Virus record (IMG/VR): IMGVR_UViG_3300021511_000011 | Location: 1 to 46,936 of that record | Source: a virus | Reading direction: 5' to 3' (one strand) | Length of the DNA stretch: 46,936 nt | Shown: in pieces, positions 1 through 46,936 of the stretch | Numbering within the stretch: the first letter of the stretch is position 1 | How the letters are laid out: every line of letters begins with the position of its first letter | Translations under genes and position numbers: made by a program | Notes under the pieces: generated by a model | Told to the model about the DNA's origin: nothing | Seen by the model: the letters and a program-made list of their open reading frames with translations, nothing else | Databases searched by the model: none

Positions 1-67
1 CTACATAAGACCCTCCCGAGAAGGTTTCCCTCTCCCCATTTAAAATCCACCCATCCACCCTCACCCA

Positions 68-113
68 ATATGATAAGATAAGGTTATTTGCCCATTTATC
101 CATCAATTTATTT
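68..113 (+). repeat. Left copy of an imperfect inverted repeat near both window ends
   Basis: The core ATATGATAAGATAAGGTT (68-85) matches the reverse complement of 46835-46852 at 17 of 18 bases. The similarity continues inward through a T-rich ATTT-repeat stretch at lower identity. Both copies are flanked outward by C-rich sequence when read inward. They could be arms around a packaging or junction region if the molecule is circular or permuted, or paired regulatory sites. No gene is visible in 1-148. Confidence 0.5.
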
Positions 114-148
114 ATTTTCACCTACCTCATCTTTTTTCACTCCAACCC

Positions 149-177
149 TTGACATTTAATGAGATTTGTGTTATGAT
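149..177 (+). promoter_or_regulatory. Sigma70-type promoter of the early operon
   Basis: TTGACA at 149-154 is followed after exactly 17 bases by TATGAT at 172-177, a near-consensus housekeeping promoter. It lies about 50 bases upstream of the first gene of the long rightward operon. The same -10 (TATGAT) appears in the promoters at 2621 and 44872, which suggests a shared host sigma factor. Confidence 0.8.
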
Positions 178-225
178 ATTGGTATGAAAGATTGAAAATG
201 GATGAGAAAGGGGGTGAGAGAAAAG

Positions 226-447
226 ATGATCAGAAACCAGTATCCAATTCAAAGGCATCCTAATGGGAAAATATCTGTCAACCAACACATTATCAACAGT
301 CTGGAAATATCATATAATCCAGACGACAACAGATTTCATGTCTCCAAAGAAAAAGATTTAGCCTCAATAAGAACATTTGCTAATAACAAAAAAGGTTATG
401 CCAATGCTCTTTATTGGATGAGAAAACAGGAAAGGAATAAAGATTAA
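226..447 (+). CDS. Hypothetical protein, first gene of the early operon
   Basis: A 73-residue basic protein with no family I recognise. An upstream in-frame ATG at 202 would add eight residues, but no SD precedes it. The ATG at 226 sits behind GGGGGTGA with suitable spacing, so I chose it. The middle holds a possible beta-hairpin (NSLEISYNPDDNRFHV) and the C-terminus is lysine/arginine-rich. As the gene nearest the early promoter it could be an early host-takeover or regulatory protein, but that is only position-based inference. Confidence 0.65.
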   Translation: MIRNQYPIQRHPNGKISVNQHIINSLEISYNPDDNRFHVSKEKDLASIRTFANNKKGYANALYWMRKQERNKD

Positions 448-460
448 TCAAACCAGTATC

Positions 461-477
461 GTTTCGTTTAACGAAAC
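461..477. promoter_or_regulatory. Dispersed palindrome, site 1
   Basis: A perfect GTTTCGTTTAACGAAAC lies between the first and second early genes: eight-base arms around one central T. It is one of nine copies in the window. Here the flanks are CAGTATC on the left and CATCCAG on the right. The site is about 300 bases downstream of the early promoter, so it is a candidate stoperator or parS-like site rather than a promoter operator. Confidence 0.75.
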
Positions 478-500
478 CATCCAGAAGGGAAGGAGGGATT

Positions 501-734
501 ATGAATAAAGTCTTAAAATGGTCAGGAACATGGCCAGCTAACTGTGATCTTTGTGGAAAAGCCTTAAAAGAGGGAGCCTTTTTTATAGATGGAAGGACTA
601 AACTTGGCCCTTGGGCTTTAATGTGCAATCTTTGCCATACTATTAGTGGAGTAGGCCTTGGCCTTGGTAAAGGACAACTCTATGAATCTAAGACCTTAGA
701 AAAGATACTGGATATTCAACCCTGGAGAGGGTAA
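501..734 (+). CDS. Small zinc-finger-like phage protein
   Basis: A 77-residue protein with two CxxC pairs, CDLC (residues 16-19) and CNLC (42-45), separated by a beta-rich stretch (FFIDGRTKLGPWALM). This predicts a single treble-clef or zinc-ribbon fold. The Gly/Leu-rich tail (SGVGLGLGKGQLYE) is typical of small zinc proteins in phage early regions. The start is supported by GGAAGGAGGGATT just upstream. Function is unknown. DNA or RNA binding is possible but not shown. Confidence 0.75.
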   Translation: MNKVLKWSGTWPANCDLCGKALKEGAFFIDGRTKLGPWALMCNLCHTISGVGLGLGKGQLYESKTLEKILDIQPWRG

Positions 735-762
735 AAGAATAAGAAAGGAGAAAGGAGAAAGT

Positions 763-1272
763 ATGAAAGATTTTGATCAGACAGATGATCCATTAGAAGG
801 AATGAGTTATGAAGCAAAACACTATCTAAGACCTATCATCAAGGAAATCCTAAACCTATCTCCTGGTCAATCCATCTTAATCAAGGCTAAAAATGAAAAG
901 AACCTTGTCTCGGCCAGGAATCATTTCTATAACTGGAGAACCCGCCAAGGATTAAAGAAACATTTAAAGACTTACCGAGAAGGACCTTTACATCTCCGAG
1001 TACTTCGAGTGGAAACTATTTCCTCATTTAAAATTGTACAAGAAAGGCCTTACACTCCAGTCGAAGACTTCGTCCGGAATAATATGCTCGAGTTAAGAGT
1101 GGATGAAGGGATAGCCTTCATCCATAAGGCTATTAAAAAAGGAATCCTGGAGGAAGAGGATTATTCTCCTATCCTAACTGAATTCTGTAGGGTCATGGGG
1201 GTAGAGGAGGAAAAGGGAAAGGAGAGGAAAACAGATTTATTCACAGATATTAAAGGAGAGGAAGGAGGATAA
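763..1272 (+). CDS. Hypothetical early protein
   Basis: A 169-residue protein with an AAGGAG SD. The middle part (about 30-100) looks like a mixed alpha/beta domain containing SPGQSILIKAKNEKN, a pattern seen in small phage proteins that act on nucleic acid. The last 25 residues are very acidic and basic (EEEKGKERKTD). I do not recognise a family. It is separated by one base from the next gene, so the two are probably translationally coupled. Confidence 0.7.
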   Translation: MKDFDQTDDPLEGMSYEAKHYLRPIIKEILNLSPGQSILIKAKNEKNLVSARNHFYNWRTRQGLKKHLKTYREGPLHLRVLRVETISSFKIVQERPYTPVEDFVRNNMLELRVDEGIAFIHKAIKKGILEEEDYSPILTEFCRVMGVEEEKGKERKTDLFTDIKGEEGG

Positions 1273-1273
1273 A

Positions 1274-1861
1274 ATGGAAAAACTGGCTAAAACAGAAATG
1301 ATAAGCCAAGCGATCAGAAAACAACACAGGAATCAATTTACTATTAATGATATTATGGGGAGACTCGATCCAGAAGCAGGGATTAATAAACACTATGTTC
1401 AAACTCAAATGAGTATAAAAGTACGGAAGGGAGAGATTATCCGATTAGGAAAAAAGGGAAGAAAAGGAACGGTCTACGAAAAGGTTAGGAAGGGAAGGGA
1501 TCTTGAAGAAAAGATTCCTGAAGAAAAGACTCCTGAAGAAAAACCCTCCCATTTATCTATGGCCAAAACCGGAGAGGCTCTATGGGTTTATATAGAGACC
1601 CTCAAAAAACAGATTTATAAACAATTTGAAGAGATTGAAAAACTCCGAAAAGGTGGAAGGGAGTCTCTCCAAAGGATTAAAAATCTAAAGAAAATCCGTA
1701 ATGATCAGACTCTTCATATAGCAGCCCTTCAGAAAACCCTAAGAGAAAACTCAGGTAAAACCTTCAGAATGGATGAGGTTGCCAGGGTGATTAGGAATGG
1801 AAAACTGGAAAAGAGGGGAGGAATAATAAAGAGGGGAGGAATAATAAATGGTCGAGCTTGA
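1274..1861 (+). CDS. Putative winged-helix plus coiled-coil protein
   Basis: A 195-residue protein. Residues 1-70 resemble a winged helix: helices TEMISQAIRKQ and FTINDIMGRL, then HYVQTQMSIKVRKGEIIRLGKKG ending in a beta-wing. A proline/glutamate linker (PEEKTPEEKP) follows, then a coiled coil at about 100-160. Tandem repeats occur in its DNA at 1502-1546 and at the very end. The layout suits a DNA-binding oligomer such as an early regulator, but this is inference from pattern only. The SD is GAAGGAGG. Confidence 0.65.
   Translation: MEKLAKTEMISQAIRKQHRNQFTINDIMGRLDPEAGINKHYVQTQMSIKVRKGEIIRLGKKGRKGTVYEKVRKGRDLEEKIPEEKTPEEKPSHLSMAKTGEALWVYIETLKKQIYKQFEEIEKLRKGGRESLQRIKNLKKIRNDQTLHIAALQKTLRENSGKTFRMDEVARVIRNGKLEKRGGIIKRGGIINGRA
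1502..1546 (+). repeat. Three tandem 15-bp units inside a gene
   Basis: The unit CYTGAAGAAAAGAYT occurs three times in a row; the last copy is imperfect. It encodes the EEK(I/T)P linker of the winged-helix/coiled-coil protein. This is a likely slippage-derived linker with no sign of a regulatory role. Confidence 0.7.
1813..1848 (+). repeat. Tandem duplication carrying a ribosome-binding site
   Basis: GAGGGGAGGAATAATAAA (18 bases) is present twice back to back and ends in the A of the ATG at 1848. Each copy carries a full SD (GGGGAGG). The duplication encodes RGGIIK-RGGIIN at the end of the upstream protein and gives the next gene two SD sites, only one at the correct distance. Confidence 0.8.
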
Positions 1862-2051
1862 TTTAGCCTTTTGGAAGTTTAAGGATCATACACAACGAGT
1901 AAATAGGGAAGAGTGGCATCAAATCCTTATGAAGAGTAGAGATAAACCTATAATTAATGGAATTATAAGACAACTTAAAGCAAAGTATCTCGGAGCAGGG
2001 GTTTATGAGATCTTTTTAACCCCTCGAAAGGAAGAAGGGGAGGGAAAATGA
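1848..2051 (+). CDS. Hypothetical small protein
   Basis: A 67-residue protein overlapping the upstream gene by 14 bases. Its SD lies in the duplicated element. The sequence (WKFKDHTQRVNREEWHQIL) suggests two helices followed by a short beta-strand (AGVYEIFL). No family is recognised. Its stop overlaps the next start (ATGA), so it sits in a coupled run of small genes. Confidence 0.65.
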   Translation: MVELDLAFWKFKDHTQRVNREEWHQILMKSRDKPIINGIIRQLKAKYLGAGVYEIFLTPRKEEGEGK

Positions 2052-2401
2052 GAAGATTAGTTATTATATCAGGAATAGGGGTATTACTATTCCTCGGAAT
2101 TTTAAGTGCTAAGCTGGCCTACGGAGGAGATTGGGCTTCAGAAAATGGGTATGGAAGTTCTTATGGCTATATCCCTGCATATCCTTTCTATCAGCAATAT
2201 AGAGCCGAGATGTATAGACATCGAGGCTATTGGAGAGGGTTTAGAGATCCAGTTCCCAGAGGATATACCTCAAAACCTGTCCCAACTTGGAATTATCGAA
2301 TAATTAGACAGATGGAACGAGATCGGATAAGAAAGGAAAGACAAAATGGGACAGATTGGAAATCATGGGACAGCAGAAGAAATTATAATCAGAATTGGTA
2401 A
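2048..2401 (+). CDS. Predicted exported Tyr/Arg-rich protein
   Basis: A 117-residue protein. Residues 1-26 form a classical signal peptide: MRRL, then the hydrophobic core VIISGIGVLLFLGILS and a possible AYG cleavage site. No lipobox cysteine is present. The mature part is rich in Tyr, Arg, Trp and Gly (SSYGYIPAYPFYQQY) and looks poorly structured, like cell-surface or periplasmic Tyr-rich proteins. An exported protein in an early operon is uncommon. Superinfection exclusion or envelope modification are possible roles but not shown. The start overlaps the preceding stop and follows GGGGAGGGAAA. Confidence 0.7.
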   Translation: MRRLVIISGIGVLLFLGILSAKLAYGGDWASENGYGSSYGYIPAYPFYQQYRAEMYRHRGYWRGFRDPVPRGYTSKPVPTWNYRIIRQMERDRIRKERQNGTDWKSWDSRRNYNQNW

Positions 2402-2417
2402 GGGTGAGAAGGTAATC

Positions 2418-2573
2418 ATGCCCTCTTGGCAACTTAAAACCTTTATAGAGGAGACGGAAAGGAAACAATTAGAGTTTAAGATACAGGTTTACCACCCATA
2501 CCCTCAAGTAATTATCTTAGTTCCATTAGGGGAGAAGTTGGAAATAGATGAAGAGGGAAATTTTATTCTTTAG
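2418..2573 (+). CDS. Hypothetical small protein
   Basis: A 51-residue protein. The reading frame is open from an ATG at 2346, but the ATG at 2418 lies just after the upstream stop and has GAGAAGG at the right distance, so it is preferred. The sequence alternates hydrophobic residues (KIQVYHPYPQVIILVPL), suggesting a small beta-sheet. No family is recognised. Confidence 0.55.
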   Translation: MPSWQLKTFIEETERKQLEFKIQVYHPYPQVIILVPLGEKLEIDEEGNFIL

Positions 2574-2620
2574 GGAGGGGAAATTATTTTCACCTTTTGG
2601 AAAATAATTGACTGCAAATG

Positions 2621-2649
2621 TTGCATTTATTGACCTAATATGGTATGAT
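2621..2649 (+). promoter_or_regulatory. Probable second early promoter
   Basis: TATGAT at 2644-2649 is preceded after 17 bases by TTGCAT (2621-2626), a weak -35. TTGACT (2608) and TTGACC (2630) also occur in this short AT-rich gap. The gap is one of very few in the early operon and lies just before the gene at 2674. The -10 is identical to that of the 149-177 promoter. Because the -35 is poor, an activator could be needed. Confidence 0.45.
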
Positions 2650-2673
2650 TATTTAAAAGATAAAGGAGGATTT

Positions 2674-2973
2674 ATGAACAGGGAAGAGGAGAGGGAAAAT
2701 AAAAAATATCGAAAACGAGACATCCTCGAAAGACTCGGATTAACCTGTAGAAAGTGTAATGGAGAAACTGAGATAATAGTGGAGAGGGAAGCGGCTGGGA
2801 AAATTATTCGCTTCGAGGGAGGGAGTAGAGTAACTACAACAAAGCCTACCCACAGAGGAAAACTGTGTTTCTACCACCGGAAAAAAGCAAAGGGAGGCTT
2901 CGAAAACCCTAAACGAACTTATCCAAGACACCAAACTGGAATGGAAAGACTTAGTGAATGGAAAAGGAAATAG
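2674..2973 (+). CDS. Putative zinc-binding small protein
   Basis: A 99-residue protein starting at an ATG behind AAAGGAGGATTT. Upstream extension of the frame lies in the promoter and is rejected. After a charged N-terminus, CRKC (about residues 26-29) and CFYHRKK (about 69-75) could bind one zinc around a beta-rich core (TEIIVEREAAGKIIRFEGGS). The C-terminus is basic. A nucleic-acid-binding role is plausible but not shown. Confidence 0.65.
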   Translation: MNREEERENKKYRKRDILERLGLTCRKCNGETEIIVEREAAGKIIRFEGGSRVTTTKPTHRGKLCFYHRKKAKGGFENPKRTYPRHQTGMERLSEWKRK

Positions 2974-3476
2974 ACTTTAATAAAGTTGGAGAGATTGATC
3001 CTGATTCAATCTTCTTTAAAACCTTAAAAAAGGAATTTAAAAACTTTCCTGTCAGATGGGCAAACTCCAAAGATCTCCTCTATGCTATGCCTTATGATAG
3101 AGATGATTTTCTCATTCATCTCGTAGGAGAAAAAGCGGAAAGACTAAAGAAAGAAGAAAAGGAAAGAAAATTCGACCCTACCCAAAAGTGGAAAAGGAAA
3201 CCCTGGACATATCAAGAAGGGAGAATTTTTAAAGTCCGACTTATAAAGACTACAGCAAAAGCATATCTTTTGGCCTTTTCCTTTGGAAAATCTTGGGTTC
3301 CCAAAGGACAAGTAGACTTAGAGGACGGGGAGGTTTGGCTTCCTAAATGGTTAATAAAGGATAAGGGGTTGGAAGAAAAGGATGCAAAGGTGGAACCTCC
3401 CTTTGAGTGGGAACCAGGCCTAAAGGAATTGGGGAAGGTAATTATACCTCCAAAAAAGGAGATGAAAAGAAAATGA
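2958..3476 (+). CDS. Hypothetical early protein
   Basis: A 172-residue protein overlapping its neighbours at both ends. The central part (GRIFKVRLIKTTAKAYLLAF, then KSWVPKGQVDLEDGEVWLPKW) reads like a small beta-barrel that repeats a W-x-P motif, as in single-strand-binding or tRNA-binding OB-like domains. No firm family. The N-terminal third is helical and charged. The SD is weak (GGAAAG), and translation may depend on coupling with the upstream gene. Confidence 0.65.
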   Translation: MEKEIDFNKVGEIDPDSIFFKTLKKEFKNFPVRWANSKDLLYAMPYDRDDFLIHLVGEKAERLKKEEKERKFDPTQKWKRKPWTYQEGRIFKVRLIKTTAKAYLLAFSFGKSWVPKGQVDLEDGEVWLPKWLIKDKGLEEKDAKVEPPFEWEPGLKELGKVIIPPKKEMKRK

Positions 3477-3778
3477 CCAGGGAAGAAAAGGCATACGATA
3501 TTGAAGAAGAAGGAGACTTCGAATTAACCCTAACCCTCAAGGCAGATCTATCACCAGCAGTTCCACAATCTTGGGACTATCCAGGTGATCCAGCATCAAT
3601 AGAGGATCTATTAATCCTCATCGAAGGAGAAGAGGTAGGCTGGGCCTTACAGGATAAAATCCTCGATAAATTTAAAGATGAAATAGAAGAATTAATCTGG
3701 GATAGAGCAAGAGAGGATAAGGAGGAATTCCTCATATCTCAAGCTGAATATCGAAGAGATGCCCTGGAAGATAGATAA
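3473..3778 (+). CDS. Hypothetical acidic protein
   Basis: A 101-residue protein. Its ATG overlaps the previous stop (ATGA) and AAGGAGATG lies upstream. Asp and Glu dominate; a beta-like segment (DFELTLTLKADLSP) is followed by helices (IEDLLILIEGEEVGWALQDKILDKF). Acidic early phage proteins sometimes mimic DNA or block host enzymes, but nothing here shows that. An in-frame ATG at 3407 lies inside the upstream gene without an SD. Confidence 0.6.
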   Translation: MTREEKAYDIEEEGDFELTLTLKADLSPAVPQSWDYPGDPASIEDLLILIEGEEVGWALQDKILDKFKDEIEELIWDRAREDKEEFLISQAEYRRDALEDR

Positions 3779-3791
3779 GAAAGGAGGAAGG

Positions 3792-4073
3792 ATGGAAATA
3801 GAGAAAGGAGAAGCTCTATCCGAGAAAGAGGTCAAGGAGATCCTTATAGAATTAAAGAATCTCCACAACTCAATGACCCAACAAATTTATAAACTAAGGG
3901 AAAGAATCACTTCCTATCAAACCCTATTACTTCAAAAGCAGAGAAAGCGTATTATGAAAGATCAGTTTTCCTCCATAAATACAACCGAACTCGAAAAACA
4001 AACAGGGCTAAGTAGGGAAGAGATTCTCAGGGGAATTGTTTTGATGAAGAAGGAAGAGAGAAAACCTGATTAA
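3792..4073 (+). CDS. Hypothetical protein, coiled coil plus helix-turn-helix-like end
   Basis: A 93-residue protein chosen from the ATG behind AAGGAGGAAGG. Residues 10-60 are strongly helical and heptad-like (VKEILIELKNLHNSMTQQ). The end (INTTELEKQTGLSREEILRG) resembles a helix-turn-helix in which TTELEKQTGLSREEI forms the two helices. A small DNA-binding dimer is possible. An earlier ATG at 3759 lacks an SD. Confidence 0.6.
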   Translation: MEIEKGEALSEKEVKEILIELKNLHNSMTQQIYKLRERITSYQTLLLQKQRKRIMKDQFSSINTTELEKQTGLSREEILRGIVLMKKEERKPD

Positions 4074-4078
4074 ATTTT

Positions 4079-4483
4079 ATGGGAAACTTTTCAGATAAAT
4101 CTTATCAGGACCTAAAGGATCAGTTAGCTCCGGATTCTTCCCCTATTGAATGGGAAAGGCCCAGACTGGCCTGGTCTAAAGAGGTCTTCAATAGACATAG
4201 ACATGTTTTCTGTTCATTCTATAAAAACTGTATGAACTATGCAGCAGGATTACACTGGAAAGGCTGGTCTTGTAACTGGTGCAAGCACAATCCCCACCGC
4301 TTTAAGGAGACAAATTGGAGGGAAGAGAAGCGGAAAACAAAGATGATAAAAAAACTTCGAAAAAGGATTATTAAGGATTTACCTAAAACTAAACTACCCC
4401 CCAAGAAAAAACTCGAAGAAAAAACAATCAAGGTCTTACTAAGAACCTTAAAAGATTTGGAGAAGAAATCTCGTGAAACTTAA
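4079..4483 (+). CDS. Cys-rich, probably zinc-binding protein
   Basis: A 134-residue protein. The central block has C-x6-C (CSFYKNC, about residues 45-51) then CNWCKHNPH (about 65-73), with conserved-looking Trp residues (LHWKGWSC). This fits a small zinc finger seen in other phage proteins where a C...A..W.G..C..C pattern recurs. The C-terminal half is Lys-rich and helical, suited to nucleic-acid contact. The SD is weak. It overlaps the nuclease gene by 11 bases. Confidence 0.65.
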   Translation: MGNFSDKSYQDLKDQLAPDSSPIEWERPRLAWSKEVFNRHRHVFCSFYKNCMNYAAGLHWKGWSCNWCKHNPHRFKETNWREEKRKTKMIKKLRKRIIKDLPKTKLPPKKKLEEKTIKVLLRTLKDLEKKSRET

Positions 4484-5639
4484 ACCTATTGACTTACCTA
4501 AATCCTATGGACAAATCTCCGAACGGGAACTTCGGGCCGAAGGCCCTCCCAAGAAATGGGATAATACTCTTCGAACAACATATAAACAGTGTGCAAGAAA
4601 ATTCTATTGGTGGAAGATTAGAAAAGTAGATTATTTAGTCAAGCCTTCCTATTTCTCTTGGGGAACAGCTTGGCATGAGATCAAAGGTTATTGGCTCACC
4701 TCGAAAGGAATCAAGGCCGAAATCTATTCTCCTCAATGGAAAGAAGATGCTACTATGGCTTTAATGGTAGGGCTAAATAGCTGGGATAATTCTGGAGGAG
4801 TGGATAATAACCTCGACACAAGAGAGAATCTTTCCCGACTATGGAAGACTACTTTAAAATCTTACCCCTCCGAACCCTACGAGGTTATTAAAGGAGGGGC
4901 GGAAGTTGGCTGGTTATGGCCCCTGCCCCAAAAGGGTGGACAGACTTCCTCTTATTACCTTGGTGGTTCTATGGATGCAATAATCTACTGGGAAGAGTTC
5001 GGTTATCTCCCCCTTGAAATAAAGACTACAGGAATGTGGTTATCAGATTGGTATCTTCTCCAATGGAGTTTTAGTTCCCAGATTACTCAATATATCTGGT
5101 ACGTAACTCAACTCCTCGGAACAGAAAAGACCTACGGGGCCTATTTAGACATCACCACCAAGCAAAATACTCACAGGGCTAAAGCCTCAACTACTCCTCA
5201 ATTTGCCCGTCCAATGCAGACCAGATCTGAAGACCAACTAAAAGAATTCGAAAATGATTGGAGAGGAGATATAGAGCTAATCGAAAAATCCTATGATAAA
5301 TGGCACTTTCCCAAGACGGTTGACACTGTCAACTGTACCGGTGGAGTAGGAAAGAGTAGGTGTCCCTACTCAGGTCTCTGCCTAAGTGGAATTCGAAAAG
5401 GTCTTGTCGATCCTATGGCTTTTCCAAATCTGACCTACAGGTCTCATGAATGGAAACCTTGGGAGAGGAGTAGAGGAGAGAGGAAAAGAGGAGTCCTCAC
5501 CGCCTTTCCAACAAGCGGAGAAATGGGGGTGGATAAATCTCAAGGGATTAATAAAGATCTATTAAAAAGACTTACCTGGCGAAATAAGGTCATCTTCAAA
5601 GGGGAAGAGATAAATCCCAAATCTACATCATTACGTTAA
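4473..5639 (+). CDS. RecB/Cas4-like PD-(D/E)XK nuclease with Fe-S cluster cysteines
   Basis: A 388-residue protein started at GTG behind GGAGAAG. The nuclease core is visible: H68 (GTAWHEIKG), D168 (GGSMDAI) and LEIKTT with E182 and K184, followed by QITQY. Cysteines 40, 288, 297 and 303 match the one-plus-three arrangement that binds a 4Fe-4S cluster in AddB and Cas4-type nucleases (CTGGVGKSRCPYSGLC). It is likely a DNA exonuclease that makes 3' ends for single-strand annealing, together with the Sak4-like ATPase and SSB-like protein just downstream. The last codons and the stop lie in dispersed palindrome site 2. Confidence 0.85.
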   Translation: MKLKPIDLPKSYGQISERELRAEGPPKKWDNTLRTTYKQCARKFYWWKIRKVDYLVKPSYFSWGTAWHEIKGYWLTSKGIKAEIYSPQWKEDATMALMVGLNSWDNSGGVDNNLDTRENLSRLWKTTLKSYPSEPYEVIKGGAEVGWLWPLPQKGGQTSSYYLGGSMDAIIYWEEFGYLPLEIKTTGMWLSDWYLLQWSFSSQITQYIWYVTQLLGTEKTYGAYLDITTKQNTHRAKASTTPQFARPMQTRSEDQLKEFENDWRGDIELIEKSYDKWHFPKTVDTVNCTGGVGKSRCPYSGLCLSGIRKGLVDPMAFPNLTYRSHEWKPWERSRGERKRGVLTAFPTSGEMGVDKSQGINKDLLKRLTWRNKVIFKGEEINPKSTSLR

Positions 5640-5646
5640 ACGAAAC
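5630..5646. promoter_or_regulatory. Dispersed palindrome, site 2
   Basis: ATTACGTTAAACGAAAC keeps the right arm perfectly and the left arm with mismatches. The right flank GATCGAG extends the symmetry. It overlaps the stop codon of the nuclease gene and precedes the SD of the next gene by about 15 bases. Confidence 0.7.
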
Positions 5647-5672
5647 GATCGAGAAAGGAAAGGAGAGAGACT

Positions 5673-5867
5673 GTGGAAAGAAAAAAAGTTATAAGGATTT
5701 TAATCTATGAAGGAGAAGTTGATTGGTTAGAAACTACACTATCAACTTCTCGGGTTAAGCCTACTATCCCCTTGGAAATAGGGAGTTGTACGATTAGGGA
5801 ATTCTTAAGAGAGGAGATGAGAAATGATGGAGAAAAGGAAGGACTTGGAACAAGAAATGGAAGATAA
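5673..5867 (+). CDS. Hypothetical small protein
   Basis: A 64-residue protein from a GTG start behind AAAGGAGAGAG. The sequence KKVIRILIYEGEVDWLETTLSTS suggests a beta-strand then helix. No family is recognised, and similar short proteins often sit next to phage recombination genes. Its last 44 bases overlap the start of the Sak4-like gene. Confidence 0.6.
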   Translation: MERKKVIRILIYEGEVDWLETTLSTSRVKPTIPLEIGSCTIREFLREEMRNDGEKEGLGTRNGR

Positions 5868-6738
5868 AGAGGGAGAGGGAGGGGGAGGGAGAGGGAGAGG
5901 GAAAGAGAAAAGGGAAGAGGAAGATGAACCTATAAAGATTTCTGCCTTTAAAGAAGGGGTGATTATGAAGGCTTCGAACATGTTCCTTGATCCTGAAACC
6001 TTTCTCTGGAAAGTCTTTTTAGCAGGGAGCTCGGGAGCTGGGAAGACTATGAGTGCTACAACACTTCCAGGGAGAAAGCTCTTGGTTGACTTTGATAATC
6101 GAGCAGATACGGTTATAGGAATAGAAAGGGTAGACGTTTATCCTTGCCATGAACCGGAACCGAAATCTCCCAAGGCCTGGCAAAAAGCCGAACGGTTAAG
6201 AAAGGTTATAGTGAGCGAGGTAAGACAAGGAATCTTTCCCTATGACTCGATTATCTTTGATGGGTTGACTATGCTGGGAAGAATGGCACTAAACTGGGCA
6301 CTTACCCTTGATCCTAAACGAGGTCTTGGAGGAGCACCAGCTCAACAACACTATGGACCTCAGATGGATAATCTCTCGAAATATGTCCTCTCGACTTTAG
6401 CCTTACCCCTTAATATTCTTTGGACAGGACATATAGAGCTGATTGAAGAAAAAGATACGGGAAGACATAGGAACCTCCCAAAGATTACAGGGAAGCTGAG
6501 GACGGAGGTGGCTAACTGGTTTAGTGAAACCTATTTCTGTTTTAGGACTCCAGATTCAGAAGGAGTTTTGAGGTATTACTGGCAGACTATGGGAAGTGGA
6601 AAGAATGAATTCTTTAAGAGTTCGGTTAATCAACTTGGAAAATTTTGGGAAGATCCAATAGGAATTAACTTTGACAGCAAAGCTATCGGGTTTAAAGACT
6701 TATTTGAAAGAAGATTTGGAAAGAAAGGAAGGAGGTGA
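5824..6738 (+). CDS. Sak4-like RecA-fold ATPase (single-strand annealing)
   Basis: A 304-residue protein with Walker A AGSSGAGKTM (67-76), a nucleotide-pocket strand KLLVDFDNR (86-93) and Walker B SIIFDG (142-147), then WTGHIELIEEKDTG. This is the layout of AAA_24/Sak4 phage ATPases that help single-strand annealing. The first 40 residues are low complexity (Glu/Gly/Arg) and are encoded by a six-tract G-rich stretch. A second good start exists at ATG 5965 behind GAAGGGGTGATT, which would remove this tail, so two forms are possible. It sits between the nuclease and the SSB-like gene. Confidence 0.8.
   Translation: MMEKRKDLEQEMEDKEGEGGGGRGRGKEKREEEDEPIKISAFKEGVIMKASNMFLDPETFLWKVFLAGSSGAGKTMSATTLPGRKLLVDFDNRADTVIGIERVDVYPCHEPEPKSPKAWQKAERLRKVIVSEVRQGIFPYDSIIFDGLTMLGRMALNWALTLDPKRGLGGAPAQQHYGPQMDNLSKYVLSTLALPLNILWTGHIELIEEKDTGRHRNLPKITGKLRTEVANWFSETYFCFRTPDSEGVLRYYWQTMGSGKNEFFKSSVNQLGKFWEDPIGINFDSKAIGFKDLFERRFGKKGRR
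5871..5901 (+). repeat. Potential G-quadruplex tract
   Basis: Six GGG runs fall within 31 bases (5871-73, 77-79, 81-85, 87-89, 93-95, 5899-5901) with loops of one to three bases, on the coding strand. The DNA and the mRNA could both fold. It codes for the Gly/Arg stretch at the N-terminus of the Sak4-like protein, upstream of the alternative start at 5965. Confidence 0.6.
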
Positions 6739-6744
6739 TTAAGA

Positions 6745-6900
6745 ATGGGAGAAATTGTTGAGATGGTTGCTCGGTTTTTCAAACTAACCCCCAAGAAAAG
6801 GCGTTATAATGGCGAAGAAGATGGGATTTCTATCTCAATCTATGTTGAAAAGGACCGAGAAGTTCCGGCAGAAATAAGGATTACCCTAACCGAGGACTAA
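6745..6900 (+). CDS. Small hypothetical protein
   Basis: A 51-residue protein with SD GGAAGGAGGTGATTAAGA directly after the Sak4-like gene. The second half (GISISIYVEKDREVPAEIRITLTED) reads as two or three beta-strands. No family is recognised. Its stop codon is the loop of a perfect mini-hairpin (GAGGAC-TAA-GTCCTC). Confidence 0.6.
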   Translation: MGEIVEMVARFFKLTPKKRRYNGEEDGISISIYVEKDREVPAEIRITLTED

Positions 6901-6925
6901 GTCCTCAAACTGAGGCTAAGCCTCA
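6892..6925 (+). promoter_or_regulatory. Two tandem mini-hairpins before the SSB-like gene
   Basis: GAGGAC-TAA-GTCCTC (6892-6906) contains the stop of the upstream gene in its loop. TGAGGC-TAA-GCCTCA (6911-6925) follows, then AAAGGAG and the ATG. Both are perfect and belong to the family of junction hairpins found through the late operon. No U-run follows, so they are not terminators. Confidence 0.65.
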
Positions 6926-6942
6926 AAAGGAGAAATAGAACT

Positions 6943-7494
6943 ATGGCAACTTTTAATGTGGGAATAGGTAAAGATGATATTCAGGAACCCATCCTTTTGG
7001 TTGAGGATTGGTATGAAGCAGAAATAACTCGGGAGCCCTATGAAGATAAGAATTCTCATTGGAAAGGGGTAGGAGAAAATCTTTCCCTTGATGATGCTCA
7101 CAGGGTTAATGAAAAAGTAGGGAAGAACATCGTGGTTAATCTAAAGATTAATTCTGAAATTCCCGAAGCGCATGGAAGAACTTTCACTAAATGGCTTTCT
7201 CTACCCAACAAGTTTGATGAAGGGCTCTACATGAATAATGGACAGCCAAGAGCAGATTGGAAAGCTGATATTATTCATAAATGGGCAGAAGCCTTTGGAG
7301 GAGGATCTGAAGGAGCAGATGCCTCTTTTGCAGAAGGTCAAAAGGCCTTGATCTATGTCATCGTTGAGAAGGATAGAGATGAAGAGACAGATATTAATGC
7401 TATCTCTATGAATGTTAATCCAAGAAGTCTTACAGCTGGAGAATCTGGGCTTGAAGGAGATGATTCCTTTGATCCAAGCGCTGGGTTGCTCTAA
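6943..7494 (+). CDS. Putative single-stranded DNA-binding protein
   Basis: A 183-residue protein with alternating hydrophobic strands (DWYEAEITREPYED, NIVVNLKIN, KALIYVIVEKD) typical of an OB-fold, and an acidic tail ending DDSFDPSAGLL like the protein-interaction tail of SSBs. It follows the Sak4-like ATPase and the nuclease, the usual order of phage annealing modules. The family call is from fold pattern and context rather than a diagnostic motif. AAGGAG supports the start. Confidence 0.65.
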   Translation: MATFNVGIGKDDIQEPILLVEDWYEAEITREPYEDKNSHWKGVGENLSLDDAHRVNEKVGKNIVVNLKINSEIPEAHGRTFTKWLSLPNKFDEGLYMNNGQPRADWKADIIHKWAEAFGGGSEGADASFAEGQKALIYVIVEKDRDEETDINAISMNVNPRSLTAGESGLEGDDSFDPSAGLL

Positions 7495-7517
7495 GACTTA
7501 GAAGAGATGAAGTTATT

Positions 7518-7599
7518 GGGGTTAAGGACTATGAACAGAGAGAACTGGATCGGGTGAAGATAAACCCCCTTTAAGTACAACACCATAGTCCTTAGCCCC
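7518..7599 (+). other. Long stem with inner hairpins, putative structured RNA element
   Basis: GGGGTTAAGGACTATG (7518-7533) pairs with CATAGTCCTTAGCCCC (7584-7599); 15 of 16 positions are Watson-Crick. The 50-base interior can itself pair: GGGT (7552-7555) with ACCC (7564-7567), with ACT/AGT outside it. No U-run follows, so a simple terminator is unlikely. It fills the only long non-coding gap in this part of the operon, just before SD AAGGAGGAGGG. Candidates are a cis-regulatory leader, an RNA-processing signal or a small RNA. Confidence 0.5.
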
Positions 7600-7623
7600 T
7601 CTTTGACAAGGAGGAGGGAAAAG

Positions 7624-7764
7624 ATGGTTAAAATACAACTAACAGCAGAACAAGTCTTAGAATATATAATTAACGGAAATTATCAGGCAGCAATAAACCT
7701 CGCACAAGACTATTTAGATGCTTTTAACAACCAAACAAAAGAGGAAGGGGATGAAAGAATTTAA
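7624..7764 (+). CDS. Small hypothetical protein
   Basis: A 46-residue protein with a very strong SD (AAGGAGGAGGG). It looks helical (LTAEQVLEYIINGNYQAAIN, then LAQDYLDAF), resembling a small helical repeat or adaptor. No family is recognised. It starts just downstream of the long stem-loop, so it is the first gene that structure could control, and it overlaps the next gene by 14 bases. Confidence 0.6.
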   Translation: MVKIQLTAEQVLEYIINGNYQAAINLAQDYLDAFNNQTKEEGDERI

Positions 7765-7963
7765 ATTTCAGATGGATGATAATCTTTGGGAGAGATTCTA
7801 TCGTGCTTTTCCAGGACATGGAGAAAGGTCAATCCTCCTCCGAAAAATAATCAGGAATATAATAAGCTTAAAGGCTGATTATAAAGCCTTTGATCAAGTT
7901 GTGGCTGAACAAGTGGTTGAGGATTTAGGAGAAGGAGGGGAGGATTATGGCTCGACGAGCTAA
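7751..7963 (+). CDS. Putative ribbon-helix-helix-like protein
   Basis: A 70-residue protein started at ATG 7751 behind GAGGAAGGGG. The first half (KEFKFQMDDNLWERFYRAFP, then HGERSILLRKIIRNI) matches the strand-helix-helix pattern of Arc/CopG DNA-binding proteins, including a GxxS-like turn before the second helix. This suggests a small dimeric regulator. The frame is open from 7718, but that upstream region lies inside the previous gene without an SD. Confidence 0.6.
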   Translation: MKEFKFQMDDNLWERFYRAFPGHGERSILLRKIIRNIISLKADYKAFDQVVAEQVVEDLGEGGEDYGSTS

Positions 7964-8108
7964 GAAAAAGAAGAAAAGAAGGAATTTTGATCCTCATAAA
8001 CCAAGAAAGTGTATCAATTGTGGTAAACCAGGTCCTCACTTTGTTCCACCTTCTTTCGGAGAGAAAGGATTTTTTACCTGTGAGAATAAGGAGGATAGAA
8101 ATGGATAA
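7947..8108 (+). CDS. Small basic zinc-knuckle-like protein
   Basis: A 53-residue protein. It starts ARRAKKKKKRRNF, a highly basic arm, followed by CINCGKPGPHF and a later FTC, giving a C-x2-C-x5-H pattern and one more Cys. This looks like a zinc knuckle able to bind nucleic acid. It is encoded in a short overlap between its neighbours, with GGAGGGGAGG before the ATG. Confidence 0.6.
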   Translation: MARRAKKKKKRRNFDPHKPRKCINCGKPGPHFVPPSFGEKGFFTCENKEDRNG

Positions 8109-8364
8109 TCTACCTTCAGTGATCGGAAAGGCCCCATCGGAGATGTCTCTTGGAGAATTTAAGGCTAAGCTCTCTATCGAACGAGAACGAGTTCGGCGAG
8201 GGCTGACCTTCTGGAAGGACAATATAAGAAGGAAAAAAGGGGGAAAGAAGGCCTCTCCAGGGACTAAGCTCTCTGCCATACTGGCCGAGGCTGGACTATC
8301 CCCTTCCGAAATGGTCAAAGGGATAGAGATGCTCAGAAAGATGAAGGGGGAAAAAGAGAAGTGA
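8101..8364 (+). CDS. Hypothetical helical protein
   Basis: An 87-residue protein. The ATG at 8101 follows AAGGAGGATAGAA, so it is preferred over the open frame from 7987. It is helical and basic (LGEFKAKLSIERERVRRGL) with a central KKGGKK and an end that may be a small helix-turn-helix (SAILAEAGLSPSEMVKGIEML). No family is recognised. Confidence 0.6.
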   Translation: MDNLPSVIGKAPSEMSLGEFKAKLSIERERVRRGLTFWKDNIRRKKGGKKASPGTKLSAILAEAGLSPSEMVKGIEMLRKMKGEKEK

Positions 8365-8591
8365 AAAAACCAAGAGAAAAGTATCTTCATGATCCAAGTT
8401 ATAGACTGTTAGTTGATGTATTAATAAATGAGATTATAAAATATAACTATACTCCTTCCGAACTAAGAGAAGCATCATTATTAGCTTCTATACTATATGA
8501 AGAAAAATATTCAAGATATGGATATGTCTTCACCAAAACCCACAACTCCCCCAAAAAGAAGAGGAATAAATGGCGGAACTTAAAGAAGTAG
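8361..8591 (+). CDS. Small hypothetical protein
   Basis: A 76-residue protein with a GTG start overlapping the preceding stop (GTGA). It contains a helical stretch (YRLLVDVLINEIIKYNYTPS, then ELREASLLASILYEEKY) and a basic tail. No family is recognised. Its tail overlaps the start of the ParB-methyltransferase gene, so it may be translated as part of the same unit. Confidence 0.6.
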   Translation: MKKPREKYLHDPSYRLLVDVLINEIIKYNYTPSELREASLLASILYEEKYSRYGYVFTKTHNSPKKKRNKWRNLKK

Positions 8592-10270
8592 GAACGTACT
8601 TAGAGACTAAGGAAACAGTTTATGCCCTTCTCCCTGCAGACATTGTGGTTAGAGAAGATAGGCATAGACAAAAGTTTAACCGTAAACCCCTTGATGCTTT
8701 AATTGACTCTATGAGAGAGGTTGGACAACTACAACCGGGTATCTGTCATAAGAATGGGGCTGAAGAGATTGAACTAATAATTGGAGAGAGAAGACTTCGC
8801 TGTTGTACATTCTTAGGCTTAGAGTTTCAATTCCTCCTTAAGGAAAATATTAAAGATCCATTAATCCTTGAACAGATGCAACTTGATGAGAACCTTGTTC
8901 GTGAAGACTTAGCCTGGCAGGAGGAGGTCCTGGCAAAGGCCAGACTTCACACCATCCTAACCGAGAGATACGGAGCAACAAAGCCTGGAGTTAAGGGAGG
9001 ACATGGATTAAAAGATACAGCTGAATATCTTGGATCTAAACTCACCTCTCTTCATGAAGATGTAACCTTAGCCTCTTTCCTCCAAGTCCCCGAAGTAATG
9101 GCTTGTTTAAATAAGACTACAGCTAAAAAGGTAGCCAAAAGACTAATCCAACAGGTCAAACGAGAAGAATCTCTTCAAGAAGCTTTAGGATCAATCAAGG
9201 AAAAAGAAGTAACCCTCTCCGAACAAGAGAGATCGGAGTTAAAGCTTAAAGCCCTCGAAAAGCAAAATGAATTAGTCGCTAAGGGTATGGGAGTAGCCGA
9301 AGCGAAAATAGAAGCCAGAGAAGTAATGGAGAAAGAGAAAGCAAATCTTAAGAAGGAAAAAGAAATCTCTCCCACTGAACAAAGACTTGTTTACTTCTCC
9401 AAGCGAGCAATTCTGGGTTCAATGGAAGAAAAGCTTGCTTCCTTCCCAGACAACCACTTTGATCTTATCTGTTTCGATCCTCCTTGGGGAGTTGAGTTTG
9501 ATTCTGTCCGAAAACCTTCTCCAGGAACTAAGGAATATGAGGACTCATGGGAAAGGTTTTGGGCTGGTCTTAAAAACTGGCTTACCTTCATCTATTCTAA
9601 GATGAAAGAAGATTCTCATCTTTACATGTTTTTTGGAATAGTTGCTCATGGTTTTGTCTATGACACTCTCGAAGCTGTAGGTTTCTCTACTAATCGTATG
9701 CCTTTAATCTGGCACAAGATGGGAGCTCACGTAACCAGAAATCCTACCATATGGCCAGGAAGGTCTTACGAACCTATAGCTTATGCCAGAAAGGGGAAGA
9801 AACCCCTCGTTAAGATGGGAGCACCAGATGTAATCTCAACCCCTCAACCTACCCCGTCTATCAAAGATATTCATCCCTCGGCTAAACATCCTCAAATCTA
9901 TAGAGAGCTGATCTCTCGCTCCGCCTCTCCTGGAGAGGTTATCCTCGACCCTATGGCTGGTTCTGGTATGTTCGGAGTAGCAGCAGAGTCCTTAGAAAAG
10001 ACCCATGCCCTCAATTGGTATATGATAGAGAAGGATTCAGATTACCGAAACCTCCAACTCCTAAACCTAAACAAGGGTTATGATGAAATTATTGGAGAAA
10101 AGGAAAGGGTAGAAATAGAGATAAAAGGGAAGGAAGGAAGGGATAAATATAAACCTCCTACAAGTTTTAAGGGTTTGACTCCAGGAACACCTGAATGGGG
10201 AGAATACTTTAAAAATAATCCCGAAGAACAAGATGCTATGCTTGCTTGGCGGATGGAACTGAAGAAATAA
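8570..10270 (+). CDS. ParB-like / DNA methyltransferase fusion
   Basis: A 566-residue protein. Residues 20-125 carry ParB signatures: GERRLRCC (72-79; compare GERRxRA) and ENLVREDLAWQEE (107-119; compare ENLQREDL). Residues 145-172 (GLKDTAEYLGSKLTSLHEDV) look like the ParB/KorB helix-turn-helix. A charged coiled-coil linker (200-265) follows. The C-terminal half is a beta-class amino-methyltransferase: DPPW (303-306) precedes the AdoMet site DPMAGSG (460-466). It probably methylates adenine or cytosine-N4 in DNA. The HTH suggests it could also recognise a palindrome, and the nine dispersed palindromes are candidates. Start ATG at 8570. Confidence 0.85.
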   Translation: MAELKEVGTYLETKETVYALLPADIVVREDRHRQKFNRKPLDALIDSMREVGQLQPGICHKNGAEEIELIIGERRLRCCTFLGLEFQFLLKENIKDPLILEQMQLDENLVREDLAWQEEVLAKARLHTILTERYGATKPGVKGGHGLKDTAEYLGSKLTSLHEDVTLASFLQVPEVMACLNKTTAKKVAKRLIQQVKREESLQEALGSIKEKEVTLSEQERSELKLKALEKQNELVAKGMGVAEAKIEAREVMEKEKANLKKEKEISPTEQRLVYFSKRAILGSMEEKLASFPDNHFDLICFDPPWGVEFDSVRKPSPGTKEYEDSWERFWAGLKNWLTFIYSKMKEDSHLYMFFGIVAHGFVYDTLEAVGFSTNRMPLIWHKMGAHVTRNPTIWPGRSYEPIAYARKGKKPLVKMGAPDVISTPQPTPSIKDIHPSAKHPQIYRELISRSASPGEVILDPMAGSGMFGVAAESLEKTHALNWYMIEKDSDYRNLQLLNLNKGYDEIIGEKERVEIEIKGKEGRDKYKPPTSFKGLTPGTPEWGEYFKNNPEEQDAMLAWRMELKK

Positions 10271-10288
10271 GAAAAGGGGGAAAAGAAA

Positions 10289-10948
10289 ATGATCTTAGTA
10301 AAACCAAGTCATAAGATTTTAACCTATACACCACTGGCATTACAGACAATAGAATTTGCTGGGAGGACTTGTTATAAATCAGAAGATAAGATCACAGAAG
10401 ATTCTGCAGAAAAATTCGTGAAGATGATAACAGGAAAGGGCCACCATTCTGTAATTGAACATGCCGTTGTAACAGTGAAGATTATCTGTGATCGTGGTGT
10501 GTCTCATGAAATTGTTCGCCATCGTCTTGCCAGCTATTCCCAAGAAAGTACTCGCTACTGCAATTATAAAGGTGGAGTTACGTTTGTTATTCCTCCTTGG
10601 ACTGATTTTAACGAAGGTGAGTATTCTTCGGAATCTGAAAATTACTGGACAGTGAAACCAGATGCTATGTCTGAAGCACAGTGGCTCTGGTGGTGTGCTT
10701 GTATGGACGCAGAGGAAAAATATATATATTTATTGAATTGCGGCTGGTCTCCTCAACAAGCTCGTTCAGTTTTGCCTAACTCCACAAAGACAGAAATAGT
10801 AATTACAGCCAATATTCGAGAATGGAGACATATCTTTACTCTCCGCTGTAACAAGGCTTCTCATCCACAGATGAATGAGGTTATGCGTCCACTTCATCAG
10901 GAGATGAAAAGGCTAATTCCAATAATTTTTGATGCTATAGTTTATTAA
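10289..10948 (+). CDS. thyX: FAD-dependent thymidylate synthase ThyX
   Basis: A 219-residue protein carrying the full ThyX signature RHRxxSxxxxSxR at residues 77-89 (RHRLASYSQESTR), with GHHSVIEH upstream and the typical late block RSVLPNSTKTEIVITANIREWRH. It converts dUMP to dTMP using methylenetetrahydrofolate, FAD and NADPH. Length is normal for the family. In a phage it raises dTTP supply for replication. It lies next to a polymerase carrying a uracil-glycosylase-like domain. The SD is AGGGGG. Confidence 0.95.
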   Translation: MILVKPSHKILTYTPLALQTIEFAGRTCYKSEDKITEDSAEKFVKMITGKGHHSVIEHAVVTVKIICDRGVSHEIVRHRLASYSQESTRYCNYKGGVTFVIPPWTDFNEGEYSSESENYWTVKPDAMSEAQWLWWCACMDAEEKYIYLLNCGWSPQQARSVLPNSTKTEIVITANIREWRHIFTLRCNKASHPQMNEVMRPLHQEMKRLIPIIFDAIVY

Positions 10949-10959
10949 AAAGAGGAAAG

Positions 10960-10972
10960 GAGGTAAAACCTC
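10960..10972 (+). promoter_or_regulatory. SD-occluding mini-hairpin abutting a start codon
   Basis: GAGGT-AAA-ACCTC is a perfect 5-bp hairpin. Its 5' arm is part of the SD (AAGGAGGT) and its last base touches the ATG at 10973. Folding would hide the SD. The same arrangement occurs on the other strand at 22681, 35262 and 40005. Confidence 0.65.
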
Positions 10973-11221
10973 ATGATCCCATACGAAGAGAATATACTTC
11001 ATATACTTAAAAAGAGTAAAGTTACCTTCATGTCTGAAATTTCTGATTGGAATCCTGATGGTATAACTGAGGAAGAAGCAAAGGTAATAGCTCAGAGACA
11101 TAGTCTCACCTTAGAAATTCTTGAATCTTCTTTTCTCCCTACTCTTCGTGTTTTCAGATTTGAGATAAACCCTAATCTCGATGATTCCGTTAAACGAAAC
11201 GATCAAGAAGGGAAAGGGTAA
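10973..11221 (+). CDS. Hypothetical protein
   Basis: An 82-residue protein preceded by the SD-occluding hairpin. It shows a helix (EENILHILKKSKVTFMSEI) and a short segment ITEEEAKVIAQRHSLTLEILE. No family is recognised. Its last codons (DDSVKRNDQEGKG) are dictated by dispersed palindrome site 3. Confidence 0.6.
   Translation: MIPYEENILHILKKSKVTFMSEISDWNPDGITEEEAKVIAQRHSLTLEILESSFLPTLRVFRFEINPNLDDSVKRNDQEGKG
11184..11200. promoter_or_regulatory. Dispersed palindrome, site 3
   Basis: ATTCCGTTAAACGAAAC has flanks CTCGATG and GATCAAG. It lies in the last codons of the 82-residue gene, about 80 bases before the polymerase gene. The right half is identical to sites 2 and 8. Confidence 0.75.
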
Positions 11222-11227
11222 AAGATT

Positions 11228-11284
11228 ATGATTAAACTTGATAAAGAGAGAGTAGAGGGAATAGATGAAACGATTAACTACTAA
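11228..11284 (+). CDS. Possible 18-residue leader ORF before the polymerase
   Basis: ATG at 11228 behind AGGGAAAGGG opens an 18-codon frame ending inside the polymerase gene, which starts at 11265 in another frame. It could couple or dampen polymerase translation. Support is only an SD and position, so it may be chance. Confidence 0.25.
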   Translation: MIKLDKERVEGIDETINY

Positions 11285-13790
11285 TATAGTTCCTCCAGAT
11301 GGACCAATTAATTCAAAAGCGTTCTTTATAGGAGAAGCTCCTGGAAAGAATGAAAATGCCTTAGTCCGTCCCTTTGTAGGAAAAGCCGGACAATTTATGA
11401 ATAGAGTTCTGGCTAAGAAAAGGGTGGTTAGGTCTGATTATCTTTTTCATAACATCTTTAACCAGAGGCCTCCAAAGAATCAGCTAAGCTATTTCTATGA
11501 GGATAAGAAGGCAAATCAAAGGACTAAGCCTACTTGGGAGGGCAGGGAACATATAGAAAGGTTTAGAGTTTGGTTAGAAAAGATTTATGAAAGGAAGAAA
11601 AAGACTGGAATTGGACCTAATCTTATTGTAGCCTTAGGGAGACAGGCTATGTTTCACCTCTGTGGGAAGAAGCGAATCTATAAATGGCGAGGGAGTGTTC
11701 TCCCCTGTACCTTAGTTCCAGGGCTGAAGGTTTATCCTATGCTTCATCCAAGTCATGTGATGAGGACTATGCAAGAGGAAAGGGTAAAACTAACCGGGAT
11801 GAAGAAGGAGAGAGCCCAGAACGCCTTACCCTTATTTGAGGTTGATATAGATAGGGTGCAGATACAGATGGAATTTCCAGAGATAAGGTATCCAAAGAGG
11901 AAGTATGATATTTCTTTATCCTTCTGGGAATTAAAGAGTAAATTTGAAGAGATTCTTGAAGATGATTCGGAGAGGATGATCAGTGTAGACATAGAGACCT
12001 TGCAAGGTCATGAAGGACCACTGGTCTGGTATATAGGATTTTCAACAGAACCTAGTTATGCCTTTACAGTTCCACTAATTAAGGTTAGGGGAAAAGCTTT
12101 TGCTTGGTCATTGGATGAAGAAGCAGAACTTTTAAAGCTTATCTCAAAGGTCTTTCTTCACAGGAAAAAACTTAAAATCTTTCAGGGAGGACTCTATGAT
12201 CTTGCTATACTCGGAAGATACTATGGTTTGCGGTGTGCAAAGGGAACCTATGCAGACACAATGTATTGTCATCACGCATCCTATCCTTATCTTTGGAAAA
12301 GTCTCGAAGTACTCGCTTCCATCTATACATGGGAACCTTATTATAAAGACGAGGGTAGGGTATCCTTTGGTAGTCGTACCGATGAAGCTGAGGCCAGATA
12401 TAACTGTAAAGATTGTGCCGTTACCAGAGAAATATATCCTGTTACGGTCGAGAATGCAAGAGAACTTGCCACGTATGACGGATATAGAAGAACTATGTCA
12501 ATTCTTCCGTCCCACTTAGGAATGACTATCCGAGGGATAAAAATAGATCTTGAGGGAAAGGAAAGACTGGGGAAGGATTTTAAAAAGGAAGCCTATAAGG
12601 CTCAAACCTTTGTAGAAGAAAAGATTGGTTATGAGATTAATCTTAATTCAAATAATCAAAAGAACAGGTTGCTCTATGGGTATTTAGGTTTAAAGCTACA
12701 GACGAGTAAGAAAACTGGTAAAGCAACCGCAGATAAGAATGCCCTCAATAAGCTAAGAAGACTTTATAATAAAAAAGAAGAGGGAAAGATTATTCAGGCT
12801 ATGATGGATTATTCTAAGTTTAACAAGTTAGCCAATACCTATACCGATATGAAGTTGGATGTAGATGGAAGGCTAAGGACGAGTTATTCGGTGGTCTCAA
12901 CTTGGAGGATGAGTTCGAGTTCTTCTCCATACGGCGGGTTTAAGAAGGAGGATAGAGAAGGTGGAAATGTACAAAATATTCCTGTAAGGACTAAAGAAGG
13001 GAAGATGGTCAGACGACTCTTTATTCCTGATGAGGGAAAGGTTCTACTCTGCTCGGATAGAAGACAGGCCGAGGCTATGTTTGTTGCTTGGGATGCAAGG
13101 GATATGACCAGGATTAGGATGTATTTAGATGGTTGGGATGTTCACTGGTATAATGCTCGGTTAATCTTTGGAATTCCAGACGGAATTAAATATATACCTA
13201 AAGCCAAATTTAGAAATTCAATTACCAACGAGGAATATACCCTTGAGGTCTATAGATTTATAGGGAAGACGATTGTTCATGCAGGTAACTATGGTATGGG
13301 GCCTTATAAGCTTCAAGAGATTCTGGCCCTCCAAGGTTTTATTCTTGAGTTTAGGGAGTGTAAGGCCTTTCTAGAAACTCATAAAGCAAGAAATCCTTTC
13401 TTAGTCCAGTGGCAAAGAGATATAAGAGAAGAGGTAAGAGCTACACGGACACTCATAAGTCCTATAGGGAGGAAAAGGGAGTTTATGGGAAGGATGAATG
13501 TTAATCTTTACAATGCCGCTTATGCCTTTCGTCCCCAAAACTTTGTAGGAGAACTTACGGAAATTACTATTCAAAAGATTTGGGAGAAACTGGGGGATAA
13601 GTATGAGATCTTGATGAATGTCCATGATGAAGTTATTGGACAGTGTAGAGAAAAGGATATAGAAGAATGTATGGGAAGAATAGAAGAACTTTCCTCTTAT
13701 CCAGTAGAGATTCATGGAAGAGTTTTAGATATTCCTGTAGATTTTAAAGTGGGAGATAATTGGGCAGATGCAGAGGAGGTAAAAAGATGA
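11265..13790 (+). CDS. Uracil-DNA-glycosylase-like / family A DNA polymerase fusion
   Basis: An 841-residue protein. Residues 18-170 resemble family 4/5 uracil-DNA glycosylase (GEAPGKNE 23-30, RPFVGKAG, HPSHVM). The usual VKCRPP Cys is FNQRPP here, so the Fe-S cluster may be absent. Residues 238-400 form the 3'-5' exonuclease: VDIET (D242, E244), YDLAIL (D312) and YNCKDCA (D383). The polymerase follows: motif A CSDRRQAEA (D598, E603), motif B K668...NYG, motif C HDE (787-789). Motif A is unusual, with RRQAE in place of YSQIE. Probably the replicative polymerase. Confidence 0.9.
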   Translation: MKRLTTNIVPPDGPINSKAFFIGEAPGKNENALVRPFVGKAGQFMNRVLAKKRVVRSDYLFHNIFNQRPPKNQLSYFYEDKKANQRTKPTWEGREHIERFRVWLEKIYERKKKTGIGPNLIVALGRQAMFHLCGKKRIYKWRGSVLPCTLVPGLKVYPMLHPSHVMRTMQEERVKLTGMKKERAQNALPLFEVDIDRVQIQMEFPEIRYPKRKYDISLSFWELKSKFEEILEDDSERMISVDIETLQGHEGPLVWYIGFSTEPSYAFTVPLIKVRGKAFAWSLDEEAELLKLISKVFLHRKKLKIFQGGLYDLAILGRYYGLRCAKGTYADTMYCHHASYPYLWKSLEVLASIYTWEPYYKDEGRVSFGSRTDEAEARYNCKDCAVTREIYPVTVENARELATYDGYRRTMSILPSHLGMTIRGIKIDLEGKERLGKDFKKEAYKAQTFVEEKIGYEINLNSNNQKNRLLYGYLGLKLQTSKKTGKATADKNALNKLRRLYNKKEEGKIIQAMMDYSKFNKLANTYTDMKLDVDGRLRTSYSVVSTWRMSSSSSPYGGFKKEDREGGNVQNIPVRTKEGKMVRRLFIPDEGKVLLCSDRRQAEAMFVAWDARDMTRIRMYLDGWDVHWYNARLIFGIPDGIKYIPKAKFRNSITNEEYTLEVYRFIGKTIVHAGNYGMGPYKLQEILALQGFILEFRECKAFLETHKARNPFLVQWQRDIREEVRATRTLISPIGRKREFMGRMNVNLYNAAYAFRPQNFVGELTEITIQKIWEKLGDKYEILMNVHDEVIGQCREKDIEECMGRIEELSSYPVEIHGRVLDIPVDFKVGDNWADAEEVKR

Positions 13791-13808
13791 AGAAAGGAAG
13801 GGCTTTAA

Positions 13809-14471
13809 GTGAATAATCCTTACAAGATTTTAGGGCTTGAAGAAGGGGTTTCAGATGAAGAGATTAAAAAGGCTTTTCGGAATTTAGCCAAGGCAAACCA
13901 TCCTGATAAAGGAGGAGATTCTTCTATCTTTGCTAAGATTTCCCGTGCCTTTGCTTTAATCCGAACCCAGGAGAGAAGGGAAAGATTTAAAAAGGATGGA
14001 GGAAAAAGGAAAAAATCTCTCAAGCTTAATGCTATGGAGGTTATATGTGTGAAGTTAATCCAAAGTATAAGAGAGAGTAAGACTCCTAAAGAGTTGAAAT
14101 TTATTCCTTTAATTTATCGAGCTAAAAAATCTTTTCGTATTGATATAAAAGAATTTAAAAAAGAGTTTAAAACTCTTAAAAAGGATATAATTATTTGGGA
14201 AGATCTTATTGATCGCTTTACCTATAAGGGAAAGGAAGAAGAAGAAAACTTTTTAATCTATGCTTTAAATAAAGAAATTGATGCTTTAAGAAAATCGAAA
14301 AATCTTTTAAGAAGACAGATGAAGATAGCATTCAAAGCGATAAAACTCTTAGATGATTATGACTTTAAGAATGAATTAAAGAAAGAGTCGACACATTCTA
14401 CTTTTACTTTTATTAATATTAATATTGGAAATCCTAACACCTCTACATCCTTTTGGGGAAAGGGGGAATAA
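13809..14471 (+). CDS. J-domain (DnaJ-like) protein
   Basis: A 220-residue protein from GTG. Residues 3-60 are a J-domain (NPYKILGLEEGVSDEEIKKA, then NHPDKGG with HPD at 31-33), which stimulates Hsp70/DnaK. There is no G/F or zinc region. The rest is helical and basic, ending in a Thr/Ser/Asn-rich tail. It sits between polymerase and helicase genes, so it may recruit host DnaK to remodel replication proteins, as lambda replication does with host DnaJ/DnaK. The role here is inferred. Confidence 0.8.
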   Translation: MNNPYKILGLEEGVSDEEIKKAFRNLAKANHPDKGGDSSIFAKISRAFALIRTQERRERFKKDGGKRKKSLKLNAMEVICVKLIQSIRESKTPKELKFIPLIYRAKKSFRIDIKEFKKEFKTLKKDIIIWEDLIDRFTYKGKEEEENFLIYALNKEIDALRKSKNLLRRQMKIAFKAIKLLDDYDFKNELKKESTHSTFTFININIGNPNTSTSFWGKGE

Positions 14472-14473
14472 AA

Positions 14474-14527
14474 ATGAAAACCTATCCGTTATTAGGAGAC
14501 AACCAAGATAATGAGATTCCCTTTTGA
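14474..14527 (+). CDS. 17-residue leader ORF overlapping the helicase start (TTGA)
   Basis: ATG at 14474 with AGGGGG upstream opens a 17-codon frame ending in TGA at 14525-14527. The next gene starts at TTG 14524-14526, so stop and start overlap as TTGA. A TGA at 14512 blocks any upstream extension of the helicase frame, and the TTG has no SD of its own. This small ORF therefore probably delivers ribosomes to it. Confidence 0.5.
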   Translation: MKTYPLLGDNQDNEIPF

Positions 14528-15708
14528 GTCGGCAATGTAAAGACTGGTTGCAAACCCTTCGAGAGTATATAGAGGATACGGAATCACCTCGAAAGTTTTG
14601 GCTTTGGTCAGGGCTGTTTGTTATCGGTTCTGCCCTTCAAAGAAGAGTTTGGGTTCCTTTCGGCCTTGACACTATCTTTCCAAATCTATTCTGTATGTTT
14701 ATTGCTCCTCCAGGTTGGTCAAGAAAGGGAGCACCAGTTGGCTTCGCCAAACGGATTCTTGAGGATATACAGATTCCAGTAGGAATTGACTCCCCTACGA
14801 AACGCCATCTGACTAAACGGTTAGCCTCCCTTTCCGAAACCGAACATTTCTATTATGATGGGTTTAAGAGGGGACAAGCTCCGCTTGCCCTCCCTTCTAA
14901 AGAACTCTCCTCCTTTCTGGCCGTAGACCCTAAAGGAATGATCGAAGCCCTCACTGATCTCTATGACTCCCATGAGAAGTGGGACTATGGGACTTCTGGA
15001 AAGGGAGAGGATTTTCTCCGAAATCTTTGCATTTCCTGTCTCTTCGCTACAACCCCAGACTGGATAGCCAATAACCTTCCAGAAGGATCTGTTGGTGGAG
15101 GATTTACCTCTCGATTCATCCTCGTTGCAGCTGAAGATGTTTATAAGGAGGTCCCTTGGCCACCAATTCCAGATCTAAAGATCTACAATAAGCTTAAAAA
15201 AGATCTTGAAATTATTTCCCATATTACTGGAGAATTTAAAGTTAATAAGGATGCTATGGAGGTCTATGATAAGTGGTATTATAAAATTCGTCCTTGGGCA
15301 GAACAGATAGGAGATACAAGACTCTATAATAATTTCTCTCGTGTTCATGTACAAGCTATAAAAACCGCTATGTGTCTCCATGTAGCCAGAAAAGATGACT
15401 TAATTATTGAAGCTCAAGATATGGAAAGAGCTTTAGTCTTAATTAAGAATATCTATGAAACCGCTTCGGCTGCTTTTTCAGGTCATGGGAAATCTCCTCT
15501 GGCTTTGGTAATGGATAAAGTGATTAAAGCTTGTCGTACTTATGGAACGATCACAGCAGGGAAACTGTTAAAGCTTAACTATCGAGATGCAACCAAGAAA
15601 ACTATCTTAGAGATTATTGAAAACCTTGAAACTATGAAAATGGTCTCTGTTGAACATTGTGATAAGACAGGAACAACCTTTGTTAAATGGATAGGGAAGA
15701 GGAGATAA
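14524..15708 (+). CDS. DUF3987-like replicative helicase/primase-associated protein
   Basis: A 394-residue protein with a TTG start forced by an upstream stop and coupled to the 17-residue leader. Residues 5-60 (LREYIEDTESPRKFWLWSGL) and PNLFCMFIAPPGWSRKGAPV are characteristic of DUF3987-type phage replication proteins. The P-loop is degenerate: APPGWSRKGAP keeps the Lys but lacks the following Ser/Thr. A later region ATTPDWIANNLPEGSVGGGFTSRF carries an arginine-finger-like Arg. The C-terminus looks like a winged helix (TITAGKLLKLNYRDATKKT). It is likely the helicase or loader that works with the fusion polymerase. Confidence 0.65.
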   Translation: MSRQCKDWLQTLREYIEDTESPRKFWLWSGLFVIGSALQRRVWVPFGLDTIFPNLFCMFIAPPGWSRKGAPVGFAKRILEDIQIPVGIDSPTKRHLTKRLASLSETEHFYYDGFKRGQAPLALPSKELSSFLAVDPKGMIEALTDLYDSHEKWDYGTSGKGEDFLRNLCISCLFATTPDWIANNLPEGSVGGGFTSRFILVAAEDVYKEVPWPPIPDLKIYNKLKKDLEIISHITGEFKVNKDAMEVYDKWYYKIRPWAEQIGDTRLYNNFSRVHVQAIKTAMCLHVARKDDLIIEAQDMERALVLIKNIYETASAAFSGHGKSPLALVMDKVIKACRTYGTITAGKLLKLNYRDATKKTILEIIENLETMKMVSVEHCDKTGTTFVKWIGKRR

Positions 15709-15713
15709 AGCTT

Positions 15714-15938
15714 ATGGATGATTTAGAACCAAGTAAAGACTTTGATGAAATTGCTGAGGATATTATAGGAGAGAAGAAAGGAAATTCTCAACCCAGGAAT
15801 ACACCCCAAAGGATGATGATGAAGAAAGGTATGCCTATAAATTTTTATGGTTGTAAGTACAAAGTGATTGCTGTAAAGAAAAACGGGCGAGTAGTTCTTC
15901 AATTCAAAGGATTTTTAAAGGAGAAACGTCAGGTTTAA
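15714..15938 (+). CDS. Small hypothetical protein, last of the early operon
   Basis: A 74-residue protein started at ATG 15714 behind AGAGGAGATAAAGC. An upstream in-frame ATG at 15687 lacks an SD. The N-terminal half is acidic, and the C-terminal half (GCKYKVIAVKKNGRVVLQFKGF) looks like a small SH3-like beta-barrel. No family is recognised. Its end faces the late operon across a 28-base gap with no clear terminator. Confidence 0.6.
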   Translation: MDDLEPSKDFDEIAEDIIGEKKGNSQPRNTPQRMMMKKGMPINFYGCKYKVIAVKKNGRVVLQFKGFLKEKRQV

Positions 15939-15966
15939 GTTTAAAATTATCACTCTTACTTTCTAT

Positions 15967-18900
15967 TTATTCTGTTCGTATTCTTAAAATGGCTTTGCTA
16001 AATCCTTCCCATTCATCTTCCTTATATCCTCTATAGAAGGATTTTATTTGAAGCCCTCCTGGAATAAGGATCATTGCAGAGTCTAAAACTGCTTTAGCAT
16101 GTCTCGAAGAAACCTCTGGCTGATCAATATTCTTCACTGCTGCTGCCATATGATAAATCGGGGACCAGGAAGGGGGAAGGATAAACTCATTAAAAGCTGA
16201 GGGAAAAGGTCCAAGGGCTACAGATCTTCTTGCTGTAGACTGTCCCCAAATAGGCCTCATCATATGGTAAGCCATAGCTTGAGAGGTAAAAGCAGTAAGG
16301 GCTCTTTCTGCTTTAGCCCCTGCAGCTCCTGTCATTAACCACTTTTCAATCAGGCTTCCGTAATTCATCCACCAGGATTGAAAGACAAATCCAGTTCGAC
16401 CGATTGCTCCATACTTTCTTAAGGCCACAGGAGCCTCTGCAGCTCCATAGAGATACTGTGTATCTGCTATCACATCAGAGACATAGGTAGCCTTAGCCTC
16501 TGCAAACTTTCCCCTATGAAGGAGATCTTCTATCTCAGCGTGTTTCCAAGGGTGGCGTTTAGAGAGTCCCATCTTCTTAGAGAAAAAGCTAACAGAACCC
16601 TTGGTCTCCGGATTGCCAAACTTCTTAACCAGACGCTCCCACTTAATAGTTGCTGCTCCTCCAGTAGTATACCTATTAAATCTATCCGCCCCTTTAAACA
16701 TCCACATACCAGTGTCTCGTAGAGTTTCTATTGTTGGTAATTCCTTTCCAAGAAACCTTTTCCCCTGCTTTAAGATTGAGGGTCGAAGATGAATCTCTGG
16801 AGCATATTCAGCAATGGCCCCGATAGAACGGATATACTCTCTATTCTTTGGATTTAAAGCCCAACGATAGCCCTCTACTAATTTCCCCAGATCCTTCAAT
16901 CCTCCCATATCTGCCGGAACAGTTAGAAGGGGTTGGAACAGATTCCTTACTGCTGAAAACGGTTTAAAGCCCAGTCCGCCAAGATAAGTAAGATTGTTAA
17001 TAGTATAGGAAAGATTGATAACCCTTTGCTCAGACCATAAACCCTCTCCTCCCCATTCTTTCCCAACAGCCTTTCCTAACCTCTGCACTCCTCTCTCTCC
17101 ATATCCATATGTATGAGTAAGGAATTGGGCAAGTTTATAGTCAGAGATTGTAGGGATACTTAGAATCCCCCCTACATAGGCATCAACATATTCTATCCAA
17201 GCCGGTGGCAGCCCTTGAGCATATTCCACAATCTCTCCAAGTTTATCATAGAGGAAATGCTCCTTAGCATGAGCCATTGTTCTTGCTTGAACCATAGTTC
17301 CAAAGTCTACAGGTTCTCCTCTCATCTTTTCAAGCTTTCTAATCTTAGTATAGAAGGCTGATTGTTCTTTAAACATTCCTCCTCGCCATCTCATCAATAA
17401 AGCATCTTCATGTTGAGATACTCGTGCTACATAGTTTTCCAGATATTTCGTAAACCCTCTCCCTGTTTCTCCCCAAGTGAGTCCTTTATTCATAGTCTTT
17501 AAGACTTTCTCTAAGTCCTTTCCTTCAGCCCTAAAATAGGGGTGGGTTTCTCCTTCAAAGATCAATCGTGCTCTCGCTTTCTTAAGAATTTCTTTCGCCC
17601 CTGTAATCTTTTCCACAGGAGTCTTCTGGCTCGCTGTAGAGAATAATCTGTCAATTTCATATTCCAAGCCCTCTGCTCCAGCCATCATGTTATCAATCTG
17701 ATTTTGCCCTAATTCTGTCATTCCACCCTTACGGAAAATACGAGGAATCTGCATTTTCATATGTTCTCCGTAGAGATGATCAGAATAAGCCCTCCAATTC
17801 TCTATTAAAATCTTACTCCTTGGAGAAGCATCTCGAATAAGTTTATTCATCTGAGCCTTCAATTCTTCTCTTTCCGCCTTCCCAGCAATCTTTCCCACTC
17901 CTATAGTCAATTCATCCAAAGCTCTTAAGATTTGATAGGCTTCATCCTGAACCTCGGTGGTAAGCCACTTAGCTTTTTTAGCTACAAATTCTCCAGATTC
18001 TTTAATTACAACTTTAGTAAAAGCTCCACTTTGTTCAAGCATCTTAGTAAAGAGAAGGGAATGATTAAAGTAATTCCTATTCATTCGACCTAAAGCTCCC
18101 TTGAGAGGTGTGTAAATATTATCAAGAGTTCCCAGAAATCTTTCCCCATAACCAAAGACTATCCTTGCCGGTTTCAGCGTAGCCATCAGTGTTGGCCTTG
18201 CTATTTGCCAAGTAACTGCTTTATTTTCAAGCATGTCAAGAAGGATATTATTCATCTGATGAGGAGTTACATCTCCAAAGGAAGTCGGAGCCTTCTCCCC
18301 AAAGAGCCTTTTTGCATGAGCATCAAAAATATGTTTAGTAGTTCTCTTTGTAGGTTTAGCTTTATAAACATCTTCAGCTAAAACCCTTTCAAACTGTTTA
18401 TTATAGTATTTTGCCCTCAATACATCCTCTCCAAAGGCTTCCTTTACTCCCTTCTTCAGAGAGGGTTGAGGATAGAGTCTTCCAGATTTCCACTTAGTTC
18501 CCTTTTGAAAGGCTTTAGTCATATCCTTTCCCTTATACTTCCTATTAAGAACTACATCCATCAACCTCCCCTCATCTTCCCCTGCTAAGACCGAAGCCAC
18601 AGCCTCTGCTTCATCTTTTCCAAAACCCTTTCCTCGAAGTTGTTTTTGAGCATACTCGGTATAGGAAAAAGGTTTCACCTTTCCGCTTTCCTTTCCCAAG
18701 ATCCTTCCAATTCCTTTAATAGCATCTTCAATAGGCAAAACCTTTCCTTCAGCTGCCTTAGCCCCTAATTTTCCTCCCAAAGCCTTTAGCGGTTTCTTAA
18801 CCATGCCTCTAAAGAGATATTTAATATCCTTTGTTATTGGTCCAGCCCAAACCCATAAAGCAGCAAAGAGCTCCTCATGGAGAAGGGCGTTGATCTGATC

Positions 18901-19191
18901 TTGTTTATCCAACTGCATAAAGGCATCTTGAGAACTTTTCCATACAGCCAAGTTGGCAAAAGGGATAAAGTCTGTTAAGGTATGAGCAGCTGCATAGACG
19001 TATGGATGAGATTCGGCCAGGATTTTTTCCTCATCTCTTAGTCTTGGTATTTTCTTCATTGTTCCGTTTAACGAATCAATCGAGTCAACATCAAATAGAG
19101 GGTCGAGAGAAGCAGGGCTTCCATCAAAAGAGGGTTTTGCTGATTCTTTATACTCGTCAACATCACTCAGTGGATCATAAGCTGTGGGCAT
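15967..19191 (-). CDS. Large internal virion / ejection-type protein
   Basis: A 1074-residue protein and the last gene of the late operon. It is largely helical and Ala/Lys-rich after residue 60, with one hydrophobic stretch near the N-terminus (YVYAAAHTLTDFIPFANLAV) and others further on (LFAALWVWAG). I see no lytic transglycosylase or protease motif. Size, position after other internal proteins, and composition match podovirus inner-core proteins that enter the cell with DNA. It could equally be a large polyvalent-type protein. The start has AAGGAGATAGACTT, with a mini-hairpin upstream. Palindrome site 4 lies in its N-terminal codons. Confidence 0.6.
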   Translation of the reverse strand: MPTAYDPLSDVDEYKESAKPSFDGSPASLDPLFDVDSIDSLNGTMKKIPRLRDEEKILAESHPYVYAAAHTLTDFIPFANLAVWKSSQDAFMQLDKQDQINALLHEELFAALWVWAGPITKDIKYLFRGMVKKPLKALGGKLGAKAAEGKVLPIEDAIKGIGRILGKESGKVKPFSYTEYAQKQLRGKGFGKDEAEAVASVLAGEDEGRLMDVVLNRKYKGKDMTKAFQKGTKWKSGRLYPQPSLKKGVKEAFGEDVLRAKYYNKQFERVLAEDVYKAKPTKRTTKHIFDAHAKRLFGEKAPTSFGDVTPHQMNNILLDMLENKAVTWQIARPTLMATLKPARIVFGYGERFLGTLDNIYTPLKGALGRMNRNYFNHSLLFTKMLEQSGAFTKVVIKESGEFVAKKAKWLTTEVQDEAYQILRALDELTIGVGKIAGKAEREELKAQMNKLIRDASPRSKILIENWRAYSDHLYGEHMKMQIPRIFRKGGMTELGQNQIDNMMAGAEGLEYEIDRLFSTASQKTPVEKITGAKEILKKARARLIFEGETHPYFRAEGKDLEKVLKTMNKGLTWGETGRGFTKYLENYVARVSQHEDALLMRWRGGMFKEQSAFYTKIRKLEKMRGEPVDFGTMVQARTMAHAKEHFLYDKLGEIVEYAQGLPPAWIEYVDAYVGGILSIPTISDYKLAQFLTHTYGYGERGVQRLGKAVGKEWGGEGLWSEQRVINLSYTINNLTYLGGLGFKPFSAVRNLFQPLLTVPADMGGLKDLGKLVEGYRWALNPKNREYIRSIGAIAEYAPEIHLRPSILKQGKRFLGKELPTIETLRDTGMWMFKGADRFNRYTTGGAATIKWERLVKKFGNPETKGSVSFFSKKMGLSKRHPWKHAEIEDLLHRGKFAEAKATYVSDVIADTQYLYGAAEAPVALRKYGAIGRTGFVFQSWWMNYGSLIEKWLMTGAAGAKAERALTAFTSQAMAYHMMRPIWGQSTARRSVALGPFPSAFNEFILPPSWSPIYHMAAAVKNIDQPEVSSRHAKAVLDSAMILIPGGLQIKSFYRGYKEDEWEGFSKAILRIRTE
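19061..19077. promoter_or_regulatory. Dispersed palindrome, site 4
   Basis: GTTCCGTTTAACGAATC has the right flank AATCGAG. It is entirely inside the coding region of the 1074-residue protein, encoding DSLNGT on the minus strand. The same S-L-N run is produced by sites 5 and 7. Confidence 0.7.
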
Positions 19192-19206
19192 AAGTCTATC
19201 TCCTTA

Positions 19207-19219
19207 GAGGCTTAGCCTC
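19207..19219 (-). promoter_or_regulatory. Junction mini-hairpin
   Basis: GAGGC-TAA-GCCTC (minus strand) lies between the stop of the 391-residue gene, which it touches, and a separate SD AAGGAG for the 1074-residue gene. It is perfect with a 3-base loop. It may shape translation or mRNA processing. Confidence 0.6.
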
Positions 19220-20395
19220 CTATTTAGCTAACATTTTAACTGAAGCAGCCTGATAATTTCCTAAAGGGATTCCCCACTTGTTAGAGACCAAGTCGAGGTC
19301 CGCATCATACCAAACCTTCATCATTTTGCCCTGAGAATCTGGTAAGCCAATAGGCTCTCCACGAATAGGGATAAGAGCTACATTATCATCAGCGGAAAGA
19401 AAAGGGATATAACTCCACCAGGGTTGTCTTTTAGCTCTTACAATATTAAAGGAATACTGAGGAAACATAGCTTTTAAATCTACAGCTACAGTTTGTGCTT
19501 CAGTCGAACTTTTCAAAGCTCGCTCTTTCAGTTCCCTTATAGCTTTATCATCAGGTTTATCCATCTTCCACTGCATCATAGTATTAACAAGTTTAGCTGG
19601 ATGAGAAAAATCCCATTGAGATTTAGGCATAGATTCTACATTAGTAATCCGACTTCCATAACGCTCATCTTCTGGAGCAAAAGGTTTATAGATATCCTCG
19701 GTGGTTATCTTCCTACCATTTACTTGCATAAATCCTGTTTTACCTGTAGGGATAACTCCACCATTAAGGATAATGTCCTTAGCAGGGATATTATATTTCT
19801 CTTCTAAGGTCTTTAGATCTAAATCTTGTTGGGAGAGAATATTTATCATTCCATCTTTATTTCGAATAGCAGCAGTACCATCCGGATTATAGATAAAGCT
19901 AAGCTTTTCTGGAGCCATAGCTTCTCCTCCCATAAAGATCTGCATAGCACGATTATGATCAGCAGAAGCAAACTTATATCTTATCATCATAGCCTTATTC
20001 TCAGCTTCTACCGCCTCACCCGAAGCTTCATTAAGAGTAGGTCTCTGAGGAGGAGGGAATTGAGAAAGGAATTCTCTCCGCTTATTGGCCATCTCGGAGG
20101 TTGGTCCGTGAGCTATATAGGGCTCGATAGCCTTCTTAAGATCAGCAGGGAGAGAGTTCTGATAGGTTTTCATAGAGTTAATAATATCTTCTTGAAGAGC
20201 TTGAGATTTAGCGGAGTTATATGAAGAGATTAAGGAAGAGACGGTAGCCTTAGCTCGATTGTGAGCCTCTTGCCTTTGAGCATCGTAGCGCTTTATGTCA
20301 GCATCATATCGCTTCATATCAGCATTGTATATATCTGTTAACATACTTAATCCAGGATCAGGTCCTGATGGTGGTCTTAGTGCAGGTACTGGCAT
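19220..20395 (-). CDS. Putative internal virion protein
   Basis: A 391-residue protein. The proline-rich start (PVPALRPPSGPDPG) is followed by a long helical region with repeated YDADIKRYDA segments (about 25-110), then a mixed domain and a C-terminus containing PWWSYIPFLSADDN. No family motif is recognised. Its place just before the 1074-residue protein and its helical content fit a podovirus internal or ejection protein. The start is supported by GAGGAGGTAAACTAAG. Confidence 0.6.
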   Translation of the reverse strand: MPVPALRPPSGPDPGLSMLTDIYNADMKRYDADIKRYDAQRQEAHNRAKATVSSLISSYNSAKSQALQEDIINSMKTYQNSLPADLKKAIEPYIAHGPTSEMANKRREFLSQFPPPQRPTLNEASGEAVEAENKAMMIRYKFASADHNRAMQIFMGGEAMAPEKLSFIYNPDGTAAIRNKDGMINILSQQDLDLKTLEEKYNIPAKDIILNGGVIPTGKTGFMQVNGRKITTEDIYKPFAPEDERYGSRITNVESMPKSQWDFSHPAKLVNTMMQWKMDKPDDKAIRELKERALKSSTEAQTVAVDLKAMFPQYSFNIVRAKRQPWWSYIPFLSADDNVALIPIRGEPIGLPDSQGKMMKVWYDADLDLVSNKWGIPLGNYQAASVKMLAK

Positions 20396-20411
20396 CTTAG
20401 TTTACCTCCTC

Positions 20412-20424
20412 GAGGCAAAGCCTC
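20412..20424 (-). promoter_or_regulatory. Junction mini-hairpin
   Basis: GAGGC-TTT-GCCTC (minus strand) lies one base after the stop of the 195-residue gene and just before SD GAGGAGGT of the next gene. It is perfect, and the SD is not inside the stem. Confidence 0.6.
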
Positions 20425-20425
20425 C

Positions 20426-21013
20426 TTATGAATTGAAAAAATCAGAGATTGATTCTCCAGAAAACGGGGAATAGTAACTTCCTGAGAAATCTCCTGCATA
20501 ACTCTCATTGAAAGGAGACGATGAACTTCCTCCACCTCCGATTCTACTCTTCCCTATATCAAAAGCTTCTTGGGTTCGTCTTTCCCTTGAAGAATAAAGT
20601 CCTCTAAAGAACTGATTCTGAGATCTTGTTTCATCTTGAGCCTGACCTTCTAAATTATATCTCCTATCAGCTACATATCTTGTTGCCCCTGCAGCTTCGC
20701 TCGCAGCAAACCTACTGGCTGAAGTTGTTTCTCCTACTTCCCATCTTCTAAGAGATCGGTCAAGAGCTGATTGTTCAGCTTCGAATTCTCTTCCCTCTCT
20801 TTTAAAGGCCAAGTCTTCTTCGAAGAATCTTTCCCTCTGAGCAGAGGTTATATCAAACTCTCTTTTCATCTCAGTTAACTGTTCATAAAATTGATCCATC
20901 GAGGAAAGGTAAGCAGCTTCTTTATTCCCCTCTGCCTGAAGAATATCTTTAAAGCGGTTTGGATCCTTGTAAGCAGTCTCTGATGGTAGAAATATTCCTC
21001 CTCCATAAGCCAT
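20426..21013 (-). CDS. Putative internal virion protein (coiled coil)
   Basis: A 195-residue protein. Residues 20-110 are a long helix rich in Glu, Arg and Gln (YEQLTEMKREFDITSAQRER). The end is Gly/Ser/Phe-rich (GGGGSSSSPFNESYAG). The pattern matches small podovirus core proteins that precede the large ejection proteins. The start is supported by GGGAGGTAAATC. No specific family. Confidence 0.55.
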   Translation of the reverse strand: MAYGGGIFLPSETAYKDPNRFKDILQAEGNKEAAYLSSMDQFYEQLTEMKREFDITSAQRERFFEEDLAFKREGREFEAEQSALDRSLRRWEVGETTSASRFAASEAAGATRYVADRRYNLEGQAQDETRSQNQFFRGLYSSRERRTQEAFDIGKSRIGGGGSSSSPFNESYAGDFSGSYYSPFSGESISDFFNS

Positions 21014-21016
21014 GAT

Positions 21017-21382
21017 TTACCTCCCTGAGGCTTTGCCTCTCTTCCTTGTTATTGTATCTATATTTTCTTTATTATAAATAGTCTCTAAACAATCTTTATT
21101 TTTACAAAACCAAACTGACTTTGAATTATCTGTAGTTTTAGTTTCTCTATTAATATTAACTGGTAAAAGAATCATGTTACTTTGACATAGAGGACAAGAC
21201 TTATAAAAAGATTCAATAATCTTTATCCTCTCTTCAGACCTTCTTTTTACTTCGGAAACATATCTTTCTGCGTCATTAAATGTATAGCCCTGTTTCTTGA
21301 GCATTTTATTATAGTTTAAGAAATCTTGGTGTTGTCCGAAAGTAAAAACCTGCATATCCTCTTCAAATTTATCTATATTCAT
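21017..21382 (-). CDS. Zinc-ribbon-containing protein
   Basis: A 121-residue protein from ATG 21382 (GGAG nine bases upstream), overlapping the preceding stop as TAATG. The frame is open from a GTG at 21397. The N-terminus is helical; CPLC and then CKNKDC about 30 residues later form a likely zinc ribbon (NMILLPVN and SVWFC strands). The last codons RGKASGR are written by an embedded mini-hairpin (21027-21039). Role unknown; it lies among tail and internal genes. Confidence 0.65.
   Translation of the reverse strand: MNIDKFEEDMQVFTFGQHQDFLNYNKMLKKQGYTFNDAERYVSEVKRRSEERIKIIESFYKSCPLCQSNMILLPVNINRETKTTDNSKSVWFCKNKDCLETIYNKENIDTITRKRGKASGR
21027..21039 (-). promoter_or_regulatory. Junction mini-hairpin inside coding end
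   Basis: GAGGC-AAA-GCCTC (minus strand) is part of the last codons of the zinc-ribbon gene, immediately before its stop and the SD GGGAGGT of the next gene. That it is kept at a coding cost suggests the hairpin itself matters. Confidence 0.6.
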
Positions 21383-22680
21383 TAAGAACATCTCCACTCT
21401 TGAAAATAATTTGTTCTACCACTACAAGCAAAGCTGGCTGAACCTCCATAACGACCAAGTACAAATTCTCTCCAATCAACAAGATCACCAGAATTTGTAA
21501 AGGTAGCTGAAACAGAAGTTAAAGACCCACAAAAAGAACCACCACTTCCAGCATAATACACATCACAAGTACCACCAAACATTTTCATCCTCTCTATAAG
21601 GTTATGATAAATATATGCTGGACTACCCATAGCTCCAAAACCTCCAAATAATCCTGATCCATCACAACAGGTAAGTAGACAATTACCACTATACCCTGTA
21701 GGGATTCCAACATATGTAGCTATTGTGTTCCAAACTCCAGTTGTACATCTTATATAACCAGTAGTTGTACTTCCATTACAACCAGTTATAGTTATTACTC
21801 CTGGACCACATGCATCAGCATCAGTATAAACATTAATATTTAAAGAATCTGTTTTAAGACTTGTAATTGTACATCCAGAATTAAGCCAAAATCCTGTTCC
21901 AGTTATTGACCAAGTATAAGGACTTCCATCAGCACCATCTGTAATATAAACCATTGCAGAACTTGGGGTTGTACATCCTGGCGCGGTCCCAGCATTTATA
22001 GTATCTGGAGAAGATACATCATCATAGGCTATCTGAGTATCATCATCACATTCCTCGCACTCAATCTCTAAATCTATACACCCACAAGTATAAAGGTGAC
22101 CATCATAATACTCTCGGGAGAAGGCAGGGATTGATGCAGCTACTCGATAATCTAAAACTCCTCCCCCAGAAAAGGGAACAACTAATTCCTTAATAGCTTC
22201 CCCTTCAAGAGTTCCTCTGACACAAATCGTTGCAGTTCCACTATCCTCCTCAGAAGCCTTAAGATGAATCTTCCCAGAAATCCCATTCTCAATACCTATA
22301 ATCTCTACCAGATTCGGGTCAGAGGATTCAGCTGACCAAGCTATAGATTTATCAGCAGAACCAGGGGGTAGGAGGCCTATACTCACCCCTAACCATCCAT
22401 CTTCTCCACAGCCCAGGGATAAGACCCCTAAGGTACAGATTCCTGGATCAAACTTAAATGTCCAGAATCCAGACTCGTCAGGAAAGAATCCATCACCTTC
22501 AGGAGTTGATGGCCAATCAGGATCAGGCATATTTAAGTGCATTTGACGATAATCTTGGTCTAAATATGGCTTTTCAAAGAGCGATTCCACCTTCACAGTA
22601 TCATGAAGCCAACGAGCAGTAGTACGAAACAGCTCTAAGATTGAAGCTTTAAGATCTAAGTATGGTCGTCTTCTACTCAC
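21382..22680 (-). CDS. Cys-rich, Ig-like tail or fibre protein
   Basis: A 432-residue protein from GTG. Residues 1-40 are helical and may dock on the tail. The rest is Thr/Ser/Gly-rich beta-sandwich sequence. Residues 115-175 look like a BIG2-type Ig-like domain (SADKSIAWSAESSDPNLVEI). From about 200 on it has over 15 Cys (YTCGCIDLEIECEEC, SGNCLLTCCDGSG, SFCGSLTS, RCS end), unusual for a phage protein and suggestive of metal binding or disulfides in the virion. It follows the nozzle gene, so it may be a distal tail component. SD GGAGG is inside the hairpin at 22681. Confidence 0.55.
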   Translation of the reverse strand: MSRRRPYLDLKASILELFRTTARWLHDTVKVESLFEKPYLDQDYRQMHLNMPDPDWPSTPEGDGFFPDESGFWTFKFDPGICTLGVLSLGCGEDGWLGVSIGLLPPGSADKSIAWSAESSDPNLVEIIGIENGISGKIHLKASEEDSGTATICVRGTLEGEAIKELVVPFSGGGVLDYRVAASIPAFSREYYDGHLYTCGCIDLEIECEECDDDTQIAYDDVSSPDTINAGTAPGCTTPSSAMVYITDGADGSPYTWSITGTGFWLNSGCTITSLKTDSLNINVYTDADACGPGVITITGCNGSTTTGYIRCTTGVWNTIATYVGIPTGYSGNCLLTCCDGSGLFGGFGAMGSPAYIYHNLIERMKMFGGTCDVYYAGSGGSFCGSLTSVSATFTNSGDLVDWREFVLGRYGGSASFACSGRTNYFQEWRCS

Positions 22681-22703
22681 GAGGCGTAGCCTCCTCTGAG
22701 GAG
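22681..22703 (-). promoter_or_regulatory. SD-occluding hairpin plus second palindrome
   Basis: On the minus strand GAGGC-TAC-GCCTC ends exactly at the GTG start (22680), and the SD GGAGG is in its 5' arm. CTCCTC-A-GAGGAG (22691-22703) overlaps its outer side, so two alternative folds are possible. This would allow a switch between a hidden and an exposed SD. Confidence 0.6.
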
Positions 22704-22721
22704 ATAAATCCCCTCCCTTCC

Positions 22722-25160
22722 TTATTCATTAATTCCACTTCCAGCAATCTCATAGTAAAAAGAATAACATTCTATTTCTTCGTCAGGGTAATTGAGTTTG
22801 AATTCAATCTGAAAACATTTACAATCCTCAATCGAAGCATCAAGATGAGGAACTACAATATTATAATTATCTGCATAGAGACTCATCTTTTCAGGAACAA
22901 TTAATTCTTCTCCTACTGTGGAGTTATCCTTGAATACAGTTACTGTAACCTCTCCGGATTCTTTAACCTTAAACTCAGCCAGGATTCGCCTTAAGACAAA
23001 TCTAACAAGACGTTCAACCTTTTCATATCCTATAGATCTTGTCTTAATAGAATGTTCAATAGCTTTGTCAGTATTAGAGGTATCCTTATCTGTAGTATCT
23101 GTTTCAAGTCTACAAATCCAACCAGAAGAAGAACCTCCATAAGCATAATGTCTATTATCATTAGCTCTAAAGTCTACTCCTGTGTTAAGACTGATTTCCC
23201 TCTCCCAAGGGGGATACCACTCAGCAGTAATATAGTTAAACACTAATTCTCCATCAGGAATAATCAGATGATACTCATTGTTAGTCCTGTCTACAAAAGC
23301 TTGAAGACTTGTTATTGAGGCTGCAGCAATACAGGTAGAATAATTAGGATTAAAATAGTGATCTATCTCTTTTGATTCCTTCTTAGTCTTCCTTCCATCA
23401 AAGGTATAAACTCCATCAATATCTTGCCAGATAGCAATTGTCATAGGTTCTTCTCTATGGATAGCAGGAAAACCAACTTCAGCTACAACCGCAGACTTCG
23501 GACTTGCCAAACCCACCTTATCAGTAATCTTTAAAACTCCAAAAGTAGCAGGAGAATCTCCTTCCAAGAGCCAAACCGACTTCTCTTTAAAGATAATCAG
23601 CTCATTGTAAAATTTTATAGCACAAAGGACTTTATCCTTAGGTCCAAACGGTTTAGTGTATCCACTATCTGCTCCACAAAAGGTAAAAGGAGCATCATGA
23701 GCAGAATAACGAAGCCTATTTGGAAATTCAGGATCTCCCCATACAAAAAGCCTTCCTTTAAACTCTACACAGCCATCATAAGAGGGAAGGGTTTCTGGGA
23801 AAGCTCCATAAAGTAAAGCATAAATCCTTACATCAGTACTTAAAGTTGCATCCCAACTAATCCTATACCAATATCCAGGTAACTGATCTCCTTGAAACAT
23901 CCGTCTGTAAGAGGTGTAGGCAGAAGCATCATAGTAAAGAGTTCCGGTCTGGGAGAAGGATGAATCTCCAGTAGTATCCAAAGTTGTATCAGCTAAGTTT
24001 GTCGTTATTGCTTCCCAAGAATCTCCATCCCAATGATCTATTTGATCTATCTGAGCATTATCAGTATTAGTATACCCTGTAACTATTGCTATTCCAAATA
24101 ACCCTGCAGGTTCAGGAGTTTTTATATATAGAAAATCACTCGTAGTTCCAGAACTTATATCTATATACTGAGAGGTTGACTCATTAGTAACCTTACCTAA
24201 ACATTCTTGATATTCTCCAGCACTTTGATCATAAAACCGAGCCCCTGTAACCCAGTCCATTTCTCCATTCCACTTATTAGTCATGAGAGTAGCTGCTTGG
24301 GTTGCATTAATAGAGACTACATCCACTGAATTAGACAAAGCTCCTGAGAAGCTTATCTGATAAATATATCCTTCAATTCCATAGTAAGCCCTCATTTCAT
24401 CCAAAGCTGAAGCTGCCCAACTAATTGTACCACTTTGATTCATAGTCTTGGTAGAAGTAGCTGCATCCAAAGTTCCATCAGTTGTTCCACTCACTGCTGT
24501 CCAAGCTCCAGATCTCCAAGCCTTAATGGTAAGTGTTTCAGCGGTTGTATTAACTGTAGTTCCAAGGACAAAGACTAAAGCGCTTATCCTTTCTTCTACA
24601 ATAACATAAGCTACGTCACTTGCTGCTCCTACCATGATAGCTTCAGTATCTGATCTTCCATCAGTGACTAATCTTGAAAAATCGTTATAAGAAGATTCAG
24701 AAGAATCATAAGAGAAAAATCCTCTCACCCTTGGAGAACTTCCTCCATAAGCGATAGGTCTTCCAGATCCATCAGCATGGAAAAAGTATTCCCCTATTGT
24801 TGCCGAGAATCCAGGAGTCGTACCTACACTCACCCCTAAACTTGTTCCAAAATTAGGATCAACAACAGGAGGGAGCTTACTCTGAGCAGTCTGAGTTAAA
24901 AGCTTAGAATTAGCTTGAGCTATAAAATGTTCATCTGCGTTAAATGGGTTTTCGTAGTAATGAAGAGAATCTATCGAGGCTCCTGACTCTAAAACTGTGG
25001 TATTATGAAGAGCACAACCAAGCCTTGCTTTCCAACCTCCTTGTTGACTTACCTTTCTGATATTCTTTCCACCTGCTATCCAACTTGGGGGAAGAAGAGT
25101 AGGTGGAGTTACTCCATCATACTTTCCAGTAAATCTTTCAGGAATGAGAACTGTAGTCAT
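22722..25160 (-). CDS. Tail nozzle / tubular protein B-like (beta-propeller)
   Basis: An 812-residue protein. Repeated beta segments and motifs such as CVEFKGRLFVWGDPEFPNRL, FYNELIIFKEKSVWLLEG and DIDGVYTFDGR are typical of podovirus tail proteins of the T7 gp12/P22 gp10 type, which contain a beta-propeller and form the tail nozzle. The two central repeats (WRSGAWTAVSGTTDGTLD and WDGDSWEAITTNLADTTLD) look like a duplicated domain. It is coupled (TAATG) to the upstream adaptor gene, which fits the assembly order. SD GGAGGATTACTA. Confidence 0.7.
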   Translation of the reverse strand: MTTVLIPERFTGKYDGVTPPTLLPPSWIAGGKNIRKVSQQGGWKARLGCALHNTTVLESGASIDSLHYYENPFNADEHFIAQANSKLLTQTAQSKLPPVVDPNFGTSLGVSVGTTPGFSATIGEYFFHADGSGRPIAYGGSSPRVRGFFSYDSSESSYNDFSRLVTDGRSDTEAIMVGAASDVAYVIVEERISALVFVLGTTVNTTAETLTIKAWRSGAWTAVSGTTDGTLDAATSTKTMNQSGTISWAASALDEMRAYYGIEGYIYQISFSGALSNSVDVVSINATQAATLMTNKWNGEMDWVTGARFYDQSAGEYQECLGKVTNESTSQYIDISSGTTSDFLYIKTPEPAGLFGIAIVTGYTNTDNAQIDQIDHWDGDSWEAITTNLADTTLDTTGDSSFSQTGTLYYDASAYTSYRRMFQGDQLPGYWYRISWDATLSTDVRIYALLYGAFPETLPSYDGCVEFKGRLFVWGDPEFPNRLRYSAHDAPFTFCGADSGYTKPFGPKDKVLCAIKFYNELIIFKEKSVWLLEGDSPATFGVLKITDKVGLASPKSAVVAEVGFPAIHREEPMTIAIWQDIDGVYTFDGRKTKKESKEIDHYFNPNYSTCIAAASITSLQAFVDRTNNEYHLIIPDGELVFNYITAEWYPPWEREISLNTGVDFRANDNRHYAYGGSSSGWICRLETDTTDKDTSNTDKAIEHSIKTRSIGYEKVERLVRFVLRRILAEFKVKESGEVTVTVFKDNSTVGEELIVPEKMSLYADNYNIVVPHLDASIEDCKCFQIEFKLNYPDEEIECYSFYYEIAGSGINE

Positions 25161-26014
25161 TAGTAATCCTCCGCTATCCTTACATATGTCGATCCAGAAA
25201 GTCGTGTAGCTAAAAATTCTTCTGCTTCGTCCTTAGCTGTTTTCAATTCTGACTTATAGAAACTAAAGAGTTCTTTCTCAAAGGTTGAACTCGGTTTAAC
25301 CAAAGCTCTAACAGTAGCTCTTAAGACTATCCAGTTATGAAGTTCTTGAGGCAAAACAGAAACTGTGCCATAATAATCATTAGGTGCAGGATCTATAGCT
25401 GAAGCTGCTATCGTAGCTGTAAAAGTCTCTCCATCATAATCTGTTATTTCTTGATTTACGTTTAGAGTATGATTAGTTTTATCCCTTACCTCAACCATCA
25501 CTCCATTATAATAATCATCAAGACCTGACGGCCACATATCAGCTTGAAAAACAACAGCTAAATCTTCTGTTCCATTACCACATTGTCCTGCATGAAGATC
25601 AATAATCCTTCCTTGATACCAAACATAGACTGCTGTTTCATAGCCTTCCTGATTAACCTCCAAACTTTTCCCAAGAAAATAGGCTTCAATAGTCCCACTA
25701 CTTAGACTAATCCCTGATTCCCTTCCCAGTCTCCTCTCCCTTATCGTCCCTCTAATAGGAATAACTCTTCCTGAACCCACCTCCTCTATATAAGCAGGTC
25801 TTAAACAATCAGAAGGAAGGGTTATAAGAGAAGAAGATGGAGTAATTGACTCCGACTTCTTCATCAACCAATCACCAGGAGAATCAATCACCAGTCTCCC
25901 TACCTCTATATGTTCTTGATTTAACCTTCGCATAAGAAGTCGATCTGACCAATGTTTCTCTAATTTCTCTCCAATATTATCTCTTAAGAGTTCTAACATT
26001 TCATAGGCATTCAC
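25160..26014 (-). CDS. Head-to-tail adaptor / tail tubular protein A-like
   Basis: A 284-residue protein from GTG behind GGAGGTCTATCTT. The N-terminus (YEMLELLRDNIGEKLEKHWS, then RLLMRRLNQEHIEVGRLV) and a beta-rich centre are characteristic of podovirus adaptor proteins (T7 gp11/P22 gp4 role) that sit under the portal. The order portal, scaffold, capsid, adaptor, nozzle supports it. The call is from context and general pattern more than a strict motif. Confidence 0.6.
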   Translation of the reverse strand: MNAYEMLELLRDNIGEKLEKHWSDRLLMRRLNQEHIEVGRLVIDSPGDWLMKKSESITPSSSLITLPSDCLRPAYIEEVGSGRVIPIRGTIRERRLGRESGISLSSGTIEAYFLGKSLEVNQEGYETAVYVWYQGRIIDLHAGQCGNGTEDLAVVFQADMWPSGLDDYYNGVMVEVRDKTNHTLNVNQEITDYDGETFTATIAASAIDPAPNDYYGTVSVLPQELHNWIVLRATVRALVKPSSTFEKELFSFYKSELKTAKDEAEEFLATRLSGSTYVRIAEDY

Positions 26015-26055
26015 AAGATAGACCTCCTCGAAGGGGCAAACCCCCCCTTTTCTTT

Positions 26056-26307
26056 TTATTTAATCATTCCTTCATCTGAAACATCAAGAGTACTTTGCTC
26101 AGGAGCTCTCAAAAGTAACTCTTTCCTCTTCCCTTCAAGATCCTGTGCAATCCCTTGCAGGGCCTGAAGTTTAGAGGTTTGAAAGCTTAATCCTTTGTTA
26201 ATCATCTCACTCACTTTATTAATTTGCTGATAGACTTTATAAAAGGCTTTTTGCTCTTTGGTCAACTTAAACCCCTCTACTGGTTCTCTTGCGATTAAGT
26301 CTGGCAT
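26056..26307 (-). CDS. Small hypothetical protein (head region)
   Basis: An 83-residue, mostly helical protein (FKLTKEQKAFYKVYQQINKV). The SD is GGGAGGG and the start overlaps the upstream gene by 13 bases. No family is recognised. By position it may be a small head-completion or capsid accessory protein. A G/C-rich hairpin (GGGG-tttg-CCCC on the minus strand, 26033-26044) follows its stop. Confidence 0.55.
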   Translation of the reverse strand: MPDLIAREPVEGFKLTKEQKAFYKVYQQINKVSEMINKGLSFQTSKLQALQGIAQDLEGKRKELLLRAPEQSTLDVSDEGMIK

Positions 26308-26870
26308 GACACTACCCTCCCCACCGAAATCTTCTCCGGTACTTGTATAATCTTACAATGAATATTAGCCCAATTATCAATAGCTATATCTTTAAGCTTA
26401 TTTTTAAAATTTTTAGCCCTTCGCCTTCTTTCCTGATTATCCAGTTCATCCAAATATCTAACCAATTCACCTTTCGAAAATCTGGCTGGATCTCCTTTCT
26501 GAAGCCTTAAAAGAATATCAGCTCCGAGTTCCCTATATGTCCTATCCTTAGTCTGAACAGTCAACATATGAAAAGGAGAATCTCCATTCTTTGGAAACCT
26601 CCATATTTCCCATTTCTCACTTCCCCAATCCCAAGCTACTTCAAGTTCTTCATCAAGGACTTTCAACTGTTTAGTAAATCCTTTATCAGGAATCATCAAG
26701 CCTTGCCTAAGGTTTCCAAATTCTTTATACTCCATCCTATTTGGAGCCAGAAACTTAACCTGTTTATTCAGGGGATCATCCTTTAAATTTTTAGCTCTTA
26801 CTCTCTTAGCATCAGCCATTGAGAGATTCAAGCAAACTTTCTTTCTTTTTTGTTCGGGAGTCAACAGCAT
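26295..26870 (-). CDS. Hypothetical late protein
   Basis: A 191-residue protein. GGAGGATAAAG supports the ATG at 26870, so it overlaps the upstream gene by 59 bases. The centre has WDWGSEKWEIWRFPKNGDS, a beta-hairpin rich in Trp, and the C-terminal third is basic and helical (LDELDNQERRRRAKNF). This suggests a small virion or assembly protein, but no family fits. Confidence 0.6.
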   Translation of the reverse strand: MLLTPEQKRKKVCLNLSMADAKRVRAKNLKDDPLNKQVKFLAPNRMEYKEFGNLRQGLMIPDKGFTKQLKVLDEELEVAWDWGSEKWEIWRFPKNGDSPFHMLTVQTKDRTYRELGADILLRLQKGDPARFSKGELVRYLDELDNQERRRRAKNFKNKLKDIAIDNWANIHCKIIQVPEKISVGRVVSCQT

Positions 26871-27747
26871 CTTTATCCTCCATCAGGCTTTGCCCTTTCT
26901 CGATGGTTTCGTTTAACGAAACAATACTGGGTTTAAAATCTTCATCTCTATGTTCCGATTCATTATACTTAACAGTAGAGATTCCAAGAGAATCTCCCTT
27001 CACATAAATTAAGGCTGAGGTGTCTCCATGGGCTATAGCATGTTCAATCCAGCGTTTATAGTTGGTATAGGTCATAGGGGAAAAGGGAGGAGTAGGAATA
27101 TAATCCTCCCACACAGCTTCAAGGAGGTTGAATTTGGCTGAATGGTCAATAGAGTCCCACTTATCTGAGTTTCCGAAATCTCTTTCAAATTCTGTACAAC
27201 CTCTCTTGAGATAAAGTCTTCCCTCTTCTTCACGTTTTAAAATATAGTCCTCAGAAAAATGCTTAATCAAAGTCTCCTTGATTCGCTTATAATGCTTCCT
27301 GGCTTTCTCCAACCCTCCGTAGAAATCACAGTACCAAAAGGCTCGATAACCTCCTAATCCGGAGGTATAATCTCTATTCTCAAGCCCACACTTAGAGGGG
27401 AGGGCCATCTGAGCTTGTACCTTTTGAAGTTCAATGAGCTCGACTACAGTCCTGGGGGCAAAGACAACTTTCCAACATTGTTTACAAGGTGGGGGGAGGA
27501 TGTGAAAGCATTCGAAATAGATCTCTGTCCACTTTCCACATCTACGATCCTTGCATACCTTGGCTAATGTCCAAGGATTACGAAGGTTTAAAGTCCTACG
27601 CATTTTAAACTTTTGAGTTTTTCGATCTACATAAACCGTTCCGGCTTGAACCAAATGCATGATAGGATCGATTACATCTATTCCACAGACAGTTTCATAA
27701 AAACTAGGCTCGGGGGATTTGGGGGATTTGGGGGATTCTTCCTTCAT
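26812..27747 (-). CDS. Hypothetical Cys-rich late protein
   Basis: A 311-residue protein. It begins with a Pro/Ser repeat (SPKSPKSPEPS) encoded by three G-rich units. A block KVCKDRRCGKWTEIYFECFHILPPPCKQCWK carries five Cys and one His, enough for one or two zinc sites. The rest is mixed. It lies right behind the capsid gene and its 3' hairpin. Palindrome site 5 lies in its C-terminal codons. No family is recognised; a virion or maturation role is possible. Confidence 0.6.
   Translation of the reverse strand: MKEESPKSPKSPEPSFYETVCGIDVIDPIMHLVQAGTVYVDRKTQKFKMRRTLNLRNPWTLAKVCKDRRCGKWTEIYFECFHILPPPCKQCWKVVFAPRTVVELIELQKVQAQMALPSKCGLENRDYTSGLGGYRAFWYCDFYGGLEKARKHYKRIKETLIKHFSEDYILKREEEGRLYLKRGCTEFERDFGNSDKWDSIDHSAKFNLLEAVWEDYIPTPPFSPMTYTNYKRWIEHAIAHGDTSALIYVKGDSLGISTVKYNESEHRDEDFKPSIVSLNETIEKGQSLMEDKDAVDSRTKKKESLLESLNG
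26906..26922. promoter_or_regulatory. Dispersed palindrome, site 5
   Basis: A perfect GTTTCGTTTAACGAAAC has the left flank CTCGATG and right flank AATACTGG. It is inside the coding region, encoding SLNET on the minus strand. It lies about 35 bases before the ATG of the next gene (26870) and is the best-conserved copy together with site 1. Confidence 0.75.
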
Positions 27748-27765
27748 CTTATCTCCTTTAGAAGT

Positions 27766-27807
27766 GGGGAAAATGGAGGAGGCTATATTTACTCCCCCAT
27801 TCTCCCC
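27766..27807 (-). promoter_or_regulatory. 16-bp hairpin just after the capsid gene
   Basis: In the minus-strand RNA, GGGGAGAAUGGGGGAG (27807 down to 27792) pairs with CUCCUCCAUUUUCCCC (27781 down to 27766) over 16 uninterrupted pairs, two of them G-U, with a 10-base loop. It lies six bases past the capsid stop. On the plus strand the same positions would be A-C mismatches, so the fold belongs to the late transcript. No U-run follows. It probably protects the upstream capsid mRNA or limits read-through. Confidence 0.65.
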
Positions 27808-27813
27808 TACTGA

Positions 27814-29265
27814 TTAATCAGCAGTATAGGTTAAATCACAGAGGACACCGGAAGTCTGCCGATTATTGACTCCCAGTTCTGCGTAGCGGAACAGCACCGC
27901 TTCATAGGCATCATAGCCGGAAATTCGACTCAATACCGCTCCATCTCTATCCATCCAGCTGTAATCACTCATCCGATACATCTGGAGATCTTTCAAGGTA
28001 AGGAAATAGATCTCTCCATCAATAGCATCTGGATCAACCATAAAAGGAATCCCATTATAGTCGATTGCTGTCCAGCCACCATCAAGGGACATGGTGTTAA
28101 CAAGTCGTCTCCTTGCTTCCATATAATCAATATACTCTCTCCGAATGGCATGAGTAGTTATGATCATATCTGGACCGTAATCCTTACCGGCTTTCAACTC
28201 AACCTTATCAAACAGCTGTTGCATAAGGGCAGGAGTAAGAGCTCTTTGAGACGCATACCTTCCTCCACTACCCGTTAAGACTTGAGCTTTAAACCAAGGA
28301 AAAGTTCCAACCGGAAGACCTTGAAGAGCATCTGCAGCTGGGGCACCTGCAGCTTTAAACCCTCTGTCAGTTCCATCAAAGAGAGAGGCGTAATCAACGT
28401 TCTGATCATCAACAATCCCTCTGATCCCCATGATCTCTCTTCTGGCCGCACCGGCAGCTGCTCCAGAGGTCACTGAAGCCACATTAGCAACTCTTGCCAG
28501 ATAATCCCCTGCATTCTCACCACCGGAAGGTGCTGGATCTGTATGAGTTGTGCCCAGAGTTACATAGACACCTGAAGAGTGCTCAGTGATGACTCCAGTA
28601 AGTGGAATCTTCATGGCATCTCCATCAACCAAAATGTCTGTACAACCACTTGACCAGGCAGTTCCAACATAGCAATAACCACCAGTCCCATAGGTTGCAT
28701 CTACTGTAGCCCACTCATCAATGTACTTTGAACCAAACGTAGATCCAAAGCCATCACCTCCAGCTACGTTACTACGGTACCTCTTTTGAACTGTATATGG
28801 AGGAGCAGCGGGAATACTTGGCCCACCGATTCTGGCAATAATTCCATAACCAGTTCCCCATAGTTGACGGTTAATATCCTTCATGAGGTCTTTCACAATT
28901 CCTTCGACCTCGGACTCAACAACTTTAGCATATGCCCCTCTTGAATCTCGAGTAGCTGCTATTGTAGGTCCAGTAAAAGTAACTCTACCATAATTATACT
29001 TCATAGGTACTTCACTTTTCTTGAACTTCTGATAATCAGCTTCAGGCAATGGGCCACCATCTCCCCTGGCACCAATACCAGTAGATCGACCAAAATGATT
29101 CTCAATGTAAGCTATCTTTCCACTCACATCTTCCTCATTGACATCAATCTTCTGAGCCAAGATGGTATCATTGTTGAGATACTCTTGTATAGCTGGCAGG
29201 TACATATTCTTTAGTGCTTCATCATAAGTTGCCAGCAGGGCAGCACTTGATCCCGAATAAGCCAC
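27814..29265 (-). CDS. Major capsid protein
   Basis: A 483-residue protein from GTG behind GGAGAGAAATT. It has the arrangement expected for an HK97-fold capsid: an N-terminal region with YLPAIQEYLNNDTILAQKID, a Gly-rich loop (STGIGARGDGGPLPEADYQK) and later PVGTFPWFKAQV and DYGPDMIITTHAIRREYIDYM, which occur in podovirus/siphovirus-type capsids. It directly follows the scaffold gene in transcription order. The 3' hairpin at 27766 suggests special control of this highly expressed gene. Lack of a visible protease domain implies separate or no maturation cleavage. Confidence 0.85.
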   Translation of the reverse strand: MAYSGSSAALLATYDEALKNMYLPAIQEYLNNDTILAQKIDVNEEDVSGKIAYIENHFGRSTGIGARGDGGPLPEADYQKFKKSEVPMKYNYGRVTFTGPTIAATRDSRGAYAKVVESEVEGIVKDLMKDINRQLWGTGYGIIARIGGPSIPAAPPYTVQKRYRSNVAGGDGFGSTFGSKYIDEWATVDATYGTGGYCYVGTAWSSGCTDILVDGDAMKIPLTGVITEHSSGVYVTLGTTHTDPAPSGGENAGDYLARVANVASVTSGAAAGAARREIMGIRGIVDDQNVDYASLFDGTDRGFKAAGAPAADALQGLPVGTFPWFKAQVLTGSGGRYASQRALTPALMQQLFDKVELKAGKDYGPDMIITTHAIRREYIDYMEARRRLVNTMSLDGGWTAIDYNGIPFMVDPDAIDGEIYFLTLKDLQMYRMSDYSWMDRDGAVLSRISGYDAYEAVLFRYAELGVNNRQTSGVLCDLTYTAD

Positions 29266-29276
29266 AATTTCTCTCC

Positions 29277-30167
29277 TTAAGGGCTAAGCCCTTTCTTTTG
29301 AAACATTTCATGAGTTACACCAGACGGAGAGGAAAACTTGTCTAAATCCTCTCTACCTTTAAGCCTTCTTTTACGAGAGGAAAACATAAACTTCTTCCCC
29401 TCATAAACTGGAGCACCACCATCATCACTCTGTTCCTTAAGAGCATTAAGATCAAAGGAATCTAGCTTCTCCATATCAATCTTACTCTTATCTATGACTC
29501 CGGCTTTCACTAAGGTTTGAATAGTAGATTTAACAAATCTTTTTTCCATCTGTGTAGCCTTAGCCGCTTTTTCTTCAGACATAATCTTTGCATGATCCCA
29601 GAAGCCTTTCGACTTATCATGCTGAGCCTGTGCCAGAAGTTTGGAAATATCTTCATCCTCAAGATTTGAATGTATAGCCTGGACATCTCGTTTTATATTT
29701 CTTCGATAGATATTTGACTGACCTTGATCAAGTTCCTCCACCCGAGAGGTTAAAGTCTCTAAGGCTTTAGCTATAATCCCAAACTGTTTGGTCTGTCTCT
29801 CATCACCGAGGAATTTAAATCCTTTATTATCATCATCAGGCTTCTTATCCGAAACTTTCTTTTGAACAACATTTCCTTGTTCGTCAATTATTCCCTGATC
29901 AATTAGGGAGTTTGCTATAGCAAAGGCAGCCTCAGAGTTTTTCACATACTCTTCAGGACCAATACCATATTGAGTTAAAACTTTTTGGAAACCAGATAAA
30001 CTTTCAACTGTCTTTTCAAGGTTTCCTACCTTTTCCATTGTTTGAGCTACTTGCTCAGGGGTTAGAGTAACCATTTCCTCCCCTACTTTAATTTGGATGG
30101 AGTCACCAGTCCCTCCAGAGGCATCGCCTCCTTTCGACTGACCCCCAGTTCCACCTTTATCTGGCAT
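29277..30167 (-). CDS. Prohead scaffolding protein
   Basis: A 296-residue, acidic and strongly helical protein with a Gly-rich disordered start, a segment (LTPEQVAQTMEKVGNLEKTV) typical of phage scaffolds, and a basic C-terminus (FSSRKRRLKGREDLDKF) that can bind capsid subunits. It is between portal and capsid, the usual place. The C-terminal codons include a mini-palindrome (AAGGGC-TTA-GCCCTT, 29279-29293) directly before the capsid SD. SD GGAAGGATAAATT. Confidence 0.8.
   Translation of the reverse strand: MPDKGGTGGQSKGGDASGGTGDSIQIKVGEEMVTLTPEQVAQTMEKVGNLEKTVESLSGFQKVLTQYGIGPEEYVKNSEAAFAIANSLIDQGIIDEQGNVVQKKVSDKKPDDDNKGFKFLGDERQTKQFGIIAKALETLTSRVEELDQGQSNIYRRNIKRDVQAIHSNLEDEDISKLLAQAQHDKSKGFWDHAKIMSEEKAAKATQMEKRFVKSTIQTLVKAGVIDKSKIDMEKLDSFDLNALKEQSDDGGAPVYEGKKFMFSSRKRRLKGREDLDKFSSPSGVTHEMFQKKGLSP
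29279..29293 (-). promoter_or_regulatory. Mini-hairpin before the capsid start
   Basis: AAGGGC-TTA-GCCCTT (minus strand) codes for the last residues of the scaffold protein and overlaps its stop. The capsid SD GGAGAG follows at once. It is a variant of the junction hairpin family with a different stem sequence, so the fold rather than the sequence is shared. Confidence 0.55.
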
Positions 30168-30184
30168 AATTTATCCTTCCGAGA

Positions 30185-30197
30185 GAGGCTTTGCCTC
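30185..30197 (-). promoter_or_regulatory. Junction mini-hairpin
   Basis: GAGGC-AAA-GCCTC (minus strand) lies between the 95-residue gene and the scaffold gene, upstream of a separate SD (GGAAGGATAA). Its 5' arm is preceded by G, giving an extra GGAGG. Confidence 0.6.
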
Positions 30198-30202
30198 CTC
30201 TT

Positions 30203-30490
30203 TTACTTAATATTAATTATCTGTGTTTTAAGATATTCTTCAAAGTGTCTTCCTCTTATTATCATATCCTCAAGGATGAAATCAAGATCTCCTTTAGGAT
30301 TTGCAAGCATAAGAGTCTTCTGACACTCTTCTGGAAACTCTTCGAGATTAACATTGTTTTCTAATCTTATTTTACAGTAAACTTTCCAAGCTTTAGCTGC
30401 TTTAAGAATAGAAAGTACAACAGTATTCCACTGTTTAACAATTTCTCTAAGAATTTTATCCCGCTCTTTCCTCCCTTCTTCTTTCTCCAT
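30203..30490 (-). CDS. Small hypothetical protein after the portal gene
   Basis: A 95-residue, mostly helical protein (RKERDKILREIVKQWNTVVL). The SD AAAGGAGGTGGG is strong and the gene abuts the portal stop. No family is recognised. Small helical proteins between portal and scaffold often take part in head assembly, but this is only position-based. Confidence 0.6.
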   Translation of the reverse strand: MEKEEGRKERDKILREIVKQWNTVVLSILKAAKAWKVYCKIRLENNVNLEEFPEECQKTLMLANPKGDLDFILEDMIIRGRHFEEYLKTQIINIK

Positions 30491-32410
30491 CTACCCACCT
30501 CCTTTCATAACTTGCTCCTCAGCCAACATAGCCTCTCTTTGTTCCGCAAGAAACTCTTGATGAGCCATTTGATGAGCTAAAAATTTAGTATCCATCTCCA
30601 CAAAAGCTTTAGAATCTTGTAATTTCATCTTCTGATAATCTAAACCTTTTTGAAAAGATGAGTGTTCAACCATATGAATAGCATGATTATCATAGTTATT
30701 AATGGGAAGATCAACTCCTATCTGAATCATTTGATTTTCCCATCTTGCCACTGCTTCGTCTCTCTTCTCCCCTGAATAAAGATCCTCAACGATAGCATCC
30801 TCGAGCATAGTCATCACATGACGCCTAACCTCCGGATCCTCGGGATTCCCATAAAGCCCATTTTGAAACCTGCCCATAATCTTGTTCTCTCGAGCTAATC
30901 TTGAATCAGGTAGACTTGATTGTTTCTTAACAGTGACATCTGTATTCCCTCTCAAAATCGAAGCTGAAAAGGCCATTACCGAAACTTCTTTATCTCTTCC
31001 AGTAACCTGAATCATTCTCTCTTTAGTATAACCCTTTTGAACCCTTTTCAACACCCCTTCCATCAACCCTTCCATAGATTCTTCAAACACTGCATGAGCA
31101 GGGATCATCCCATGAGCATCTTGTTCCAACAGAATAGCTACCATTTCTCCGCTTCTTATATCACTCTTATTAGTCCCTTGAGTTACTTCATGCTGAGAGA
31201 AAAGATTATTAAGACTTTGAGCCGTAATCTCTAAGGTCTGAATAAAACTTCCTGGCATATTCTTTAAGGTCAATAGTTCTGGCTTATGCCCCATAACCGG
31301 CTTATAATAGATATGCTGTCCAGTGACATTATCAAATTCAATCCTCATATTAGATTTATCAGGAATTAAATACTTCCCTCTACCCATAGTCCGATTAAAC
31401 TCCATAATATCACTTAACGTCTGATTCCAAGTCTTCTGCAAGGGTATCCCATCTTCAGCTGTAGCTTTACCCCAAAACTGTCCAGGAATATCTATATCCT
31501 TAAACTGTTCAATATTATACTTAGTAAAAGGATAATCAGATTCCTGAAGAATAATTCCATTCGCAGCTGTAATAAACTTTCCTCTTGGGAATAAAAAGTC
31601 AGGCTTGTGGTAGTATTCTAAGAGCAAGGCCCCTGGAAACTTCCTTGTTTGCGTCCCCTGACTCCCCCCAAGGAGAAAAGACGTACTCACCATATTTAAG
31701 GCTGCAGACTCTTCTTTAACATTTTTCCCTTCCTCGGGATAGTTTTCTCGAATATATTCTAAGCTTTTCCATTTACTCTTAATCATCCAAGGCATAGAAT
31801 GAATATCTACATCTCCCATAACAATAGCAGGGACTATAATCTCAAAAGGAGACCATATTCCTATATCAACATCCCCAAGGTAAACCGCTTTCCCACTTTC
31901 CTCATCAATCCCAATCGGACCAAGTTTTCTATTCCATCTATGATCCATGAAAACATTGCCGGTAGAGTATATCCATCCAGCTCCTAATCGTACTTTTTTC
32001 TTCATACGATTACTTTGCCAAAAAGACTTCAAAAACTTATCCCCAGCCTTTGCAGCCTGAATATCTTCATCTTCAGTAGTACTCGGCACCACAGACATAA
32101 TGGGATTATTCTTAATAAAATCAGCAATCTGCCTCCTCACCCTTGGCATCAACTGATTATCCATCATACTAATCCTACCCCTAACTGGAGTTAGATTCTG
32201 TATGATATGAGCTGTAGAATTAAAGAAAACATACTGCCTTCCTGCTAAAAATGCCATATTCAAAAGCCATTTTTGCTCGAAAGGCCTCCTCGCCTCCATC
32301 CCCATTTCTTTCCTCTCATCTATATGAGCCCATAATCCTCTTTTCTCTTTATTTTGAGGATGTTTGATTCCTTTTAAATAATCAGCTGCTTTGCTTTCCA
32401 ATATCTTCAT
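30491..32410 (-). CDS. Portal protein
   Basis: A 639-residue protein. It contains a start region with FEQKWLLNMAFLAGRQYVFF, then RVRRQIADFIKNNPIMSVVP, GDVDIGIWSPFEIIVP and a later FIQTLEITAQSLNNLFSQHEVTQG, all typical of podovirus portal proteins of the P22-like group. It forms the dodecameric DNA entry ring and docks the terminase. Start at ATG 32410 behind GGGGAGG. The gene overlaps the 96-residue gene upstream by 29 bases. It is separated from TerL by about 9 kb, which is unusual. Confidence 0.85.
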   Translation of the reverse strand: MKILESKAADYLKGIKHPQNKEKRGLWAHIDERKEMGMEARRPFEQKWLLNMAFLAGRQYVFFNSTAHIIQNLTPVRGRISMMDNQLMPRVRRQIADFIKNNPIMSVVPSTTEDEDIQAAKAGDKFLKSFWQSNRMKKKVRLGAGWIYSTGNVFMDHRWNRKLGPIGIDEESGKAVYLGDVDIGIWSPFEIIVPAIVMGDVDIHSMPWMIKSKWKSLEYIRENYPEEGKNVKEESAALNMVSTSFLLGGSQGTQTRKFPGALLLEYYHKPDFLFPRGKFITAANGIILQESDYPFTKYNIEQFKDIDIPGQFWGKATAEDGIPLQKTWNQTLSDIMEFNRTMGRGKYLIPDKSNMRIEFDNVTGQHIYYKPVMGHKPELLTLKNMPGSFIQTLEITAQSLNNLFSQHEVTQGTNKSDIRSGEMVAILLEQDAHGMIPAHAVFEESMEGLMEGVLKRVQKGYTKERMIQVTGRDKEVSVMAFSASILRGNTDVTVKKQSSLPDSRLARENKIMGRFQNGLYGNPEDPEVRRHVMTMLEDAIVEDLYSGEKRDEAVARWENQMIQIGVDLPINNYDNHAIHMVEHSSFQKGLDYQKMKLQDSKAFVEMDTKFLAHQMAHQEFLAEQREAMLAEEQVMKGGG

Positions 32411-32672
32411 CGCTCATAACCTCCCCAGCATTGGATATATCGGTTAAGGGGGAACCATTTACCTCTACAGCTACCGAAGTATCTTTCCAGTGTTCGGGAT
32501 TCATAGTAGCATATTGATCCCATTTAGTAGCCATAAATCTGTTCATAAGATCCAAATTCTGTTTCGCTAATCTTTGGATCTCTGCATCTTTCTGAATGAA
32601 GATTCTTTGCACCATCTCCAAAGTTATCTCCAACTTATCTAATCTTTTCCCTACATCTTTTCTAAAGCTCAC
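32382..32672 (-). CDS. Small coiled-coil protein
   Basis: A 96-residue protein from GTG behind GGAGAATAAAG. Residues 5-50 form a heptad-like helix (VGKRLDKLEITLEMVQRIFI, then QKDAEIQRLAKQNLDLMNR). The end is acidic. It lies between holin and portal, so a lysis or head accessory role is possible. Palindrome site 6 is 20 bases upstream of its start. Confidence 0.6.
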   Translation of the reverse strand: MSFRKDVGKRLDKLEITLEMVQRIFIQKDAEIQRLAKQNLDLMNRFMATKWDQYATMNPEHWKDTSVAVEVNGSPLTDISNAGEVMSDEDIGKQSS

Positions 32673-32691
32673 CTTTATTCTCCTCTCGATT

Positions 32692-32708
32692 GTTTCGTTA
32701 AACGAAAT
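32692..32708. promoter_or_regulatory. Dispersed palindrome, site 6
   Basis: GTTTCGTTAAACGAAAT has left flank TCTCGATT and right flank GATCCAG. It sits in the 50-base gap between the holin gene and the coiled-coil gene, upstream of the portal-capsid block. Confidence 0.75.
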
Positions 32709-32722
32709 GATCCAGAAATTCC

Positions 32723-33142
32723 TCAGCCTGAAACCCCTTTCATCTTCTCATATGTCCTTGATGCTCCAAGACCTAAGAGGGAAATGACCAGGGTCATTAA
32801 GGCTCCCGTATCCATTTCAGGGCGTAGGATCTGTTTGTCAAGAAGCTTACTCCCCCACTCTAAGAGAGGAAAGACTACAAAATTCATCGCCAGACTTACC
32901 CCACAAACCCAACCAATAAAAGGCCTCCAACCCGCAACAAAGATAGTTCGATGAGAAGCTTCGATCATATTAATCTGAGCCTGCCATTTATCTGGTTCTT
33001 GTTGAACCTTCATTAAAAGGATCTCGGCGGCCTTCTTCTCCTCGTCGGTTTCTACAAACTTATCAACCACATCAGCTACATCTTTGGCCAGAGATCCAAC
33101 CCCACTTCCCACCATCTTTCCTAAAAAGCTTCCTAATCCCAT
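32723..33142 (-). CDS. Holin, 3-TM gene-transfer-agent type
   Basis: A 139-residue protein. An amphipathic N-terminus is followed by EASHRTIFVAGWRPFIGWVC, a signature of the 3TM holin family (GTA_holin_3TM), then the hydrophobic segments GVSLAMNFVVFPLL and GALMTLVISLLGLGAS. The W-R-P-F core is diagnostic. It would form holes in the inner membrane and let the M15 endolysin reach the peptidoglycan. Start TAATG-coupled to the upstream gene, SD GGAGG. Confidence 0.85.
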   Translation of the reverse strand: MGLGSFLGKMVGSGVGSLAKDVADVVDKFVETDEEKKAAEILLMKVQQEPDKWQAQINMIEASHRTIFVAGWRPFIGWVCGVSLAMNFVVFPLLEWGSKLLDKQILRPEMDTGALMTLVISLLGLGASRTYEKMKGVSG

Positions 33143-33534
33143 TAGTTTATTTCCTCCTCTTCAATGATGAAAAACCCATCTGGTCCTTGAGGTTTCCAAA
33201 AAATTATCCAAGGTTCAGGGGCTCCTTCAACATCACTTTTAAGCCAGAGTGAGCATTGATCCTTCCCTTCCCATTCTCTACAAGCTCTAACCTCTACAGC
33301 AAAGTTACCAGATCTCGGCCGAGGAACAATAGTGTTGTGGATAGGCTCATTTACCCGAAAGGAGGAAAAGTAAATAGCCTCACTCTTGTCCCTCCACCGA
33401 GTCCGCACCTCATACCACTGAGCGAGATCATCACCTGCAGTCCATTCAACCCTAACCGTCTCTTTATTAATTCCTACAACTACTAAGACTAATAGGACAA
33501 AGAGCAGAATCTTAGTTTTCTGAAAAGCCAACAA
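33142..33534 (-). CDS. Membrane-anchored or exported FN3-like protein
   Basis: A 130-residue protein from TTG behind GAGGAGG. Residues 7-24 are a hydrophobic anchor or signal (KILLFVLLVLVVVGI). The rest is a beta-sandwich with WTAGDDLAQWYEVRTRW and NFAVEVRACREW, the pattern of a fibronectin type III domain. Next to holin and endolysin genes it might be a spanin-like or surface-binding lysis helper. Another FN3 gene is directly upstream. Confidence 0.65.
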   Translation of the reverse strand: MLAFQKTKILLFVLLVLVVVGINKETVRVEWTAGDDLAQWYEVRTRWRDKSEAIYFSSFRVNEPIHNTIVPRPRSGNFAVEVRACREWEGKDQCSLWLKSDVEGAPEPWIIFWKPQGPDGFFIIEEEEIN

Positions 33535-33546
33535 AGGAACCTCCTC

Positions 33547-33564
33547 AAAGAGGTAAACCTCTTT
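33547..33564 (-). promoter_or_regulatory. Extended junction hairpin
   Basis: AAAGAGGT-TT-ACCTCTTT (minus strand) is a perfect 8-bp hairpin immediately after the FN3 gene stop and before SD GAGGAGGTTCC of the next gene. It is the longest stem of this family. Confidence 0.65.
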
Positions 33565-33565
33565 C

Positions 33566-33883
33566 CTAAATATTTTCCACTACCAGATTTGTCGGGACAC
33601 CTGGAGCAATAAAATCGAAAGGGGAGGCTACTAAAGCCAAATCTCCTTCGTTCCCTACATCATCAACAGCACAGACTCCTAAAATGTAATTCCCTTCCCC
33701 TTCAAAAGTTTCCGAAGGAAAATCGTCAGGGAGAAGGATAGATGTTTTCGGCATTACAACCTCAACATAGGGAGAGGTTTTAGGATCAATTGTCTCTCCT
33801 TCATTCCCTACAAACACCCTATGAGACACAATATCTGAATCAGGTGCCGCTGTCCAAGTAAGTCTTTTCTTTTTAACTCTCAT
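33566..33883 (-). CDS. Fibronectin type III-like domain protein
   Basis: A 105-residue protein that is one FN3 domain: RLTWTAAPDSDIVSHRVFVG, then YILGVCAVDDVGNEGDLALV. FN3 units on phage virions commonly help attachment to cell surfaces or carbohydrates. The start ATG overlaps the upstream stop (ATGA) and GGAGAAATG is before it. It may be a virion decoration or a part of the lysis block. Confidence 0.75.
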   Translation of the reverse strand: MRVKKKRLTWTAAPDSDIVSHRVFVGNEGETIDPKTSPYVEVVMPKTSILLPDDFPSETFEGEGNYILGVCAVDDVGNEGDLALVASPFDFIAPGVPTNLVVENI

Positions 33884-34113
33884 TTTTCATTTCTCCTTAA
33901 TTCGTGTTTTCGTAACAAGTAGTTATAATGGCCTTCTGAACAACCGTATCGTTTAGCTCTTTGTTTTGCTGTTAAATTCTTAAAATATTTTTCGTGTTTA
34001 AGGATTTTTATCCTCTCTAAATAAAATTGTCTTTTCTTATAATCAACCTTACTTGTAATAGGCCAATTAAAAAAGATAAAAGCATCTGGAGATTTAGGAT
34101 TAAACCTCTTCAA
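33880..34113 (-). CDS. Small helix-turn-helix-like protein
   Basis: A 77-residue basic protein. The C-terminal half (NLTAKQRAKRYGCSEGHYNY, then LLRKHEL) resembles a homeodomain-like or psq-type helix-turn-helix. The start is a TTG at 34113 with a weak SD inside the upstream gene, since no other start codon is available. A DNA-binding protein in the lysis block is unusual, and it may be a remnant or a late regulator. Confidence 0.45.
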   Translation of the reverse strand: MKRFNPKSPDAFIFFNWPITSKVDYKKRQFYLERIKILKHEKYFKNLTAKQRAKRYGCSEGHYNYLLRKHELRRNEK

Positions 34114-34510
34114 AATGGACCAGATCTTGAAAATCTTGATCAGTTATCGGCTCCTCATCTCTATCCCAATTACCTCCCCATCTTATCTCTACCCCTAATT
34201 TTTCTGCTATAGCCAGAATTATTCCTGCTAAAACACAACAGTGGAATTGATTCCAACTTATCTCCCCATTTATATAGGGTACACAATCAGCAGCCTCGGC
34301 TGGATGGAGATTATGTTTAGAATTTGGCCAATTAACCTTAGACTTTCCTTCTTCAAAAGCTTTATTTTGAGTCTCTTCATCCCTAAAAGTTTCGATAATA
34401 GAGAAATCCATAATCCCCAAAGATAAAACCTCTCTTAAAACCTGTTGTAATTTATAAGAAAGAAGGTGTAACTTCTTCTGTGATTTTTCCCCAAAGATAA
34501 AATCCATCAC
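34100..34510 (-). CDS. M15-family L-Ala-D-Glu-type endolysin
   Basis: A 136-residue protein. R43 (FRDEETQNKAFEEG), H66 (SKHN) and D75 (AEAADC), then D129 and H132 (DLVHFE), match the zinc ligands and catalytic residues of VanY/M15C peptidases such as the T5 endolysin, and the length is alike. It cleaves peptide cross-bridges in peptidoglycan. It is between the TM/coiled-coil gene and the FN3 genes, with the holin just beyond. Start at GTG 34510 or ATG 34507, after AAGGAGGAG. No signal peptide, so release needs the holin. Confidence 0.85.
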   Translation of the reverse strand: MMDFIFGEKSQKKLHLLSYKLQQVLREVLSLGIMDFSIIETFRDEETQNKAFEEGKSKVNWPNSKHNLHPAEAADCVPYINGEISWNQFHCCVLAGIILAIAEKLGVEIRWGGNWDRDEEPITDQDFQDLVHFEEV

Positions 34511-34965
34511 TTACTCCTCCTTATTGCTTTGAGAATATCCTGTTTCATAACTTCTTGCTGTTTCATTACTGTTCGATGATCCTTTTCTCTTTGCGTTTGT
34601 TGATTTTCAAACTGTTTTTTAAAATCATCTTGATTTTTAATAATTACTTGTTGTAAAATTTTAATCTTATTAACTTCAAGAGCTTGGTCAGCAGCTATTG
34701 CTTTAACCTCGCTCATTTCCGATTCATGTCTAATCTTGAAGGTTTTAACCTCTTCCGCATCAATGGCTCTTACATTCCAGTAGACTACTGTGATAATAGG
34801 AAAGAATATTCCAACAATTATAGCTAAAGCTTTCCAACCAACTTTATTCCTGTCCAATTTCTTTGAGCAAGCTACAACTCCTCCTGCTCCGTCTGAACCA
34901 TAAAGAGTCTTCTTAATCCCATTCATATCCTTACAATCAGCTAAGCATTTCTGTCCCTGCGTCAT
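34507..34965 (-). CDS. Membrane protein with coiled coil, lysis block
   Basis: A 152-residue protein from ATG 34965 behind AAGGAGAG; the frame is open to 35025 inside the upstream gene. Residues 44-63 are one TM helix (WKALAIIVGIFFPIITVVYW). A long heptad-rich helix follows (72-150). Three Cys lie in the N-terminal part. This layout matches holin-associated or spanin-like proteins, and it overlaps the endolysin gene by four bases. Exact role unknown. Confidence 0.65.
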   Translation of the reverse strand: MTQGQKCLADCKDMNGIKKTLYGSDGAGGVVACSKKLDRNKVGWKALAIIVGIFFPIITVVYWNVRAIDAEEVKTFKIRHESEMSEVKAIAADQALEVNKIKILQQVIIKNQDDFKKQFENQQTQREKDHRTVMKQQEVMKQDILKAIRRSK

Positions 34966-34966
34966 T

Positions 34967-35260
34967 TTACTCTCCTTCGTCATAAACCCACTTTTCAACA
35001 GGTTCTCCTGCAGCAACTTTACCATCAGAAAAGGTTATATGTGCCCAGAATACCCACTTCCCAACCTCATCAAGTTGATCAGTGTCAGCCATAGTATAAC
35101 CTATAACCCCAGTAGAGGCTGTAACAATCGTAGCCATCCAAGATCCAGTTTCTCCACTTGGTTTTTTATATTTAATCAGAACAGGATTGGCAGATGTAAT
35201 ATCTTGTCCTACCGTTAATCTTATCGTTAAAGCATCTTGTCCTTTATAAATCTTTCCCAT
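34967..35260 (-). CDS. Small virion protein (BppU/DUF2479-like fold)
   Basis: A 97-residue protein. YKGQDALTIRLTVGQDITSA, then VLIKYKKPSGETGSWMATIV, is a pattern I recognise from many small phage structural proteins with a beta-sandwich like the N-terminal domain of baseplate upper protein BppU. It probably links fibres to the tail. The SD AGGAGG is in the hairpin at 35262, which ends two bases before the ATG. Confidence 0.65.
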   Translation of the reverse strand: MGKIYKGQDALTIRLTVGQDITSANPVLIKYKKPSGETGSWMATIVTASTGVIGYTMADTDQLDEVGKWVFWAHITFSDGKVAAGEPVEKWVYDEGE

Positions 35261-35261
35261 A

Positions 35262-35288
35262 GAGGTAAACCTCCTGAGGCATAGCCTC
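35262..35288 (-). promoter_or_regulatory. Two tandem mini-hairpins, inner one hides an SD
   Basis: On the minus strand GAGGC-TAT-GCCTC (35276-35288) is followed by GAGGT-TT-ACCTC (35262-35273), then TATG. The SD AGGAGG of the 97-residue gene is in the 5' arm of the second hairpin, two bases from the start codon. Folding would block initiation. Confidence 0.65.
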
Positions 35289-35293
35289 TCTCC

Positions 35294-36601
35294 CTATCGT
35301 AGCGAGCTTATATGTTCATAGAATTTGGTTAATCTACTCTGTTTCTCCATTACCTTTTCAACAGGTGAATCTTTCAAATAATCCTTGGTTATGAAACTTC
35401 TTAGTGAGATCATATCCCTACCTACATATCTCACCATAGGAATACCAAAACCAAGAGTTATTTCTAACGGATTTGTAAGGCTTACTGTAAATCCAACCTC
35501 TCCACTTAGCCCTAAAGTCATTACCAAGGCTTCAGTAAGAGTTACTACCGTTGAATTTGCCTCTTCAGTACCAAAAGCAGAGATTAAATCATCTATATTT
35601 GAATGATAAGAAGCTTTTAACCAAGCATCAGATCTTTTAATCTGAGAAATTCTTACTTCATCTATAATACCTGGCCAGTTACTATTAAAAACATCAGCAT
35701 CTCCAATCTCAAGAGAAGCTCCAATAGCATTACTTGCATTACTATATGTAGTAGAATTTCCACTAACAAATTCCCATAACTTAGCAGCATTACCTCCTGT
35801 AAGAGTCCAAGCAAGATGACACCAATCGGAAAAATCTACATTTATATCAGTCACCCCACCTATATCATAGATCCACATTCTTATAGTTGTATTACTACTA
35901 GCTTCAATACAAATATCTCCTGTTTGTCCAGAAGAAGAACATCCAATAGGACAATCATAATTAGCAACTGTTCCTGTTTCTTTACAAATTATCTCTATAG
36001 TTCCTTCAGACGTTAATCTCGTTATACTAACTGCTATATTATCATCGAGCCCATCAAACTCGATTCCTTTTCCGATTTGTCCATCTACAAGGTCTCCACT
36101 GGTCATAGTTCCAGCTGGAGTTCCATCTTTATTATTAGAAGTTGAATCCTTAATACATCCAGTTCCTCCTGAAGGATCCTCAGCCATATGCCAAACTAAA
36201 ACAAAATCAGAATCCCACACATTTTCAGCTGGAGTTGATTCTGTATCTCCTACATAAGCAGTGTTATCACTTTGGGCTGAATCATAGTAAATATAAAGAG
36301 TAGTTACACTTGCTGCAGCTACACTTGGCACCTTAACCCAGAGCCAAGCCTTTTCCGAAGCATCATCCCACCGCTCAATCTCTACATAAAGTTCAGTAGT
36401 TCCATCTGAACTTGTAACCGCTATCTTCTTCCTATTAGCATCAGAAGTAAGCTCATCAAAGATCGCAGAAACATCATCACCTCCAGAGCCGCTCGACGCC
36501 GAGAGGTAAAGCAGTACTGGGAAATCAGTAAGATCAGAGTCAACATTAGAATTACTAATAGTAACCTCAATCCTTTTCGCCCAAGTTCCTAACCAAGCCA
36601 C
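35294..36601 (-). CDS. DUF2341-LamG tail fibre protein
   Basis: A 435-residue protein from GTG. Residues 1-110 are DUF2341 (WAKRIEVTISNSNVDSDLTD, FPVLLYL, then WLWVKVPSV and LYIYYDSA). Residues 140-345 are a LamG/concanavalin-type jelly roll (FVLVWHMAEDPSGG, GKGIEFDGLDDNIAVS, GIIDEVRIS). This pair is usual in surface-binding proteins, so it likely binds host glycans. The C-terminal 90 residues are different and end in a helical stretch. SD AGAGAGGGAAA. Confidence 0.8.
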   Translation of the reverse strand: MAWLGTWAKRIEVTISNSNVDSDLTDFPVLLYLSASSGSGGDDVSAIFDELTSDANRKKIAVTSSDGTTELYVEIERWDDASEKAWLWVKVPSVAAASVTTLYIYYDSAQSDNTAYVGDTESTPAENVWDSDFVLVWHMAEDPSGGTGCIKDSTSNNKDGTPAGTMTSGDLVDGQIGKGIEFDGLDDNIAVSITRLTSEGTIEIICKETGTVANYDCPIGCSSSGQTGDICIEASSNTTIRMWIYDIGGVTDINVDFSDWCHLAWTLTGGNAAKLWEFVSGNSTTYSNASNAIGASLEIGDADVFNSNWPGIIDEVRISQIKRSDAWLKASYHSNIDDLISAFGTEEANSTVVTLTEALVMTLGLSGEVGFTVSLTNPLEITLGFGIPMVRYVGRDMISLRSFITKDYLKDSPVEKVMEKQSRLTKFYEHISSLR

Positions 36602-36611
36602 TTTCCCTCTC

Positions 36612-37043
36612 TTATCCTATTTTAATCTCAAGGTCTCTAATCTCAAAGGTATTTCCATCAGTAATGGTATAATCAGTACCAAAGTCGATACAACCAATTA
36701 CTGTATCATCTCCTGTACTATCATCATAGATTACTGCCGCCCCCGTAGGCCCGATAGAACCTCCTGCTGCCAACCAGGACACATCATCACAGGTCATAAG
36801 TCCTTGATTATTAGTATCATCTTCAGTCCAACTAAGCGTTGTCAAAGCCTTATCATCCTGAGTATACCCATTCCCAGTCGCCAGCTGGTCAGCCGTTAAA
36901 TCTGCCAGAGTCGCATGAGCATCCTCATCAAAGGCAAAGGTAGTGTTCATCAGAATAATCTTCAGTGTATCAGCAGATAGATCTATCTCCTTCTTCCCTA
37001 TTTGATACTTAGCATGATTACTTACTGTTAATGTTACTGCCAT
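36612..37043 (-). CDS. Conserved-type phage virion protein
   Basis: A 143-residue beta-rich protein. LKIILMNTTFAFDEDAHATL, then QLATGNGYTQDDKAL and SIGPTGAAVIYDD, is a combination I recognise as recurrent in environmental podovirus and siphovirus structural genes. It probably sits with the fibre module as a small tail or head-fibre protein. SD AGGAGG. The start overlaps the coiled-coil gene by 26 bases. Confidence 0.7.
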   Translation of the reverse strand: MAVTLTVSNHAKYQIGKKEIDLSADTLKIILMNTTFAFDEDAHATLADLTADQLATGNGYTQDDKALTTLSWTEDDTNNQGLMTCDDVSWLAAGGSIGPTGAAVIYDDSTGDDTVIGCIDFGTDYTITDGNTFEIRDLEIKIG

Positions 37044-37263
37044 GAGATGAACCTCCTATTTCATGAGAAGCATTAATTAACTTATCATACTCCTTTAATT
37101 GACTTTTCTTATAGATAATCTCTGCTTTAAGTCTTGACTTTTCAGCTGTAGCTCCATGAACAAGAGTACTTTGAGTCTTTTCTTCGATCTCCAAACTATC
37201 AATTTCCGCAGCAAGCTCAGCCTTTTTCGCTTCCAACTCTTTCTTTTCTATCCCTTTAACCAT
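37018..37263 (-). CDS. Small coiled-coil protein
   Basis: An 81-residue protein that is almost entirely heptad helix (KELEAKKAELAAEIDSLEIE). It is TAATG-coupled to the upstream gene, with GGAGATCTTATA before the start. It resembles the trimeric coiled-coil or chaperone-like small proteins between phage fibre genes. The C-terminal tail is Ser/Gly-rich. Confidence 0.6.
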   Translation of the reverse strand: MVKGIEKKELEAKKAELAAEIDSLEIEEKTQSTLVHGATAEKSRLKAEIIYKKSQLKEYDKLINASHEIGGSSHGSNINSK

Positions 37264-37604
37264 TATAAGATCTCCCTTGCATCAGCTCTTGAGTCAATAA
37301 TGTCTTGAGGTACTGCTACTCCACTTGAGGGATCATTAGCTCTAATAATATACCAATCAGTATCGTTTAAATACTGTTGAGCCTCTTCTTGCAACTCTTC
37401 CATAGTCGGAGGATTAGCTTCAAGATAGGCCTCTTTCTCTTCCTCTGTTTTCTCTCTAACCTCTCCAGCAACAACCTTCCTAAAATACCAAGGCAGAACT
37501 ATCATCTCATCCCAATTAGAAACTGGAACAATCGCTCCTTCTGGCAACGGAGAACTCCCTGTCATTAGATCAACCCCATCAGTAATCTCTAATCCGTATC
37601 TCAA
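37263..37604 (-). CDS. Tail-fibre-assembly-like protein
   Basis: A 113-residue protein. Its C-terminus (YLNDTDWYIIRANDPSSGVA, then VPQDIIDSRADAREIL) has the DWYxxR...P..I...R...R pattern common in small phage proteins near fibre genes, including tail fibre assembly relatives. The TTG start overlaps the upstream stop as TTGA, the same arrangement as the helicase start at 14524. It probably assists or decorates fibres. Confidence 0.65.
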   Translation of the reverse strand: MRYGLEITDGVDLMTGSSPLPEGAIVPVSNWDEMIVLPWYFRKVVAGEVREKTEEEKEAYLEANPPTMEELQEEAQQYLNDTDWYIIRANDPSSGVAVPQDIIDSRADAREIL

Positions 37605-38158
37605 AATGTTTCCTTAATCTGTTCAGTCATTGGTTCTGGTGCAGGAGTCGAATTGATAATCTGTCTCGCTCCTAAGATATTCCTTTGCCTTCCAATACTT
37701 CTAACATCTCTATCATGCTGATTGATATTAATCGTTGTTCCTAAGAATGAGGAATTATAACTGTCAATTTCAAGTCCACTCGAAGCATCAACATCCCTGA
37801 ATATCGAACCGAAAACATCCTGTTCATCATTCACTTTTAAATACATATTGCCCGGTGTGATGCTCAACTGACTTCTAATGGTTGGATTGTATATTTCACT
37901 TCCAATCACTTTGAACCTATCAATATCATAATCCATCGAAACCCCAAGATTCCCTTTCCGAAAACTCGAAACAGACCTGTATTGTTCAACTATAAATTCA
38001 AAAGCATCAAACCCCTCAACAAATCTTGTATTGATTGAAACATAGTTTTCATTAAACAAAATAATCCTGTTATATCTCTGAACCTGAACACCACTAGAAT
38101 GTGGCCTACTTAATCTATATTGAACATTAAAAGCAATTATTGAAAAACCGTTCGACAC
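37601..38158 (-). CDS. Hypothetical virion protein
   Basis: A 185-residue, beta-rich protein from GTG behind AAGGGAGAAAT. It contains RYNRIILFNENYVSINTRF and a later LSITPGNMYLKVND, which look like a beta-sandwich. No family is recognised. It lies between the large beta-helix-like fibre gene and the fibre-assembly-like gene, so it is likely part of the receptor-binding apparatus. Confidence 0.6.
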   Translation of the reverse strand: MSNGFSIIAFNVQYRLSRPHSSGVQVQRYNRIILFNENYVSINTRFVEGFDAFEFIVEQYRSVSSFRKGNLGVSMDYDIDRFKVIGSEIYNPTIRSQLSITPGNMYLKVNDEQDVFGSIFRDVDASSGLEIDSYNSSFLGTTININQHDRDVRSIGRQRNILGARQIINSTPAPEPMTEQIKETF

Positions 38159-38167
38159 ATTTCTCCC

Positions 38168-39286
38168 TTATGGACTAGTAATTACTTTTCTTGATCCTGA
38201 AGGCCACAAAATAATCGTTCCATCGCCTGCCTGAACATCAAGAACGGTTGATACCCCCGAGGCATAGGAAAAGTAAAAATCAACTGTATTTCTAAAAACA
38301 TGAATTCCATCCCCTAATTTCAACGTAAATATATGAGCAGGAAATGCGTTTTTATAAATATCAAACTTACCACCGATCCACATTTCAGCCGTATATGTAT
38401 CACAATCAAACTCTGCTGTTTCTTGGCTTGGAGGTGCTACATCACAATGAATGGTCAAAGGTCCTAGAAAATAATGTCTGCCTGCCTCTAATCTGAAAAC
38501 TTGCGCATCCTGCGTATATTCAACTTCAACAGTACAACTTGACTCATATTGCCTTGGTAAAAGATTATGAACCGCACTTGCTGTATATAAAATATATCTG
38601 AAATATTTGATCGAAATCGTGCCAGTATCAACCATGACAAAAGTTGACCTGAATCTGAATACGAATCTCCCCGATCCTTTCAACTCACCTGTAAAAACAT
38701 CAAACCCGGCATTAGGCCCATTTAATGTTACCCTGCTGGTTGTCAAAGAATTATATCTATTTATTGTCATTATTCCGGTTATGCTTAATTTCTGGCTGAT
38801 CTCCATCACCGACAACCTGCTTCCCGTTAAAGTTAATTCCCCTGAAACCAAAACATTTTGAAATGATGCCGCCCCAACCTGATTGAGATTATAGGTCTTT
38901 CCAATCCCTGAGAAAATACACTCAGGATCTTTCCCTGTCCCAGTTCCAACTGCAAAAGTCCCCCCTGTATTCAGCCAATTTCCTTTAAACTCTATCGTAT
39001 GATCTGGCCCTCCAGTTGGTCCAAAGTATCCTCCCTCAATCAAAAAGTCTCCATTAATAATTGCACTTGCATCAAGTAGAAGCATCTCTGTCATTGCTAC
39101 CAATAACGACATATCCTTACAAACAATATCTGCAACAGGCCAACACAAGACGTTTCCATTCCCATCAAAGAAGACATCATCCGCTGATGTTGGAACCCCC
39201 GCCCCGCCAGCTCCGCCACTTACAAGCGACCAGTTCGATGCTAAGTGCCAATTTTGATCTGCGCCGACCCAGTATCTATTCGCCAT
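38168..39286 (-). CDS. Fibre/tailspike-type protein with YWVG-NW start
   Basis: A 372-residue protein. The start ANRYWVGADQNWHLASNWSL, followed by GGAGGAGVPTSADDVFFDGN, is a recurrent motif in phage fibre and environmental adhesin-like proteins. The rest is beta-strands in irregular repeats (GDFLIEGGYFGPTGG, TLTGSRLSVMEISQKLSITG) that suggest a beta-helix. It is the best candidate for a receptor-binding or spike subunit. The start codon follows GGGAAAGTAGG, one base after the upstream gene. Confidence 0.75.
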   Translation of the reverse strand: MANRYWVGADQNWHLASNWSLVSGGAGGAGVPTSADDVFFDGNGNVLCWPVADIVCKDMSLLVAMTEMLLLDASAIINGDFLIEGGYFGPTGGPDHTIEFKGNWLNTGGTFAVGTGTGKDPECIFSGIGKTYNLNQVGAASFQNVLVSGELTLTGSRLSVMEISQKLSITGIMTINRYNSLTTSRVTLNGPNAGFDVFTGELKGSGRFVFRFRSTFVMVDTGTISIKYFRYILYTASAVHNLLPRQYESSCTVEVEYTQDAQVFRLEAGRHYFLGPLTIHCDVAPPSQETAEFDCDTYTAEMWIGGKFDIYKNAFPAHIFTLKLGDGIHVFRNTVDFYFSYASGVSTVLDVQAGDGTIILWPSGSRKVITSP

Positions 39287-39287
39287 C

Positions 39288-40004
39288 CTACTTTCCCATT
39301 ACCAGTTCCATTTTCAGACTAACCGTTTGATTTGCTGCAAAGCTTAGCCTCACATAGACATCATTCCCCAACTCAAGGTTAACCAGACTAAACCCCGAAA
39401 ATTCAACAACTCTTACTAATCCCTGCCCAATCGCATGAACAGCCAGCAGATTATCCTCCGCCACCATTGTATCTGCAATAGTCTTAAACCTTACTAATTC
39501 ATCAGAGGTATCTAAGATCAAAGCCAAATCATTAGGACTAAAGTCTGTCTGATCATCAGGGGTAACATTAGGTGAACCAACAGAGGTGGCTACCTCTAAT
39601 TCCGTATAAACCAATTTTGCAGCAGTTCTATAAAAGGCATCTTCTCCTCTCATAGCTGCCTTATTATAAAAGGTCAAAGTTAACCAAGCCGAAAACGCAA
39701 CTCCTGGATCAACATCAATCCAAACCCTCCCCCTTATCAGCTCCCGAAATTCCATCCCTAAATCAACAGTTATATCTTCTTCATCACTCGCTACAAAATC
39801 AATATCCTTTTCCACAGTATCCATTTCATAGGAAGCAAGTCCTAACAGGGCCAATACCTCTGCAATAGTCTTCGGTTCTGGTGTATCATCAAGAGTAGCA
39901 TATAGAAAAGTCGTAGCATTGAACTCAGTCCTTAATAACACTTCGCTTGGTAGATCGCCTACTCCTATATTTATCGGCTTACTCAGTATAGATTTATTAA
40001 TCAC
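39288..40004 (-). CDS. Hypothetical virion protein
   Basis: A 238-residue protein from GTG, acidic and beta-rich (RGRVWIDVDPGVAFSAWLTL, ending VSLKMELVMGK). No family is recognised. It is between the decoration-like gene and the spike-like gene. Its SD GGAGG is inside a mini-hairpin (40005-40016) that touches the GTG, so initiation may depend on unfolding. Confidence 0.6.
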   Translation of the reverse strand: MINKSILSKPINIGVGDLPSEVLLRTEFNATTFLYATLDDTPEPKTIAEVLALLGLASYEMDTVEKDIDFVASDEEDITVDLGMEFRELIRGRVWIDVDPGVAFSAWLTLTFYNKAAMRGEDAFYRTAAKLVYTELEVATSVGSPNVTPDDQTDFSPNDLALILDTSDELVRFKTIADTMVAEDNLLAVHAIGQGLVRVVEFSGFSLVNLELGNDVYVRLSFAANQTVSLKMELVMGK

Positions 40005-40016
40005 GAGGTAAACCTC
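40005..40016 (-). promoter_or_regulatory. SD-occluding mini-hairpin abutting a GTG start
   Basis: GAGGT-TT-ACCTC (minus strand) ends at 40005, one base before the GTG at 40004, with no spacer. The SD GGAGG is in its 5' arm; a second GGGGAGG lies just upstream. This is the clearest leftward example of the class. Confidence 0.65.
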
Positions 40017-40028
40017 CTCCCCTATTCC

Positions 40029-40322
40029 TTACCATCCCCAAAGCCTCACATTCCCCCCTCCTACATCACCCTTCACATAGACTCCTACAATTCCTGCTAT
40101 ATTAATAGTCAAACTTTCTTCCGGCCTTAATTCCGCCTCCAACGTAGCCCCATCAAAAGAAATCGAAATCTCATCAGTCTCCGAATCATTACTCACGGTA
40201 AGTGAGTTCATCATTCCTCCCAAAACCCGTTCCACATAAAGATTGGTAGCCAGATAATCTTCGTAAAAATTAACCTTTCTCCCCACAACCCTTACTGCTT
40301 TAGCCCCTTCTTCAAAAGCCAC
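40029..40322 (-). CDS. Small decoration-like virion protein
   Basis: A 97-residue protein from GTG behind GGAGGTTTAGCG. TVSNDSETDEISISFDGATL, then LRPEESLTINIAGIVGVYVK, is a pattern of small phage beta-sandwich proteins (S-DG then gE then yVKG) found as head decorations or tail accessory proteins. The gene is next to the Val/Lys/Glu-repeat gene. Function by pattern only. Confidence 0.65.
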   Translation of the reverse strand: MAFEEGAKAVRVVGRKVNFYEDYLATNLYVERVLGGMMNSLTVSNDSETDEISISFDGATLEAELRPEESLTINIAGIVGVYVKGDVGGGNVRLWGW

Positions 40323-40324
40323 CG

Positions 40325-40819
40325 CTAAACCTCCTTCCCACAGTTTTGACAGACATACTTAGGTTTAATCACATCCACTACCCTTTCCCTAAACCTCGGC
40401 TTGTCCACCACAACCTCTTTCTCCACAACCTTAACCTTTTCAACCAGTTTCTCCACCACAACTTCCCTTTCTACTGGAATCACCTTAACCTCTTCAACCG
40501 TTACTACTTTATCTTTAAAGACCGGTCTATAAATTTCTACCTCAACAAACCTTGGTACTTCAACTTCCTTCTTCTTAGTTACCACAACAACCTTGTCTAC
40601 TTTTATTATTTTATCTTTAAAGACCGGAACTTCAATTTCTACCTCTTTGTAAACAGGTCTTTCTACTACAACTTCTTTAAACTTAATCTTAACCACTTCA
40701 ACAACTCTTTCCTTATAAACTGGTTTTTCCACTATAACCTTTTTATAAATAGGAATTTCAACAATTCTTTTTACTTTAACTTCTTTTCTCTCTTCCTTTC
40801 CTCCCCTTGCAAAACCCAT
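40325..40819 (-). CDS. Val/Lys/Glu-repeat protein with CxxC tail
   Basis: A 164-residue protein. Residues 15-150 repeat the theme (V/I)E(K/R)PVYKE(R/K)VVEV, e.g. VIVEKPVYKERVVEV, VVERPVYKEVEIEVPVF and EIYRPVFKDKVVTVEEV. It resembles eukaryotic alveolin repeats, which are also Val/Glu/Lys/Pro with a similar period. The end is KYVCQNCGKEV, half a zinc ribbon, so two subunits could share one zinc. Long beta-rich fibrils or a head cement are possible. The resemblance to alveolins is probably convergence. SD GGGG and ATG at 40819. Confidence 0.6.
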   Translation of the reverse strand: MGFARGGKEERKEVKVKRIVEIPIYKKVIVEKPVYKERVVEVVKIKFKEVVVERPVYKEVEIEVPVFKDKIIKVDKVVVVTKKKEVEVPRFVEVEIYRPVFKDKVVTVEEVKVIPVEREVVVEKLVEKVKVVEKEVVVDKPRFRERVVDVIKPKYVCQNCGKEV

Positions 40820-40850
40820 AGCTTTTCCCCTTTTCCGAGACTCTACCTCT

Positions 40851-41204
40851 TTATTGATAATTCAACCAGGCATCCATAGCTGTAACCGGAGCTACATTAG
40901 TTTCTGTAAACTTGAATTTTACAAATCCTGCTGTTGGAGCAGTAAAAGCTTCAAAATGAGATCCTGCAGCTTTAGCATTAAGAATAACCACCGGAGTACT
41001 CGGCTCAATAAAAGTTCCATTTACTGTTGAACAAACCAAAAGCGTAACTGTAACTGTACCTCCAGTATTTATCATATGCAGTGAAAAATTTCCATCGGTA
41101 TACAGATCTCTTAGATCAACACTTTCCGAGATTATATTTCCATTCTGGGCGATTGCTCCAAAAGTACCTCTAAAAAGTTCTCTTATTTTAATCTTTGCTC
41201 CCAT
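40851..41204 (-). CDS. Hypothetical virion protein
   Basis: A 117-residue protein from ATG 41204 behind AAGGGGGGATT. The open frame reaches 41222 inside the mini-hairpin and is rejected. The sequence (ISESVDLRDLYTDGNFSLHM, then TGGTVTVTLLVCSTVNG) suggests a beta-sandwich like small fibre or decoration proteins. The gene is the first one after TerL in transcription order. Confidence 0.6.
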   Translation of the reverse strand: MGAKIKIRELFRGTFGAIAQNGNIISESVDLRDLYTDGNFSLHMINTGGTVTVTLLVCSTVNGTFIEPSTPVVILNAKAAGSHFEAFTAPTAGFVKFKFTETNVAPVTAMDAWLNYQ

Positions 41205-41215
41205 AATCCCCCCTT

Positions 41216-41228
41216 GAGGCACAGCCTC
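41216..41228 (-). promoter_or_regulatory. Junction mini-hairpin
   Basis: GAGGC-TGT-GCCTC (minus strand) lies between the TerL stop and the SD of the 117-residue gene. It is perfect with a 3-base loop, and the SD is outside the stem. Confidence 0.6.
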
Positions 41229-41235
41229 TTTAATT

Positions 41236-43065
41236 CTACATCATTTCGTTTAACGAATCCATCGAGTGTCCAAAATTATTTAAGTTATTCCTTTCTTCAA
41301 TCAACCTTTGAGCTGTAGCAAAACATCTTTCCTCAATCGTTTTCGGCTCATCAGAAATAGGAACCGACTTAGGGTCGAAAACCGAAACCGGCAAGCCATC
41401 CTCCCTTTTCTCTACATCTTCTTCATATTCATAACTCGGGGCCAAAACATCTACCTGAATTGCTATTCCCCAAGCAATAACTTCATCATCATTAGTTCCT
41501 GCTTTAGCCTCAGCCTTTCCATGTTTATTCCTAACAAAGGTGGTAAATTCTCGACAGAGCCTCGGATCTCCCCAGCCCCGTTTTTCTAAGAGCCAATCTT
41601 TAATCCCACTTATAAGGGTATTACGGCTTGCCGTCGTCGTTCTCCAACCCTTCTTAAAGGAGACCGAGGCCTTAGCCGAATCATAACTGGGCATCATAAA
41701 AAGATTATCTACATCAAGCATCTCTACACAGAGATCAAAGGTTGCCAATCCTGGTCCATTAGTCTCAATTCCTACCCAAGGGGTGTCGAAGGTACTATAA
41801 TAATCAGCAATAATTTTAATCACCCTTGCTAATTCAACCTCAGAGAGTTGGGAATAGTAGGTAGCATCACAGTCTTTAGTCGTCCTGTTGAGGACTTTTA
41901 TTACACAGTAATCACCACCTTCTACCCCCTCGACCACATCTACTCCCAAGGCATAGAGCGTTTTGTGATCTGGCTCTCTAAAGTTGATTAGGTACCCTCC
42001 AGAGTCTCTTACCTCTGGAACGTCTTCAAGAACTAACTCCCCCAAGTTAAAGTCCTTAAAACTCTGAGGTTTACGTATAATTCTGAGGAGGGTTCCAACT
42101 CGTTTACCAGCCTTACCATCAAAGACCGGATTTCCTGCGCCAATATAATCTATATCTAACTCTTGGGCAACTTCTAAAGCAGACCTTCTTTGACATTCTT
42201 TATCATACCAAGGAGACCGAACAAGACGTTCCAGATCCTCCTCAACAAATCCTTCATCGTCCTTCTTCCTCGGCCAATTACAATAACCTCCTTCAGCCTT
42301 AAGCGGATGAAGTGACCAGTGGAGACGAATTTTATCCTTAGAGGGATCGGTTACTAAATCATAGTGCTGTCCTGCAGCCCCGAAAGGAGTTGAGTTTGGT
42401 ATCCGACAAGGTGTAGCATCACCTGCAGATGTCCACGCAGCTTTATCCGTACCTTCCCATTTAGCAAACTCATCAAACAGAACTGCAGCATATCTTCCAC
42501 CAGTTGAGAAGTTCGCATTATTACTCTCCCCTGTAATCGAACTCCCTGTCTCTGGATTTTGAAGTCTCATAAAATTGTCATGCTTTTTAAAGTTAAATCC
42601 TTTAGGACGAAGAAATTTTGGAAGTTTACGAAGGGCATATCTTGCCTTTTCCATCAAGGTTCTCATATCACCTTTTTTATCCACATAGTCTTCAATACGA
42701 GACCCAAGGAGAAAATCTGTTCCTCCTTCAGGCTTAAGCCAAAACCACACAAAGACCATAATAATCATCCAGGAGGCTCCCATATCTCTACTCTTTTCGA
42801 TAGGGCAATCTTCTCCCTTATTAATATGAGCTACAAGTTTTAATAAGACTTTATCCTGATAGGGATAGGTGCAAAAGGGTTGATGATGGAAAGGCCTTCG
42901 CCTTACATCGAGGGTATAAAAGAAAGCATTAAAGGCAAAGAGAATATCCCTATGAAAGAGCTCTTTAACCTTGGCTTGATAAATAGGATCGAGCTTAGAT
43001 CGGAGAAGAATTTTCCTCCTCCAATTAAGATTTTCTCTATAACCCTTTGGAAAGTCTTTAAACAA
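41236..43065 (-). CDS. terL: Terminase large subunit
   Basis: A 609-residue protein. The ATPase part has a Walker-A-like KSRDMGASW (residues 99-107 counted from the TTG at 43089) and Walker B AAVLFDEFAKWE (201-212 in the same count). The nuclease part has GVDVVEGVEGGDYCVI and a late DDEV (TNDDEVIAWG), as expected for an RNase-H-fold terminase nuclease. It packages DNA through the portal. The start is a TTG: 43065 follows TerS's stop with GAGG at the right distance, while 43089 (617 residues) has a poor SD. Palindrome site 7 is in its last codons. Confidence 0.9.
   Translation of the reverse strand: MFKDFPKGYRENLNWRRKILLRSKLDPIYQAKVKELFHRDILFAFNAFFYTLDVRRRPFHHQPFCTYPYQDKVLLKLVAHINKGEDCPIEKSRDMGASWMIIMVFVWFWLKPEGGTDFLLGSRIEDYVDKKGDMRTLMEKARYALRKLPKFLRPKGFNFKKHDNFMRLQNPETGSSITGESNNANFSTGGRYAAVLFDEFAKWEGTDKAAWTSAGDATPCRIPNSTPFGAAGQHYDLVTDPSKDKIRLHWSLHPLKAEGGYCNWPRKKDDEGFVEEDLERLVRSPWYDKECQRRSALEVAQELDIDYIGAGNPVFDGKAGKRVGTLLRIIRKPQSFKDFNLGELVLEDVPEVRDSGGYLINFREPDHKTLYALGVDVVEGVEGGDYCVIKVLNRTTKDCDATYYSQLSEVELARVIKIIADYYSTFDTPWVGIETNGPGLATFDLCVEMLDVDNLFMMPSYDSAKASVSFKKGWRTTTASRNTLISGIKDWLLEKRGWGDPRLCREFTTFVRNKHGKAEAKAGTNDDEVIAWGIAIQVDVLAPSYEYEEDVEKREDGLPVSVFDPKSVPISDEPKTIEERCFATAQRLIEERNNLNNFGHSMDSLNEMM
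41243..41259. promoter_or_regulatory. Dispersed palindrome, site 7
   Basis: ATTTCGTTTAACGAATC has right flank CATCGAG and left flank ACATC. It is in the last codons of TerL (DSLNEMM), like sites 2, 3 and 5 in other genes, so the site is preserved in coding DNA. Confidence 0.7.
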
Positions 43066-43069
43066 ATCC

Positions 43070-43582
43070 TTAATCCTCTTCCTCAGCAATCAAATCAAAT
43101 ATATCCTTTTGTAGATCTTCTGTACTCATATTTTTGGTAACATGGAGCTCATTGTGCTGATGAAAATGGACATTTTTTGCTCCACTCTCTCCATGCTTCT
43201 TTCTACCTGAATCCCTATCCCAAATATCAAAAGCAGTAGAGAGTCTCATCTTTCTCTCTGAAAGAGTCATTGGAGCATCAGGTTGGTCATCTTCTTTAAA
43301 GAGTTCCTCCTTAATAATCATAGAAGCCCTTGGAACCAAGAGCCGGATATCCTCTCTTAACTCTGTGATATTATCTTCAACCTGAGTTTCCAATTCGGCC
43401 AGATAAGCAATAAAACAGGGAGAATTTATAATAATAGAAATTTGTGCCTCTTTCATATTATATATCCGAGCCAGATCTACATTTCTAATCTCTCCCATAG
43501 CAATTATATCCCTTGCCATAGAGCGATGATGATTCTTAAGTTGTTTAATCTTAGGACTAAGCCCCATAGCTGGTCTTCCCAT
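43070..43582 (-). CDS. terS: Terminase small subunit
   Basis: A 170-residue protein directly before TerL. The N-terminal part has a helix-turn-helix (RDIIAMGEIRNVDLARIYNM, then KEAQISIIINS) typical of terminase small subunits that bind the packaging site. A coiled region follows (ELETQVEDNITELREDIRLL). The end is acidic and could meet TerL. Start overlaps the upstream stop (TAATG), SD AAAGGAGGAAAGG. Confidence 0.8.
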   Translation of the reverse strand: MGRPAMGLSPKIKQLKNHHRSMARDIIAMGEIRNVDLARIYNMKEAQISIIINSPCFIAYLAELETQVEDNITELREDIRLLVPRASMIIKEELFKEDDQPDAPMTLSERKMRLSTAFDIWDRDSGRKKHGESGAKNVHFHQHNELHVTKNMSTEDLQKDIFDLIAEEED

Positions 43583-43752
43583 TAATCCTTTCCTCCTTTA
43601 TGCTTAATCGTCTTCCCACCCTTCCTCTTCACCCATCCTCCTCCCTTAGCTTTCTTCCAACCAGTTTTCTTCGAACAGATTGCCCAGGCACGAGAAGAGG
43701 GATAGCCCTCGGCTTTTAGACCCTTTACACATCTTTCCAGTACTGCAGGCAT
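43582..43752 (-). CDS. Small Lys/Gly-rich protein with AWAIC motif
   Basis: A 56-residue protein. VLERCVKGLKAEGYPSSRAW, then AICSKKTGWKK, matches a short motif (C...G.....A.AIC) seen in small phage and archaeal proteins with two Cys. The end is Lys/Gly-rich. SD AAGGAGGTCTATCTC. It is between the HExxH gene and TerS. Function unknown; it may bind nucleic acid or metal. Confidence 0.7.
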   Translation of the reverse strand: MPAVLERCVKGLKAEGYPSSRAWAICSKKTGWKKAKGGGWVKRKGGKTIKHKGGKD

Positions 43753-43769
43753 GAGATAGACCTCCTTCC

Positions 43770-44807
43770 TTAAAAGTCTTTAGGCAACTCACCAAGTTGT
43801 TTATAGATACCTATCTTATGAGTAGACTTACCCGAAAGGGTATCTGCAAATTCCAAGGCTTCATTAAGATATTGATGTGGACCAGAGGCCAACTCCCCGA
43901 ATTTGGAGATCTCTTCAAGAGTTCCTCTGGGCATCTTAACCATCTTTTCCTTCAAGGTCTTAAAGGCCCCTTCAACAACCTCTCTACTCACATCCCCTCG
44001 ATTGATCTCCCTCCCCAGTTGAAAGGCTTTTTTCGAAAAATTCTTAACTCCAGGATTCATAGCCTCAGCCAGAATATCCCTACCTCCTCTCATCTCAAAA
44101 GCACCCGCTGATTTAAAGATTTCTCCTCCCAATTCTTTAACAAGACTACCTAATTCTTGTGGGTTCTTTGAGGCTGTATATTCACCAATAATCCTTTTGA
44201 GGGAGCTGTAATCAAGTTTATTCTTAGAGATAAGACTCCCAACCTCTTCCATTATCCCATAGGCTAAATCCTCAGCCTGGTCTTTAGTTCTGGAAATTGA
44301 AGGATTCCTTTCAAGAATACCTCTTTTAATTGTCTTTGATTCTTTCCTAAACAAAGCTTTAAGATCATCTATATGAGCAACTTCATGTCCAAGAGTATTG
44401 TAAACTTTTTTAGGTAGTGTTGTTGGATTAAGTTGTAAGGTAGCCTTAGGTATATTCACCCGTCCCTTAACAGTCCCCATAGATTTAAATTCAACCTTTT
44501 CAAGTGGATCAAGGATTTCTTGAGGAAGCCTTCTTGTTCCACGAATAAATTTTCCTATTGTCTTTTTAGCCAAATCAAGAGCAAAAGGAAATTCTTCTTC
44601 CACCGTTTTAAGCCAGCTTTTTCCTCCTTTAGCCAAACTTTTAACAGCAGCCTTCTTAGAGATAGCCCCCATCAGTCCTCCCATCTCACCAAAGCCCAGG
44701 AGATCAAAGTAAAGACTCTCCCAATTAGGACGAAAATCCCCTACATTCTTGTGGAGATAGGCTTTGATTTCTTTATTACTTGTTCCGGGTGCTCCTTGAA
44801 AGCCCAT
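43770..44807 (-). CDS. Putative HExxH metalloprotease-like protein, first late gene
   Basis: A 345-residue protein. VYNTLGHEVAHIDDLKALF contains HEVAH (141-145), a classical zincin motif. An acidic helix with possible third ligand (DQAEDLAYGIMEEVGSL) follows 35-45 residues later, like gluzincins. The rest is helical and basic. It might process virion proteins or a host protein. The motif alone does not prove activity. It is the first gene behind the late promoter, with SD AGAGG before the ATG. Confidence 0.6.
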   Translation of the reverse strand: MGFQGAPGTSNKEIKAYLHKNVGDFRPNWESLYFDLLGFGEMGGLMGAISKKAAVKSLAKGGKSWLKTVEEEFPFALDLAKKTIGKFIRGTRRLPQEILDPLEKVEFKSMGTVKGRVNIPKATLQLNPTTLPKKVYNTLGHEVAHIDDLKALFRKESKTIKRGILERNPSISRTKDQAEDLAYGIMEEVGSLISKNKLDYSSLKRIIGEYTASKNPQELGSLVKELGGEIFKSAGAFEMRGGRDILAEAMNPGVKNFSKKAFQLGREINRGDVSREVVEGAFKTLKEKMVKMPRGTLEEISKFGELASGPHQYLNEALEFADTLSGKSTHKIGIYKQLGELPKDF

Positions 44808-44830
44808 AGTCCTCTTTCCCCCCTCTGTTG

Positions 44831-44845
44831 AGAGGTTTAACCTCT
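44831..44845 (-). promoter_or_regulatory. Hairpin in the late mRNA leader
   Basis: AGAGGTT-A-AACCTCT (minus strand) is a perfect 7-base inverted repeat in the leader of the late mRNA, about 25 bases before the first late start. It belongs to the same GAGGY/RCCTC family as the junction hairpins. Confidence 0.55.
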
Positions 44846-44847
44846 TT

Positions 44848-44874
44848 GATTAGATGTGTTCAGATGATCTAATC
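44848..44874. promoter_or_regulatory. Inverted repeat overlapping the late -10
   Basis: GATTAGAT (44848-44855) and ATCTAATC (44867-44874) are perfect inverse copies separated by 11 bases. The right arm overlaps the -10 hexamer of the late promoter, and the left arm lies just past the expected transcription start. A dimeric regulator bound here could block or trigger late transcription. Confidence 0.6.
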
Positions 44875-44900
44875 ATATCACATTCTCCTCAGAGAGTCAA
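44872..44900 (-). promoter_or_regulatory. Late operon promoter (sigma70-type)
   Basis: On the minus strand TTGACT (44900-44895) and TATGAT (44877-44872) are separated by exactly 17 bases. It lies 65 bases before the first late gene and drives about 29 kb of leftward genes. The -10 equals that of the early promoter, so host RNA polymerase is enough, and timing must come from regulation such as the overlapping inverted repeat. Confidence 0.75.
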
Positions 44901-44992
44901 GCTCAACCACCCCAATTTCGACCAATAAATATTTATTCTTTTAGTCCAGGTATTCTTTTCCCCCTCAGTCTCCAATCCCTTAATTCTTGATC

Positions 44993-45009
44993 GTTTTGTT
45001 AAACGAAAC
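44993..45009. promoter_or_regulatory. Dispersed palindrome, site 8
   Basis: GTTTTGTTAAACGAAAC has left flank TTGATC and right flank AATGTAG. It lies about 95 bases upstream of the late promoter -35. Site 9 has the same right flank (AATGTAG). Confidence 0.75.
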
Positions 45010-45149
45010 AATGTAGGAGATCTTCCCCTCTCGATGGGTTTATCCACTTGTTACGGCTTCACCATCCTCGTTTTGAAAAGTGAAAAAAGTATACGTGTAA
45101 TCTTGGGGGTTTTGAAGGGGGGTGGAGGTAGTCAATCCCCCCAGCCGGT

Positions 45150-45344
45150 TTTCCCCAGTTAAAACTATCCGAGTTAACATTGTTTCAGTTGTGATTGTTT
45201 CAGTTGAAACCATTTCATCTGTGATTGTTTAAACTGAACCCTTCCCAGTTGGTATGGTTTGAACAGAAATGTTATGGGTTGAAGTACTTTCAACTGTAAT
45301 CATTTCAACTGTAATCATTTCAACTCAACGTATCCACCCTGTTA
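45150..45344 (+). repeat. 13-unit array with exact 15-bp period
   Basis: Hexamers of the type CAGTTG, CAACTG or close variants start at 45156, 45171, 45186, 45201, 45216, 45231, 45246, 45261, 45276, 45291, 45306 and 45321, always 15 bases apart. A weak thirteenth is at 45336. The unit is roughly TNNTTTCARYTGNAA. Both orientations of the hexamer occur. The strict period over 195 bases shows a protein-binding array such as origin iterons or a partition centromere, not chance. Confidence 0.8.
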
Positions 45345-45364
45345 CAATATGCAACGGCCAGGCT

Positions 45365-45495
45365 GTATGTAAAGATTTACATACCCGAAAAGGTAATGAT
45401 TACAATAGGTTATGCGATTTTATGTAATTTTTTACCTAAAAAAGGATAAAACTTTACACAGTCGGTATGGATTTTGCTGTACCACAACGTGGTAC
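45365..45495. promoter_or_regulatory. Cluster of three perfect palindromes
   Basis: GTATGTAAA-GA-TTTACATAC (45365-45384), GTAAT-G-ATTAC (45393-45403) and GTACCAC-AAC-GTGGTAC (45479-45495) lie between the 15-bp array and the rightward promoter. TATGTAA also recurs near 45420 and 45520. They look like operators for regulators of the 45636 gene, or origin elements. Confidence 0.6.
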
Positions 45496-45559
45496 TTAAA
45501 TTTATTTTAATCTTTTTATGTAATAAAATCAATAAGTTACAACTTTTTTACTGTAATTA

Positions 45560-45588
45560 TTGACATTTGGCATAATCTGTGCAATAAT
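45560..45588 (+). promoter_or_regulatory. Promoter of the right-end rightward genes
   Basis: TTGACA (45560-45565), 17 bases, then AATAAT (45583-45588). It lies about 48 bases before the GTG start at 45636. The -35 is perfect, the -10 moderate. The palindrome cluster is immediately upstream. Confidence 0.7.
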
Positions 45589-45635
45589 CAGGGTATATTT
45601 TGGACAAAATAAATCAAGAAGGGAGGTGACACAAA

Positions 45636-46151
45636 GTGGTACAGGCCGGAAATAAAATTGATTTTAACAATTTAAAAGAGAGGAATGAAAAAATGAGTGA
45701 GAATGATGAAAAAAGAGAAATTGAATATCATGCACCAGTAATCGAAAATTTTAACAACAAAGATTACTTGGTCACTAACATTGGTTTTACAGCTAAAGCT
45801 GATGAGAAATATCAGATTGCATGGTTGATTCCTAAAACTGATGAGGAAGCGAAAACCCGGTATGACTGCACCCTGGCCGATTTGGTCGAAGCCGGTATTC
45901 GCCAATTTTCAACCAGGCCCAATTACAAGGACGTTGGGTTTGATGAAGATGGAAATCTTTTGCCAGAAGGTCATAGTCTGATGCAAGCCTTGGCCGATAC
46001 TTATCAGGTTGGGCAAAGGGCAACTGGTGGAGCAAGTCAGAAGGTCATGGCCCAGAAAGCCAAAAAGGCCGAAGCCGAGTTGGATATGACCCTGGACGAA
46101 ATGGTCGCCAAAATGAAAGCCTTGAAGGAGCAAGGCCTATTGGATGACTAA
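45636..46151 (+). CDS. Hypothetical protein next to the 15-bp array
   Basis: A 171-residue protein from GTG behind GGGAGGTGAC with six-base spacing; ATG at 45693 is an alternative (SD GAGAGG). It is acidic. The central part (KYQIAWLIPKTDEEAKTRYD) and a C-terminal helix (EAELDMTLDEMVAKMKALKEQ) follow a Gly/Ala linker. The compact fold is not one I know. Being next to the array and palindromes it could be the array-binding or replication-control protein. Codons such as GCC and CTG are commoner here than in the early operon. Confidence 0.6.
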   Translation: MVQAGNKIDFNNLKERNEKMSENDEKREIEYHAPVIENFNNKDYLVTNIGFTAKADEKYQIAWLIPKTDEEAKTRYDCTLADLVEAGIRQFSTRPNYKDVGFDEDGNLLPEGHSLMQALADTYQVGQRATGGASQKVMAQKAKKAEAELDMTLDEMVAKMKALKEQGLLDD

Positions 46152-46165
46152 TCAATAAAATCGGG

Positions 46166-46189
46166 AGGTCTGGGGTAAAACCCAGGCCT
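46166..46189 (+). promoter_or_regulatory. Intergenic hairpin
   Basis: AGGTCTGGG-gtaaaa-CCCAGGCCT has nine pairs with one G-U. It lies 15 bases after the 171-residue gene and 25 bases before the next start. Only three U follow, so partial termination or mRNA processing is more likely than full termination. Confidence 0.55.
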
Positions 46190-46214
46190 TTCACCATACT
46201 GGGAGGTTAATCTT

Positions 46215-46652
46215 ATGGGATATAGAATAAGTTTAAAAGAACGAGATATAAAAGTAATTGTCCCTATCAAACGGTTAAACGAACTCTTTCCAAAACATAA
46301 AACTGACTCTTATGAATGGAAACTGAGCAAAAAAGGTAGTTTAATGATTGCAGCCTTGACCGAACAAGGTTGGATAGCAATCTGGGCAAAATTTAAAACC
46401 GGCGATAATGTAGAAATTTATGCTATGAATGGAAGCAGGTCTTTTTACTCCAGACATGGTTATTATTTTATTGAAGAAATAATCAAATTGGTTCAGGATT
46501 ATAAAGGCAATCTCAATTTATCAACACGAGAACCTGATACAGGCGGAGGTTCAATAACTATAATTTATCAGGGTGAAATGATTCATGGAGTGTTTAATAG
46601 AAAAATTGGTACTCCACATGCTTATACCTCAGTCTGGAAAGATACCATTTAA
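46215..46652 (+). CDS. Hypothetical protein, last rightward gene
   Basis: A 145-residue protein with SD GGGAGGTTAATCTT. It looks like a beta-sheet-rich domain (YEWKLSKKGSLMIAALTEQG, then WIAIWAKFKTGDNVEIYAMN, SITIIYQGEMIHGVF). No family is recognised. Together with the upstream gene it forms a two-gene unit between its own promoter and a strong terminator, and could be a moron-like or control module. Confidence 0.6.
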   Translation: MGYRISLKERDIKVIVPIKRLNELFPKHKTDSYEWKLSKKGSLMIAALTEQGWIAIWAKFKTGDNVEIYAMNGSRSFYSRHGYYFIEEIIKLVQDYKGNLNLSTREPDTGGGSITIIYQGEMIHGVFNRKIGTPHAYTSVWKDTI

Positions 46653-46667
46653 GCGAGCTAATCGCAA

Positions 46668-46679
46668 AGGCTAAAGCCT
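46668..46679 (+). promoter_or_regulatory. Mini-hairpin after the last gene
   Basis: AGGCT-AA-AGCCT is a perfect small hairpin of the same general family as the junction hairpins, 16 bases past the last stop and just before the terminator. It has no gene downstream on this strand, so here it cannot act on translation start. Confidence 0.5.
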
Positions 46680-46686
46680 CAAGATA

Positions 46687-46717
46687 GAGGGACGCTCTTC
46701 GGAGTGATCCCTTTTTT
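46687..46717 (+). terminator. Rho-independent terminator
   Basis: GGGA-c-GCTC-TTCG-GAGT-ga-TCCC (46689-46711) is a stem with a UUCG tetraloop, followed by six T (46712-46717) and more T-rich DNA. This is the only classical intrinsic terminator I found. It ends the two-gene rightward unit. Confidence 0.85.
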
Positions 46718-46775
46718 CTTTTCCTTTCCTTATCCTCGAACGGGTGATATAGAAAGGGGAAAACAAATCCTCGAT

Positions 46776-46792
46776 CGTTCCGTTAAACAAAA
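46776..46792. promoter_or_regulatory. Dispersed palindrome, site 9
   Basis: GTTCCGTTAAACAAAAC has left flank CTCGATC and right flank AATGTAG. It lies after the terminator and about 15 bases inside the right inverted repeat. The right arm has one mismatch. Confidence 0.65.
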
Positions 46793-46806
46793 CAATGTAG
46801 AATGGC

Positions 46807-46852
46807 AAATAAATAAATAAATAAATGACCTAACAACCTAATCTTATCATAT
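46807..46852 (-). repeat. Right copy of the imperfect inverted repeat
   Basis: The reverse complement of 46835-46852 reads ATATGATAAGATTAGGTT, differing from 68-85 at one base. The inward side is an AAAT microsatellite (46807-46826). The outward side is G-rich (GGGG-T-GGGG-T-GGGG near 46858). No gene is present from 46653 to the end. Confidence 0.5.
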
Positions 46853-46936
46853 GCGGAAGGGGTGGGGTGGGGTATTTTAGGTTGACTGGATGGGAAGGGG
46901 ATAGATAGAAAAACCAGAAAAAATTTGGCCAGGGGG

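Follow-up and report, generated by a model that had tools for sequence, protein, structure and literature searches.

What does a ParB-like protein fused to a DNA methyltransferase do in a virus whose DNA carries nine dispersed palindromes? Both features occur in the window, the whole 46,936-nucleotide stretch analyzed here (IMG/VR virus record IMGVR_UViG_3300021511_000011), and an initial annotation had proposed the fusion as a candidate reader of the palindromes, loading there and methylating DNA nearby. The PHROGs families matching the fusion ORF are ParB-like and DNA methyltransferase (Table 1). PF02195, the ParB-CTPase fold, scored 35.3 bits (cut-off 26.3) over residues 20–101, and N6_N4_Mtase (PF01555) matched residues 298–494 (Pfam, 2.9e-14). 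A profile built from 29 relatives matched Spo0J (1vz0) at 2.6e-20 over profile positions 11–152, which span the NTP fold and the helix-turn-helix (HTH), and Noc at 3.1e-19 over positions 1–170. The AlphaFold2 model (29 sequences; mean pLDDT 83.9) contains HTH helices at residues 147–154 and 158–168, and its Foldseek matches include Noc/ParB structures and the β-class methyltransferases CcrM, MboIIA, and M1.HpyAVI. The ParB boxes and HTH-like stretch noticed in the initial annotation, which had also suggested comparing a predicted structure with ParB, are therefore parts of a full ParB module by Pfam, residue conservation, and profile match. In β-class methyltransferases motif IV lies ahead of motif I. 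The fusion has DPPW at residues 303–306 and DPMAGSG at 460–466, and the earlier assignment holds: by motif order, Pfam match, and predicted fold, this is a β-class methyltransferase domain. It shares its catalytic-domain fold and motif order with the N6-adenine enzymes CcrM and MboIIA, but these are stand-alone proteins, whereas in the window the domain is joined to a ParB module.

Table 1. Domains of the fusion and positions of the palindromic sites in the window
Feature	Coordinates	Strand	Remarks
ParB-HTH-methyltransferase fusion gene	8570..10270	+	complete ORF, 566 aa
ParB_N / ParB-CTPase fold, residues 20-101	8627..8872	+	Pfam 1.2e-8
Box II GERR, residues 72-75	8783-8794	+	inside ParB_N fold
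Box III ENLVRED, residues 107-113	8888-8908	+	after ParB_N fold
Predicted HTH DNA-binding region, residues 120-200	8927..9169	+	AlphaFold2, Spo0J/Noc profile match; tracks site sequence
β-class DNA methyltransferase domain, residues 280-500	9407..10069	+	Pfam 2.9e-14, fold matches
Site 1	454..484		between small ORFs ending 447 / starting 501
Site 2	5623..5653		stop codon of nuclease gene 4473-5639
Site 3	11177..11207		just upstream of DNA polymerase start (11265); corresponding G001 junction has site
Site 4	19054..19084		5' end of ORF 15967-19191(-); corresponding junction in G001
Site 5	26899..26929		junction 26295-26870(-) / 26812-27747(-); corresponding junction in G001
Site 6	32685..32715		between 32382-32672(-) and 32723-33142(-); G001 site adjoins 32382-32672 homologue
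Site 7	41236..41266		junction 40851-41222(-) / terminase 41236-43089(-); corresponding junction in G001
Site 8	44986..45016		intergenic, upstream of 43770-44807(-); G001 sites flank both sides of 45636-46151 homologue
Site 9	46770..46800		intergenic, downstream of 46215-46652(+)

The fusion architecture and its genomic position are shared by Desulfofustis phage LS06-2018-MD01 and Microcystis phage Mel-JY34, in which the gene lies shortly before those for a family A polymerase and a DUF3987 primase. In the window, a ThyX gene (10289–10948) lies directly after the fusion gene and upstream of the polymerase gene (11265–13790), whose product joins a uracil-DNA-glycosylase-like domain (residues 10–173) to a family A polymerase (433–835); a protein with an N-terminal DnaJ domain is encoded between the polymerase and primase genes (13809–14471). 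A single-protein search of viral contigs with the window fusion gave no relative, and a search with a three-sequence alignment gave 216, of which 80 were kept. Twenty-eight long relative contigs were completed or nearly so, all with a polymerase homologue. A family-profile search of species genomes returned only four distant metagenome-bin contigs.

Among 33 fusion family members, G72, R75, E107, N108, R111, and D113 are identical throughout, R74 is kept in 30, and E73 in 23. G72 and R75 are equivalent to G77 and R80 of Bacillus subtilis ParB, which matter for CTP binding, as E78 and E111 do for hydrolysis (PMC8494293). Conservation of these key box residues makes CTP dependence plausible, and variation in Box II (GGRR in five members, GHRR in five) suggests that NTP hydrolysis may differ in those ten; a 2025 PNAS survey describes some bacterial ParB-fold/SAM-methyltransferase fusions that bind ATP and not CTP (PMC12704722). 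The catalytic motif DPP[YWF] is present in 31 of the 33. In the Desulfofustis phage (L013), the methyltransferase (10342–11634) has DFPY in place of DPPY and SPFLGSG in motif I, and nine strong sites are kept; from its sequence this enzyme may be inactive, so catalysis may not be required everywhere.

The palindromes of the window are real: the pattern GTTNCGTTWAACGAAAC, with up to three mismatches, occurs at nine places (18 hits over both strands) against 0.27 hits expected from shuffles, and in a symmetric position weight matrix all nine score 40–45, compared with a top shuffled score of 11.6. The 17-bp cores start at 461, 5630, 11184, 19061, 26906, 32692, 41243, 44993, and 46777, and the full dyad extends to about 31 bp with the consensus CTngATnGTTTCGTTnAACGAAACnATcnAG. 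In a scan of viral contigs for the exact window site, ten contigs each contained a single exact match, probably by chance. Other repeats in the window are a series at 15-nt spacing resembling AGTTGTGATTGTTTC (45157–45231) and two 85-nt repeats about 71% alike (40459–40645). Inverted repeats at gene junctions might be expected of transcription terminators or RNA hairpins. At conserved pairs, however, 164 deviations affected one arm only and 14 both arms, with 6 of those 14 still complementary. Such one-armed, uncompensated changes indicate that sequence is conserved and pairing is not, and the hairpin reading was rejected as extremely improbable.

The initial annotation had also placed GATC beside five palindromes. 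GATC is indeed present at sites 2, 3, 6, 8, and 9, but it lies inside the outer arm of the longer dyad and is no separate flanking element. The window contains 191 GATC sequences against 167 expected, which is not unusual; GATC is missing from the consensus of the Desulfofustis phage sites, and the family as a whole does not conserve the GATC arm. For these reasons GATC was rejected as a methyltransferase target or flank, and coupling of methylation to the sites through GATC is unsupported.

Site families in other genomes were sought with a symmetric-motif script of our own, which uses expectation maximization with a leave-one-out score and a minimum spacing of 400 bp, with order-2 Markov shuffles as the control. 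At a score of at least 40, a cut-off chosen after the scores were seen, a site family was found in 19/33 fusion-bearing phages (scores up to 407) and in 0/14 relatives that lack it, among which the top score was 37 (Fisher p 1.2e-4), a comparison in which the first set was selected by the fusion and the 14 controls are partly a separate lineage. For nine control contigs a profile search confirmed that the fusion is absent; hmmsearch did so for PaP2, Tiera, and vir526, and the subsequent search for the family did so for Kuura and EBPR podovirus 3. The families are private palindromes with 4–16 sites per genome. The Desulfofustis phage, like the window, has nine dispersed palindromes, but of a different sequence (TATGTCCCAAnTTGGGACATA), and the consensus varies from genome to genome: GTAGGAAtTAATgTAcATTAaTTCCTAC in 15 copies in G026, TTGAATAAAnTTTATTCAA in 12–13 in G022, and CCGCnATTAATAATTATTAATnGCGG in 12 in G010, with G014 and G019 having GGTGATTAnnnTAATCACC in common. 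The other 14/33 fusion-bearing phages have weak site families only. Site families are weak in the two cultured relatives, Microcystis phage Mel-JY34 and Vibrio phage VS-ABTNL-3. Some weak families look like those of relatives whose HTH is similar (G013/G021; G016/G017 and G008), and in G002 and G011 the symmetric-motif search gave no convincing family.

Several further genomes were examined. The high motif score of the control PaP2 came from one local cluster and not a dispersed family. Two controls without the fusion, vir526 (L096) and G035, share a lopsided motif with a C/G run, CCCCCCCGTCAGAC, dispersed in several copies each. EBPR podovirus 3 (L172) has five dispersed copies of the asymmetric AGATGCGGCCGCTTGTAT, with a NotI-like core, which are possibly an assembly or cloning artefact. 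The phage ctLwi270 (L099:573–1853) encodes a ParB domain with a methyltransferase of another motif order, apparently an independent fusion, and has 4–5 dispersed palindromes around GCAAAATTTTGC. Prophage-type ParB_N-methyltransferases were rejected as the same system: the two examined, Javan51 and NatCom_19828, are without Box III and the HTH, and no site family was found with either.

The association with the fusion was compared with that of other genes. The fusion-bearing and control groups both contain nuclease, Sak4, polymerase, primase, TerL, and portal families, and the ParB-methyltransferase was found in 30/33 and 0/14, respectively, in a simple gene model. Among widely shared genes, the fusion alone therefore separates the two groups, although its confinement to site-bearing phages is partly circular because the set was picked by the fusion; the comparison nevertheless eliminates the remaining shared genes as explanations. 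Site similarity was correlated more closely with HTH identity (Spearman 0.62) than with identity of the methyltransferase (0.56), polymerase (0.55), or ParB_N (0.48). In partial Mantel tests, the correlation of sites with the HTH was 0.41 given polymerase, primase, nuclease, and Sak4 and 0.37 given the methyltransferase domain (p 0.0005 in both).

The nearest relative found, G001, is 60% identical to the window in the ParB-methyltransferase and 67% in the polymerase. By domain, identity is 77% for the methyltransferase, 54% for the HTH, and 41% for the recognition segment. G001 also has nine sites. Six can be matched clearly to window junctions by their flanking genes (one ahead of the polymerase, three in the late region, one at the terminase, and one beside the homologue of 45636–46151) and the rest are nearby; one of the late-region junctions adjoins the homologue of 32382–32672, another site flanks the 45636–46151 homologue as in the window, and the early-region sites match approximately. 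All sites have switched together from GTTTCGTTnAACGAAAC to GATCCATTnAATGGATC (GTTTCG-TTnAA-CGAAAC to GATCCA-TTnAA-TGGATC). HTH residues 156–158 are SKL in the window and IGK in G001, and by manual alignment these positions correspond to K171, S172, and R173 of Caulobacter ParB, which contact DNA (PMC7383237). Compared with the L014/G001 sites, those of the window have the same outer arms (CTnGATnG) and the same inner TTnAA, and the segment between them is switched; some other part of the fusion protein may read the outer dyad arm.

The relationship was also followed in reverse, from sites to fusion. A scan of viral contigs for G026-type sites led to G039, a 46-kb contig with 13 sites, which carries a fusion of 90% identity with an identical HTH helix. 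The same scan led to G038 (34.5 kb, nine sites), in which the fusion is absent; G038 is a fragment that breaks off inside the gene preceding the expected fusion position. The association, the covariation with the HTH, the concerted switch, the reverse search, and the contrast with prophage-type proteins lacking an HTH support the original proposal, and from these sequence comparisons it is very probable that the ParB-type HTH of the fusion recognizes the nine palindromes of the window.

The palindromes could alternatively be operators or stoperators of another DNA-binding protein, with the ParB-methyltransferase unrelated to them. Many ORFs in the window have no family match, and mycobacteriophage stoperators are likewise numerous and dispersed across a phage genome (PMC9283540); these are, however, asymmetric, bound by a monomeric repressor, and found in temperate phages. 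The sites described here are symmetric, a scan of 22 of these genomes gave no integrase-family match, and the window ORFs scanned gave no credible match of repressor type. With no widely shared gene other than the ParB-methyltransferase restricted to site-bearing phages, and with its HTH covarying with the sites, an unrelated reader is quite improbable, and a stoperator system was rejected.

Another alternative is a local epigenetic switch, in which methylation occurs only at or beside the palindromes and controls binding of the protein itself or nearby genes. The dyad of about 31 bp reaches beyond a parS-like core of 16–17 bp, and the window and G001, with methyltransferases 77% identical, have the same outer arm CTnGATnG while core and HTH differ. 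If the outer arms were the methyltransferase target, this pair would fit, but G010 and G026 do not: their methyltransferase domains are 84% identical and their cores the same, yet their outer arms differ. The outer arms were therefore rejected as the target, and with the arm GATC not conserved in the family, a local switch is rather unlikely.

Placement of the sites bears on what recognition by the fusion would achieve. Across 27 genomes, 158/234 sites fall between genes or no more than 45 nt from a gene edge, against 39.5 expected, and 97/234 are strictly intergenic, against 12.6 expected, counts that rest on a simple, approximate ORF-based gene model. Spacing is more even than chance: its coefficient of variation is about 0.5, whereas gene junctions drawn at random give about 0.9 (Fisher p 7e-17), and in 18/24 genomes the individual test for evenness falls below 0.05. 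In the window, the largest gap between sites is 8.6 kb against 16.8 kb expected. Even placement at junctions suits genome coverage better than control of particular promoters.

This pattern is relevant to KorB of plasmid RK2, a CTP clamp of the ParB family, which is loaded at OB operators and can repress promoters at distances of up to 1.5 kb (PMC11790492). As proposed for the window fusion, KorB loads at operators on a mobile element and acts at a distance; it differs in being a transcriptional regulator with a KorA partner and no methyltransferase. The fusion might similarly load, slide, and regulate transcription or organize the chromosome, with methylation secondary or local. The position of sites at gene junctions would fit such a role, as would the nine strong sites of the Desulfofustis phage despite its altered catalytic motif. 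Operators tied to particular promoters are not expected to be evenly spaced, however; the genes adjacent to sites appear to differ between distant relatives, and the catalytic motif is retained in nearly all members. A KorB-like regulator is thus the less likely reading, though the most credible of the alternatives, and the even spacing itself could instead serve DNA organization or regulation.

ParB folds and palindromic sites are also found in partition systems, and segregation had been one of the roles suggested initially. In a centromere reading, the sites would act as parS and the protein would partition the phage genome as a plasmid. The N15 prophage offers a precedent, since its SopB belongs to the ParB family and has several inverted-repeat sites in the phage genome (PMC7205306), but N15 has four sites, partitions with SopA, and lacks a methyltransferase. 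A ParAB-bearing cyanobacterial record included as a check, Aphanizomenon phage Yong-DA (L239; ON073792.1), has five dispersed TGTTCAGACGTCTGAACA palindromes. Its gene content includes sugar/polysaccharide genes, a replication protein, ParA, and ParB, with no annotated virion genes, and the record looks plasmid-like. In the present phages, AAA_31/ParA (PF13614) was found in 0/22 genomes, with positive controls at 14/14, and gene content looks lytic. The lack of ParA and integrase matches in the 22 genomes argues against partition and lysogeny; a segregation role is disfavored and a centromere very improbable.

The reading preferred here is a self-addressed methyltransferase. Canonical ParB binds parS, closes in a CTP-driven step, and slides along DNA. 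By analogy, the ParB-type HTH of the fusion would bind the parS-like palindromes at gene junctions, about every 5 kb, upon which the NTPase module would close as a clamp, leave the site, and slide along phage DNA, bringing the tethered methyltransferase with it. Evenly spaced loading sites would allow clamps to reach the whole genome and methylate it in cis, favoring phage over host DNA, and the resulting methylation would most likely be a self-mark against restriction. As a whole, this scheme has about an even chance of being correct. NTP-dependent loading and sliding, suggested by the conserved box residues and what is known of the family, is somewhat probable; genome-wide methylation in cis as the purpose, suggested by the spacing and a fused, mostly intact catalytic domain, is the least certain of the steps and at best evenly balanced. 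Canonical ParB dimerizes through its own C-terminal domain. In the fusion, that position is occupied by a helical linker and the methyltransferase, and this replacement counts against the clamp reading, as do the weak site families of 14/33 fusion-bearing phages. DNA marking, as suggested from the outset, is a plausible role for the fusion.

Fusions of this kind are already known. According to the 2025 survey, phage ParB-fold + N6_N4 methyltransferase fusions, with the same PF02195 + PF01555 combination as in the window, are frequent, and an anti-defense role was suggested (PMC12704722). The survey passages retrieved by term search make no mention of DNA sites for them, nor were any found in open-license literature; the sites are newly proposed here. 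The window family has all boxes, an HTH, and candidate cognate sites, in contrast to the prophage-type proteins described above. In its NTP boxes, HTH, and candidate palindromic loading sites it resembles ParB-parS and Noc-NBS, in which specificity is set by few HTH residues (PMC7383237). It is unlike them in that no ParA was found, a methyltransferase replaces the C-terminal dimerization domain, and the sites are up to about 31 bp and spread evenly over the genome. By analogy, KorB and N15 SopB may be regarded as the nearest working systems.

The candidate binding targets proposed here apply to a full-length subfamily of fusions that the survey lists as common but unexplained, and private palindrome families of this kind make fusion function directly testable with short DNAs. 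The naturally matched HTH/site pairs are also a resource for studying how ParB-type DNA specificity changes. That lytic phages evolved a sequence-addressed, sliding methyltransferase, which the evenly spaced sites and matching HTH of each phage would direct to mark that phage's genome alone in cis, is put forward as a tentative proposal that falls short of an even likelihood; discrimination of self from non-self would then derive from loading and not from the methylation motif. If the clamp does carry the methyltransferase, the virus would tell its own DNA from that of the host by where the enzyme loads, not by the sequence that it modifies. Taken together, the dispersed sites and the fusion suggest how a virus might place a chemical mark on its own DNA.
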